A stretch of 64,000 nucleotides of DNA from Paraphaeosphaeria minitans (Eukaryota; Ascomycota; Dothideomycetes; Pleosporales; Didymosphaeriaceae), in assembly GCA_015832175.1 (NCBI GenBank), contig WJXW01000009.1, positions 1,426,001 to 1,490,000 on the forward strand, given 5' to 3'. A program made the translations under genes and the position numbers. The notes beneath the pieces are model-generated. The model did not search any database. It had not been told where the DNA came from and saw only the letters and a list, made by a program, of their open reading frames with translations. This document shows positions 1 through 64,000 of the stretch, one piece after another (positions within the stretch are counted from its first letter, which is position 1; every line of letters starts with the position of its first letter).

Positions 1-2015
1 AGCTAAGAATATCTAAAAATTCTTAGAATTCTATAGATTTAATTAACAATTTATCTAAAATTACGTAAAGGTTATAATACCTTTAATAAATCTTGTAAAG
101 AAGGACGTACCCTTTAAATAGACAAATAAGTGTAAAATATTATTCTAACTCCTTAAAACAGCGTGTATTATAGAACTTATCCTTATTTATTTTAAAAGCA
201 ATAAACTACTACGCTTTAAAACAGACGCTAGCGATCTTACGCTAGGCGCCTACGCTAAATAAAAATATAACAGTAAATAGCACCTAATTACCTATTACTT
301 ATGCAAATTTAATAACGCTAAAACATAATACAATATATATAATAAAGAACTCTACGCTATTATTAAAGCCTTAAAGTACTAGAGGATTTATACGCTTAGT
401 TACTTAATACTAGAAATCTATATAGATTATAAGAACCTTCTAAGGTTCACAATAACAAAAGAACTTACGCTATAATAACAAAGATAGTTACAAACTAAAG
501 GGTAGTATAAGTTTAAAATTATCTATGTAGCTAGGAAAGAAAATAGCAGAGCAGACGCTCTTAGCTAACAAAGTAATCTAGTAGGAGAAAAGGTAAAAAC
601 CTTCTCTATAATTCTTCGCAAAGCTAAAGATAGATCTCTATAGCTAATAGCGGAACTAAATTAACTTTTAGTAATTAACTAAGAAGTTCTAGAACATCTA
701 TAAACTAAGATTATCTAATAATACCACGATAACCCTATGTACAGACACCTAGGCATTATAAAGACAATAGAACTTATCTAAAAGAATTACACCTTTAAAG
801 GAATTAAGGAAGCTATAATAACTTATATCTACAAATATATAGAATGCTAAAGAAATAAACACAGTATATATCTTAAATATAGAGAGATGTAAGCAATTAA
901 AATACTAACAGCACTATAGGAAGATATTACTAGAGATTTTGTTATAGGAATTCTAAACTCTAAGGATCTAACAACAGGAATTAAATACGATAGTATACTA
1001 GTAGTAGTCTACTAACTAACTAAGTATATTAAGCTTATTCTATGCCTTAAAGAAATAACGGCAAAGGAACTCGCTTTTCTTATTCTAGACTAACTAATTA
1101 GACACTACAGAATCCTAAAAATAATTATTAGCAATAGAGACAAGCTCTTTATATTAAATTATTAGACAACGCTTATAGCACTGCTTAGAACGAAACAAAA
1201 ACTATTAATAGCTTACTATCTATAAATAGACGGACAGATAGAATGTACGAACTAAACTATAGAAACGTACCTACGCATCTACTGTAATAGTTAGAAGAAT
1301 AACTAGGTTTTATTACTACTTATAGCACAGTTAGCCTATAATAACAAAGTATCAGCAGTATTAGAATATACACTATTCTATATAAACTATAGAAGACACC
1401 TACATCTCTTTAATTAATAATTTCCTACGATAATTAAAGTAAAAGAAGCTATAGATATAGTAGAAAATATAAAGAAAATACACTAATAACTCTAAGAAAA
1501 TCTTAAGAAAGCTTAGCAGCAATTAATTTTATACTAAAATTAAAAACAAAAAATGGCACCTTAGCTAAAGAAGGGGGATAAAGCATATCTACTTACAAAG
1601 AACCTTTAAACTTAGAAGAAAAAACATAAGAAACTAAATTATATTAAGGTTAGACTATTTTACATTTCTAAGCAAATATTACTAGTAAACTATAAGTTAG
1701 AACTACCGCTAGATGTAAAGATACACCTAGTATTCTACGTATTACTACTAGAACTAGCAGACCCTAATACACTAGTTGAAACTACCTTCTACTACTAGAC
1801 TAAGGAAGAAAATAAATTTAAGGTTAAAAGAATTCTAGAATACAATTAGTATAATAATATGTACCTTATTAAGTAGACAGGTTACCTATATAGTAAAAAC
1901 ACCTAGGAACTAAAAAACAATCTAGGAAACTGTTAGCAAAAGATTAAGGAATTCTACTAGAAATAACTAGGACGCACCTAGGAATTACCACTAGTATAAG
2001 GGCTAGCCTATAAAA
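1..2015 (+). pseudogene. pol: G1 pol remnant: RT end, RNase H, integrase, chromodomain
   Basis: Conceptual translation with TAG/TAA read as Gln gives the end of the reverse transcriptase (1-180), then RNase H with the catalytic-type KTDASDLTLGAY segment near 220-255. The integrase follows: zinc-domain His region HDNPMYRHLG near 724-752, core near 980-1300 with the TNQTIETYLRI stretch. A basic tail with a VKRILEYNQ motif near 1830 suggests a chromodomain. The protein would belong to the capsid/replication polyprotein of a Ty3/gypsy element. Dozens of nonsense changes, almost all CAG/CAA to TAG/TAA, inactivate it. The frame ends close to the start of the convergent antisense gene. Confidence 0.9.
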
Positions 2016-2019
2016 TAGA

Positions 2020-2538
2020 CTAGTTAATTACCTTAGCGCCTAACAGCGCGTTAGGATTTATTAACGTAGTAGTCTACACTAACTCCTCCTGCGCCTTAAG
2101 CGCTTCTAACTTGTCTATAGTATTTATGCTATAATTAAATAATTCTTGTTCCTTCTAACGTAATTTCTTTTACTAATTACGTAAGCGCGCCATCTTCTCT
2201 TACACCTAATAGGCGCGAAGGAGAGCTGCCTTAGCTAGTTTTTCTTTAATATAGAGCTTTGCCTCCTCTTTAGCCTCTAACTTTTCTAACCTCTCTATTT
2301 TAGCATCTATTTTTAAATAATCTAGTAAAGGGATCTCCTTAGGCTCACACTTCTAGTTTCCTTATTTAATATAGTTAGTACACTAAAAGTGTAAAAAAGA
2401 AAGATAATAAGTATATTTCTTCTTAGTATAGTACAAATAGGTAACTATTATAAAAACGTAGTCTTTCTTAAGATAATTAGCTTAACTGTAGCGATATTAA
2501 ATAGAACAAGATAATAACTTTATAGGTAGTTAACTTAT
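2020..2538 (-). pseudogene. Antisense Zn2Cys6-like gene of G1 copy 1 (variant C)
   Basis: This lies on the strand opposite pol, between the pol end and the polypurine tract. Reading from about 2538 down gives a basic protein. At 2439-2347 the spacing is [C]X2[C]X6[C]X8CX2[C]X7C, where bracketed positions are now Tyr (TAY), one G-to-A step from TGY. The surviving Cys residues are in QCTN and QKCEP. This is the Zn(II)2Cys6 spacing of fungal GAL4-type DNA-binding domains. A long charged segment rich in Lys, Glu, Gln and Leu follows, resembling the dimerisation coiled coil next to such domains. The start is probably ATA from ATG. Function is inferred from the motif only. The sequence differs from the equivalent genes of copies A, B and D. 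Confidence 0.6.
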
Positions 2539-2550
2539 AAGGATATTAAG

Positions 2551-2568
2551 CTTAGAGGGGGAGAATAA
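2551..2568 (+). other. Polypurine tract of G1 copy 1
   Basis: A purine run containing agagggggagaataa lies directly before the LTR, the place where plus-strand DNA synthesis is primed in LTR retrotransposons. It matches, in inverse orientation, the tract inside copies A and B (ttatcccctctct). Confidence 0.8.
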
Positions 2569-3024
2569 TATTAGGATCTAGCTACGTGTAAGTAGTAGGG
2601 CGCGAGCTTATTAGACTACTAGTCTACTAGAGTTAGCTAACTAAGTAGTTAGATAATAGGTTATAGGTCCTAAGGGTCCTAAGGACCGCACAGGCCTCAC
2701 CTATACAGGAACTCTAGGACGCGTAGGACTCGCCCACACAGGACTCTAGGAAATGTGGGACTCTAGGACATATAGGACTCTAGGACATATAGGATTCTAG
2801 GAAGTGTGGGACTACTTAGTATATAGAAACGCGAGAATAAGCTTCTTATACTTATATTTAATTTGTTTATTAATCTATTATTTAGATTCTAGTAGACTAA
2901 ATTATTAACTTATTACACTTTATAAGATACTATTATATTAATAAGACCTTCTACCTTCTGTAAGTACTCCTGCCTAAGAACAAACCTTAACCCTTTAGGA
3001 CTAGCTACCCTCTTGGATTTAACA
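2569..3024 (+). repeat. 3' LTR of G1 copy 1, variant C (456 bp)
   Basis: It begins TATTAGGATC (TG RIPped to TA) and ends GGATTTAACA. The last ~200 bp, from the TATATAG box onward, is the R-U5 shared by all G1 LTRs. The U3 is unlike variants A, B and D and carries a short tandem array. Confidence 0.88.
2705..2815 (+). repeat. Tandem array in variant C U3
   Basis: Imperfect 16-18 bp units of the form GGACTCTAGGA plus a short spacer (acatat, aatgtg, agtgtg) repeat about six times, ending some 10 bp before the TATATAG box. Their position suggests repeated promoter sites; no protein ligand is known from the sequence. Confidence 0.75.
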
Positions 3025-3554
3025 TAGAGTAACTCTACTTAAGCCTTTATTTAAGGCTAGCTTAGTACACCCTCTTAGGTGCTACTACTACTAGTGTAAA
3101 AAGTAATATAGTTATTATAGCCTTTCTTTATTTCTACCTAGTGTTACTTTAGTGCTACTTTAGTTATTGTAACTCTAGGACTAATAGCCTTTAGTAGTTT
3201 TTAGATAGATAGCACCTCTACTAGGTTAGTAAAAAAATAAATTCTTAAATACCTATTATAGCTTTCTTTATAATATTTATATATTCTTCCCTATAGGCTA
3301 GATAGGACTATTATTATGCCTATAGTCCCCCTAGGCGGCCTTAAAGCGGTCTAGAGCTATAGTATCTATAATATTTTTAACTAGCACCTAAGTTAGTAAT
3401 ACCTATCTAGTCTACTTTACTAGCGCCTATTATTATTTTTCCTAAGTATTCTTAATGCGTAGGACCTCCTCTACTTCCTATTTGTATAGGTCTAGGTCCA
3501 CTTCTTCTAGCTCTAGGGCTAGGCCTAGCTAGGCGTTAGTCTAGATCTAACTAG
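3025..3554 (-). mobile_element. Gypsy family G2, minus copy, 3' fragment
   Basis: This segment matches the reverse complement of 26120-26645, the end of pol and start of the 3' LTR of the plus-strand G2 copy. It ends at 3554 with actag, the target duplication of element B. The copy resumes at 16784 on the far side of B. On the left it is cut at the LTR of G1 copy 1. It covers the pol C-terminal tail (3230-3554), a degraded polypurine tract and about 110 bp of LTR. Confidence 0.88.
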
Positions 3555-3971
3555 TGTTAAATCCAAGAGGGTAGCTAGTCCTAAAGGGTTAAGGTTGGTT
3601 CTTAGGCAGGAGTACTTACAGAAGGTAGAAGGTCTTATTAATACAATAGTATCTTATAAAGTATAACAAGTTAATAATTTGGTCTACTAGAATCCAAACA
3701 ATAGATTAATAAACAGATTAAACACAAGTATAGAGAGTCTATCCTCGCGTTCCTATATACTAAGCAAAGTCCGCTCTATAGAGAGCGCTCTGTAGAGAGC
3801 AGTTACGTGTGTTATACTCTAGTACAGAGCAATTAAGCGCTCTATAGAGAGCAGTTACGTAACTCCTTTGTTTAAGGCGTAGCTGGCATTAAATCCCTGC
3901 TTAATTCTTAGTACGCGCCTACTAGGTACAAAACTAGCTTCCTGCTATTATATAGATTTTAGATCCTAATA
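3555..3971 (-). repeat. 3' LTR of copy B, variant B
   Basis: It runs from TGTTAAATCC to GATCCTAATA on the plus strand. The U3 side (3760-3971) holds inverted GCTCTATAGAGAGC-type repeats. The polypurine tract follows at 3972 (ttatcccctctctt, complement purine-rich). It differs from its partner at 16362 by C-to-T and G-to-A changes, concentrated in U3. Confidence 0.93.
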
Positions 3972-4081
3972 TTATCCCCTCTCTTTTAAAGATTCGTCCT
4001 AAATTATATGTTTAGTTCTTAGCTATCATTACGTAAGCTGTTCTGCTAACCCTACTTACTATAAGTATGTCTGTTAGTATT

Positions 4082-4565
4082 ATGCCTAGCAACTCTACTA
4101 TTTAAAAACATTAATTGTATCGCGAGATCTAAGAAGCTAACATTATTATAGAGAACCCTTATATTAATTATAGTTTCAAAGGTTCTATTTACTACGTTAT
4201 GCTAGATTTAGGTTTAAAGTGTTCTAAATATATTCACTTAGGTTGTCTATATATAAACATAAGCTAGTTATTACTAGATAAGACTCGCAAGGAGTATAAG
4301 AAGAAGGTTAAGAAAGATAAGAAGGCGTTATCTCTCCTAATAGTGTAGTTATTATAAAATAAGAAGATACTAGCTTAGGCTAAAGAGCGTGCTTATAAGA
4401 AAATATTGTATCTAGCTGCAGAAATAACTACAAATAGTAAGGACATAAATATAGATACTATTAATTGTCCTACTACTGTAGCGACCGTTAGTTACTCTAT
4501 AGTAATATAGTTAACGCTTAACATAGTAGATACTATAGCGTTAGTACCGTAATCCTCCTAGGTAT
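4082..4565 (+). pseudogene. Antisense Zn2Cys6-like gene of copy B (interrupted)
   Basis: It opens with ATG at 4082, about 110 bp inside the 3' LTR, on the strand opposite gag-pol. At 4160-4254 the spacing [C]X2[C]X6[C]X9CX2[C]X6[C] fits a Zn(II)2Cys6 cluster; bracketed positions are Tyr codons TAT/TAC, each one G-to-A change from Cys. A Lys-rich segment (KEYKKKVKKDKK) follows, then Gln/Leu/Ala-rich sequence that could form a coiled coil. The coding frame is cut at 4565 by insertion of copy A. The protein sequence outside the Cys pattern is unlike the genes of A and F, as is the neighbouring U3. A regulatory role is inferred from the domain. Confidence 0.62.
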
Positions 4566-4976
4566 TATTAAATCCAAGAGGGTAGCTAGTCCTAGAGGGT
4601 TAAGGTTGGTTCTCAGGCAGGAGTACTTACAGAAGGTGGAAGGTCTTGTTAATATAATAGTATTTTACAAAGTGTAATAAGTTAACAATTTAGTCTGCTA
4701 GAATCTAAACGATAGATTAATAAACAGATTAAACACGAGTATAGAGAGTCTATCCTCGCGTTCCTATATAATAGGGCTACTCTATTACTTAGTGTTACTA
4801 AGTAACTAAGTATATTACGTAACCTACTCTACTACTTAGTGCTACTAAGTAACTAAGCATATTACGTGACCTAATCTAAGTTACTTGGCGTCTCTTTATT
4901 ACGTTTATAACCCTATTACTATTCTATTATACCTTTATAAGCGCCTAAGTCCTATATTATTATCTAGTACGTAACA
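4566..4976 (-). repeat. 3' LTR of copy A, variant A (411 bp)
   Basis: Plus-strand ends are TATTAAATCC and GTACGTAACA. The U3 contains two tandem ~47-bp units with TTACGTRAC. It is heavily C-to-T changed compared with the right LTR and with the solo LTR at 56611. Confidence 0.95.
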
Positions 4977-4990
4977 TTATCCCCTCTCTT
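4977..4990 (-). other. Polypurine tract of copy A
   Basis: ttatcccctctctt directly follows the LTR. Its complement, aagagaggggataa, is the polypurine primer site for a minus-strand element and fixes orientation independently of pol. Confidence 0.88.
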
Positions 4991-5013
4991 TCTATTCTTT
5001 GTCCTAAAGAATT

Positions 5014-5532
5014 ATGCCTGCTAACTATAACTCTACAAAGTGTTGTTATAACTTTATCTTTACTATTAAAAACTATAGAGTAGTTATAGTGTTAAAGTGC
5101 TCTTTTTACAAGTCCCACTTCTACGTTTATAAAGTCTATATTAGCTTAGGGAAGTGTAGTAAGTGTTAGAAATAAGGCTTAAAGTGTAATATAGCTATTA
5201 CTAGAAATAAGTTTTTATAGTTAATTACTAAGAAGAAGAAGTTAGAGGCGCAAATATTAGAGGCGCGAAAGGAATAAAATATAGTGTTTAAAGCCCTACG
5301 CGTAGTGTACGTAAAAAAGGATTAGTTAGTAAAATAGTTAGCGTAGAATAAGAAGTATACTAGTAAGGTTATTGTAGTAGAGAGTGCTGCTCTAGCAGAG
5401 CTAGAGTTAGAGGAGGATCTAGCTTATCCTACTTGGCCTACTAGTCTGGCTAAATTTAGTATGTCTATATAGTTAGCGATAGACGACCTGCCTCCTAAGT
5501 TCTAGGATAATTCTTTAGCATTACTATCTTAA
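5014..5532 (+). pseudogene. Antisense Zn2Cys6-like gene of copy A
   Basis: ATG at 5014 is 37 bp inside the LTR, so U3 read outward is the likely promoter. The frame runs about 172 residues to TAA at 5532, just before the pol end, convergent with pol. At 5098-5187 the pattern is CX2[C]X6[C]X8CX2CX6C; the bracketed residues are Tyr (TAC, TAT). This is Zn(II)2Cys6 spacing, with KCSKCQ and GLKCN clearly preserved. Residues about 70-140 (KKKKLEAQILEARKEQ and onward) are Lys/Glu/Leu/Gln-rich and likely coiled coil; the C-terminus is acidic (ELELEEDL). Three Gln-to-stop changes break it. Copy F carries a close relative; copies B, C and D carry divergent ones. A DNA-binding role is inferred. Confidence 0.66.
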
Positions 5533-5539
5533 GTAGGTC

Positions 5540-8500
5540 TGTTAATAGAATTCTTTAATCTTTTATTAACAGTTTCTTAGGTAGTTCTCTAGTTCCTAAG
5601 TGTTTTTGCTGTGTAGGTAACCTTTCTACTTAATAAGGTACGCGTTGCTATACTAATTATATTCTAGAATTCTTTTAACCTCAAATTTATTTTCTTTCTT
5701 AGTTCTATAGTAGAAGGCAGTTCCAACTAGTATATTAGGGTCTACTAGTTCCAGTAGTAATATGTAGAATACTAGGTGTATCTTTGCATCTAGCGGTAGT
5801 TCTAACTTATAGTTTACTTGTAATATTTGCTTAGAAATATAAAATAGTCTAACCTTAATATAATCTAGTTTCTTATGTTTTTTCTTCTAAGTTTAAAGGT
5901 TCTTTGTAAGTAGATATACTTTATCCCCCTTCTTTAGCTAAGGTGCTATTTTTTGTTTTTAGTTTTAGTATAAAATTAATTGCTACTAAGCTTTCTTAAG
6001 ATTCTCTTAGAGTTATTAGTGTATTTTCTTTATATTTTCTACTATATCTATAGCTTCTTTTGCTTTAATTGTCGTAGGAAATTTTTAGTTAAAGAGATGT
6101 GGGTGTCTTCTATAGTTTGTATAGAACAGTGTATGTCCTAATACTACTAATACTTTGTTATTATAGGCCAACTATACTATAAGTAGTAATAAAACCTAGT
6201 TATTCTTCTAACTGTTGCAGTAGATGCGTAGGTACATTTCTATAGTTTGGTTTATACGTTTTGTCTGTCTGTCTATTTATAGATAGTAAGCTATTAATAG
6301 CTTTTGTTTCGTTCTAAGCAGTGCTATAAGCGTTATCTAATAATTTAACGTAAAGAGCTTGTCTCTGTTACTAATAATTATTTTTAGAATTCTATAGTAT
6401 CTAATTAGTTAGTCCAGAATAAAAAAAGCAAGTTCCTTTACTATTATTCTTTTAAGACATAGAATAAGCTTAACATACTTAGTTAGTTAGCAGACTATTA
6501 CTAGTATACTATTATATTTAATTCCCGTTATTGGATCCTTAGAGTTTAGAATTTCTATAACAAAATCTATAGTGATGTCTTCTTATAGTGCTGTTAGTAT
6601 TCTAATTGCTTACATCTCTCTATATTTAAGATATATACTGTGTTTGTTTCTTTAGTATTCTACACATTTATAGGTGTAAGTTATTATAGCTTCTTTAATT
6701 CCTTTAAAGGTGTAATTCCTTTAGATAAGTTCTATTATCTTTGTAATGCCTAGGTGTCTGTACATAGGGTTATCGTAGTATTATTAGATAATCTTAGTCT
6801 GTAGATGTTCTAGAACTTCTTAGTTAATTACTAAAAGTTAATTTAGTTCCACTATTAGCTCTAGAGATCTATCTTTAGCTTTATAAAGGATTACAAAGAA
6901 GGTTTTTACCTTTTCTCCTACTAGATTACTTTATTAGCTAAGAGCGTCTGCTCTAGCATTTTCTTTTCTAGCTATATAGATAATTTTAAACTTATACTAC
7001 TTAGTGGTTTATAACTATCTTTATTATTATAGCGTAAGTTCTTTTATTATCGTGAACCTTAGAAGGTTCTTATAATCTATATAGATTTCTAGCGTTAAGC
7101 AACTAAGTGTATAAATCCTCTAGTGCTTTAAGGCTTTAATAATAGTGTAGAGTTCTTTGTTATATATATTATATTATGTTTTGGCGTTATTAAATTTGCA
7201 TAAGTAATAGGTAATTAAGTGCTATTTACTATTACGTTCTTATTTAGCGTAGGCGCCTAGTGTAAGATCGCTAGTGTCTATTTTAAAGCGCAGTAGTTTA
7301 TCGCTTCTAAAATAAATAAGAATAGGTTCTATAATACATACTATCTTAAGGAGTTAAAATAACATTCTGCACTTATTTATCTATTTAAAGGGTACGTCCT
7401 TCTTTAAAAGATTTATTAAAGGTATTGTAACCTTTACGTAATCTTGGATGAATTGTTAATTAAATCTATAGAATCCTAAGAATTCTTAGATGTTCTTAGC
7501 TGTCTTTAGTATTAGCTAGTTCTTAATGTATTTAACTTTACTTAGTGCCATCTTAATTCCTTCTATAGTAATAATGTGTTCTAGGAATTTAAGTTATTTA
7601 ACGTTAAACTTATATTTCTTAAGTTTAATATAAAGGCATACTTTGTCTAGTGCTTCTAGTACTATCTATACATGCTTAGTGTAGTCTGATTCGTTTTTAG
7701 AAAAGATAAGGATATTATCTATATACGCAATAATAAATATGTTTAGATATTTGTAGAGTACATTGTTAATGAGTGCTATAAAAGCTACTAGTGCGTTTAT
7801 AAGTCTAAAAGGTATAATCTTATATTTAAATAATCTGTAGCGTGATTAAAACGCTATTTTCTATTCTTTACCTTTCTTAATTTATATAAGGTGGTAACTG
7901 TCTCTTAGATCTATTATTGTGAATATCTTGGCTTAAGATAGTTAATCTCGTAACTCTATAATATTTAGTAGTAGATATTGGTTCTTTATTATTATATTAT
8001 TAAGTTGTTAGTAGTTAACGTATAGTCTGTCTAATCTATCCTTTTTCTTAATAAACATAAAAGGGCTTACTACTAGTAACTTTAATAGTTATATATATCC
8101 TTTCTTAAGGTTTATCTTAATAAAATCACGTTCTTTAAGGAGTTCTTCTCCTATCTTACTGTATAGTAGTCTAAAGGGTAGTGTCTTCCCTTCTTCTAGG
8201 TCTATCGTAAGATCCTAGGGTTAATATTCTAGTAGGTTTGCTTTTCCTTCCTTTTCTATAAATATATATGTCTATTTCCTGTACTCTCTTAGTAAGGTAA
8301 AAAGTATACTATTGTCCTCCTTCTTGCGCTTCTTAACCTAGTAGTTCCTACTAGCGTCTACTAAGGTGTGCTTCCGTTTTTTAACTGTCTATTATAGTAT
8401 CATGTTATTAATAACTCCCTTATCTACTATTATTCTTAGTTAATACGTAGGCTTTGCTTATAATACATAATTGTAGCATTTAAATAATATTTTCTTTGTA

Positions 8501-10736
8501 CCCTAGTTAATCTACAGGTTATGTATTGTTAACTAAAGTAATCCTAAGACTAACTTATGCTTAGATCCTAGTAAGACATCTAAGGTAAGTTCCTTACTAT
8601 GTCCTTAGACTATTATTATAGTAGTAACCTCCTAGTATATTTAAGGTGTCTTAGGTATTAGGGATCTATTCGCGACATAGATAATGTAAGGTACTTTTTT
8701 CTCTAATATTATAAGTCCTACTTGTCTTGCTGTCTAATAAGATATAAAGTTCCTTTCTACTCCTAAGTCTATAAGAGCTTAAGCCTATATTCCTTTAAGC
8801 TGTACTAGTAGCTTAACTAATACTATACTTACTATAGTATTTAATTTAATAAAGGCGTTTTCTTATCTAAGTTTAGGCCTAAAAAAGACATCTATTTGTA
8901 TAGGTTGTAGTTAAGTTCTAGTGCCTAGTATACATTTCTAAGCATCTGCTTCTATTATTATTCTTAAGTACGTGGCTTATATAGATTGTCTTCTTCTTCT
9001 TCCCGCAAGGATATTCTTCTGTTTTTCCTCTTGTAGTCTTTACTATTTCTATATACTAGTTAAATTAGTAGCTCTATTATTACTTCTTACGTAGGGCAGT
9101 TTACAAAGCTATCTAAACATTTAGCTATATAGTAGTATTTATAGTCTTAGTTTAGACACGTATACTAGTATAGTTATATACAGTTTCTATTAATAAGCAT
9201 ATTACAGCATTTATTGCCCTTTAGTATAAGATAATAAAAGTATTTTACTTATTATTTATCCTAGAGGTGTTCGTCGCAAGCTATAATAGGGTAGTCTGTT
9301 TATATCTATCTATAGCGCAGTTTCCTTCTAGATTATATCTTATTCTCTTCTTTCTCTATCTTGTGTTATGCGTATATTAGTTCTTCGCAATGCGTCCACA
9401 TACAGAATTAGTATATAGGATTTTAATAGTCTAAGTAGTACTTTAGTACGTAGTCTAACTTCTTATTTTTGTAGGGTTGCATTCCTTTTAGTGTCTAGTA
9501 GGGTCCTATGTAGTCCTAAATATTTAGTTTGTACTTAGGTAACATAGGGTTATCTTCTTCCTACCTACTTTATAGGTAAAAAGTAGGAGATCTTAGTATC
9601 TCTTCTACGTTTTCTACGTTATGGTATACATTAGAGTTGTCTTCTAGATCTTTGTATAGTTGTAAGTTAGGTAAATCTAATTACTTACTTTATTCTAGTG
9701 TAACGCGTTAGTAACTAAATAGCGTTATAATAACTTCCTATTCCTTATTAGGTTCTTAGTCCTTAATAGTTAGTATATTTAACTTAGTTTAATAGACTTT
9801 GTTCTTTAATCTATAGTTCCTAGCTATATAGCCTAGTTTACCACATATAAAGCATTTATAGGTCTTAGTTATTAATTGTTAACTTCTATTAGAGACGTGT
9901 TTATTAGGCTGCTTAGGGCCTATTCTTCCTCCTTTTCCTTTACCTAAGTAGTTAAACTAGATATCTTCTATTAGTTCGTATCTCTAGTAGTTCCCTAGCT
10001 GTTACTTTTAGACAATTCTAACAGGGTTCTTATAAACTATTTTTACTAGTTATCTAAAGCTTATTGCCCTAGGGTTTTAGTAGAGCTCCTATTACAGTGA
10101 AAACTATTCTTTATTAATTCTAATAGTTTCTTTATATAGTTCTTTAAGGTTAGCAATTTGTGCACTACTACGTAAGAGTTCCTTATGTAGTTTCTATTTA
10201 AGTCCTTATTTATATATGTCCTAAAGAGATTTATCGTCCTAGTTAAGCTGCACAGCGTATCTACGAAACTTAGTTATATACTTAGCTGCTAATTATTTCT
10301 AAGTTATAGTCTAAATCTTTGCTTTCGTAATAGAGTCCTTATTAATAATCCTAAAGAGTTGTTTAAGGCATTTCTTAAAGTTATTATAATTCTTAATAAT
10401 AGTAACTGTATTAGCGTGCTTATTTACGTAATTATTGTTATTATTATTGTAGTCTATTCCTAGGTACTTTTTAAGGTAGAAATAGATCTATAATCCTGTA
10501 TCTCCTCGCATATATATTGCTCCGAAGATAACCTTCTTTTTGTCTTTAAGAGGTTTATCTAAGTTAAAGAAATAGAGGTCTAACTAGAGAATCTAGACAT
10601 TAGTTTAAAATTGTTTACTAAAGTAGAGATTAGGTTTATGCGCCTTACTACTATCCTTTATAGGAGTAATCTTAGCGTCACCTAAAGCTGTAGAAGAGGT
10701 AGGAGTTTGTAAAGTACTTATATTAAGGGTGTTTAA
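5540..10736 (-). pseudogene. gag-pol: G1 gag-pol polyprotein remnant, copy A
   Basis: Read on the minus strand from 10736. Gag spans roughly 10736-9500, with a CCHC knuckle KCFICGKLGY near 9865-9835 (His now Tyr). The aspartic protease motif AQALIDLGVERNF lies near 8790. Reverse transcriptase spans 8450-7560, with YIDN (from YIDD) in IIAYIDNILIF near 7735-7700. RNase H follows at 7330-6960, integrase at 6860-5900, and a chromodomain-like tail (VKRILE-type) near 5680. Gag codons begin 2 bp after the LTR, so there is almost no leader. Abundant TAG/TAA at Gln positions and Asp-to-Asn changes show RIP. Domain order is that of Ty3/gypsy chromoviruses. Confidence 0.9.
10729..10736 (-). promoter_or_regulatory. 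Candidate self-priming primer-binding site of copy A
   Basis: In element orientation the LTR end ACA is followed by TC and then TTAAACAC. This 8-mer is the exact complement of GTGTTTAA at the predicted RNA 5' end (10909-10902). Tf1/sushi-type elements prime from their own RNA 5' end. The same octamer pair occurs in copies B and D. Confidence 0.5.
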
Positions 10737-10738
10737 GA

Positions 10739-11150
10739 TGTTAAATCTAAGAGGGTAGCTAGTCCTAAAGGGTTAAGGTTAGTTCTTAGGTAGGAGTACT
10801 TACAGAAGGTGGAAAGTCTTATTAATATAATAGTATCTTGCAAAGTGTAATGAGTTAACAATTTAGTCTACTAGAATCTAAACAATAGATTAATAAATAG
10901 ATTAAACACAAGTATAGAGGTCCATCCTTATGTACTTATATAATAGGGCTGCTCTATTACTTAGTGTTACTAAGCAACTAAGCACATTACGTAACTTACT
11001 CTACTACTTAGTGCCACTAAGTAACTAAGCACATTACGTAACCTAATCTAAGTTGCTTAGCGTCTCTTTTGTTACGTTTGTAACCCTGTCACTATCCTAT
11101 CACACCTTTATAAGCGCCCGAGTTCCCACATTGTTATCTGGTACGTAATA
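10739..11150 (-). repeat. 5' LTR of copy A, variant A (412 bp)
   Basis: It starts TGTTAAATC and ends GTACGTAATA, followed by target copy ggtat. Its outer, U3 end (11040-11150) keeps many C/G bases that are T/A in the 3' LTR. Confidence 0.95.
10902..10942 (-). promoter_or_regulatory. TATA box and predicted transcript start of G1 LTR
   Basis: TATATA (complement of 10937-10942) lies about 30 bp upstream of GTGTTTAA (complement of 10902-10909). The sequence shared by all G1 LTRs begins at this TATA box; everything upstream varies by LTR type. The start site is inferred from spacing. Confidence 0.5.
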
Positions 11151-11171
11151 GGTATGTTCGTGTTTCTAATA

Positions 11172-14100
11172 GAATTCCTTAATCTTTTGCTAACAGTTTC
11201 CTAAATTATTTTTTAGTTCCTAGGTGTTTTCGCTATGTAGGTAACCTTTCCACTTAATAAGGTACATATTATTATACTAATTGTATTCTAGAATTCTTTT
11301 AACCTCAAATTTATTTTCTTCTTTAGTCTAGTAGTAGAAGGTGGTTTTAACTAGTGTATTAGGATCTGCTAGTTCTAGTAGTGATACGTAGAATACTAGG
11401 TGTATTTTTACATCTGGCGGTAGTTCTAACTTATAGTTTACTAGTAATATTTGCTTAGAAATGTAAAATAGTCTAACCTTAATATAATCTAGTTTCTTAT
11501 ATTTCTTCTTCTAAGTTTAAAGGTTCTTTGTAAGTAGATATGCTTTATCCTCCTTCTTTAGCTAAGGTGCTATTTTTTGTTTTTAGTTTTAGTATAAAAT
11601 TAATTGCTGCTAAGCTTTCTTAAGATTCTCTTAGAGTTGTTAGTGTATTTTCTTTATATTTTCTACTATATCTATAGCTTCTTTTGCTTTAATTGTCGTA
11701 GGAAATTATTAATTAAAAAGATATAGGTGTCTTCTGTAGTTTACATAGAATAGTGTATGTCCTAATACTACTAATACTTTGTTATTATAGGCCAACTGTG
11801 CTATAGGTAGTAATAAAACCTAGTTATTCTTCTAACTGTTGCAGTAGATGCGTAGGTACGTTTCTATAGTTTGGTTCGTACGTTCTGTCTATCTGTCTGT
11901 TTATAAATAGTAAGCTGTTAATAGCTTTCTTTTCGTTCTAAGTAGGGCTATAAGCGTTGTCTAATAATTTAACATAAAGAGCTTATCTCTATCGCTAATA
12001 ATTATTTTTAGGATTCTATAGTGTCTAATTAGTTAGTCTAGGATAAGAAAAGCGAGTTCCTTTACTATTATCCTTTTAAGGCATAGAATAAGCTTAACAT
12101 ACTTAGTTAGTTAGTAGACTATTACTAGTATACTATTATATTTAATTCTTGTTGTTAGATCCTTAGAGTTTAGAATTCCTATAATAAAATCTATAGCAAT
12201 ATCTTCCTATAGTGCTATTAGTATTTTAATTACTTACATCTCTCTATATTTAAGATATATGCTATATTTATTTCTTTAGTATTTTGCACATTTATAGATA
12301 TAAGTTATTATAGCTTCTTTAATTCCTTTAAAGGTGTAATTCCTTTAGATAAGTTCTATTGTCTTTATAATACCTAGGTGTCTGTACATAGGGTTATTAT
12401 AGTATTATTAGATAATCTCAGTCTGTAGATGTTCCAGAACTTCTTAGTTAATTACTAAAAGTTAATTTAGTTCTACTATTAGTTCTAGAGATCTATCTTT
12501 AGCCTTACAAAGGATTGCGGAGAAGGTTTTTACTTTTCCTCCTACTAGATTACTTTGTTAGCTAAGAGCGTCTACTCTACTATTTTCTTTCCTAGCTATA
12601 TAGATAATTTTAAACTTGTATTACCCTATAGTTTATAACTATCTTTATTATTATAGCGTAAGTTCTTTTATTGTCGTAAACCTTAGAAGGTTCTTATAAT
12701 CTGTATAGATTTCTAGCGTTAAGTAACTAAGCGCGTAAATCCTCTAGTGCTTTAAGGCTTTAATAATAGCGTAGAGTTCTTTATTATATACGTTATATTG
12801 TGTTTTAGCGTTATTAAATTTGCATAAGTAATAGGTAATTAAGTGCTATTTGCTATTACGTTCTTATTTAGCGTAGGCGCCTAGCGTAAGATCGCTAGTG
12901 TCTATTTTAAAGCGCAGTAGTTTATCACTTCTAAAATAAATAAAGATAGGTTCTATAATATATGCTATCTTAAAGAGTTGGAATAACATTCTGCACTTAT
13001 TTATCTATTTAAAGGGTACGTCCTTTTTTGTAAAATTTATTAAAGGTATTATAACCTTTACGTAATTTTAGATAAATTATTAGTTAAATCTACAGAATCT
13101 TAAGAATTCTTAGATATTCTTAGCTGTCTTTAGTATTAGCTAGTTCTTAATGCATTTAACTTTACTTAGTGCTATCTCAATTCTTTCTATAGTAATAATG
13201 TGTCCTAGGAATTTAAGTTATTTAACGTTAAACTTATATTTCTTAAGTTTAATATAAAGGTATGCTTTGTCTAGTGCTTTTAGTACTGTCTATACGTGCT
13301 TAGTGTAGTCTGATTTATTTTTAGAAAAGACAAGGATATTATCTATATATATAATAACAAATATGTGTAGATGTTCATAGAATACGTTGTTAATAAGTGC
13401 TAAAAAAGCTGCTAGTGCATTTATAAGTCTAAAAGGCATAACCTTATATTTAAATAGTCTATAGCGTGATTAAAACGCTGTTTTTTATTCTTTACTTTTC
13501 TTAATTTATATAAGGTGGTAACCGTCTTTTAGATCTATTATTGTGAATATCTTAGCTTAAGATAGTTAATCTCGTAACTCTATAATATTTAGTAGTAGAT
13601 ATTAGTTCTTTATTATTATATTGTTAAGTTATTAGTAGTTAACGCATAGTCTGTCTAATCTATCCTTTTTCTTAATAAATATAAAAGGGCTTACTACTAG
13701 TAATTTTAATAGTTATATATATCCTTTCTTAAAATTTGTCTTAATAAAATTACGTTCTTTAAGGAGTTCTTTTCCTATCTTACTATATAGTAGTCTAAAG
13801 GGTAGTGTCTTCCCTTCTTCTAGGTCTATCGTAAGATCCTAGGGTTAATATTCTAGTAGGTTTGCTTTTCCTTCCTTCTCCGTAAATATATGTGTTTATT
13901 TCCTATACTCTCTTCGTAAGGTAAGGGGTGTACTATCGTCCTCCTTCTTACACTTCTTAATCTAGTGGTTCCTACCAGCGTCTGCTAAAGTATACTTCTG
14001 TTTTTTAACTATCTGTCGCGGTATTATATTATTAATAACTCCCTTATCTACTATTATTTTTAGTTAATACATAAGCTTTGCTTATAATACATAATTATAG

Positions 14101-16360
14101 CGTTTAAATAATATTTTCTTCGTACCCTAGTTAATCTATAGGTTGTGTATTATTAACTAAAGTAATCCTAAGACTAACTTATACTTAGATCTTAGTAAGA
14201 CATCTAAGGTAAGTTCCTCTTTATGTTCTTAGACTATTATTGTAGTAGTAACCTCCTAGTATATCTAAGGTGTCTTAGGCATTAGGGATCTATTTGCGAT
14301 ATAGATAATATAGGGTACTTCTTTCTCTAATATTATAAGTCCTACTTATCTTACTATCTAATAAGATATAAAGTTCCTTTCTACTCCTAAGTCTATAAGA
14401 GCTTAAGCCTATATTCCTTTAAGCTATACTAGTAGCTTAACTAATGCTATACTTACTGTAGTATTTAATTTAATAAAGGCGTTTTCTTATCTAAGTTTAG
14501 GCCTAAAAAAAAATCTATTCATGTAGGTTGTAATTAAGTTCTAGTGCCTAGTATGTATTTCTAAGTATCTACTTCTATTGTTATTCTTAAGTACGTAGCT
14601 TATGTAGATTGTCTTCTTCTTTTTTCTATAAGAATATTCCTCTATTTTTCCTCCTGTAGTCTTTACTGTTCCTATATACTAGTTAAATTAGTAGTTCTAT
14701 TATTACTTCTTACGTAGGGTAGTTTGTAAAGCTGTCCAAATGTTTAGCTATATAATAGTATTTATAGTCTTAGTTTAGACACGTATACTAGTATAGTTAT
14801 ATACAGTCTCTATTAATAAGTATATTATAGTATTTATTACCCTTTAGCGTAAGGTAAAGAAAGTATTTTACTTATTATTTATCCTAGAGGTGTTTATCGC
14901 AAGCTGTGATAGGGCAGTCTATCTATATCTATCTACAGCGTAGTTTCCTTCTAGGTTATTTCTTATTCTTCTTTTTTTCTGCCTTATATTATGCGTATGT
15001 TAGTTCTTCGCAATACGTCCACATATAGAATTAGTGTGTAGGATTTTAGTGGTCTAGATAGTACTTTAGTACGTAGTCTAACTTCTTATTTTTATAGACT
15101 TATATTCCTTTTAGTGCCTAGTAAGGTTCTATATAGTCCTAAACATTTAGTTTATACTTAGGTGACATAGGGTTGTCTTCTTCCCGCCTACTTTATAGGT
15201 AAGGAGTAGGAGATCTTAGTATCTCTTCTACGTCTTCTACGTTATAGTATACGTTAGAGTTGTCTTCTAGATCTTTGTATAATTATAAGTTAAGTAAATC
15301 TAATTGCTTACTTTATTCTAGTGTAACGCGTTAGTAACTAAATAGCGTTATAATAACTTCCTATTCCTTATTAAGTTTTTAGTCCTTAATAGTTAGTATA
15401 TTTAACTTAGTTTAATAGACTTTGTTCTTTAATCTACAGTGCCTAGCTATATAGCCTAGTTTACTACATGTAAAGCATTTACAGGTCTTAGTTATTAGTT
15501 ATTAACTTCTATTAGAGACACGTTTATTAGGCTGCTTAGGGCCTATCCTTCCTCCTTTTCTTTTACTTAAGTAGTTAAACTAGACATCTTCTATTAGTTT
15601 ATATCTTTAGTAGTTCCTTAGCTGTTACTTTTAGACAATTCTAATAGGGCTCTTATAAACTACTTTTACTAGTTATCTAAAGCTTATCTCCCTAGGGTTT
15701 TAGTAGAGCTCTTATTGTAATAAAAACTATTCTCTATTAATCCTAATAGTTCCTTTATATAGTTCCTTAAGGTTAGTGATTTGCGCACTACTACGTAAGA
15801 GTTTCTTACGTAGTTTCTATTTAAGTCCTTATTTATACATATCCTAGAGAGATTCATTATCCTAGTTAAGTTATATAGTATATCTACGAAACTTAGCTAT
15901 GTACTTAGCTACTAATCATTTCTAAGTTATAGTCTAAATCTTTGCCTTTGTAATAGAGTCTTTATTAGCAATCCTAAAGAGTTATTTAAGGCATTTCTTA
16001 AAGTTATTATAGTCCTTAATAATGTTAACTATATTAGTGTACTTATTTACGTAATCATCGTTATCGTTGTTATAGTCTATTCCTAGGTACTTTTTGAGGT
16101 AGGGATGGATCTATAATCCTATATTTCTTTACATATATGTTGCTGCAAAGATAACCTTCTTCTTATCTTTAAAGAGTTTGTCCAAGTTAAAGAAGTAGAG
16201 GTCTAACTAAAGAATCTAGACGTTAGTTTAAAATTATTCGCTAAAGTAGACATTAGGTTTATACGCCTTACTACTATCCTTTATAGGAGTAATCTTAGCA
16301 GCACCTAAAGCTATAGAAAAGGTAAAAGTTTGTAAAGTACTTATATTAAGGGTGTTTAAG
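11172..16360 (-). pseudogene. gag-pol: G1 gag-pol polyprotein remnant, copy B
   Basis: It resumes just after copy A's right target duplication and runs to 2 bp before the 5' LTR. Same order as copy A: gag (about 16360-15100) with a knuckle near 15480, protease near 14410, reverse transcriptase 14080-13180, RNase H 12960-12590, integrase 12490-11530, chromodomain-like tail near 11310. It aligns with copy A by eye almost throughout; differences are mostly transitions of RIP type. Not translatable. Confidence 0.88.
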
Positions 16361-16361
16361 A

Positions 16362-16778
16362 TGTTAAATCTAAAAGGGTAGCTAGTCCTAAAGGGTCAAG
16401 ATTAGTTCTTAGGCAGGAGTACTTATAGAAAGTAGAAGGTCTTATTAATATAATAGTATCTTATAAAGTATAATAAGTTAACAATTTAGTCTACTAGAAT
16501 CTAAACAATAGATTAATAAACAGATTAAATATAAGTATAGAGAGTCTATCCTCGCGTTCCTATATACTAAGCAAAGTCCGCTCTGTGGGGAGCGCTCTAT
16601 AGAGAGCGGTCACGTGTGTTATGCTCTAGTACAGAGCAATTAAGCGCTCTATAGAGAGCAGTCACGTAACTCCTTTGTTCGAGGCGTAGCCGGCATTAAA
16701 TTCCCGCTCGATCCTTGCTACGCGCCCACTAGGTACAAAACTGGCTTCCCGCCATTATGTGGATTTCAGATCCTAATA
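16362..16778 (-). repeat. 5' LTR of copy B, variant B (417 bp)
   Basis: It runs TGTTAAATCT to GATCCTAATA, then target copy actag. The U3 (16565-16778) is well preserved, with palindromic GCTCTATAGAGAGC repeats and two GTCACGT motifs. R-U5 (16362-16560) is strongly RIPped. Confidence 0.94.
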
Positions 16779-19700
16779 ACTAGGTAGGGGATTGTCCGCT
16801 GCTTACTTAAAAAGGTTAATATAAATAGTTTTATAAAGATTACTAGGTAGGTCTAGTGTTACTATAAATAGAAATAGTATAGCTATTATAGTGTACTTAA
16901 CTTTAAGCTAGTTAAATTTCTTCTTTAGTTAGTTAGTTTTTATATTATATAGTAAGAACTATACCTTATCTCTAATTTAAAATTGCTCTATAAGGTAGTA
17001 GGTGTAGTTTATAGCCTTTATAGTGCGCTACTATCTATAGGCGATAATAGTCTAGGCTAAAGCTATCTCTCTTTTAAGATAGTCTAGAAAGTGCTTTACC
17101 CTCTTAGTAAAAGTATAGGTAGACTTTACTAGTAAAGGGATTCTCTTAAGAAGATTAATATAATATCTATTTAGTAGAAAGTTTAGGCTTAGGCCTATAG
17201 TAGTAGATACTTTATTATTTAATATAGGCTAGTAGGCTAGAAGGCAGTCTAGCTAGTCTATCTATTTAAAGTTAACTATAATATAGAGGACTAAGAGTAC
17301 CTCCTAGTTTACCCTTTCTATACTGCTGTTAGTCTAGGGATAGTATACTGTAGAGAGGAGTTATTTTATTCTAGTTAATTTATACAGCGTAGTCTAGAAC
17401 TTCCCTAGCTAGTCTAAGCCTCTATTTGTAATTAGTAAAGTAGGGAAGCTATAGAACTACTACTATATATTATAGAAGTAGGCTGCATAGTGCTCTACTA
17501 TTATAGAAGTTATAGCTTCTAGTTATATATACTTTAATAGCCTATTAGTAATTATAAGTAGGTATTGTGGTGCTACTATAGAGGCCTAAGAAAAGTCTAC
17601 TATAAAATCTATTAAGAGTTACGCCTAGTACTAGTTTATAATTAGAAGTAGCTATAGGAGACCTTACTACTTCTACTAGTCTATATACGCTCCTACGTAG
17701 TAGTAATTACGCATAACTTAGGTAACGTTTTTAAATATATTATCCTAGTAGTAGTTCTAGTAGATAATCTTAAACGTAGAGTTCTTCCTAGAATAGCCTA
17801 TAACTAGAGACTTATATATGCGCTATATAATAGTAGTAGTAAAAAGTTTCTAAGCTAGGACCTAAAGGACTCCTTACTATAAAAGGGACCTATATATACT
17901 AATTATATAGTCCTTAATTTATTAAGAGGTAGCAGCTATTATAAAAAATATATAGTTACCGCAACGCACTGCCTTAAACCTAATATAGTAGAGGGGGAAC
18001 TCTACTATAGCCGCGTTCTAAGGTGCCTATAAATATGTATTAGTAAAGATCTAAGCCCCTACTAGCGCTATTAAAAATTACGTCTATACTAGGGCAGCCT
18101 AGATAGTCCTAGGCACTATTAGTAGAGTGTTTGTCTTTATCTACTAGCCTATATTCTACTTACGCTGGCTTAGTGCGTCTAGTTTAGCTACCTAGGATCT
18201 AGACTAGTAGTAGAGGTGGAAGTAAAAGGTAGAGAGTAACTTTAACTACTAGTGCTAGCACTTACTTAATTCTTAAATCTTTATAAAGTATTTAAAGTTC
18301 TTATAGTCTATTAGAATTTTAAAGGGGCGTACTACTCCTATTAGCTCTAGTCTCTATACTTATAAGGCCTATATAATTATAAGTAGCTCTTTATTGTGAA
18401 TAGTATAGTTCTGCTAGGCTAGTGTTAGGGCTGTAGAGTAGTAGGCTATAGGGTGCTAGATCCCCTTAATATATTAGGAGAGGTAGGCCCTAGTAGCGCT
18501 ACCTAAGTAGTCCGCCTCTACTAGCGTATTACGCTCTAGATCCTAGAGCGCTAGGATAGGGCCCTATATAAATATATCCTTTAGGGCCTAAAAGGCCTCT
18601 TATTTCCTAGGGCCTTATTAAAATAGGACCTCTTTCTTAGTAAGGGCATATAGGGGTACAGCCTACTTAAAGAATTAGGGGAGAAAGTTATAATAAAAGT
18701 TAGCAAAGCTAATAAAGTAGTAGACTACACGTACTATAAAAGGGGCGTTCTATTAATTAATTACTTATATCTTTACTAGATTAGGGCAAATAGCCTTACT
18801 TACTATAATAAAATACCCTAGGTACCTAACCTCTATTATCGCGAATTTATATTTCCCTAGGTCCACATATAGTCTAGCTTTCTATAGGAGTCCTAGCACT
18901 TATTATATATAGTCCTAGTGTTAGCGTAGGGGCCCTATTATATAAATAAGGACATTATCTAGGTAAGCTATATATATATCGCCTAGAGTATCTTTTAGAG
19001 TGCTATTAATATAGCGCTAAAATGTAGTAGGTACCCTAGTTAGTCTAAATAGGACTACTAACTACTTAAAGAGACTAAACTAGGTATAGAACGTAGTGTA
19101 GTATTTTTCTTTCTCTATAACTTATAGCTTATAAAAGGCAGCGTAGATATTTACCTTTATAAACTAAGTAGCTTAGGAGAGGGTGCGTAGTGTCTCTTTA
19201 ATTAGTAGAAAAGGGTACTAATCTAGCTTAGAGATTATATTAATCTCCTAATAGTTAATATATAGGCGCTATTTCCCCCTAGGCTTTAGGGCTAGAAGAA
19301 CTAGAGCACCTACTAAAAAGGAACTAGCTTATATCTAGCCTTTATCTATAAGTTCTATAAGTTAGCGCTAGAGTTCCGCTAGCTAATCTCTAGATATACT
19401 ATATAGTAGGCCCTAGAGCAGTTTTAAAAGAAAGCCGCTTAAAGTCTACTTTAGGTAAATATAATAGTCTAACGTGCCCTAGTGTAGTAAGAGGCTAGAC
19501 ACCTTAGTTTTATTAAAGATAGTAGTGTACTTTACTAGTTCTAGGGGGAGAGTCCTACTATCTTTAGTAAGGTCTAGCCCTACTATATTATAAGGGGGTA
19601 GAGGTCCTACTGTGCAAAGAAGTGTTATTATAAGTATCTAAGTAATATTCTAAAGTAAAGTTAGGAATACCCCTTTCTAGTCTTTATTTAAAGTATTAAA

Positions 19701-20854
19701 GGGTGTTATATTATCCTCCTTATCTACTAGTGTAGTAAGGAGGCCCTATTTCTCTACTACCTAGGTGTTAAGAGCGATAAGACCCCTAGCCACGCTAATT
19801 ATAATTTTACTACTATAAACATTTACTACTACCCTAGACTTAGCTAGCTAGGGGGCCTCTAAAATTATATCCTAGTAGAGGTTAAGGATTATATAAGCGT
19901 AAAGGGTCTATTACTATCTAGATATATTATAAGGCACTACTACTATCTCTATAATAAGGGTTTATAGTAATAACCTAGTAGCCTATTCTAGCTTCTAGGC
20001 TAAGATTATAATACGCTATAGTAAGAGTAAATCTACTAGTCTAGGGCTAATTACTATAAAGTATTCACACCCTATATTAATTAGGGCCTCTATATACTGT
20101 ATACTATTAAGGAAAACATAGAGGGTAAAAGTAGGCCTATTTATACCTACCCTAGCCCTAGCCACTCTAACTATCGCAGCTTACCCTAATTATACCTCTA
20201 TTAATACTATCGCGCTTAGCCCCTATATTAGCGCTAGACTAGAGGCTATTCTTTTCCTAACTAGATACTTATCTTATTATGCTAAAGTTAAGTTATAATT
20301 ACCTAGAGTAAAATTATATTAGAGTAGGCTCTAGCTATATAGTTAGGCTTACTATAGTAAGTGTACACGCCTACGTCCTAGTGTTACTAGAAGATATATT
20401 TAAGTATCTAGTTTAGGCGCTACTTACCTGCCTCCCTACTAGCTTAGAGCTAGGTTAAGGTTAAAGCTACTATAAGAGTTATATAGGCGTTACTATTACT
20501 GTTCTTAGAAAAGGGCTAGCCACCCTTATAAGAGGTAGCTTAAGTAGTAAGCTTATCTTCTAAGGCCTCTATTTTAAGGTCCGCTACGATCTATAAAAAC
20601 CTAGTAATAGCCACGTTATAGTCCCCTTTAGGAACGTCGTAGTTAAAAGTAACTATATAGATATTACGCTAGATTATACAGCGTAACTTACATAGTTTCT
20701 TAGTATTACCTTACTAGCTGCTGCCTACCTCTACTAAGGTCTGTTTAAAGTAAATATAAAAGTTAGAGAAACTCTTTCTAGGGCCCTACCTAATTATATT
20801 AAGGCGTGCTTTAGTCTTTTACTAGGCGTGTTTATTAGTGTATATAAAGGTAAG

Positions 20855-21092
20855 TGTCCGTACAGTTTATCGTACAAGTAGCACTGGGTGAAGTGGGGGC
20901 CTGCCTACCTATAGGGACCCGCACAAGGACCCACTACTTAGGTTAGCGCTAAGAGGCAGAGACTTCATAAAGCCCTCAGTGCCCCTTTGTACGATAGACA
21001 AGAGGTAATTAATTAAACCTACTTCTCACCCTTTGCACGATAGTATACTATTAACCCTTAAATGCTTAATTATAGATTGAGCCAAACCAATA
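20855..21092 (+). repeat. Solo LTR X1 (family X, 238 bp)
   Basis: It starts TGTCCGTACAG and ends ACCAATA, flanked by gtaag at 20850-20854 and 21093-21097. It interrupts G2 gag; the empty site is visible in the plus copy near 22050. It is less RIPped than its surroundings, so probably younger. Confidence 0.9.
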
Positions 21093-21628
21093 GTAAGGTA
21101 CTATATAAACGTCTATAAGTTAAACTAGCTATTTGCCCCCCTAGTTTAGTAGAACGCCACTACTGTGTCCTAAGGACTATTATTTAGGCAGTCCTATATT
21201 AGCGCCTATTCCTTTTAGAGGGAGCTAATAAACTGCTTATTAGCCTAGAGCTTATAATCTATTATAACTTTCTAGATCCTAAACTATGTTTTTAAGCCCC
21301 TAAACTTAGTTAGGCTTAGGAGCAGTTTACGCTGTAGGATTAGCTAGTCTATGCTAGTAAATAGGGATCTACCCCCTATAGTAGAGGTGAATAGGCCTAG
21401 GGTAGTGCTAGTGTAGGCCTATTAGTGTATAAAGAGCTTGCGTAGCTCTTTATTCTAAAGTTATAGTATTTATATAGTAAAGTAGTCTTTATCTCTAGTA
21501 GTAATTAAGTTCTATAGTTATTCTACTAACTTAGTAATATTAGAGGTATTTATTAGTAGGTTATTCTAGACTCTATTACGTTCCTCTATTCCTTTAAACG
21601 ACTCTTTTCTAGAAGACCTAGAATTTAA

Positions 21629-21850
21629 TATTATAGGCTAGCCTTAGAAAGTGAACAGAACTATAAGTGCCAAAATATAAAGGATAAATTCTAGGTATTA
21701 AGTCTCTATAGGGGGGTGTACTACTTATAAGAAGAGTTTTCCTTAGTAAGTCCACTTCTTTAGGGCAGTTCCTTTCCTTAGGATCCTTTTAAAGGCTAGG
21801 GCTATGCCCTAGCCTATTATACGCTCTTAAGCCTAACTAAGTTTAGGGGC
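21629..21850 (-). repeat. Truncated 5' LTR fragment of G2 minus copy
   Basis: The reverse complement matches 28240-28465 and ends with the same GGCTAGCCYATAATA, after which the two sequences diverge (gag in one case, flank in the other). That is how an LTR end behaves. The other edge of the fragment is the inverted junction with the plus G2 copy. Confidence 0.6.
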
Positions 21851-24800
21851 TTAAAGACATAGTTTAGGGCCTAGAAGGTTATAATAGATTATAAGCTCTA
21901 GGCTAATAAGCAGTTTATTAGCTCCCCTTAAGAAGAATAGGCGCTAATATAGGACTACCCAGATAATAGTCTTTAGAACATAGTGGCGGCCTTCTACTAA
22001 ACTAGGGGGGCAGACAGCTAGTTTAACCTATAGACATTTATATAGTACCTCACCTTTATATATACTAATAAACACGCCTAGCAAAAGGCTAAAGTATACT
22101 TTAATATAATTAGGTAGGGCCCTAGGGAGAGTTTCTCTAACTTTTACATCCGCTTTAAATAGACCTTAGTAGAGGCAGGTAGTAGCTAGTAGAGTAACGC
22201 TAAGAAACTGCGTAAGTTACGCTGTGTAATTTAGTATAATATTTATATAGTTACTCTTAACTATAACGTTCCTAAAGGGGACTATAATACAGCTATTACT
22301 AGGCTTTTACAGATCACAGCGGACCTTAAAATAGAGGCCTTAGAAGATAAGCTTACTACTTAAGCTATTTTTTATAAGAGTAGTTAGCCTCCTTTTAAGA
22401 ATAGTAATAGTAATATTTATATAACTCTTATAGCAGCTTTAACCTTAACCTAGCCCTAAGCTAGTAGGGAGGCAGGTAAGTAGCGCCTAAACTAGATACC
22501 TAAATATATCTTCTAGTAACACTAAGTCGTAGGTGTGTGTACTTACTATAGTAAGCCTAACTATATAGCTAGAGTCTACTTTAATATAATTTTACTCTAG
22601 GTAATTGCAACCTAGCTTTAGTATAATAAAATAAGTATCTAGTTAAGAAAAGAATAGTCTTTAGTCTAGTGCTAATATAGGGGCTAAGCGCGATAGTATC
22701 AATAGAGGTATAATTAGAGTAAGCTATAATAGTTAGAGTGGCTAGGGCTAGAGTAGGTATAAATAGGTCTACCTCTACCTTCTATATCTTCTTTAATAGT
22801 ACACAGTATATAAAGGCCTTAATTAATATAGGGTGTAAATACTTTATAGTAATTAGTCCTAGACTAGTAGATTTACTCTTATTATAGTATATTATAATCT
22901 TAGTCTAGGAGCTAGAATAGGCTACTAAGTTATTACTATAGACTTTTATTATAAAGATAGTAGTAGTGCCTTATAATATATTTAAATAGTAATAGACCTT
23001 TTACGCTTATATAATCCCTAACCTCTACTAGGATATAATTCTAGGGGCCCTTTAGCTAGCTAAGTCTAGGGTAGTAGTAAATATTTATAGTAGTAAAATT
23101 ATAATTAGCGTAGCTAGGGGTCTTATTACTCTTAATATCTAGGTAGTAGAGAGGTAAGGCCTCCTCGCTACACTAGTAGATAAGGAGGATAATGCGATAC
23201 TTTTTAATACTCTAGATAAAGACTAGAAAGGGGTATTCCTAACTTTACTCTAGGATATTACCTAGATACTTATAATAACGCTTTCTTGCATAGTAGGACC
23301 TCTACCCCCCTATAATATAGTAGGGCTAGGCCTTACTAAAGATAGTAGGACTCTCTCTCTAGAACTAGTAGAGTACGCTGCTATTTTTAATAAGACTAAG
23401 GTATCTAGCCTCCTACTACACTAGGGTATATTAGACTACTATATTTGCCTAAAGTAGACTTTAAGCGGCTCCTTTCTAAGACTACCCTAGGGCCTACTAT
23501 ATAGTATATCTAGAGATTAGCTAGCAGAACTCTAGCGCCAACTTATAGAACTTATAGATAAGGGCTAAATATAAGCTAGCTCCTTTTTAGTAGGTACTCT
23601 AGTCCTTTTAGCCCTAAAGCCTAGAGGGAAATAGCGCCTATATATTAACTATTAGGAGATTAATATAATTTCTAAGCTAGATTAGTACCTTCTTTTACTT
23701 ATTAAAAAAACACTATATACCCTTTTTTAGGCTACTTAGTTTATAAAGGTAAATATCTACGCTGCCTTCTATAAGCTATAAGTTATAGAGGGGGAAGAAC
23801 ACTATACTATATTCTATATTTAGTTTAGCCTCTTTAAGTGGTTAGTAGTCTTATTTAGACTAACTAGGCCACCTACTATATTCTAGCGCTATATTAATAG
23901 CGCTCTAAAGGATACCCTAGGCAATATATATATAGCTTACCTAGATAATATCCTTATCTATACAATAGGGCCCCTACGCTAACACTAGAACTATATGTGA
24001 TAAGTGCTAGGACTCCTATAAGAAGCTAGACTGTATATAGACCTAGGGAAATATAAATTCGCGATAATAGAGGTTAGGTACCTAGGGTATCTTATTATAG
24101 TAGGTAAGGCTATTCGCCCTAATCTAGTAAAGATATAAGTAATTAATTAATAAGATGCCTCTTCTATAGTATATATAGTCTACTACTTTATTAGCTTTAC
24201 TAACTTCTATTACGACTTTCTCCTCTAATTCTCTAAATAGGCTGTACCCCTACATACCCTTACTAAGAAAGGGGTCCTATTTTAATAGGGCCCTAGGGAA
24301 TAAGAGGCCTTTTAGGCCCTAAAGGACATATTTATATAGGGCCCTATTCTGGCGCTCTAGGACCTAGAGCGTAATTTACTAGTAGAGATAGACTACTTAG
24401 GTAGCGCTACTAAGGCCTATCTCTTTTAATATATTAAAGAGATCTAGCACCCTATAGCCTACTACTTTACAGCCCTAACACTAGCCTAGTAGAACTACAC
24501 TATTTATAATAAAGAGCTACTTATAATTATGTACGCCTTATAGGTATAGAGACTAGAGCTAATAAGAGTAGCACGCCCTTTTAAAATTCTAATAGACTAT
24601 AAGAACCTTAAATACTTTATAAAGATCTAAGAATTAAGTAAGCGCTAGCACTAGTAGTTAGAGTTACTTTTTACCTTTTACTTTTACCTCTACTACTAGC
24701 CTAGATCTTAGGTAGCTAAACTAGACGCACTAAGCTAGCGTAAGTAGAATATAGCTTAGTAGATAAGAATAAATGCCCCGCTCATAGTGCCTAGGACTGT

Positions 24801-26500
24801 CTAGGCTACCCTAGTATAGATGCGATTTTTAACAGCACTAGTAGGGGCTTAGATCTTATTAACACATATTTATAGGCACTCTAGAATATAGCTATAGCAG
24901 AGTTTCCCCCTTACTATATTAGGCTTAAGGCGGTGCGCTATAGTAACTATATATTCCTTATAATAGCTGCTACCTTCTAATAAATTAGAGACTATATAAT
25001 TAGTATATATAGGTTCCTCCTATAGTAAGGAGTCCTTTAGGTCCTAGCTTAGGAACCTCTTACTACTACTATTATATAGCGCGCACATAAGTTTCTAGTT
25101 ATAGGCTATTTTAAGAAAAATTCTACGTTTAAGATTATCTGCTAGGACTACTACTAGGATAATATGTCTAAAGACGTTACCTAATTTATATATAATTACT
25201 ACTACGTAAGAGTGTATATAGACTAGTAAAAGTAGTAAAGTCTCCTATAGCTACTCCTAATTATAGACTAGTACTAGGCGCAACTCTTAATAGATTTTAT
25301 AGTAGACCTTCCCTAGACTTTTATAGCAGCACTGCGATACCTGCTTATAATTACTAATAGGCTATTAAAGTATATATAACTAGAAGCTATAACTTCTATA
25401 ATAGTAGAGCACTATATAGCCCACTTCTATAATATATAGTAGTAGTTCTATAGCTTCTCTACCTTACTAATTATAGATAGAGGCTTAGACTAGCTAGGGA
25501 AGTTCTAGACTACGCTGTATAAATTAACTAGAATAAAATAACTCCTCTCTATAGTATACTACCCCTAGACTAATAGCGGTATAGAAAAAGTAAACTAGGA
25601 GGTACTCTTAGTTCTCTATATTATAGTTAATTTTAAATAAATAGACTAGCTAGACTGCCTTTTAGCCTACTAGCTTACATTAAATAATAGAGTATCTACT
25701 ACTATAGGCCTAAGCCTAAACCTTTTACTAAATAGATATTACGTTAATCTCCTTAAGAGAATCCCTTTACTAGTAGAGTCTACTTACACCCCCGCTAGGA
25801 GGGTAAAGCACTTTCTAGCACTACCTTAAAAAAGGGATAGCTTTAGCCTAAGCTACTATTACCTATAGATAGTAGTACACTATAGAGGCTATAAACTATA
25901 CCTACTACTCTATAAAATAATTCTAAGTTAGAGATAAGATATAGTTCTCGCTATATAATATAAAAACTAACTAGCTAAAGAAGAAACTTAACTAGCTTAA
26001 GGTTAAATATACTATAATAGCTATACTATCCCTACTTATAGTAATACTAGACCTACCTAGTAATCTCTATAAAACTGTCTATATTAACCTCCTTAAGTAA
26101 GCGGTAGACAATCCCCTATCTAGTTAAATCTAGGCTAACGCCTAGCTAGGCCTAGCCCTAGAGCTAGAAGAAGCAGATCTAGACCTACATAAATAAGAAG
26201 TAGAGGAGGTCCTACGTATTAAGAATACCTAGGGAAAATAATAATAGGCGCTAGTAAAATAGACTAAATAGGTATTACTAACTTAAGTACTGGTTAAAAA
26301 TATTATAGATACTATAGCTCTAGACCGCTTTAAGGCCGCCTAGGGGGACTATAGGCATAATAATAGTCCTATCTAGCCTATAGGGAAGAACACATAAACA
26401 TTATAAAGGAAGCTATAATAGGTATTTAAGAATTTATTCTCTTACTAACCTAGTAGAGGCGCTATTTATTTAAAAACTACTAAAGGCTATTAGCCCTAGA
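21850..26500 (+). pseudogene. gag-pol: G2 gag-pol polyprotein remnant
   Basis: Gag carries a zinc knuckle near 22535-22580 whose spacing CX2[C]X4[H]X4[C] is exact if three Tyr codons are restored to Cys/His/Cys. The protease ALINIGC (Asp now Asn) lies near 22815. Reverse transcriptase (about 23600-24250) has LYINYQEINIISKLDQY and IAYLDNILIYT near 23935-23970. RNase H follows, then integrase (about 24950-25800) with YPQTNSGIEKVNQEV-type motif near 25560-25600. The basic C-terminus up to about 26400 suggests a chromodomain-like tail. Stops replace Gln throughout; Asp-to-Asn changes hit catalytic residues. Ty3/gypsy order, family distinct from G1 and G3. Confidence 0.86.
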
Positions 26501-26537
26501 GTTGTAATAACTAAAGTGGCACTAAAGTAACACTAAA

Positions 26538-26555
26538 TAAAAATAAAGGGGGGCT
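26538..26555 (+). other. Polypurine tract of G2 plus copy
   Basis: aaaataaaggggggctataa lies after the pol end, followed by a sequence also present at the end of the minus copy (3140 downward), as expected at the internal/3' LTR border. Confidence 0.65.
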
Positions 26556-28465
26556 ATAATAATTATATTACTCTTTGCACTAGTAGTAGTAGCACCTAGA
26601 AGAGTGTACTAAGCTAGCCTTAAATAAAGGCTTAGGTAGAGTTACTTTATAAGGCTCTTAATATAGGTTAAAGGGTATATACTATTAGGCTAAGGCTACT
26701 AAGAAAGTAAAGTAGCGTTAGCTAGAAGCTATCCTAAGTTACTCTATAATAGTAGTAAGTAGGTTAGTAGTCTACGCTTAGGTTTAGGTTATTTTATTTA
26801 AACGCTAGCCTATACTCTCCTTAAATCGCTAGATATAATTTCCTATATTATTTATCTACTCTACTATATTATTAGCTAACGCTACTAGATTTTAATTATA
26901 GTTACTACTACGCTAGGCTAGAGTTATCTAGAGTAAAGGTGCCACTAGGGCTATATCTATACTAGGGGGGGCAACTACTATTCTATTACTACGCTAAAGT
27001 AGAGGTATAATAAGGAAGTCTAGCTTCTAGATTAGACTAGAGTTCTTAAGCGCTAAGTTTAGATACTACTTATACTACTAGGCTAAGTAGTAGAACTCTA
27101 CTATAAAAGTAGGTAGTATTCTAGTTATAGGCTTCTAGGGGTTAGTGCTATACGTTTTAAGATTATAGATATATAAATTACTATTAACTTAGCCTTGCTC
27201 TACGTATTTAATCTAGAGGTATAGAGCCTACCTTAGGCCTAGATTATTAGTAAAAGGGGCAGAATTATACTAGTAGGTAGCTTTAGTGTAATAGTAGGCG
27301 CTATAAAAGCGGCCCTAGAATAGTTATAGCTATACAAATATTAATAATAGTTTAGAATATAAGGCTATAGACTTACTCTACGCGCCTAAGCTACTTTAGG
27401 CGCCTAATATATTTAATATATATAAGGCCTATATTAGAGTTAGCTAGCTCTTTATCTAAACTATCTCCTTAAAGGACTGCGCTTTTAGTAATGCAAAGCC
27501 GCTTTAGGGTATAAGTAAAAGTAATAAAGTTAAGGTAATTAGCTAGTACGCGCCTTTTAGAGGTTATAAAGGGGTAAAGGTAATTACTACTATTAGGCTA
27601 CTACGTAGGCGTGTTAAGGCTTTAGAGAATTTTTTCTATTTTAGTGTTATTAATTTCCTCTTTAGTATACGTATAGCTAGGCTTAGTAAGGCACTAGTTT
27701 AGGCTTAGAGAGTTATTACTACTACTACTACTAGGACTAAAAATATCTGCTAAGGCGGCGCCACTTTAGAGGCTATTATTAATAATATTAATATTAGCTA
27801 TAGCCGTGAATAGAACACTAAAAAAAAGGGCTAGAAAGCTAATAAAAGTATAAAGGCGTATAGCGTAGAAATAGAAGGGGAACTAGATTAGGGCTAGAAA
27901 GAGGCAAGGATAGAGGTAGTCGCAAATAGTTAAGGAAGTTAGAATAGGCGCAGGTTAGGGTTTGTATAAGAAAGAGAGAGTAAAGAAAGGAAAAAGGAAG
28001 GTAGAGTAATATAGATATAAAAAGACTATAATAGCGATACACTACTAAAGTAATAGATATATAATAATTATATTAGAAAGGGTAGGAGCGCCGTCCTATT
28101 ACCTTATAATAATAATAAGGTGAATAAATAAACTATCTAATAAGGGCCTTTACTCTAAGGCTGCTTTAGGGCTGCCTCTATACTACTACCTTACTATAGT
28201 ATAATACTCCTAAAATCTCTAAGGCTTACTTTATAACTATAAGACGTTTTAAACTAAGTAAGGTCTAGGGTATATAATAGGCTAGGGTATAGCCTTAGCC
28301 TTTAGAAAGATCTTAAGGAAAGGAACTACTCTAAAGAAGTAGACTTACTAAGGAAAACTCTTCTTATAAGCAGTACACCCCCCTATAGAGACTTAATACC
28401 TAGAATTTATCCTTTATATTTTGGCACTTATAGTTCTATTCACTCTCTAAGGCTAGCCCATAATA
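26556..28465 (+). repeat. Candidate unusually long (~1.9 kb) 3' LTR of G2, or LTR with an unrecognised insertion
   Basis: The left end follows a polypurine tract. The right end is defined by homology with the 5' LTR fragment of the minus copy. The first ~90 bp also match 3140-3025. The middle (26650-28230) has no second copy here. It contains a degenerate plus-strand frame near 27200-28200, Gln-stop rich, with basic Arg/Lys/Glu stretches (KERKKEGR), that I cannot assign. Fungal gypsy LTRs are usually 0.2-0.7 kb, so either the LTR is exceptional or another element sits inside. No flanking duplication was found to support insertion. Confidence 0.4.
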
Positions 28466-28579
28466 GCACCTAACTAGGCACTCTAAACACTAATCTTAAT
28501 AAATAAACTACGTATTACTGTTAAGGCTTTAGTAGATAGAATTAATAAGGATTGTATAACAGAGTAACAACTTTACTAT

Positions 28580-28774
28580 TATTAAAGTAAAACACTCACT
28601 TCCGTGATTCTTTCTGCATCCACTAATTCATATTACGGGATTCTTGCTAAGAGGCTCATTTCTTTTATATATAGTCTGCCCTTTCAGTATCCTTTCCTAC
28701 AATCAGCTATTTGTATTCTTTACAACTCTACTCCTAAATATCCTGTAATAGTTTAAGCCCTTTTTACTATAACA
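28580..28774 (+). repeat. 5' LTR of C1 (195 bp)
   Basis: TATTAAAGTAAAACAC (TG RIPped to TA) to CTATAACA. Partner at 35713 starts intact TGTTAAAG and ends CACAACA. A primer-binding site should begin at 28775 (gttataagcctagcgctt); the primer tRNA cannot be named from sequence alone. Confidence 0.94.
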
Positions 28775-28889
28775 GTTATAAGCCTAGCGCTTAGAATATA
28801 GGATAATTCTCCCTACCTACTTAGCAACGCTCGAATTATTATACAACACTCTATTTAGAACCTCTCTACGATACAACCCCTCTATTTCT

Positions 28890-31800
28890 AATTACAAAAA
28901 TTATTAAAATAGTAGAAGTACAGCTTGTTAATCGCGCTAGCTGGCCCTACTAGTTTGTCTAGCTTTAATTCTAAGTAAACTTGAAAGGAATCTAGAACTA
29001 AATTATTCTAGAGGCGATTAACGCTCTAGCAATTAATTACATAAAGCTAGAATAACCTCCGCTCCTATAGAAATAATTACTAATTACAGATATAGCCTCT
29101 GTGGCGAGTATTTAATTATACAAAGCAGAGCTTACTAAGTATAAAATAGATAAGGAGAGCTTTCTTTTACAAATAGCAGAATACAGAGCAGTAGTTTTAG
29201 ACTGGCAAGTAGACTATACTAAGATATAGAATCTCTAGACTTAGGTAAACACTACAGTATCGCCTAATCTACTTGCTTATGCCATAATTACTCTAGTTAA
29301 TATACGCTAAACTACGCTTTAGTCTCTAATTTAACTCTTAAAGGAAGATCTCGCACTAAATAAAGAAGCTACATAGAATAATGTTTAAGCTTTATACTAC
29401 GCTTATCTTAAGAAGGCTAAGTAGGTAAGATAAAGTCCTAAGACCTAGTTTAAAGAGTGGCAGCTCCTCTATTAAAAAGCAAAGACCTACTTAATTAGTA
29501 AAATTAGCGGACTACTTACTACCTAAGATTTCCTAGATATAATTGCTGCGCGTATAGCACTAGATTAGGCCTAATTAATAAACTAACAGCTAATTTAGAA
29601 TAAGACGCTAGGACAGAATTAGATCACGCTAGACGATCTAGGGAAGGTATTTTTGGCGCTTATCTAGGAGTATTTAATCTAATCTAGTTCTAATAAAATA
29701 AGTAGGGTATTCGCCACTTTTAATGGATTATTAAGACAATCTACTAACTCTAATAGTTCTGGTTTGTCTAATTAGACAAAGAAACAACCGAACTGTCCCT
29801 ATAAGCCCTATACTTATAGGTAGAAACTAATAGAGTGCTAAAGACTTTAAGCCGTAATAGCTAGATTACCCTAGGATAGAACATTGTTATTTAATCTTAC
29901 TAATAAAGAAAAATTAGAGATTCTTAATTAACTTAAGCAGCCTAAGTGGTTAAACCTTTATAATGCGATTACAAAGGCAGAATAGAATAAGAAACAATCC
30001 TCTACTAAAACTATTAAGTATTCTAGTACTATTACTACTACTCTACTAAACCTATTTAATCTGCCTATAGATAATGGAGCATTAGGTGTCTACTCTACTC
30101 TACATTCTAACGCTTATCCTCTATTAGAATGTATAATACTAGACAGTGCTACAGCAGTTTACCTAGTTAATAATTATAAAAGACTTATTCCTAGGACGTT
30201 TTAATTATTAAATAAGAGTGTAGAGGTAGGTACATAAAGCCTCCTAATCTTAGGAATTAGTAATAGACTAATTAAGAACGCTTTGTATAGGAAAAATAGG
30301 AGATTTATAGAAGATCTGCTGCTCTAAGAAGTAAGAGTAGTAGAAGGCTTTTATGTAAATATTATATTAGAAGCTCTTTTAAAGAAAGCAAAGATTTAGT
30401 ACTTTAGTTTAGATTACACCCTTAGGATTAGAAGCCTAGAATAAAGCGTTGTCTTAGTAGACCTAAGATGCGAGTATAACTTTACTTTCCTATAATATAA
30501 GCTAATCCGCTCTTGTCTAACTGTTATAAGTGTGACTACTAAAGGATTATCCTAGGTTAATATTAAGAGATTAGATTCTAAGGACCTCTGGCACCTTTAA
30601 GTAGGGTATATAGGAAGTAGAGCCTTATAAGCTCTAGTAACTGCAGCCTAAAGTGTAAAGATTACTAGAATGTTAAGAAAGGATTGTGAGCACTATACTA
30701 CTACACATGTAACCTAGGTAATTTCTAGAAGACCTAGAGAATAATTACCTAGGCTATTTTACTTATTATTCTAGGATTTATTTAATATGCCTACTACTTA
30801 AAATAGAGAAAACTAGGTTTTGGTAATTAAAGAAGATTTTAGTAAGAAACCTTACGTTTTTAATCTTAGAACAAAGACGCTTTCTAAGATAATAAGAGTG
30901 TGGTAGGATTTCTTAGCTCTTATTAATACAAAATACGAGCTTTAAATTACGAAAATCTACTAGGACAATAATATAGTAACACTTCTATAAAGAGGGAAAT
31001 CCTAGTACGAATTTTAGGCTAATTAGGAAGGGATAACAATTAGCAGACTACTACCCTATACGCATGAGCCTAATAGCGTTGCAGAAAGAGTAGGCTAAGA
31101 GCTTATAATAAAAGCAATTAAAATGCAAATAAGCGCAAATCTACTATTAAATTTCTGGCCTAAGATTATACAAGCGGTATACTGGCTCTAAGGAATAATT
31201 CCTAGCCTAGCATTAGGCTATTAATCACCTAATAAAACGTTAGATGCTTAGTTTAGACAATATTTTTATTATTTTAAACTAGTAAAAACATAATATAGAA
31301 CAGCTAATCTTTGTCTAAACTAGAGTGCTGTCTAGGCCTATAGCTACTAAGCTTACCCTTTAGATTAGGAGCGTGCAGCTAGGCAAGATAGAAGAGAATT
31401 TAAAGTAAATTCTAGGGGCCATATTAGATATCTAGTAGGCTACAAAGCTTCTAATATCTACTAAATATAAATTCCCTAGCTTAATTAGGTAATTACTACA
31501 CAAAACGTAAAGTTTAATAAGTCCTTATTCTATAAAGGATTAGAGGAACAATCTATTCTAAAGATAGAAACGTTAAAAATAGTGAAAAGCCTCTAAGAAG
31601 GAGAGCTAAATAATCTAGGAGAAGCGTATAAAGACGCGCTTAACATTCTTTCTAAAACAAATAAGTATATAAGAACTGCTACTAGACCTATAGGTAACCC
31701 TTAGGTAATTAAAAGTAAAGCAGGCTAGCTAAGTAATTAGAAACCTAAGGTACCTACTACTAAGCGAGCTATAGGCTTAACTAGCTAGTAGCTAAGAATT

Positions 31801-33980
31801 CGCTTAAGTAGGAAAGAAAGCACAGGACTTATAACCCCTAATTAGACACTAGAGCTAGGTGATCTTAGGAGTAATCTATTAAGTAATTAAGAGATATCTG
31901 GCAGCCACTAGAACACTACTAGGAGAGCTAGCCTACTAGAATCTAGGGATTTAATACCCTATTTATTAGTAGAAACTAATTAGGTTACTAATTAACCTAG
32001 CGTAGATAACTTAATCACGCTAGATAAAGCAAATAACTTACTAGCGCACTAAAGGCGAAGGCAGATCTATTTAGAGGTAAGTAGAATAAGTAGGCGAAAT
32101 TATAGTAAAGCACTAGAAATTAACTAACTAATAAATCGCTATCTGCTATTACAAAGATTAAGGAAGTAAAATAATTAGAATAATTAGCTAGGGGGTAGGT
32201 AGAAGCTAGGTACTTATACACTAATTACTAATTATCTTTAAAGTAATCTTAATATAATATTAGAGCACACGTTTATACTAGGAGTAGTAGAGGCCGAGTC
32301 TAAGTAAGAAGAATATATTATACTAAATGCGATAGTATTTACTTCTATGCTTAAAAAGGCGCCTAGAGCGTCTTATATAGCTTAGACTTATAGAGACAAG
32401 CTTACACTAGAGCTAACTCTATAAAAACACCTTTATAATTATCTATATAGGAAGCTATTCCTCCTTACCGCTTATAAGGAGATCTTAACTTTACAAGATA
32501 AAGGTACCTAGACAGAGATTAAATAATTAGAGGTATTAGAGTGACTACTCCCTTTGAAGTGAGTCTTTACCTATAAGTTTAATTAAAATAGATACTTTAA
32601 AAAGTGCAAAGCTTAAATTATTATAAGAGAAGATCTTTAGAAAAAAAATACTCTCTACTCTACTTATACTACTACCCTAGCAGTAAGATCTTTTTAATTA
32701 GCTATAGCTCTGGCAGCAGAATTTAATCTAGAAATCTTATAATTTAATGTAGTAGAAGTGTTTCTAAATACTCTTATTACAGCTGCTAATCTAGTAACTT
32801 GTTAATTACCTAATAGTTTTAAAAAGCTAGGAAAGTGTGTGAAATTAAATTAAGCTTTATATAGCTTAAGAGATTCACCACTTCTTTAGTATAAGGAATT
32901 TGTAGAATTACTTTAATCTTATAGACTCTTAGCTTTGCTAGAAGAGCTATGCCTTTTCTTTAATAGTGATTAAAGTATTATTATTCTATTTTATATTAAC
33001 AACATTCTTCTTCTCTATTACAAGAGTAAAGAGAAAGAAGCCCTAGATTTTTAAAAGAAGATTATAAACAAATATAAGATTAAATTAAAAGGACTAGTAG
33101 AGTGGTTCCTAGGTGTTTAAGTAATTAGGGACAGAGAAGCAAGATTAATTTCTCTAGTCTATAATACCTACATTAATAAGATTACAAAAAAGTTCAACCT
33201 TTTAAACTCTAGGAGCTTCCCTCCTACACCTCTATTAGTAGAAAATCTTGTTCCGAGCACAGGAGAAGCTACTTCTTAATAAATAAAACTCTTTTAAGAA
33301 GAGGTGGGATTAGCTCTCTACATAGTAATTATACTACGCCTAGATATAGCCTTTGCAGTGTTAAAGCTATTACACTTTCTAATAAATCTAAGTAAAGAAC
33401 ACTTTACTACTATTAATTGTGTAATCCTTTACCTCTATTAAACTAGATAGCAGGCTATAGTCTTTAGTGGCTATAATAGACCTAATCTACTAATATGTAG
33501 AGATGCCTCTTTTGCTAATAATCTAATATTACAGCAATCTTCCTGTAGATATATTATCCTATTATTTAGAGGAGCTATCCTATAGAAGGTAGCTAAATAG
33601 AACATAATTACTACTTTAATAATAGAAGTAGAGCTTCTAGCGCTTAAATATATAAGTAAAGAAGCTATAGTAATTAAGAGATTCTTTACTAAGCTTACTC
33701 TAGATCTAGGACCTTTATAGAAGGTCTATTATAACAATCTTTAAACTATTTGTTTGGTGATTAGAAAGAACAAAAGAATTACTACTTAACTACACTATAT
33801 AGATATTTAGAATATATAGTTGCGGCAAGAGTATATAAAAGGATTATTTTAAGTAGAATATCTTCTAACTAGTAAAATGCTAGTAGATGGCCTTACAAAG
33901 GCTCTTACTTATTAGTAGTTTAATAGATTTAAAAGGCTATTAAATCTGTAAAATATAAGTATAATAATTATAGAATAAAA
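28890..33980 (+). pseudogene. gag-pol: C1 copia gag-pol polyprotein remnant
   Basis: The gag start resembles copia capsid sequence (ASWPYQFVQLQFQVNLKGI near 28935). The protease ILDSATAVYLVNN is near 30137. Integrase: zinc region with WHLQVGYIG and DCEHYTTTHV near 30590-30720, core with YQDNN near 30960 and PNSVAERV near 31070. A long Gln-rich linker follows (31300-32450). Reverse transcriptase 32520-33250 contains FYINNILLLYY (from YVDD type) near 32985-33020. The copia RNase H near 33430-33950 contains RDASFANN and ends with VDGLTKALT. The order protease-integrase-RT-RNase H is diagnostic of Ty1/copia. It is inactivated by C-to-T nonsense and Asp-to-Asn changes. Confidence 0.92.
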
Positions 33981-34029
33981 GTAGGTAAGTAAAGAATTAA
34001 TCTGTTAACTACCTAGAATTATTAATTTA

Positions 34030-34112
34030 GAGCCAGGAAACAAGAAAAGAAAAAGAAAAGAAAAAAAAGATTAGAGAGAGAATAGAAATTAGAGAAAGAA
34101 GAGATTAAAGAG
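34030..34112 (+). other. Long purine-only stretch after C1 pol
   Basis: About 70 bp of nearly uninterrupted A/G (aagaaaagaaaaagaaaag and further) just after the pol end. It is not next to the 3' LTR, so it is not the usual primer; an internal polypurine tract or untranslated-region feature is possible. An imperfect hairpin (agaatctcc / ggagattct) follows at about 34168-34200. Confidence 0.5.
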
Positions 34113-34599
34113 CTTATCTATAAGCTTATAGACTCTCTTTCTCCTCTACTTAATTATAGGGATGCGAGAATCTCCCCTACAATTAGTAGTAGGAGATTCT
34201 CCCTATCTTCCTCCTCTCCTCCTCTCTATAGTAGGTAATTCCTTACCCTATTTACCTCCTCTACTTCTCCTTTAATTAGTAGTAGGTAATAGCTCACCCT
34301 AGCCTCCCCTTCTTTAATTAGTAGGAGGAGAAGCACTTACCTAGCCTCTACTCTACTTTAGAGCTAATAGGCCGCTTATCTAGCTATTTTAATTAGGGTA
34401 TTAGCTACGACCGCGCTACTTTTTAATAGGTAAGATAGGAGGGTAATTACCCTATCCTCTACTAAGGATTAGCTAGAAGGGAGAAAGTAGGATAGTAGCT
34501 ATATACTAAGCTTACTCCTTCTAACTGCTAGTAGAAAGAGGAGCTTATAAGGCTACTTTAACCCTTTTACGCAGCTTAGTAATTAGCCTCTTCTATAAA

Positions 34600-35225
34600 A
34601 AGTATTAGCTAAATCTAGAATAAATTTTAAAATAAAAGCTTATATTAGCACCCTCTAATAGTTAATAGTAGATAAAATCTATAGCTAGAGTCTAAATATA
34701 CAGCTAGCTACAGAAATAATTAGTAAAATTAGTTAAAGTAATAGAATAATTTTATACATAGTAGTGTAAGAGTAAGTAAAGTAGGTATAGTAGCGCCTAC
34801 CTAAGCTTAAAGCGTTATTATAGTAGCGTCTATTACTCTTTCCTACTAGAGCTCCCTTTAAGCAGCCTAAGTAGCTTACTTATCTAAGAGCACTAAGTAA
34901 TTGCTAGGGGCCTAGAGCTAGGGTAGGAGGAGCTAGTAAAGTAAAAGGAGTAAAAAGATCTTAGTAGGAGGATTAGGAGCTTTATTTAGTAGCTTTTATA
35001 GCCTTTACTATACGTGCTTTAGCTAGGTTATTAGATATCTAAAAGAGTTAGTAAAGCTCTAAATAATAGAAAGAGCGTAAAGTAATAATTAGAAGAAGAC
35101 AACCTACTATAAGGTAGTAGGATTTAAAGGCTTAAACTAGTAGGCTTAAATTAGATAGGAGGTTAAAGCGTTAAAAGTAAAAGATTAAAGAGAGAAGATT
35201 AAGCGCTAGCAAAGGGCTTATATAC
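34600..35225 (+). pseudogene. Unrecognised degenerate frame in the C1 3' segment
   Basis: If TAG/TAA are read as Gln, long stretches stay open on the plus strand between pol and the 3' LTR, with one frame shift near 34850. The product would be rich in Gln, Lys, Arg and Ser (KRLKREDQALAKG at the end). I do not recognise a family. It could be a captured gene fragment, the tail of a DNA transposon, or chance, because RIP inflates TAG/TAA-only frames. It starts about 600 bp after pol stops and ends about 490 bp before the LTR. Confidence 0.25.
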
Positions 35226-35712
35226 TCTACTACTTATTTAATTATTAAGCGCTAAATGTGCTCCTTCTTTACTACTTATTTCTCTTACTACTACTTCTTT
35301 CTAATTAAAACGCGCCTGCCTATTATACTTACTAGCTAGTAAGAGCAAGGAAATTACTTTATAGTTAATAGGAAGTGAGCGAAAAGAGTAGTAGAATAGA
35401 AGCGTTTACGCTCTAGGCTTTTGTGCCACGCTTATAAGCTCCTAACCCACTAGAAGAAGAGATTCTAGACACGATTTACGATAGGATTTGTAATTTAAAA
35501 GATAAATAGTGATTGTTTTACTATTATAATTAATAGGGGGTGATAGAATCGCTGTACTTAAAATAAGGAGATTTAGAAGAATAATTCTTAATAGTTTTTT
35601 AATCTTTAAATAGCCTTTAGATGGTTTTTTAAAGGTCTTTAGGAAGAATTTAGACGATTATAGATTACTTCTTAAGATAAGTAATCTGCTTTAAGCAATT
35701 ACCTAGGGGGTG

Positions 35713-35907
35713 TGTTAAAGTAAAACACTTACTTTTGTGATTCTTTCTAGATCTACTAATTTATATCACAGGATTCTTGCTAAGAGGCTCGTTTCTTTTG
35801 TATATAGTCTACCCTTTTAGCATCCTTTCCTATAATTAGCTATTTGTATTCTTTACAACTCTGCTCCTAAATATCCGGTGATAGTTTAAGCCCTTTTTAC
35901 CACAACA
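35713..35907 (+). repeat. 3' LTR of C1 (195 bp)
   Basis: TGTTAAAGTAAAACAC to CACAACA, preceded by the purine-rich acctagggggtg and followed by target copy actat. Confidence 0.95.
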
Positions 35908-36704
35908 ACTATATAATATTTCTTTTATTATTTCACTTACTATTTTAAAAAAAAAAATCCTTTTCTGTCTAACTTGCTATAACTTCGCACAGACACATTT
36001 ATTTTTAGGCTATATAAGCCCTACTACTAATTTAACATTACAGTTTTATTATAAAAGAGGGAACACATTGTAGGAGATTATATAAAGATATTAAAGAATA
36101 TATTTTCTGTATTAATAATTGAGATATCTAAAGACTAGGCCCACCTTCCCCTTTATGCGATAAAGATATTTACCCCTCCTTATATATAATGCTTATAATA
36201 AGCACTATACAACTTCTACACGTAGGCGCTATATAATCTAGACTTATAGCCTAGAATTGCATAATAATCTAGGAATACCTAATTACTAGTATTAGTAGTA
36301 CTGTATAAGTAAATATAAGGCTTATTTTAAACTTAGCTGCGTAACTAAATAAGTACTACTTACTGATATCCCTTACGTTGTATAATATAAGCAGCCTACT
36401 ACTAGAGGTTTATACTAACTAGGATTTGCACAATAATATCTTAGGAGGGTATTTAGGCCACCCTAGCCTCTTTATCCTACACCTATTAGTATTATACAAT
36501 AAAAACAAAGATACTCTAAAGGATTTATTATATATCCACTACTAGGCTCTGCATAAAGGCCCTTATACTAGGCGAACTAGTAGGGAGATTAACCTAGATA
36601 TTTAATTTAGTCTAGCCTATAGTAACTAGCACAAAGACACTAGTAGTAAGAGCAGTAGCGCCTAATAGACTAATAGTATTATTAGCTATTATATAATAGT
36701 AAGA

Positions 36705-36744
<40 letters not shown>

Positions 36745-36900
36745 TGTTAAAAATTAGCATTGTATAAAAAAGCTATACACATTTACTAGTAATAGGGTAC
36801 TAGCTACTAGACACTAGGACACTAAAAAAAACAAGGTAAGAAGAGAGGAAGGTACACGTATATTAAAGTAGAATAAAAAAGAGAGGGTTTAAGGGAGCTA
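35908..36900. other. AT-rich stretch with no recognised gene
   Basis: Flank of C1 on its right side. It holds an A11 run near 35950, an (AT)16 microsatellite at 36711-36742, and no frame or repeat match I can identify elsewhere in the window. It may be old, RIP-decayed host or element DNA. Confidence 0.6.
36711..36742. repeat. (AT)16 microsatellite
   Basis: Thirty-two bases of perfect AT repeat preceded by GTGTGT. Confidence 0.95.
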
Positions 36901-36904
36901 GAAG

Positions 36905-37139
36905 ACATCTTTTTATACTTACTTACTAAAACTTAGCGCTAAGTATTATATTGCTTAATACCCCACTTTCTATTTACGCATAAAGTATATACCTAAAAAG
37001 AGCCTTATTATGTAATGCGGCTCTGCTACTATATAAGGGGGTAGGGTAAGAACTAAGTAGGTTAGCTATTACTACCTATTTACATAAGAGTAGGTGTAAA
37101 CAGAACCTCTACTATATAGCAATACTATACCTACTTTAC
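36905..37139 (+). mobile_element. Family X copy 2, internal fragment left of element D
   Basis: It matches the end of the X gag region (45315-45545) and is cut by D. After D's right target duplication the same X sequence resumes at 53537 and ends in LTR X4 (53638-53949). The 5' LTR and most of gag are missing on the left, so a deletion or rearrangement removed them at about 36900. Confidence 0.8.
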
Positions 37140-37550
37140 TGTTAAATCCAAGAGGGTAGCTAGTCCTAAAGGGTTAAGGTTAGTTCTTAGGTAGGAGTAC
37201 TTATAGAAGGTGGAAGATCTTATTAATATAATAGTATCTTACGAAGTGTAATAAGTTAATAATTTAGTCTACTAGAATCTAAACGATAGATTAATAAATA
37301 GATTAAATATAAGTATAGAGAGCCTATCCTCGCGTCCCTATTTACTTTAAGCAATTAGTGGACTAATTGCTCTAATTAAACTAATTAAGCACTAATTAGT
37401 TACTTAGTATATTAAGTGCTTAGTCTAATTAGTTATTTTAGCGCTCTAATCACACTAATTAGGTTATATAACCTCTTGTGCTGTGCCGCTTAAACAACGT
37501 ATATAGATACATATAAAGATCCTAGGAGGCCTAGCCTTTAGATTTTAACA
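37140..37550 (-). repeat. 3' LTR of copy D, variant D (411 bp)
   Basis: TGTTAAATCC to GATTTTAACA. The U3 carries CTAATTA-rich inverted repeats (attagtggactaat). The polypurine tract (complement of ttatctccctcc) follows at 37551-37562. R-U5 is shared with other G1 LTRs. Confidence 0.94.
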
Positions 37551-37659
37551 TTATCTCCCTCCTTACTAGGATTTGTCCCTAAATTATGTAACTGTGTTTT
37601 GTGTCTAGTTATAACTAGAGCTTATCCTACGTTATAAGTAGCGTTAGTTTACTTATATT

Positions 37660-38141
37660 ATACCTAAATAACTTTCTAAGTCTAGCACTACCTATCGCTA
37701 TTACCTAACTAATTTTATTAACTCCTTTAGCGAAGTTATAGTTAAGAAATACTTAATGTGTATAAAATATAATCATGTTTATAAGGTTTACGTTTAGTCT
37801 AGAAAATATAGAGAATATATTTATTAAAGTTAATATTGCAATGTGCGTGTTTTAGAGTCTAAGTTTAAGCGTTTATTAGCAGAGAAAAAGAAATTACGTG
37901 TGTAAATAAAAAGGTTAAGAGAAATATAAGAGGCTGCGTTTAAAGCCTATAAGAAGGCGTTAGAGAAATTATAGGTTATATATATACGCAAAAATTAGTT
38001 ACGTTAGTAAATAGACTTACTAAATAAGCGTACTAAGAATATAATAGTAGTGAAGGAGAAAAATATTAAGAAGGCTAAATTTTATAAGGCTATTAATCTA
38101 GTAGTTAATAAAACTCCTTTAGGTCCCTTCTTGTCCCCTAT
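37660..38141 (+). pseudogene. Antisense Zn2Cys6-like gene of copy D, main part
   Basis: The start is ATA at 37660 (probably ATG before RIP), 110 bp inside the LTR. At 37759-37839 the spacing CX2[C]X6[C]X5[C]X2[C]X6C exactly fits Zn(II)2Cys6. First and last Cys survive (MCIK, YCNV); the four bracketed positions are TAT or TAC Tyr codons. A strongly charged segment follows (KRLLAEKKKLRVQIKRLRE), very likely coiled coil, as in dimeric GAL4-type factors. The frame is cut at 38141 by element E and continues in frame at 47831-47925. It lies opposite to gag-pol and ends against it. The sequence is unlike the genes of A, B and C apart from the cluster. Confidence 0.7.
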
Positions 38142-38357
38142 TGTGAGGTCTAGTTATAGGCAATAGTACTTGCTTCACACCAGGAAGGATAGTGAAAGGA
38201 TAACTCTAGTAATATTAATAGAATAATACTTGTCTTGTGTTAAGTTAACGCGCGGCGTAGGTTTTACGTAGCTGGCTCGCTTAGCGCACAGACCCTCTAT
38301 AAGGCCTTAGCGCTAGATACTATAAGACTATAATAATCTTATAATCTACCTGTTACA
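38142..38357 (-). repeat. 3' LTR of element E (216 bp)
   Basis: TGTGAGGTCT to CTGTTACA. A CpG-rich core (gttaacgcgcggcgtagg) is unchanged in both LTRs, although flanking CpA sites are mutated in the partner. Confidence 0.94.
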
Positions 38358-38559
38358 GAACCTCCCTCTCTAGCTGTGGTCCTCTGTAGCATACTATAGC
38401 CTTAATAAAAACCTCACCCTATAAGAAAGGAAAAAAGTGTCTATAGGGGTACACGTTATATATATAATAGTAGCGTGTTATAAGTGAATAGCGCACGTCG
38501 TAAACGTATTATACGTGTTATTTATTATAAGGCTCCTACGCCTTTTGTTTACTATAGCC

Positions 38560-39490
38560 TCTTGTAATATAGGATAATAGGGCTATATAGTGTTAATGTT
38601 GTTTTAATCTTTATGTGCTCTCTACCTATATAATATACGTATAACTTATTCTTAGCGTAGATAGAGCGCTTAATCTTTAAATAACCCCCTTAATTACCTA
38701 AGATACCATACTACTTAGTACCTAAATATGTTAAGAAGTCTAATCTTCGCAATACTACTACCTTTGCGTTTAGTAGAGATACTAAGCGTGTAGACTATAA
38801 TATAGTGCTTATAACTTATATACGCTACGCATAGAACTTAGTAAAGCTCCCTAAAGACTATACTAAAAATAATAATAAGCGCTATAACTATTATATTAAA
38901 GGCAATCGCAAAAGGTGCGACTTAGTATATCTAGAGTTACACGTTATATATGCGCTTTAGCTAATACTTATAGGTGCTAAAGGTAATAAATAGGCGCCTT
39001 AATTGCCTATACGCCCTTTATAACTATTACTTTATTATAGTTATAGAGACCCTAGGTAGGCAGCGCAAGATAGATAAGCGTATAAAGGTAGTAGGCCTAA
39101 AGCTAGCTTATTACTAGAAGTAATTTAACTTAGAGCTAGCTAACTGTTAGCGTATTATATCTTATGTTAGTACACCTATAAGTGTGGTAACCTAGGTGCC
39201 TACTACTAGCCCTTAGTATCTAGGCTTAATCCTAGTAGAGTAGTGTTAGATTACTAATACTCTTAAGGCGGTTATTCCCTTTATATAGTAGATAGTAAGT
39301 TTACACCTTTTCTACACTTAAAACGCATACTAATAACTTATTCTAGATTAATCTAGCGTCTGCTCTTTACTATAATAAAGGCGACTTAGATAACAGCAAT
39401 AAAGAGAGTAAAAAGAAGGTTGCTACTAGAGGTGTAGTAAGTAAGAATAGTAAAAATAGTAAGAATAATAAGGATAATAAGTAGTAGGGG
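38560..39490 (+). pseudogene. Antisense frame of element E, unrecognised product
   Basis: On the strand opposite pol, between the pol end and the 3' LTR. A frame open except for Gln-type stops runs from at least 38670 to about 39470 (PKYVKKSNLRN near 38721, RDTKRVDYNIV near 38785). A basic Cys-containing patch KRYNYYIKGNRKRCD near 38880-38925 becomes CX2CX7C if two Tyr codons revert. The later part is Ser/Arg/Leu-rich with YKCGNLGAY near 39175. I cannot name a family, and a full second zinc half-site is not obvious. Position and polarity equal those of the G1 antisense genes, though family and sequence differ. The start codon is undetermined. Confidence 0.45.
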
Positions 39491-39599
39491 TGTAGGTAGC
39501 GTATAGTTTAGTTAGATTGCTTCTTAGAAGCTAGCCTATAGGCCTTAAGTAAATACCCCTAATAAGCTATAAGTGCTCCCTAAGCTATAGTGTTTTATA

Positions 39600-42500
39600 A
39601 TAATATACGTTATATTTGCGTTCTATATATTCTTATTATATCCTTTACCTCTTCTTTATATACGCAGCTCTTTTCCCTTTAAAGGTTTAGACTAGGTTAT
39701 TTATATTTTTAAAGTCTAACTCTAGAATCTAGGTGTTTTAAGTCTTATTATAGCCTTTCTAGTAGAGTAGGTATTACTTTTACCTCTTTTTTGTTTACTT
39801 AGCTAGAATTTCTTCTACTTCTTAGGCTTCTCCTCTTTTAGGTGTAATCTCTAGTAGCTAGGTGTTAATGTTTTCTACTCCTAGCCTTAGTTTCTATTAT
39901 TTAAGAAGGGAAATATAAAATATGTTATAAATATAATAGTGTAGTGGGAGGAGTAGGTAGTATACCTATATTCTAACTGCGTCCTGCACTTAAAAGGGCC
40001 TAATAAATTTTCCTAATAGCTTCTTGCTTAGTTATTAAGGCATATGTATGTTCTTTGTGCTAAGTAGGACTAAGTTGCCTTTTTAGAATAACTCTTACTT
40101 ATGCTTCTTATTATAGTACTAGCTCTAATACTCTTATACTAAGTGTAGGTGCTCTATAAGCAATGCGCGTACGCTGTGTATATGTTTTACTCTCTTAACT
40201 ATATCTAGTAGCTCCCCCTCTAGCCTACTATCTATAGGAGGCGTAGTAAAGATAGGGTGCTTACTATATACTACATAGAAAGGCGTTGTTTTTATTAAAT
40301 TATAGATAGAGTTGTTGTATATAAATTAAGCTATTAGGAGTAGTTTAATCTAGTTTATTTATAGAGGTGTAATAAATATATAAAGGTATTGTTTAAGTGT
40401 CTAATTCTAGCGCTCTGTTTGCCTGTCTATTTAAGGGTAGAAAGCAGTGCTAAGCCTACGCTTTACCTATAGTTAGTAGTATATTTCTGCCTAAAAAGCG
40501 GAGGTGAAGGTAGAGCCCCTATTAGATATAATACCTTTCTAAATATTAAACTTTAAGATAACCTCTTAGAAGTAGGCTTCTATAAATTCCTTTATATCCT
40601 ATGTTTTCTGTGTAGGGATATAGATAGCCATTTTAAAGAAGTAGTATATAATTATAAAGATTACATTAAAAGCGTAGCTACCTTAATTCTTTACTAGTGG
40701 GAATCTAGTTATAAAGTCTAGTAAGACTTTCTTAAAAATATCCTTTGGCGTTAGAAGAGGTAATAGCTAGCTATACTTACTATGCCTTAGAGCTTTACTC
40801 CTTTAGCAAATAGCATAAGTCCTTACGTACTTCTAAACATCTTAACCTATAAGAGGCTAATAGTAGGTCCTTTTAATAGCTTTAAGCGTTCTACGTACAC
40901 TAAAGTGGCCTGCTATATACGTGTTATAGTGCTGGAACAAAATCTCTTGCCTAATTACTAGTTTATCTAGGATATATAATCTGCTATTATACTTTAGGAC
41001 TTCTATTTTATTAAGGCGATATACTTACGCTTTACTACTGCTTTAAGTGCTTCTTTTACGCCTTAAGCTAGTAATACGCTTAATAGTAAAGGCGTTCCTT
41101 TGCTAAAGCTGCTAAACTTTAGTAATAAGGTTAGACTCTTTTATTATAGGTTTACTACTAATTAATACTCTAGCTAGTAAGCGTGGTATGTATAGCGTGC
41201 ACACTATGGCACTAGTAGTAGGAACCCTTACGGCTCTATAAATATTAGTAATATGTGTCTTATATGCGCCTAATAAGCTTGGCTTATTTATAGATCTACT
41301 TGCTCTACTATGCTTAGACCTTTATAGTATTTTATTTTATAGGGTAGGTAATAAATAGGTTAGTAATAGGTTCTTTTGTGCGTAATCTACCCTTCTTAAT
41401 AGTCTATCTGCTAGGTTTGTTTTCTCTAGGCGGTGTTCTACTTTAAAATTAAAAGCTGTTAGGTATATTACTTATTATACTTATTATGGGTTTAGCTTCT
41501 ATACAGCGCGTATACTGTGTAAGTTATTATAGTTACTTAGCACTTAAATTGTGTACTACGTGCTATTAAGATAATGTCTCTATTACTTAAAGCAGTAGAT
41601 AATAGTAAGGAGCTTAAGGTTATATACTTTATAATTTAGCTCTACTGCTTAAAGTTTTCTTAATATAAAAGTAACTAGGTGCTACTTCTAGTTTTTAAAT
41701 AGCTGTAAAAGAATACTATATATTATAAAAGTAGATGCGTTAGTCTCTAATTAGATTAGTAGCGCAGGGTTAAAGTGGCGTAGAATAGGCGCACTTAAGA
41801 AGCGCGTTTTAAGTATTTTAAAAGTATTATTAGCTTCTACTAACTATTAGAATACTTAGTTCTTCTTAAGTAGGTTTAAGAGAGAAGCGGTTTCTTGTAT
41901 ATATACCTTAATAAATCGCCTATAAAAGTTTATAAAGCCTAGAAATAACTAGAGCTCTTAGATACTAGTTAGCTGTAGCTATTTTATAATAGTTACCGTG
42001 CGTGTAGGATTAGCGCGGATTCCTTACGTAGTTACAATAAAACTAAAGAAGTAGACTTCGCCTAAGGTAAATGTGCACTTAGTTAAATTAATAAAAAGTT
42101 TAGCCTTACGTAGTAATTTAAGCACAGCGTAGATAGCACGCTAATAAAGCGTAAGATCCTTATTATAGGTATAGATAAGTATATTATCTAGGTACACAAT
42201 GTATATATAATCTAGGTGTAGTGCTAGTGCTTTATTAATATATACCTAGAAGCTTGTAGGGGTATTGGTTAAGCTAAATAGTATTACTAAGTATTTAAAG
42301 TGGCTGTAGCAAGTTTAGAATATAGTTTTCTACTTATCTCCTGCCTAGATCTAAATTCTGTAGTAGGCGTTGCGAAGATTAAGGGTTATATAATAGTATA
42401 CGCCTAATAGGTAGTTAAGCGTCTCTCTAACTAAAGGTAGTAGGTAATAATTTTTAATAGTAATTACATTAAGGCCCTAATAATCTACGTAAAGCCGTAG

Positions 42501-42797
42501 TGTGCTATTTTTTTTAGGGGCAAATAGAATTAGTGCTCTAGCTAGACTAGTGCTATACTTAATCTATCTCTTTTTTAAGGCATCTTCTAGATACTTCTAA
42601 AGTACCTTAAGCTCCTGCTCTAAGAGATTATAGAGCAGTCTATAAGGAGGTTTTTTTCCCTCTATAATAGGGATAGCATAATTAGACTCCTTAAAATTTA
42701 GTAGAGTAGACGCTACTTTTTTATTAAATATATTACTATATTTATATAATGCGTTAGGAATATATAGTACTTACGCTGCGCGCGCTTTATTAATACG
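39600..42797 (-). pseudogene. pol: G3 pol remnant (RT, RNase H, integrase), element E
   Basis: Minus-strand reading from 42797 gives reverse transcriptase with YAIPIIEGKKPPYR near 42680, APKKNSTLRLYVDYQGLN near 42500, and IYIVYLDNILIYT near 42215-42175. Next come RNase H with ETNAST near 41740, integrase from about 41150, and a C-terminal tail near 39900. Catalytic Asp is Asn at YLDN, as in other RIPped copies. It is separated from gag by the X element inserted at 42803. Confidence 0.87.
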
Positions 42798-42802
42798 CAC
42801 TA

Positions 42803-43114
42803 TGTCCGTATAGTTTATTATACAAATAGCACTAAGTAAAATAGGGGCCTACCTACCTATAGGGACCCGCACAAGGACCCACTACTTAGGTTAGCGCTAA
42901 GAGGCAGAGACTTCATAAGGCCCTGCCTACCTATAAAGACCCACACAAGGACCCACTGCTTAGGTTAGCGCTAAGAGGCAGAGACTTCATAAGGTCCTTA
43001 GTGCCCCTTTGTACGATAGACAAGACGTAATTAATTAAACCTACTTCTTACCCTTTGCACGATAGTATACTATTAACCCTTAAATGCTTAATTATAGATT
43101 AAGCTAAACCTATA
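42803..43114 (+). repeat. 5' LTR X2 (312-bp form)
   Basis: TGTCCGTATAG to AACCTATA. It contains a 74-bp segment twice in tandem (about 42849-42996, each copy with TTAGCGCTAAGAGGCAGAG). This accounts for 312 versus 238 bp in the short form. CTAATTAGTGG follows. Confidence 0.92.
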
Positions 43115-43207
43115 CTAATTAGTGGTTAATTCTAATTAACTGTAAACTAGTAAAGTCTAAAAACAGAGCGCCCTATAAGCTAGATACATAGGCTCTATAT
43201 TATTACT

Positions 43208-43437
43208 TTTACTAGAGATTAAATTTTAGATTATACAATAAGTAGAAACAAAGCGCACACATCTATAAAGAGTTATACAATTTAGTTTAAGCTATTCTAT
43301 AGAAAAGAAAGGAGATAATACCTTTACTAGAGATCGAATTTTAGATTATACAATAAGTAGAAACAAAGCGCGCATATCTATAAAAAGTCGCATAATGTAG
43401 TCTAAGCTATTCTATAGAAAAGAAAGGAGATAGTAAG
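43208..43437 (+). repeat. 115-bp tandem duplication in the X leader
   Basis: Two adjacent copies (43208-43322, 43323-43437) starting tttactagaga and ending agaaaggagata, lying between the 5' LTR and gag. Confidence 0.9.
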
Positions 43438-43542
43438 CACATTTACAACCCTAAAAAACACATTATATAATTAAACTAGTAACAACTAAACGCAAACACG
43501 TCGCACAATTAAACTAGCAATAACTAAACATAGTTACATCGC

Positions 43543-45600
43543 ATAACTAAGAAAGACAACAACAATATAGCCTTAAGACTAGGAGACTTCCTAGAGGAAC
43601 TATAACCTAAGGACGTTACGTAACAATTAATACTACCTCCTTAGTAAGAAGACAAAGTAACATAGCTTTAATAAGTAGAGGAAGTAATAAATATCAAAGC
43701 TATTACCTTAAGAGGAGAGATCGCACAAAAGTACTAGATAGATAGAGTAGATCTATACAGCTACCTACCCCCTTCTCTAAAATAGCTAAACACTTATATA
43801 GTGTATATAATTACGTAATATTACGTAAGCAGCCTTAAAGGTAAAGAGGTAATCTCTTCTTTTACTAAAGATTTTAATAACTAAAAGGAAAGAACCTTTA
43901 ATAAGATTAGTTATATAGTAAAAAGAGAGCTTATTACTTTTCTTATAAAAGAAAGCTTTGTTACTACTAATTCTATAATAAAGGACACTTATATAAAGAA
44001 ACTCTTTAAACTATTATAGCTTAACTATAAGCTATAGACCCTTTACACAATAATACTATAACCGTAACCTAAACTACTTTGTATAATTTTAATAATATAA
44101 CCTACACTATCTATAGGTAATATATATATATATAGAGCACAGCTAGGGCCTATCCCTATATATGCAAGGATAAAGACACTATATATAAAGCCACACTAGT
44201 AGCAGTAGCCTAAAACCTAGACTGCTTTTGCCTAACAAACTATATTATATAAAGAGACTAGACACTCCTAGTCTCTTTAACAACTAGGAGATTATGCTTA
44301 TATCTAGCTAGATAAGATTATCCTCTTTTAGAAGGCTTAGAGTAAAGAGAATAACTACACTAGTAGGCTATATAATATCCTAGTAGATAAGGCAAAAGTC
44401 TTTAGAGAACTATGCTATAGGCTAGGTATACTACAGGACTAGTATGTAAATATTTTTCTAGGAATTCTTTCTAATTGTGCGAGCACCTACTACCTACACA
44501 ACATTAGACTAGGTCTTCTATAGGATGAATTATACAACAGACTAAATAGGCACTTTAATACTAGTGTTAATTATAATTAGTACTAAATAGACTAGACCAC
44601 TCTTACCTTTAAACACTATAAAAGGGATAATCTAGCTACTACATTATATAAGGCTTTAGAAGTAATAATTAATAAGCTTACTTTAGCCTAAAAAGCTCTT
44701 AGATAAGGCTTTAGTAGTAAACTATAACTATATACTACTATTATACAAGTATACTGCGGCTATCCTAACCTTAAACAAGCTATATTTAACCCTAAAAATA
44801 TAGTAGAAGGCTTACTTAGTAACCTTTATACGTTACTCTAAGTTACTAAAGATAGAAAAAAGTTATAGTTCTTCTAAAATAGTAAAGAGGTGTACTACAC
44901 TAATTAATAATATAATAATTTTAATTGCATAAAAAGATCTAGCCCCTCTAGAGGCAGATTAACTTTTAGACTAAAAAGAAAAAGTAACTTTAGAAGTTTA
45001 AGCTCTTACACAAAGTAGAAATACTTTATATACTATAAAGAAGAATGCTAGTCTACTAACTATCTACTAAAAGAGACCTAGTAAGCTAGAAAGTAATATA
45101 TATTATTATACACTAACTTCTACAAACATAAACCCTCTGCTATAGATATACAAGTATATATTATTAACTTTAAAGGAGAGTTAGAGGATAAAGACTATTA
45201 CACAAAAGAGGAGGAAGATAAATAAGACTAATAGGGTAATAAAGAAAAAGCATAGAAAGCTACTTTATACCTTACTTCTACTACATACCTTTATCGCACG
45301 ACTAGGAGCGATCCTTCTATACCTACTTACTAAGACCCAGCGCCAAGCATCGCATTACTTAATACCCTACTTTCTATTTACACACAGGACATATACCTAA
45401 AAAAAGCTTTATTACGTAATGCAACTTTACTACTGTGCGAAAAAGTAAGGTAAGAACTAAGCAGGTTAGCTGTTACTACCTATTTACATAAGAGTAGGTG
45501 TAAACAGGACCTCTACTATATAGTGACACTACACCTACCTCACAACCTGTTCTAATAGGGGAAGGCTAACTATATAGATAGAGAAGAATAGGAAAAGGAA
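43543..45600 (+). pseudogene. gag: Gag-like protein of X element
   Basis: The start is probably ATA at 43543 (ATG before RIP), giving TKKDNNNIALRLGDFLEEL. About 680 codons follow with Gln-type stops. The middle part (44280-44700) resembles retrotransposon capsid sequence: RLYNILVDKAKVF, then LGILQDQYVNIFLG. Near 45020-45070 a knuckle-like YFIYYKEECQSTNY fits CX2CX4CX4H if Tyr codons are restored, a form seen in some fungal gag proteins. No protease motif was seen before the 3' LTR. The protein would make the capsid-like particle; other enzymes must be supplied in trans. Confidence 0.65.
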
Positions 45601-45645
45601 AGCGTATAATAAATATAAGCTATTATATAAAAGAAAAGTTGCTAG

Positions 45646-45957
45646 TATCTATACAGTTTATTATATAAATAGCACTAAGTAAAATAGGGGCCTACCTACT
45701 TATAGGGACCTGTATAAGGACCTACTACTTAGGTTAGCGCTAAGAGGCAGAGACTTTATAAGGCCCTGCCTACCTATAAGGACCTACATAAGGACCCCCT
45801 GCTTAGGTTAGCGCTAAGAGGCAGAGACTTTATAAGGTCCTTAGTGCCCTTTTATACAATAGACAAGACGTAATTAATTAAACCTACTTCTTACCCTTTG
45901 CACGATAGTATACTATTAACCCTTAACTACTTAATTGCAGATTAAGCCAAACCTACA
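45646..45957 (+). repeat. 3' LTR X3 (312-bp form)
   Basis: TATCTATACAG (RIPped TG) to AACCTACA, with the same internal 74-bp tandem as X2. The purine-rich aaaagaaaagttgctag precedes it. Confidence 0.92.
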
Positions 45958-45962
45958 CACTA

Positions 45963-47600
45963 GGTGTTTTAAGCTTACACTAGTTATTTGTAAGACTCCT
46001 AGAAGAAATAAATCTAAGCTAGTATACTTTATATTATCTTTAAAGTCCCTTATAGTAACAAGCTGTATTAAAGCTATAGTATAGCCCTAGCGCTATATTT
46101 ATAAGCTGTAATTAAGGTGGATATCACCTTTTTATAGGAAGGGGTTACTAAGTAGGAGAGAGATCCTTTCCTTATTAACGCTATAGATAGTAGTCTTTAT
46201 CCTACGCTCTACCTCTATATTATTTATAATACGCACCTAGAGCGTATAGGTAGCGTAGGTATTTTACCTTTAGGCTCTAATCTATTCTAGTTTAGGGAGC
46301 TTAGCCCCTTTAATAGGCTTTAGATTCATTTTAACAGCGATAATTTAGCTAATTAGGCTAATATTAGCCTATAGGTTAAGAATTATTTAGAGTTCCCTCT
46401 CTAGACCTATATCTCTAGCTACGCTATATATGCGCTTTATCCCTAGTAAGATATAAATTAGTAGGCGCCTTCCTATATCTAGGTTATAGGTAAGGCTTAG
46501 CCTTTTCCCGTATAGTTTACTTATATAGGAATCTAGTTAGAATTACTACCTCTATATTTATTAGTATAGTAGCTAGTTTTATAGCACTTATAGTAGGTGA
46601 TACTTTTCTTATCTTAGGTCTTACTATTACCTTTAGATATTTAGTAGTTTAGCGTAGTATCCTTAGATTTCTTTAATATATAACATAGGCTTAGATCCTA
46701 TGTTATAGGTGCGTGGCGTAGGTTTCGCTTAAGCGTAGAGCCTAAAGCGATAATGTCTTCCCTAGTTATAGGCACCTAATAGTAGTTAGTAATAGCCCTC
46801 TATAGCTTAGGTTTAAGCTTAGAGAAGAGGTGCTATACCCTTTATGTTTTAGTGTAAAGTATAAGTTAATCTTTAAGGATATTAAGGTAGGTTATAAAAA
46901 AGTAAATAGTTTAGTCTCTTTACTATATTACCTAAGTATACACTATAGCTACTTCTAGGCTATAATTTACTAGGTCTAAAAGTAAGTTAAGTATATACTA
47001 CTTAAAGTACTTCTAGGTAGGTGTTTCTCTTTTAGCTTTAAAGGTGCGCTTATAGTGTGTATACTATAGTTCTCTTAGGTTGCCTATAAGGTACTATATT
47101 ACCTAGATAATCTTATCTCTATCCTACACAAATTCTTATAGTAAGAGGCAAAAGGCTACCTTATAGAAATAGAAGAATTTATAATACTCCTTAAGGTTCT
47201 TACCTCTATATTTAGTAAGGTCCTTAGGTTAAAGTATACACTTAATATATATTACTGCGTGCGCTATAGGCACGTCCTACTTATATGTGTTAGTAGATAG
47301 GATTTTAATATTCTTAGTAATAGCTACTACGCTAGGGGTTTAGCTTATACTTTTAAGTTAAGAGATTTTATCTTCTAAGGCATAAAGTTAATATATAGCG
47401 CAAAGCTTATCGCACTTCTTTTTAGTAACTAGAATACGCTATTTAAGTATTAAAAGTAGGCTTAAGTTATATATTGCTAGCTCTTCTCTTATATACTAAG
47501 TAAGAGAGTCTTTACTACCTTTAGGGGCTTTAGGTAAGGTCTACCCCCTACTAGTGGCTTATGTAACTCTAGGAGCTATCCTTAGACTGTTGTAGATAAA
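45963..47600 (-). pseudogene. gag: G3 gag region, element E
   Basis: Minus-strand frame between the X insertion and the 5' LTR. Recognisable as gag mainly by position and a capsid-like composition; RFRLYAQAKPTPR near 46720 is part of a Gln-stop-rich frame. Zinc knuckle not located with confidence. Confidence 0.5.
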
Positions 47601-47609
47601 GTATTATTA

Positions 47610-47825
47610 TATAAGGTCTAGTTATAGGTAATAGTACTTACTTTACACTAGGAAAGATAGTAAAAGAATAACTCTAGTAATATTAGTAGAATAATACTTA
47701 TCTTGTGTTAAGTTAACGCGCGGCGTAGGTTTTACGTAGCTGGCTCGCTTAGCGCATAGACCCTCTATAAGGCCTTGGCGCTAGATACCACAACACTATA
47801 ACAATATCGTAATCTACCTATTACA
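47610..47825 (-). repeat. 5' LTR of element E (216 bp)
   Basis: TATAAGGTCT to CTATTACA, followed by target copy cctat. Differs from the left LTR by transitions. Confidence 0.94.
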
Positions 47826-47830
47826 CCTAT

Positions 47831-47925
47831 AACATAGAGCGCTTTTAAGGATTTCCTATTAGAATTCTAGAATAATCTAGTACCTTTACCGTCTTAGGTA
47901 CGAATGTCTTTATACTGTGTAAGTT
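47831..47925 (+). pseudogene. Antisense gene of copy D, 3' end
   Basis: Continues the frame interrupted at 38141; joining the flanks after removing E and one target copy keeps it in phase. It ends near the pol 3' border. Confidence 0.5.
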
Positions 47926-47929
47926 ATTA

Positions 47930-50900
47930 ATAGAATTCTTTAATCTTCTATTAATAGTTTTCTAAGTAGTTCTCTAGTTCCTAAGTGTTTTCGCTGTGTA
48001 GATAACCTTTCCACTTAATAAAGTACACGTTACTATACTAATTATATTCTAGAATTCTTTTAACCTTAAATTCGTTTTCTTCCTTAGTTCTATAGTAGAA
48101 GGCGGTTCTAACTAGTGTATTAGGATCTGCTAGTTCTAGTAGTAATACGTAGAATACTAGGTGTATCTTTATATCTAGCGGTAGTTCTAACTTATAGTTT
48201 ACTAGTAATATTTGCTTAGAAATGTAAAATAGTCTAATCTTAATATAATCTAGTTTCTTGTGTTTTTTTTTCTAAGTTTAAAAGTTCTTTATAAGTAGAT
48301 ATACTTTATCCCCCTTCTTTAGCTAGAGTGCTATTTTTTATTTTTAGTTTTAGTATAAAATTAATTACTGCTAAGCTTTCTTAAAATTCTTTTAGAGTTA
48401 TTAGTGTATTTTCTTTATATTTTCTACTATATCTATAGCTTCTTTTGCTTTAATTATTGTAGGAACTTATTAATTAAAGAGATATAGGTGTCTTCTATAG
48501 TTTATATAGAATAGTGTATATCCTAATACTACTAATACTTTGTTATTATAGGCTATCTATGGTATAGGTAGTAATAAAACTTAGTTATTCTTCTAACTAT
48601 TATAGTAGATGCGTAGGTACATTTCTATAGTTTAGTTTGCTTATTCTGTCTATCCGTCTATTTATAGATAGTAAGCTGTTAATAGCTTTTATTTTGTTCT
48701 AAGTAGGGCTATAAGCGTTATTTAGTAATTTAACGTAAAGAGCTTATCTCTATTGCTAATAATTATTTTTAGAATTCTGTAATATCTAATTAGTTAGTCT
48801 AGGATAAAAAAAGTAAGTTCTTTTGCCGTTATTTTTTTAAGGCATAGAATAAGCTTAATATATTTAGTTAGTTAGTAGACTACTACTAGTATACTATTGT
48901 ATTTAATTCCTGTTATTAGATCTCTAGAGTTTAGAATTCCTATAACAAAGTCTATAGCGATGTCTTCCTATAGTGCTATTAGTATTCTAATTGCTTACAT
49001 CTCTCTATACTTAAGATATATACTATGTTTATTTCTTTAGTATTCTATACATTTATAGATATAAGTTATTACAGCTTCCTTAATTCCTTTAAAAGTGTAG
49101 TTCCTTTAGATAAGTTTTATTATCTTTGTAATGCCTAGGTGTCTGTATATAGGGTTATCGTAGTATTATTAGATAATCTTAGTCTATAGATGTTCTAGAA
49201 CTTCTTAGTTAATTACTAAAAGTTAATTTAGTTCTACTATTAGTTCTAGAAATCTATCTTTAGCTTTGCAAAGGATTGTAAAGAAGGTTTTTACCTTTTC
49301 TCCTACTAGATTACTTTGTTAGCTAAGAGCGTCTACTCTGCTATTTTCTTTTCTAGCTATATAGATAATTTTAAACTTATACTGCCTAGTAGTCTACAAC
49401 TATCTTTGTTATTGTGGCGTAAGTTCTTTTATTATTATAAACTTTAGAGGGTTTTTATAATCTATGTAGATTTCTAGCGTTAAGTAGCTAAGTGTGTAAA
49501 TCCTCTAGTACTTTAAGGCTTTAATAATAGCGTAGAGTTCTTTATTATGTATATTATATTATGTTTTGGCGTTATTAAATTTACATAAGTTATAGGCAAT
49601 TAGGTGCTATTTACTATTACGTTTTTATTTAGCGCAGGCGTCTAGCGTAAGATTACTAGTGTCTATTTTAAAGCGTAGTGGTTTATCGCTTCTAAAATAA
49701 ATAAGGATAGGTTCTATAATACATACTGTCTTAAGGAGTTAGAATAACCTTCTATATTTATTTATTTATTTAAAGGGTATATCCTTCTTTGTAAGATTTG
49801 TTAAAGGTATTATAACTTTTACGTAATTTTAGATAAAATATTAGTTGAATTTATAGAATCCTAAAAATTCTTAGATGTTCTTAGCTATCTTTAGTATAAG
49901 CTAGTTCTTAATGTATTTAATTTTACTTAGTGCTATCTTAATTCCTTCTATAGTGATAATATGTTCTAGGAATTTAAGTTATTTAACATTAAACTTATAT
50001 TTCTTAAGTTTAATGTAAAGGCATACTTTATCTAGTGCTTCTAGTACTATCTATACGTGCTTAGTGTGGTCCAATTCGTTTTTAGAAAAGACGAGGATAT
50101 TATCTATATACGCAATAATAAATATGTCTAGATGTTTATAGAGTATGTTATTAATAAGTGCTATAAAAGCTACTAGTGCATTTGTAAGCCTAAATAGCAT
50201 AACTTTATATTTAAATAGTCTGTAGCGTAATTAAAACGCTATTTTCTATTCTTTACTCTTTTTAATTTATATAAGGTAGTAACTGTCTCTTAGATCTATT
50301 ATTATAAATATCTTAGCTTAAGATAGTTAATCTTATAGCTCTACAATATTTAGTAGTAGATATTAGTTCTTTATTATTATATTGTTAAGTTATTAGTAGT
50401 TAACGTATAGTCTGTCTAATCTATCCTTTTTTTTAATAAATATAAAAGGGCTTACTGCTAGTAACTTTAATAGTTATATATATTCTTTCTTAAGGTTTGT
50501 CTTAATAAAATTACGTTCTTTAAGGAGTTCTTCTCTTATCTTACTATATAGTAGTCTAAAGAGTGGCGTCTTCTCTTCTTCTAGGTCTATTATAAGATCC
50601 TAGGCTTAATATTCTAGTAGGTTTGCTTTTCCTTCCTTTTCTGTAAATATATGTGTCTATTTCCTATACTTTCTTAGTAAAGTAAAGGGTGTGCTATTAT
50701 TCTCCTTCTTACGCTTTTTAACCTAGTAGTTCCTGCTAGCGTCTACTAAGGTGTATTTCTATTTTTTAACAGTCTATTATAGTATTATATTATTAATAAC
50801 TCCCTTATCTACTATTATTTTTAGTTAATGCTTAGGCTTTGCTTATAATATATAATTATAGCGTTTAAATAAAATTTTCTTTATACCCTAGTTAATCTGC

Positions 50901-53119
50901 GGGTTGTGTATTATTAACTAAGGTAATTCTAAGACTAGCTTGTGCTTAGATCCTAGTAAGATATCTAAGGTAAGTTTCTCTCTATGTCCTTAGACTGTTA
51001 TTATAGTAGTGACCTCCTAGTATATCTAAGGTGTCTTAGGCATTAGGGATCTATTCGTAATATAGATAATATAGGGTACTTCTTTCTCTAATATTATAAG
51101 TCCTACTTATCTTACTATCTAATAAGATATAAAGTTCTTTTCTACTCTTAAGTCTATAAGAGCTTAAGTCTATATTCTTTTAAGCTATACTAGTAGCTTA
51201 ACTAATACTATGCTTACTATAGTATTTAATTTAATAAAGGCGTTTTCTTATCTAAGTTTAGACCTAAAAAAGACATCTATTTGTATAGGTTGTAGTTAAG
51301 TTCTAGTGCCTAGTATACGTTTCTAAGCATCTGCTTCTGTTATTATTCTTAAGTATATAGTTTGTGTAAATCGTCTTCTTCTTTCTATAAGGATATTCTA
51401 CTGTTTTTCCTCCTGTGGTTTTTACTATTTCTGTGTACTAGTTAAATTAGTAGTTCTGTTATTACTTCTTACGTAGGGTAGTTTATAAAACTGTTTAAAT
51501 ATTTAGCTATATAGTAGTATTTATAGTTTTAGTTTAGACATGTGTACTAGTACAGTTATATACAGTTTCTATTGATAAGTATATTATAGTATTTATTACC
51601 CTTTAGCGTGAGGTGAGGAAAGTATTTTACTTATTATTTATTCTAGAGGTGTTTGTTACAAGCTATAATAGAGTAGTCTGTCTATATTTATCTATAGCGC
51701 AGTTTCCTTTTAGGTTATTTCTTATTCTCCTTTTTCTCTACCTTATATTATGCGTATGTTAGTTCTTCGCAATGCGTCTATATATAGAATTAGTGTATAG
51801 GATTTTAGTAGTCTAGATAGTACTTTAGTACATAGTCTAATTCCTTATTTTTATAAGGTCGTATCCCTTTTAGTGCCTAGTAGGGTTCTATATAGTCCTA
51901 AACATTTAGTTTATACTTAGGTAACCTAGGGTTGTTTTCTTCCTGCCTACTTTATAGGTGAGGAGTAGGAGATCTTAGTATTTCTTCTACGTCTTCTATG
52001 TTGTGGTATATGTTAGAGTTATTTTCTAGATCTTTATATAATTGTAAGTTAGGTAAATCTAATCGCTTACTTTGTTCTAGTGTAACGCGTTAGTGACTAA
52101 ATAGCGTTATAATAACTTCTTATTCCTTATTAGGTTCTTAGTCCTTAATAGTTAGTACATTTAACTTAGTTTAATAGACTTTATCCTTTAATTTATAGTT
52201 CCTAGCTATATAGCCTAGTTTACTACATATAAAGCATTTATAGGTCTTAGTTATTAGTTATTAACTTCTATTAGAGACGCGTTTATTAGGCTACTTAGGG
52301 CCTATCCTTCCTCCTTTTCCTTTGCCTACATAGTTAAACTAGACATCTTCTATTAGTTTATATCTCTAGTAGTTCCTTAGCTATTACTTTTAGACGATTT
52401 TAATAGGGTTCTTATAAACCACTTTTACTAGTTGTCTAAAGCTTATCGCCTTAGGGTTTTAGTAGAGCTCTTATTACAGTAAAAACTATTCTCTGTTAAT
52501 TCTAATAGTTTCTTTATATAGTTCCTTAAGGTTAGTAATTTGTGCACTACTATATAGGAGTTCCTTATATAGTTTCTATTTAAGTTCTTATTTATATATA
52601 TCCTAAAGAGATTTATTGTCTTAGTTAAGTTATATAGCGTATCTATAAAACTTAGCTATATACTTAGCTACTAATTATTTCTGAGTTATAGTCTAAATCT
52701 TTACTTTTATAATAGAGTCCTTATTAGCAATTCTAAAGAGTTGTCTAAGGCATTTCTTAAAGTTATTATAATCTTTAATAATATTAACTGTATTAGCGTG
52801 CTTATTTGCGTAATTGTTGTTATTATTATTATAGTCTATTCCTAGGTACTTTTTAAGGTAGAGATAGATTTATAATCCTACATCTCCTTGCATATATATT
52901 GCTGCAAAGATAACTTTTTTCTTATCTTTAAGAGGTTTGTCTAAGTTAAAGAAGTAGAGGTCTAACTAGAGAATCTAGACGTTAGTTTAAAATTGTTTAC
53001 TAAAGTAGAGATTAGGTTTGTGCGCCTTTCTTCTATCCTTTATAGGAGTAATCTTAGCGGCACCTAAAGCTGTGGAAGAGGTAGGAGTTTGTAAAGTACT
53101 TATATTAAAGGTGTTTAAG
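47930..53119 (-). pseudogene. gag-pol: G1 gag-pol polyprotein remnant, copy D
   Basis: Same content as copies A and B: gag from 53119 with knuckle near 52230, protease near 51160, reverse transcriptase 50870-49960 (YIDN near 50110), RNase H 49700-49360, integrase 49270-48300, chromodomain-like tail near 48070. Gag starts 2 bp from the LTR, preceded by the same ttaaacac complement. Stops at Gln positions throughout. Confidence 0.88.
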
Positions 53120-53120
53120 A

Positions 53121-53531
53121 TATTAAATCTAAAAGAGTAGCTAGTCCTAAAGAGTTAAGGTTAGTTCTTAGGTAGGAGTACTTATAGAAGGTAGAAAGTC
53201 TTGTTAATATAATAGTATCTTACAAAGTGTAATAAGTTAACAATTTAGTCTACTAGAATCTAAACAATAGATTAATAAACAGATAAAATATAAGTATAGA
53301 GAGCCTATCCTCGCGTCCCTATATACTTCGAGCGATTAGTGGACTAATCGCTCTAATTAAACTAATTAAGCACTAATTAGTTACTTAGTATATTAAGTGC
53401 TTAGTCTAATTAGTTGTCTTGGCGCTCTAATCACACCAATTACGTTACGTGACCTCTTGTGCTGTGCCGCTTAAACAACGCATGTGGATACATATAAAGA
53501 TCCTGGGAGGCCTAGCCTTTAGATCTTAATA
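53121..53531 (-). repeat. 5' LTR of copy D, variant D (411 bp)
   Basis: TATTAAATCT to GATCTTAATA, then tttac. The U3 half (53330-53531) is much less RIPped than in the 3' LTR; it includes gttacgtgacc and cgattagtggactaatcg. Confidence 0.94.
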
Positions 53532-53536
53532 TTTAC

Positions 53537-53949
53537 AACCTGTTCTAATAGAGGAAGGCTAACTATATAGATAAAAAAAGATAGAAAAGAAAAGTATATA
53601 ATAGATATAAGCTATCACACAAAAGAAAAGTTACTAGTGTCTATACAGTTTATTGTATAAACAGCACTAAGTAAAATAGGGGCCTACTTACCTATAGAGA
53701 CCCGCATAAGGACCTACTACTTAGGTTAGCGCTAAGAGGCAGAGACTTTATAAGGCCCTACCTACCTATAAGGACCTGTACAAGGACCCACTGCTTAGGT
53801 TAGCGCTAAGAGGCAGAGACTTTATAAGGTCCTTAGTGCCCCTTTGTATAATAGACTAGACGTAATTAATTAAACCTACTTCTTACCCTTTGCACAATAG
53901 TATACTATTAACCCTTAAATGCTTAATTATAGATTAAGCCAAACCTACA
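53537..53949 (+). mobile_element. Family X copy 2, right fragment with LTR X4
   Basis: The X 3' internal sequence (aacctgttctaatagagga) resumes after D and leads into LTR X4 at 53638-53949 (312-bp form, TGTCTATACAG to AACCTACA). The next bases, tataa, are G1 copy F sequence and would be the target copy. Confidence 0.88.
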
Positions 53950-54327
53950 TATAAGCTATATATTTAAAAATAACAATAGAAGCAGATACTTAGAAATGTA
54001 TACTAGATACCTAAACTTAATTATAATCTACATAGATAGATGTCTTTTTTAGGCCTAAACTTAGATAAGAAAACGTCTTTATTTAATTAAATACTATAGT
54101 AAGTATAGTATTAGTTAAGCTACTAGAATAGCTTAAAGGAATATAGACTTAAGCTCTTATAGACTTAAGAGTAGAAAGGAACTTTATATTTTATTAAATA
54201 GTAAGATAAGTAGGACTTATAATATTAAAGAAAGAAGTACCCTATATTATCTATATTATAAATAGATCTCTAATACCTAAGACACCTAAGATATACTAGG
54301 AGGTTACAATTATAATAATAGTCTAAG

Positions 54328-54565
54328 TGTTGGTTTGGCTCAATCTGTAATTAAGCATTTGAGGGTTGATAGTATACTATCGTGCAAAGGGTAAGAAGTA
54401 GGTTTAATTAATTACGTCTGGTATATCGTACAAAGGGGCACTAAGGGCTTTATAAAGTCTCCGCCTCTTAGCGCTGACCTAAGTAGTGGGTCCTTGTGCG
54501 GGTCCCTATAGGTAGGTAGGCCCCCACTTTACCCAGTGCTACTTGTACGATAAACTGTACGGACA
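54328..54565 (-). repeat. Solo LTR X5 (family X, 238 bp)
   Basis: TGTTGGTTTGG to CTGTACGGACA, flanked by ctaag at 54323-54327 and 54566-54570. It is one of the least RIPped repeats here. Confidence 0.94.
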
Positions 54566-56610
54566 CTAAGGATATAGAGAGGAACTTACCTTAGATGTCT
54601 TACTAGGATCTAAGCATAAGTTAGTCTTAAGATTACCTTAGTTAATAATATATAACCTGTAGATTAACTAGGGCACAAAGAAAATATTATTTAAAGACTG
54701 TAATTATATATTATAAGTAAAGCCTACGCATTAACTAAAAATAATAGTAGATAAGAGAGTTATTAACAATATAATACCGCAACGGATAGTTAAAAAATAG
54801 AAACACACTTTAGTAGATACTAGTAGGAACCACTAGGTTAAGAAGCGCGAAAAGAAGGATAATAGTACACTCCTTACCTTACTAAAAGAGTACAAGAAAT
54901 AGACACATATATTTATAGAGAAGGAAAGAAAAGTAAACCTACTAGAATATTAACCCTAGGATGTTATAATAGACCTAGAAGAAGAGAGAATGCTACTCTT
55001 TAGACTACTATATAGTAAGATAGGAGAAGAACTCCTTAAAGAACATAATTTTATTAAAATAAACCTTAAGAAAGGATATATATAACTATTAAAGTTACTA
55101 GTAGTAAGCCCTTTTATGTTTATTAAGAAAAAGGATAGATTAGATAGACTATACATTAACTACTAATAACTTAATAACATAATAATAAAGAACTAATATC
55201 CACTACTAAATATTATAGAGTTACGAGATTAACTATCTTAAGCTGAGATATTTATAATAATAGATCTAAGAGATGGTTAGTACCTTATATAAATTAAAAA
55301 AGGTAAAGAATAGAAAACAGCGTTTTAATTACGCTATAGACTATTTTAATATAAGGTTATACCTTTTAGACTTATAAATACACTAGTAGCGTTTATAGCA
55401 CTTATTAACAAAGTACTTTATAAACATCTAGATATATTTATTATCGCGTATATAGATAATATCCTCGTCTTTTCTAAAAACAAACTAGACTATACTAAGT
55501 ATATATAGATAGTACTAGAAGTACTAGATAAAGTATACCTTTGTATTAAACTAAAGAAATATAGGTTTAACGTTATATAACTTAATTTCCTAGAATATAT
55601 TATTACTATTTAAGGAATTAAAATAGCACTAAGTAAAATTAAATATATTAAGAACTAGCTAATACTAAAAATAGCTAAGAATATCTAAGAATTCTTAGAA
55701 TTCTATAGATTTAACTAATAATTTATCTAAAATTACGTAAAGGTTACAATACCTTTGATACATCTTATAAAAAAGGACATACCCTTTAAATAGATAAATA
55801 AGTATAGAATGTTATTCTAACTCCTTAAGATAGTATATATTATAGAACCTGTCTTTATTTATTTTAGAAGTAATAAACCACTACGCTTTAAAATAGACGC
55901 TAGCGATCTTACGCTAGGTGTCTACGCTAAATAAAAATATAACAGTAAATAGCACCTAATTACCTACTAGTTATGTAAATTTAATAACGCTAAAACACGA
56001 TATAATGTATATAATAAAAAACTCTACGCTATTATTAAAGTCTTAAAGTACTAGAGGATTTATACACTTAGTTACTTAACGCTAGAAATCTATATAGATT
56101 ATAAGAACCTTCTAAGGTTCATAATAATAAAAGAACTTACGCTATAATAATAAAGATAGTTGTAGACTACTAGGTAGTATAAGTTTAAAATTATCTATAT
56201 AGCTAGAAAAGAAAATGGTAGAGTAGACACTCTTAGCTAATAAAGTAATCTAGTAGGAGAAAAAGTAAAAACCTACTTTATAATCCTTTATAAAGCTAAA
56301 GATAGATCTCTAGAACTAATAGTAGAACTAAATTAACTTTTAGTAATTAACTAAGAAGTTCTAGAATATCTATAGACTAAGATTATCTAATAATACTATA
56401 ATAACCCTTTGTACAGACACCTAGGCATTATAAAGATAATAGAACTTATCTAAAGGAATTACACCTTTAAGGGAATTAAAGAAGCTATAATAACTTATAT
56501 CTATAAATGTGTAGAATGCTAAAGAAACAAAAATAGTATATATCTTAAATATAGAGAGATGTAAGTAATTAGAATACTAATAGCACTATAGGAAGACATT
56601 ACTATAGATT

Positions 56611-57020
56611 TGTTAAATCCAAGAGGATAGCTAGTCCTAAAGGGTTAAGGTTGGTTCTTAGGCAGGAGTACTTACGGAAGGTGGAAGGTCTTGTTAATAC
56701 AATAGTATCTTGTGAAGTGTAACGAGTTAACAATTTGGTCTGCTAGAATCTAAACAATAGATTAATAAACAGATTAAATATAAGTATAGAGGTCCATCCT
56801 TATGTTCCTATATAATAGGGCTGCTCTGTTACTTAGTGTTACTAAGCAACTAAGCACATTACGTAACCTGCTCTGCTACTTAGTGCCACTAAGCGACTGA
56901 GCACATTACGTGACCTAATCTAAGTTACTTGGCGTCTCTTTGTTACGTTTGTAACCCTGTCGCCGTTCCATCACACCTTCATAAGCGCCCGAGTCCCACA
57001 TTGTTATCTGGTACGTAACA
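56611..57020 (-). repeat. Solo G1 LTR, variant A (410 bp)
   Basis: TGTTAAATCC to GTACGTAACA with agatt at 56606-56610 and 57021-57025, inside copy F integrase. Uninterrupted sequence is visible at 925-945. It is the best-preserved variant A LTR: two 47-bp U3 units (56823-56869, 56870-56916) contain TTACGTAAC and TTACGTGAC. Solo LTRs arise by recombination between the two LTRs of an element. Confidence 0.95.
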
Positions 57021-57948
57021 AGATTTTATTATAGGAGTTCTAAGCTCTAAGGATCTAATAATAGGAATTAAATATAATAGTATACTAGTAATACTCTACT
57101 AACTAACTAAGTATATTAAGCTTATTCTCTGCCTTAAAAGAATAATAGTAAATGAACTTACTTTTTTTATTCTAGAGTAACTAATCAGATATTATAGAAT
57201 TTTAAAAATAATTATTAGTAAGAGCTAAGCTCTTTACGTTAAATTACTAGATAACGCTTATAGCCCTACTTAGAACGAAATAAAAGCTATTAACAGCTTA
57301 CTATCTATAAATAGACAAATAGATAGAACGTATAAACTAAACTATAGAAACGTACCTACGCATCTACTATAATAGTTAAAAAAATAACTAGGTTTTATTA
57401 CTACCTATAGCATAGTTAGCTTATAATAACAAAGTATTAGTAGTATTAGGACATACACTATTCTATGTAAACTATAGAAAACACCTATATCTCTTTAATT
57501 AATAATTTCCTACGACAATTAAAGTAAAAGAAGCTATAGATATAGTAGAGAATATAAAGAAAATACACTAATACCTTTAAGAGAACCTTATAAAAGCTTA
57601 GTAGTAATTAATTTTATACTAAAACTAAAAAAAAGAAAATAGCACCTTAGCTTAAGAAGGGGATAAAGTATATCTACTTATAAAGAACCTTTAAACTTAG
57701 AAGAAGAAATATAAGAAACTAGATTATATTAAGGTTAGACTTTTTTATATTTCTAAGTAAATCTTACTAGTAAACTACAAACTAGAACTACTAGCCAACG
57801 CGAAGATACACCTAGTATTCTACGTATTATTACTAGAACTAGTAGACCCTAATACTCTAATTAAGATAACCTTCTACCACTAAGCTAAGGAAGAAAATAA
57901 ATTTAAAGTTAAAAGAATTCTAGACTATAATTAGTAAAATAAAATATA

Positions 57949-58524
57949 TGTCCGTATAGTTTATTGTACAAATAGCACTGAGTGAAATAGGGGCCTGCCT
58001 ACCTGTAGGGACCCGCACAAGGACCCACTACTTAGGTTAGCGCCAAGAGGCAGAGACTTTATAAGGTCCTTAGTGCCCCTTTATACAATAGACAAGACGT
58101 AATTAATTAAACCTACTTCTCACCCTTTATATAATAGTATACTATTAATCCTTAAATACTTAATTATAGATTAAGCTAAACCTACACTAATTAGTGTAGG
58201 TTTAGCTTAAAGTGTAGGTTTAGCTTTATCTATAATTAAGTATTTAAGGGTTAATAGTATACTATTATGTAAAGGGTAAGAAGTAGGTTTAATTAATTAC
58301 GTCTTGTCTATCGTACAAAGGGGCACTAAGGACCTTATGAAGTCTCTGCCTCTTAGCGCTAACCTAAGCAGTGGGTCCTTGTGTGGGTCTTTATAGGTAG
58401 GCAGGGCCTTATGAAGTCTCTGCCTCTTAGCGCTAACCTAAGTAGTGGGTCCTTGTGCGGGTCCCTACAGGTAGGCAGGCCCCTATTTCACTTAGTGCTG
58501 TTTATACGATAAACTATATAGACA
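57949..58524. repeat. Inverted pair of X LTRs (X6 plus, X7 minus) inserted as one unit
   Basis: X6 (57949-58186, 238-bp form) and X7 (58213-58524, 312-bp form, minus) point at each other across CTAATTAG and an 18-bp partial repeat (tgtaggtttagcttaaag). The outer borders are flanked by atata at 57944-57948 and 58525-58529, as if the pair entered in a single event. Confidence 0.8.
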
Positions 58525-58649
58525 ATATACCTTATTAAATAGAAAGGTTACCTACACAGTAAAGACACTTAGGAACTAGTGGCCTACTTAGAGAACTATT
58601 AATATAAAATTAAGGAATTTTATAGACGCCTAATATAATATAATATTAT

Positions 58650-59168
58650 TTTTACCTAGAAAGGCAAAGTTACAGAGTTATTCTAGAACTCTAAGGAAAG
58701 ATTATTTATTACTTACTAAATAGACGTACTAAGCTCTATAAAACCTATAGGCTAAGTAGGCTAAACTAGATTCTCTTCTAACTCTATTAGCGTAGCACTT
58801 TCTACTATAATTACCTCTCTAGCGCGCTTTTTATTCTGCGCTAACTGTTTTAATAACTACTCCTTTTTTATACACACTATACGCAGCGCCTTAAATATAG
58901 TATTCTATTTCTTACACGCCTCTAATATTTAGGCCTCTAATTTCTTCTTTTTAGACACTAACTATAAAAATTTATTTTAAGTAATAGCTACGTTACACTT
59001 TAATCTTTATTTCTAACACTTACTACACTTCCCTAAGCTAATATAGACTTTATATATATAAGAATACGCCTTATAGAAAAAACACTTAGATACTATAATA
59101 GTACTATAATTCTTAATAGTAAAGATAAAGTTATAATAATGTTTTATACTATTATAATTAGTAGGTAT
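58650..59168 (-). pseudogene. Antisense Zn2Cys6-like gene of copy F
   Basis: Minus-strand frame starting at ATA (from ATG) at 59168, about 37 bp inside the 3' LTR. At 59084-58995 the pattern CX2[C]X6[C]X8CX2CX6C repeats that of copy A, with KCSKCQ and RLKCN preserved and two Tyr substitutions. A Lys/Glu-rich segment like KKKKLEAQILEA follows. It is a close relative of the copy A gene, and both elements carry variant A LTRs. Broken by Gln-type stops. Function inferred. Confidence 0.64.
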
Positions 59169-59190
59169 AATTCTTTGGAATAAAAAATAG

Positions 59191-59205
59191 GAAAAAAGGG
59201 AATAA
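59191..59205 (+). other. Polypurine tract of copy F
   Basis: gaaaaaagggaataa directly before the 3' LTR. Confidence 0.8.
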
Positions 59206-59615
59206 TGTTATAAACTAGATAGTAATATAGGAATTAGGCGCTTATAAAGGTATAATAAAGTAATAATAGGGTTATAGGCGTAATAAAGAGATACTAAAAG
59301 GCTTAAATTAGATTATGTAATACGCTTAGCTACTTAGGAGTCCTAAGTAGCTAAGTAAGTTATATAATACACTTAGTTACTTAGGAGCACTAAGTAGTAG
59401 AGTAGCTTTAGTATATAGAAACGCGAGGATAGACCTCTATACTTATATTTAATTTATTTATTAATCTATTATTTAGATTCTAGTAGACTAAATTGTTAAC
59501 TTATTACACTTCGTAAGATACTATTATATTAATAAGACCTTCTACCTTCTGTAAGTACTCCTACCTAAGAACTAACCTTAACCCTTTAGGACTAGCTACC
59601 CTCTTAGATTTAATA
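59206..59615 (+). repeat. 3' LTR of copy F, variant A (410 bp)
   Basis: TGTTATAAAC to GATTTAATA. Heavily RIPped version of the solo LTR at 56611 in opposite orientation, and the last repeat before the GC-balanced region. Confidence 0.93.
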
Positions 59616-59770
59616 GTGGTCTAGGCGATTACACGCTTTAGATCTTAACACTTAGATCCTAATATAATAGTAGTACTTAGAGTAATTGACTATATTATCA
59701 CTAAATAGGATAGGCTTATTTAGAAGTGCGTCTTATATAGACCTAGTTTACATAAGAAAGTAGTAAGCTG
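59616..59770. other. Short AT-rich transition
   Basis: About 150 bp of AT-rich, non-repeat sequence between the last LTR and normal DNA. It may be host DNA reached by RIP spreading from the repeat. Confidence 0.6.
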
Positions 59771-59795
59771 AGTGAGAAGCTTGTCCTAGTCATGT

Positions 59796-59814
59796 GATCA
59801 CCTCTTGGGTGATC
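59796..59814. repeat. Small perfect hairpin
   Basis: gatcacc and ggtgatc separated by tcttg, just inside the GC-balanced side of the border. Confidence 0.6.
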
Positions 59815-59865
59815 GTCCCGCAGGGCCTATGGGCCCTACCGGTATATCTCATACGCCACAAATCC

Positions 59866-59918
59866 GAAAGCCAAGGCGCGACATGCTTTGAGTGTTGCCC
59901 TGAATAACCTTGGCTTTC
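59866..59918. repeat. 11-bp perfect inverted repeat
   Basis: gaaagccaagg (59866-59876) and ccttggctttc (59908-59918) with a 31-bp loop. Confidence 0.6.
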
Positions 59919-61677
59919 ACTTATGGGCTCAACAGAGGTACCAATCTCGGATTGTGATAGACAGAGGGCATGCATGCAGAACGTTGATGTATCTGGAAAG
60001 AACGACATCGGGCCACTTCTCGAATCAGCTGCTTGTTGCTACCTTCGCGCAATGTCTGCACGTATGCCTGCCGTTCTTAGTCTATGGTAGCTGCTGCTGC
60101 GGAGAAAAAGCTGAAGGCGCGTTTGTTTGTGAACACGACGCATAGAACTGCCTTCTCACCCTCCCCCTCTTCTTTTCTCCATACCATTCTCATGCCATCA
60201 CCGCGACACACCATGCGAACTCAGTTTGCTATTTACATTTATTCATCTCACTTCCTACTCTTTCTTCCTTCTCATGGTCAACCCAGTACTGCACCCTCAT
60301 AGCCTTTCCTCCACTAGACTGCTCATCTCTTTAGTACATACCTCAACCGGTAGCCTCAGTTTCGACTTCAGTACGATTCTATACTGCCACATTCTCTCTC
60401 GCCAGAGGGGCACCTCTGGTCAAAGTAAGCTATGCGCTGCAGTTTAAAACTCTCGTTCATCATTAGTCTAACGCTTCCACCAGGCCAGCCAGTCTCACCA
60501 TCCAACGTACCGCTGAAGCCTCCTACCATCATACCCAGCGTCCACCATTGCATGCTTGTTGCCGGGGTTCTAGGATGTGACCAGGATGCTTTCAAAGGTG
60601 AGGATGGCTCCCCCGTGACCCGACGCTGCTGGCCCATCGATGCTGAGGCAATACGCGCTGAGGGGATGTGGGTTGGCCTCAAGGTATTTATCCCTCCCCG
60701 TCGATAACTAATGATACTACAGCTAGAGAATGGGTTAGTGCGAGGGTAGGTAGGGGAACCGGGGTTTTGAAGATCTATTCCCAATTCCTTTGGGTCAGCC
60801 TGCATGAAATTCACACTTGACTGAGTGGGTGGGGTGGAAAGCGTTGTGCAATGCCAATTATTCGACGCGCCGTCGTAATCGTCAACCAAACTTCAGCATC
60901 GCGCCGCTCCTCTACAGAGCCGGCTCCCCCGGTTACTCCTGGGATCTCTTGTCCATGGTTCATGTCGCACAACGCTTCTCCATGTTTCCACGTTGCCCAT
61001 CCCAAGTCATCGGTCGCAAGTCGTCAAGTGATCAGGGTCATAGCGAGTGATGGCGAACATGGTGCGATGGCGAACACCCAATGGAGTGCAGTCCGCCGAC
61101 TCAGATTGTTGTCAACATTCTGGTGCTGGGAGGATGAAGACGCTTTGATGTTCCTTAGCGTTGGTGCAGGGTTGCGTCGTGGGCCATGGTTGGCGGTCAG
61201 GCAGCACCCCATGATTAGAATGCAAGATCGTAGGTATCAGTTACCCATGTCGTCAAAAAAGTTCATGAAACAGGCTATCCTATGCCGAGAGAATTGTTAA
61301 GTTTAGCAGGTAGTGGACAAGGGAGGAGCTGCAACCTTTCCTACACCTGCCTCGCTGCGGTGAACATGCGGATCACTGCTTGCCCTAGTAGGGGATACGC
61401 CTGGCTGCGTCCTATCATATCCCCGTTATCTGCTTTTAGCATCGGATATTCGAAGTTTGGGCGATGCTAACAGCCCCTGCTATTGTAGAACGAAAGCCAC
61501 ACAGAGGCTTGGCGTCGGGTGCCATTGCGCATGAGAGAAAGTAGCTTCGGCGGATTCTTACAATTCGCGTGGAGTGTCACAGTTTCGGGACTTATAGAAA
61601 GAGGAAAGCAAGTAGCGACGCTAGCGTGGCTGTTGAGATTCTCGCAAAATGGGGTCTGGTTTCGGCCACCAACATTA

Positions 61678-61760
61678 CCAAAAACTCGTGTTTTTGGGGA
61701 CACCCTTGCCAACTACTGTATAAGACTAGGGCGAGAGGTGACCCAAAAATACGAGTTCCT
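61678..61760. repeat. Hairpin and longer inverted repeat
   Basis: ccaaaaac-tcgt-gtttttgg (61678-61697) is a perfect 8-bp-stem hairpin. Its right half, aactcgtgtttttggg, recurs inverted with one mismatch as cccaaaaatacgagtt (about 61742-61757). The pair could be the ends of a ~76-bp fold-back repeat. Confidence 0.55.
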
Positions 61761-63178
61761 TCGTAAGCGCTATTGGCGTCAGCAATCTACTTCAGCACGG
61801 GCCGATGCTACAAGACATAATTGGTAGGTCGTGAATTAGTGTTCGCAGATGGATTGTCCATCGTGTAAGAGGCCTGTTCCGAATTTTAAAAGTGGGGCAC
61901 CGTATACGAAGACCCAGGTATTACATTCTCGAACTTATATTTTTCAAAACCTTGATATGATAACTGTGGAGCTAAGGTCTATAGTATATAGATTATCTTT
62001 CGCGTACGTGTAAAGGAGTTCTCTTTTGCACCTGCACCTGCACGCCACAATAACAGTTATGTGATAACGGGCTTGTGGTTTAGTAGTATAATTTTCCCAT
62101 AGCATGTGCGTACTCCACAGTACTGCGAAAATCCCATCCACATCAACAAGAAATGGTCGTAGTTGTGTCTATTTGCCCTCGTGTCTAGCCCCTGCTTTTC
62201 CCGCAAGTCCAATACATTGCCAGGGAAAAATGCTTGCCTTTGGCTTTTCATTCTCCGGCTTACCTAAATGACTGAAAAGCACAAAAATACATGCTCTCGC
62301 GTGAACGTAGACACTGCCGGTACAGTATCGCCATCCAAGTCTAGAACGCATGCTAGCTTAAGTGACCGCAGGATAAGAAAGCTTACCTACTACTGGTTTA
62401 CATCAACACGGGGAGGTTGACCATCCGCGACACAGAATCTCGGACCGCGCATTCCTGTGTCGGCTAAAGTAGGCCTGCACGATTTTGACTAGGTATTCAC
62501 AAACAATGTGTAAGTACATGTATTTCCGCTTTGAGTATCTTGATACCTACCCCGCACTGCGACCGCGCGAAAAAGATCAGACATCCCACAATACGCTTTC
62601 GGTGCTTTCCACAAAGCCATCGGCTTGGCAGACGTCCGCAATTCAAGCAAGGATGCAGCTTGACAAGAACCGTGTTTCAAACCTTGCATCTATGCGGAGA
62701 CTGGCTTGGCGGTATGGGGACAGCACGTGGTGTGTGGGCCACCGCTCAGGCACACGCGTAACGATGGCATGGCAGCGACACAAGATGACGCAAGTGACAA
62801 GTTGGTGACAGTCAGTCTGTATAGCGAGCGAGTTCTTGGTTCCATAGATCAATGCGGACGCCGCGCACAGTAGTAATGTTCATGTAACGAGCGTCAGGAG
62901 ACCGGGGGTATTCTGATAGCCAAAAGCCAAAAGCCAAAGGACGCGAGCTATGCTACACAGAGGACCACCAAGGAAGGTATGTTATTTCAATCATCAATAT
63001 GTAAAAAAGGAAATGAAAACAGGACAGAGGCTGTGCTGCTCTATAACCTGTTGGTTGTTGCGGACGGTGACCCGCGGAATGCTTCCTGCACCATCATCTC
63101 CAGGCAACTCAAGAATTAGACATACAACGCCAAAATAACCCTCGTTAGATCCTTCACTGCAAGGACTCAAACTACTCG

Positions 63179-64000
63179 CTACGGTTTTCGCTTGATGCTG
63201 GCATCCCGAAGGGCAGTGCTACCCGGTGCGTACGGGCCATCGTTGACATTGATCCAGTTGGGCACGGTACTACTCCTCTTGCGAGAGTTGTGTCTCGTGA
63301 CGCTACCTCTCACCATGCGGCCACCTACTTTACCAAAGCTGAGCACCTCGGGCCGGTCCAGATCGAATGGATCTGACTGCCGTACTCCTCTGCCGAACAC
63401 GTTCGTCGCCGGCCTTGAAGGCCCAGGTTCGCCGAAGAAGAACGAGTCCTGGGACATACGAGATACTGTGCTCGAGGTTGTATCGAACTGAGGAAGCGGT
63501 GCGTATGTTCTGGCCGGTTTTGACGGAGTGGGCGGCAGTGGGCGGGTCGGGGGGAGCGGTGGCGGGTCTGAAGGGTCAAAGAAGGGGTTCGACTGACGGT
63601 CGGTATGAAACGACGAGGCATGGTGTGTTACTGGGTTCGAGTGTAGCGCAGTCTGAAAGCTTGTCGTTCGTTTGTGTTGCTGGGCAGTCTCGCGAAGCCA
63701 CTCCGGCGTACCGCTACCGTTCTGGGCATCTATCTCATCAAGAATGGTGGCGAAAGGATCGCGTGGGTTCCTTTCCAAACTTGCAGCAAGTTTCTGTGCA
63801 AGAGGACCATCTTGTTGAGGTTGGGGAGGTACAGGATCGTGATTCAGCAGTTGGAGACTCTTGGGTGGGTCCAGCGGATCCGCGAATGGGTTTACGCCAA
63901 CATTGCTGTTGCGAAGAACTGGATCGTCAACGATGTTCGGGAAAGGAGAATTTTGGCCAACAACGAGACTGTCTTGCTTCTTCTGGAGCAGCGTTCGGGA
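63179..64000 (-). CDS. Proline-rich disordered protein, C-terminal part (runs off the window)
   Basis: A minus-strand frame is open from the right edge (64000) to TAG at 63179, 273 residues, with no stop or obvious intron. The start lies outside the window; the TTG near 63778 is internal Leu and not a start. The sequence is disordered and rich in Pro, Ser, Asp and Arg. It holds NPFADP, RDPFAT, NPFFDP and SDPFDL, i.e. NPF/DPF tripeptides known to bind EH domains and AP-2 appendages in endocytic proteins, plus PPLPPTRPLPPTP, an SH3-ligand-like stretch. The basic end reads RKRSSTVP and finally SIKRKP. No catalytic domain or membrane segment is in view. A link to endocytosis or membrane scaffolding is only suggested by the motifs. 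It is the first intact host gene next to the RIPped block. Confidence 0.75.
   Translation of the reverse strand, partial: SRTLLQKKQDSLVVGQNSPFPNIVDDPVLRNSNVGVNPFADPLDPPKSLQLLNHDPVPPQPQQDGPLAQKLAASLERNPRDPFATILDEIDAQNGSGTPEWLRETAQQHKRTTSFQTALHSNPVTHHASSFHTDRQSNPFFDPSDPPPLPPTRPLPPTPSKPARTYAPLPQFDTTSSTVSRMSQDSFFFGEPGPSRPATNVFGRGVRQSDPFDLDRPEVLSFGKVGGRMVRGSVTRHNSRKRSSTVPNWINVNDGPYAPGSTALRDASIKRKP

Follow-up and report, generated by a model that had tools for sequence, protein, structure and literature searches.

What does the gene encode that lies opposite to gag-pol in the retrotransposons of this locus, and how is it related to the LTR beside it? The window, a stretch of 64,000 nucleotides from Paraphaeosphaeria minitans, contains RIP-mutated, chromodomain-bearing Ty3/Gypsy elements (Table 1). 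In four pieces of an un-RIPed copy, L069, Pfam detected gag, protease, reverse transcriptase, RNase H, integrase and chromodomain in that order between the LTRs, the domain order of a Ty3/Gypsy chromovirus. A sequence-only reading had proposed that five antisense frames (2020-2538, 4082-4565, 5014-5532, 37660-38141 and 58650-59168) encode a six-cysteine Zn(II)2Cys6 cluster; all five frames are present, and the cluster is confirmed in every one except 4082-4565. The proposed position also holds: the element at 4566-11148 has gag-pol, recognised by its reverse transcriptase and chromodomain frames, on the minus strand, and its antisense gene occupies 5014-5532 on the plus strand, flanked by the end of pol (5543) and the LTR at 4566-4976. 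The gene is thus tail-to-tail with pol and adjoins the 3' LTR, and the antisense orientation is seen in the window, in L069, in the un-RIPed locus L088 and in 64 of 66 pol-end rows with the gene beside pol, the remaining two being window elements that have lost it. An antisense ORF between pol and the 3' LTR is present in many copies.

Table 1 Retrotransposon features in the 64,000-nucleotide window; letters a to e denote types of U3 and antisense gene
Feature	Position	Strand	Basis
Pol end, type-b element, backbone same as type a	1..1968	+	89.9-91.4% to pols 47922-49886, 11139-13125
Antisense gene type b, second family	1990..2538	-	HMM 1990-2511, E 4e-50; un-RIPed copy L088:1148-1705
3' LTR, type-b U3, outer start approximate	2540..3024	+	Un-RIPed form in L088
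17-bp array in type-b U3	2740-2803		Tandem Repeats Finder
3' LTR, type-c U3	3555..3971	-	Self-comparison and U3 typing
Type-c antisense frame, cut off by LTR at 4566	4082..4565	+	Cys cluster likely
3' LTR, type-a element	4566..4976	-	Self-comparison
R-U5 common to all types	4566-4773	-	Similarity drops sharply near 4770
Type-specific U3, type a	4774-4976	-	Similarity drops sharply near 4770
47-bp tandem half-site array, type-a U3, RIPed	4777..4878	.	Tandem Repeats Finder; un-RIPed form in L069
Antisense gene type a, RIPed and interrupted by stops; Zn2Cys6-like domain, coiled coil and aromatic motif at the C-terminus	5014..5532	+	
Gag-pol type a, RIPed, chromodomain at end	5543..10738	-	Frames; domains in un-RIPed copy
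5' LTR, type-a element, type-a U3	10739..11148	-	88.8% to 4568-4974
Type-c element internal region; antisense gene lost save tail region	11149..16361	-	L090 matches 11149-11827, 93.8%; flanking LTR type
5' LTR, type-c U3	16362..16778	-	90.6% to 3555-3971
3' LTR, type-d U3	37140..37552	-	Self-comparison and U3 typing
Antisense gene type d, family of a	37660..38141	+	HMM E 5e-35
Type-d element internal region and tail region of gene d	47832..53122	-	L089 matches 47832-48478, 88.6%
5' LTR, type-d U3	53123..53533	-	92.2% to 37142-37552
Antisense gene type e, diverged relative of a	58650..59168	-	HMM E 2e-24; 77% to gene a
3' LTR, type-e U3	59214..59613	+	Self-comparison and U3 typing

Un-RIPed copies and homologs rule out chance or a RIP artefact as the origin of the cysteine pattern. 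Less mutated copies, which the earlier reading had proposed to seek in related genomes, exist in the same genome: one un-RIPed copy of the type-a gene has an open frame (PMIN01_12119; database protein P0001 is 100% identical), and the type-b gene in L088 has all six cysteines, so that no de-RIPped consensus was needed. Gene copies were collected as the best 150 of 338 candidates to P0001, 150 of 208 for type b and 150 of 288 for type d, together with 141 matches for type c. C to T changes affect 71% of CpA and 57% of CpG sites, versus 15% at CpC and 19% at CpT; across 58 mutated copies, Cys and Tyr are the only residues at all six cluster columns, and Trp, Gln or Arg codons account for 586 of the 588 stops. 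Counting Tyr as a RIPped Cys is correct for types a, b and e when compared with un-RIPed copies, but not as the sole rule, as Tyr45 of type b was an Arg codon. The type-c frame is open in none of its 141 matches, and the HMMs of both protein families reach only E 0.03 in type-c copies. A Cys cluster is likely but tentative in this frame: among nine copies the first position is Tyr in all nine and the other five are Cys in one to nine copies, with Tyr/Cys at columns 52 and 55 also derivable from Arg codons.

The frames at 5014-5532, 37660-38141 and 58650-59168 represent one family: an HMM built from 118 homologs elsewhere, with P0001 and P0002 left out, matches only these three places in the window (E 5e-26, 5e-35 and 2e-24; next match E 4.4). 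The frame at 2020-2538 belongs to a second family of 14 members (HMM from 13 homologs, 1990-2511 on the minus strand), and the two families align in a profile comparison with a probability of 99.5% (E 9e-23). The proteins are about 170-190 aa long and consist of an N-terminal helix, a Zn2Cys6-like domain and a long coiled coil, followed in family a by a conserved aromatic C-terminal motif. At E <= 0.01 the type-a protein has 140 homologs, and CX2CX6CX8CX2CX6-7C fits 114 of the best 120 (111 X8/X6, three X8/X7, six misses); the type-b cluster is X8/X7. For plant antisense ORFs the possibility that the antisense transcript itself matters, through dsRNA or silencing, has been raised (PMC7264820); in the present elements the retention of both protein and cysteine spacing among these homologs makes an incidental coding frame extremely improbable.

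Is the domain a Zn2Cys6 cluster? GAL4-type clusters have the spacing CX2CX6CX5-12CX2CX6-8C, and the antisense proteins fall within it. The search with Zn_clus (PF00172) that the earlier reading had recommended fell short, as these proteins do not reach the curated Pfam cut-off, which is a detection threshold: P0001-P0004 have no Zn_clus match at E <= 1, E <= 0.1 is attained by 2/14 proteins of family b (best E 0.0044) and 2/66 of family a (best 0.06), and the L088 protein scores 14.9 bits against a cut-off of 21. Likewise, a profile comparison of the cluster with Pfam Zn_clus established no homology, a PDB sequence search with A2 returned nothing at E <= 1, and further PDB sequence searches gave only non-significant matches, with two Zn2Cys6 proteins, LAC9 (E 0.29 and 1.0) and RSC30 (0.61), amid unrelated rows. 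Foldseek comparison of the predicted structures with the PDB, on the other hand, returned Zn2Cys6 DNA-binding domains as all nine matches of the type-a model, with weak E-values, and as the top three of five for type b. VIA-align lists ranked long-helix proteins first and added little. A scan of viral contigs with a pattern for relatives' DNA gave 146 matches, none of which was confirmed. Altogether, the spacing and, more tentatively, the predicted fold support a putative Zn2Cys6-like DNA-binding protein, and we use the name Zn2Cys6-like because the Zn_clus cut-off is not passed. Small zinc proteins of retroelements are often RNA-binding, and a nucleic-acid-binding accessory acting in the particle or in integration rather than at the promoter would fit that precedent; we regard this as very unlikely, given that gag already has a CCHC knuckle (Pfam, L069), that the predicted fold tentatively resembles Zn2Cys6 DNA-binding domains and that expression antisense to gag-pol would be odd for a particle protein.

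The antisense gene and the U3 next to it behave as a unit. At least four cassettes, each an antisense gene plus its U3, are found on one and the same backbone; leaving RIP transitions aside, the flanks of the cassettes show an average difference of <1%, whereas gene and U3 differ at the random level. Counted per 60 nt between types a and b, transversions rise from 0-1 in R-U5 to 11-26 across U3 and the gene, then drop to 3 in the block at 5526 that forms the border and to 0-1 beginning at 5586; the mean a-b distance is 0.009 at the pol end (range 0-0.041) and 0.006 in R-U5, and the pol ends of c and d are 0.006 and 0.005 from a. Conversely, the b cassette occurs on two pols: one un-RIPed locus, L088, compared with nine b loci, differs by 0.003 in the gene and 0.018 in U3 versus 0.083 in pol (0.074 over 12 rows in a second comparison), placing this second pol lineage 7-8% away. 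From the nine-locus comparison we dropped the R-U5 means and the L069-versus-e pol mean, which were affected by misplaced or truncated neighbours with ranges up to 0.3; the R-U5 distance given above comes from the second comparison. Gene type equals adjacent U3 type in 70 of 72 places. These comparisons show that the cassette extends from the end of pol to the TATA box/R and that different backbones and cassettes have recombined. Co-divergence by descent as the sole cause of the gene/U3 agreement is rejected because neither flank, pol or R-U5, diverges along with them. Frequent ongoing exchange is also unsupported: the nearest pols are exclusively b for 10 of 11 b rows and include a non-a for 4 of 40 a rows. 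Pols mostly sort with their cassette, which is better explained by a few founding events.

Ahead of the TATA box, the three un-RIPed U3 types have different half-site arrays. Repeated 6-mer pairs number 58, 88 and 38 versus shuffle means of 13.6, 17.1 and 10.0, values attained in 0 of 1000 shuffles each, whereas for six control stretches the figure was 89-636 of 1000. Half-sites are mostly 6-9 nt apart within blocks, and the array stops some 10-15 nt short of the TATA box. The half-sites are related between types a and d (CTGAGC, CTGATC), whose proteins form one family, while type b, with a protein of the other family, has an unrelated one (TGGGAC).

We therefore propose a model, to which we assign a probability of roughly 0.6, whereby the elements encode their own putative regulator and exchange it together with its presumed cognate U3 promoter as one cassette. 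Antisense transcription from the 3' U3 would yield the protein, which would dimerise through its coiled coil, bind to the half-sites in its own U3 and thereby regulate the LTR promoter; activation is slightly favoured because the C-terminus is aromatic and conserved. Exchange would take place during reverse transcription: with minus-strand transfer at R, a single template switch close to the end of pol could replace the gene along with both U3s in one step, keeping regulator and operator together. More tentatively, each subfamily's protein may recognise its own U3 array alone, making the cassette a heteroimmunity-like self-recognition module whose exchange gives rise to a subfamily no longer subject to its siblings' regulation or silencing, with several on one backbone coexisting per genome.

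Reverse-transcription geometry, however, predicts co-transfer even without pairing. The cassette could accordingly reflect mere block copying of the RNA 3' end, with a protein unrelated to its U3 and arrays that serve host factors; the CACGTG boxes in type-a and type-d U3s could be host sites, and modular U3 variation is documented for Tnt1, in an account whose relevant part mentions no antisense gene (PMC1838419). We consider this unlikely, as it explains neither the complete replacement of the gene while pol stays <1% different on average nor the parallel between protein families and half-sites.

VANDAL elements are DNA transposons of plants, and we know of no sequence relation between their VANC proteins and the antisense protein. 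VANCs are element-encoded and sequence-specific, and related VANCs have different targets, tandem repeats that vary between related elements (PMC5735166), the same evolutionary pattern as in these cassettes and arrays. An anti-silencing factor of this kind, binding its own family's tandem motifs against host chromatin silencing rather than driving the promoter, appears improbable here as the arrays end at the TATA box, a promoter position. VANC also differs in being a different protein that causes loss of DNA methylation, and cassette exchange is not mentioned in the abstract (PMC5735166).

If pairing is true, the self-encoded regulator would give a retrotransposon its own swappable regulatory circuit, a route for a family to escape its siblings' regulation, and it would supply short Zn2Cys6-like proteins whose specificities are unusual. 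The gene resembles a DNA-binding regulator with the adjoining U3 array as candidate target, and block exchange supplies a natural experiment with matched and mismatched pairs. Lambdoid phages exchange repressor and operators as a block, the immunity region, between otherwise similar genomes; the likeness to the cassette is one of analogy only. Tnt1 is a Copia element. In its superfamily U3 varies sharply and the rest is conserved ('modular evolution'), but in the relevant part of the source variation is confined to U3 and no self-encoded DNA-binding protein is mentioned (PMC1838419).

An antisense gene at this place is already known in a fungus, from brtn of Boty-like elements (Botrytis, Sclerotinia), for which Zhao 2011 is reportedly the source cited. 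As cited, brtn is an antisense gene of fungal Boty-like Gypsy elements (PMC8365987, PMC7264820, PMC4227169), here likened by description and a possible homolog; its element is similarly a fungal chromodomain Gypsy (PMC4227169), but the citing passages state neither function nor zinc cluster. Both plants and fungi have retrotransposons with an antisense gene in this position, its function being called unknown in the passages concerned, and Grande gene23, RIRE2 and Retand TRP28 share this arrangement (PMC7264820, PMC11963269). TRP28 is considered capable of binding DNA, and roughly half of the Retand elements have tandem repeats in the vicinity; the plant aORFs encode another protein domain, and the sections describing them mention no exchange of gene plus U3 (PMC7264820, PMC11963269). 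Searches of the open-licence literature on retrotransposon antisense genes, VANC, Tnt1 and P. minitans yielded no recognised antisense Zn2Cys6 gene in a retrotransposon. Cassette exchange, which the sequence-only reading had not noticed, is more novel than the antisense gene itself. With GAL4, PPR1, LEU3 and PHO7 the antisense proteins share cysteine spacing, a coiled coil after the cluster and, tentatively, the predicted fold over 30-40 residues, but they are retrotransposon-encoded and score below the Zn_clus cut-off. Usual Zn2Cys6 regulators have a large middle region, whereas the antisense proteins are very short and have none.

Altogether, the analysis argues that Ty3/Gypsy chromodomain elements in the mycoparasite Paraphaeosphaeria minitans (47.45 Mb in 30 contigs) carry an antisense gene for a Zn2Cys6-like protein that has been exchanged among elements together with the U3. 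Pfam, scanned in pieces, recovered Retrotrans_gag, zinc knuckle, aspartic protease, reverse transcriptase, RNase H, integrase and chromodomain in L069, the un-RIPed locus with a type-a element, where the antisense gene lies on the strand opposite to pol directly after the pol end and the two open frames overlap by four bases (stop codons counted); in L088, the un-RIPed type-b locus, pol and the gene are tail to tail too, with few bases between. The gene therefore sits antisense between pol and the 3' LTR, as the sequence-only reading had claimed, and it adjoins pol in this orientation at 64 of 66 usable pol ends, a set in which some rows are one place counted twice; the remaining two are window elements that lost the gene. 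The last dozen pol codons, after the chromodomain, differ between L069 and L088, and this pol tail seems to be part of the cassette.

Features of the window and of other loci
Feature	Coordinates	Strand	Remark
Type-a element	LTR 4566-4976, internal region, LTR 10739-11148	gag-pol frames on minus	
Antisense frame, type a	5014-5532	+	
Antisense frame, type b	2020-2538	-	
Antisense frame, type c	4082-4565	+	
Antisense frame, type d	37660-38141	+	
Antisense frame, type e	58650-59168	-	
Gene-less element	11149-16778		residual tail region and 5' LTR agree, type c
Gene-less element	47832-53533		residual tail region and 5' LTR agree, type d
Inverted pair of another repeat	16777-26126		arms ~4.08 kb, 89% identity, spacer ~1.2 kb
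74-bp tandem pairs	42841-42998, 45684-45841, 53676-53833, 58329-58486		four copies; part of a repeat family dispersed among the Gypsy elements
AT-rich, repeat-filled stretch	1-60000		GC 24-38%
Margin of that stretch	60001-64000		GC 49-55%; abrupt rise to ~50%, longer open frames
Insert in 3' LTR	L069:6228-7363		~1.1 kb; flanked on either side by a short GAAGGTATGATGA repeat; one end has an ATTG microsatellite
LTR pair	L088:1-304, 669-1147		type-d-like LTR near type-b LTR, AT-rich stretch between
Low-divergence stretch in otherwise divergent pol	L088:1981-2160		0-1 transversions per 60 nt against window type-b element
Identical RIPed antisense frame	L031, L032, L033 (C2, ~96, 101, 133 kb)		

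The antisense frame behaves as a real gene decayed by RIP. Across 28 distinct translations from 30 loci, frame length is kept and stops fall at largely fixed columns, a frameshift in one copy (L012) being the exception. When 58 copies (30 + 28 loci; L031-L033 as a single translation) were compared with the un-RIPed gene, C to T changes affected 71% of CpA, 57% of CpG, 15% of CpC and 19% of CpT sites, 586 of 588 stops lay at Trp, Gln or Arg codons, and the six cluster columns held Cys or Tyr and nothing else in 58/58, in agreement with the earlier claim that Tyr at these positions is RIPped Cys. Among 150 scored genomic matches (338 candidates) to PMIN01_12119 (P0001), a P. minitans protein with 100% identity to a stop-free stretch in this genome, one copy is open and un-RIPed and 149 have stops. 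Because the frames of L031-L033 are identical although RIPed, they were probably copied after RIP.

Searching with eight mutated copies retrieved 4 proteins, the profile of which matched 140 homologs at E <= 0.01. Among the 120 of these listed, 114 fit CX2CX6CX8CX2CX6-7C (the others are P0006, P0016, P0099, P0104, P0109 and P0116), the source organisms include P. minitans, Sporormia fimetaria, Bathelium mastoideum, Aureobasidium melanogenum and Elsinoe australis, and P0001, P0093 and P0113 have UniProt names starting "Zn(2)-C6 fungal-type". For 28 of the 120 the longest contig is 5.9-7.9 kb, roughly one element long, which is no more than suggestive. This first family includes types d and e; its profile did not match frame b in a scan of the window. 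The one un-RIPed type-b copy (L088, on C19) encodes a 186-aa protein with CX2CX6CX8CX2CX7C and belongs to a second family of 14 homologs, and a profile from 13 of them matches 1990-2511 (-) at E 4e-50. A profile alignment of both families spans 182 columns (probability 99.5%, E 9e-23), with the un-RIPed a and b proteins sharing 28% over only 32 residues in BLASTP and their pol ends 77% over 304 residues. Thus, of the five Cys-cluster frames originally proposed, a, d and e stand in the first family and b in the second, while c is a candidate only.

AlphaFold models of type a (66 sequences, mean pLDDT 80.7) and type b (14 sequences, 82.2) place an N-terminal helix before a compact cluster domain (pLDDT ~80-93), together with a single long helix that runs for 60-70 residues. 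All nine Foldseek matches of type a in the PDB, among them Pho7, GAL4, LAC9, HAP1 and PUT3, are Zn2Cys6 DNA-binding domains, with weak E values of 0.56 to 7.3; type b has five, the first three being Pho7 (two) and Leu3 (best E 0.28, probability 0.91) and the last two ribosomal. In the Zn_clus (PF00172) search that had been suggested, the antisense proteins never exceeded the Pfam cut-off (some scans were judged by E-value), the open copy was absent among 144 Zn_clus matches in the host genome, and the type-a profile did no better against eight host domains than Cys-keeping shuffles. Because these tests were negative beside the fold matches, we call the modeled protein Zn2Cys6-like. A conserved C-terminal aromatic motif around two Trp in the first family might, as a guess, be an activation surface.

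Because RIP makes transitions only, elements were compared by transversions. Mean pol-end distances are 0.004 within a, 0.010 within b and 0.009 (range 0-0.041) between them, mean R-U5 distances are 0.005 within a and 0.006 between a and b (two window rows duplicate loci already in this set), and a single type-d and a single type-c element differ from the window type-a element by 0.005 and 0.006 in the pol end. Along the a-b alignment, R-U5 has 0-1 transversions per 60 nt, rising to 11-26 near 4770; the level is random-like throughout U3 and gene, but the 5526 block has just 3, and from 5586 on the count is 0-1 again. The left border is the same for types c and d, whose similarity to a stops there and resumes at ~5520-5543. 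With pol ends near-identical while gene and U3 differ at random level, one backbone thus bears at least four cassettes. Conversely, L088 differs from nine b loci by 0.003 in the gene (0.002-0.005) and 0.018 in U3, whereas the distance in the pol next to them is 0.083 (0.064-0.091); the wider pol-end comparison gives 0.074 for pol over 12 rows and 0.011 for R-U5. The break coincides with the pol stop or lies near it, so that one cassette is found on two backbones, the second in one un-RIPed locus. Gene type equals adjacent LTR type in 70 of 72 gene-LTR neighbours, every one located through gene similarity; in the two mismatches, L039 (insertion in the LTR) and L060, the U3 type is read from weak matches (47 and 37 bits). 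L069 is itself a mosaic, with a type-d 5' and a type-a/e 3' U3.

Immediately before the TATA box, the un-RIPed U3s of three types contain repeated half-sites: GCTC/GAGC blocks spaced by 6-8 nt in two units of 47 bp, plus a CACGTG box, in a/e, GGGAC/T blocks whose spacing mostly alternates between 8 and 9 nt in b, and paired TGATC/TGAGC blocks 8-9 nt apart in d. Repeated 6-mer pairs number 58, 88 and 38 (shuffle means 13.6, 17.1 and 10.0), counts reached by 0/1000 shuffles each; six control stretches (two each of R-U5, pol and gene) had no excess (89 to 636 of 1000). The leading 6-mers are CTGAGC, with counts of 5 in a/e, 0 in b and 2 in d, TGGGAC, found 8 times in b and in neither other U3, and CTGATC, found 6 times in d and in neither other U3. 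The half-sites are thus related where the proteins are related (a, d) and unrelated for the distant b, an indication, from three types only, and not proof that protein and half-site relatedness run in parallel.

The anatomy suggests that an antisense transcript starting in the 3' U3, whose edge lies ~35-40 nt from the antisense ATG, would yield a regulator that binds its own U3 array as a dimer and sets LTR activity. In retroviral reverse transcription, 3' U3-side sequence is copied first once the minus strand has been transferred at R. Here U3 and gene would come first in the same way, so that a single switch of template close to the end of pol would give a new element with both U3s and the gene from the other parent. 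Exchange as a unit is possible because the gene lies beside U3, and the main rival holds that co-transfer is owed wholly to this geometry; the parallel between proteins and half-sites is one observation to be set beside it in favor of a regulator matched to its array.

Antisense genes occupy this place in plant elements, as the sequence-only reading had noted, and in a fungus, as brtn of Botrytis Boty (PMC7264820, PMC8365987, PMC4227169); further papers describe a BRTN-like Monilinia transcript (PMC5987419), TRP28 proteins that Retand elements encode antisense and that are presumed to bind DNA (PMC11963269), modular U3 evolution in Tnt1 (PMC1838419) and VANC targets that are often tandem repeats varying among related elements (PMC5735166). 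The words "antisense", "zinc" and "transcription factor" are absent from the main text of a fungal LTR-element survey (PMC3248453), and searches of the open-licence literature for antisense retrotransposon genes listed no paper that we recognised as reporting a Zn2Cys6-like one or its exchange with U3. Finally, we note that the LTR pair in L088 represents nested or recombined elements, and that the low-divergence stretch within its pol is either conserved sequence or a further exchange.
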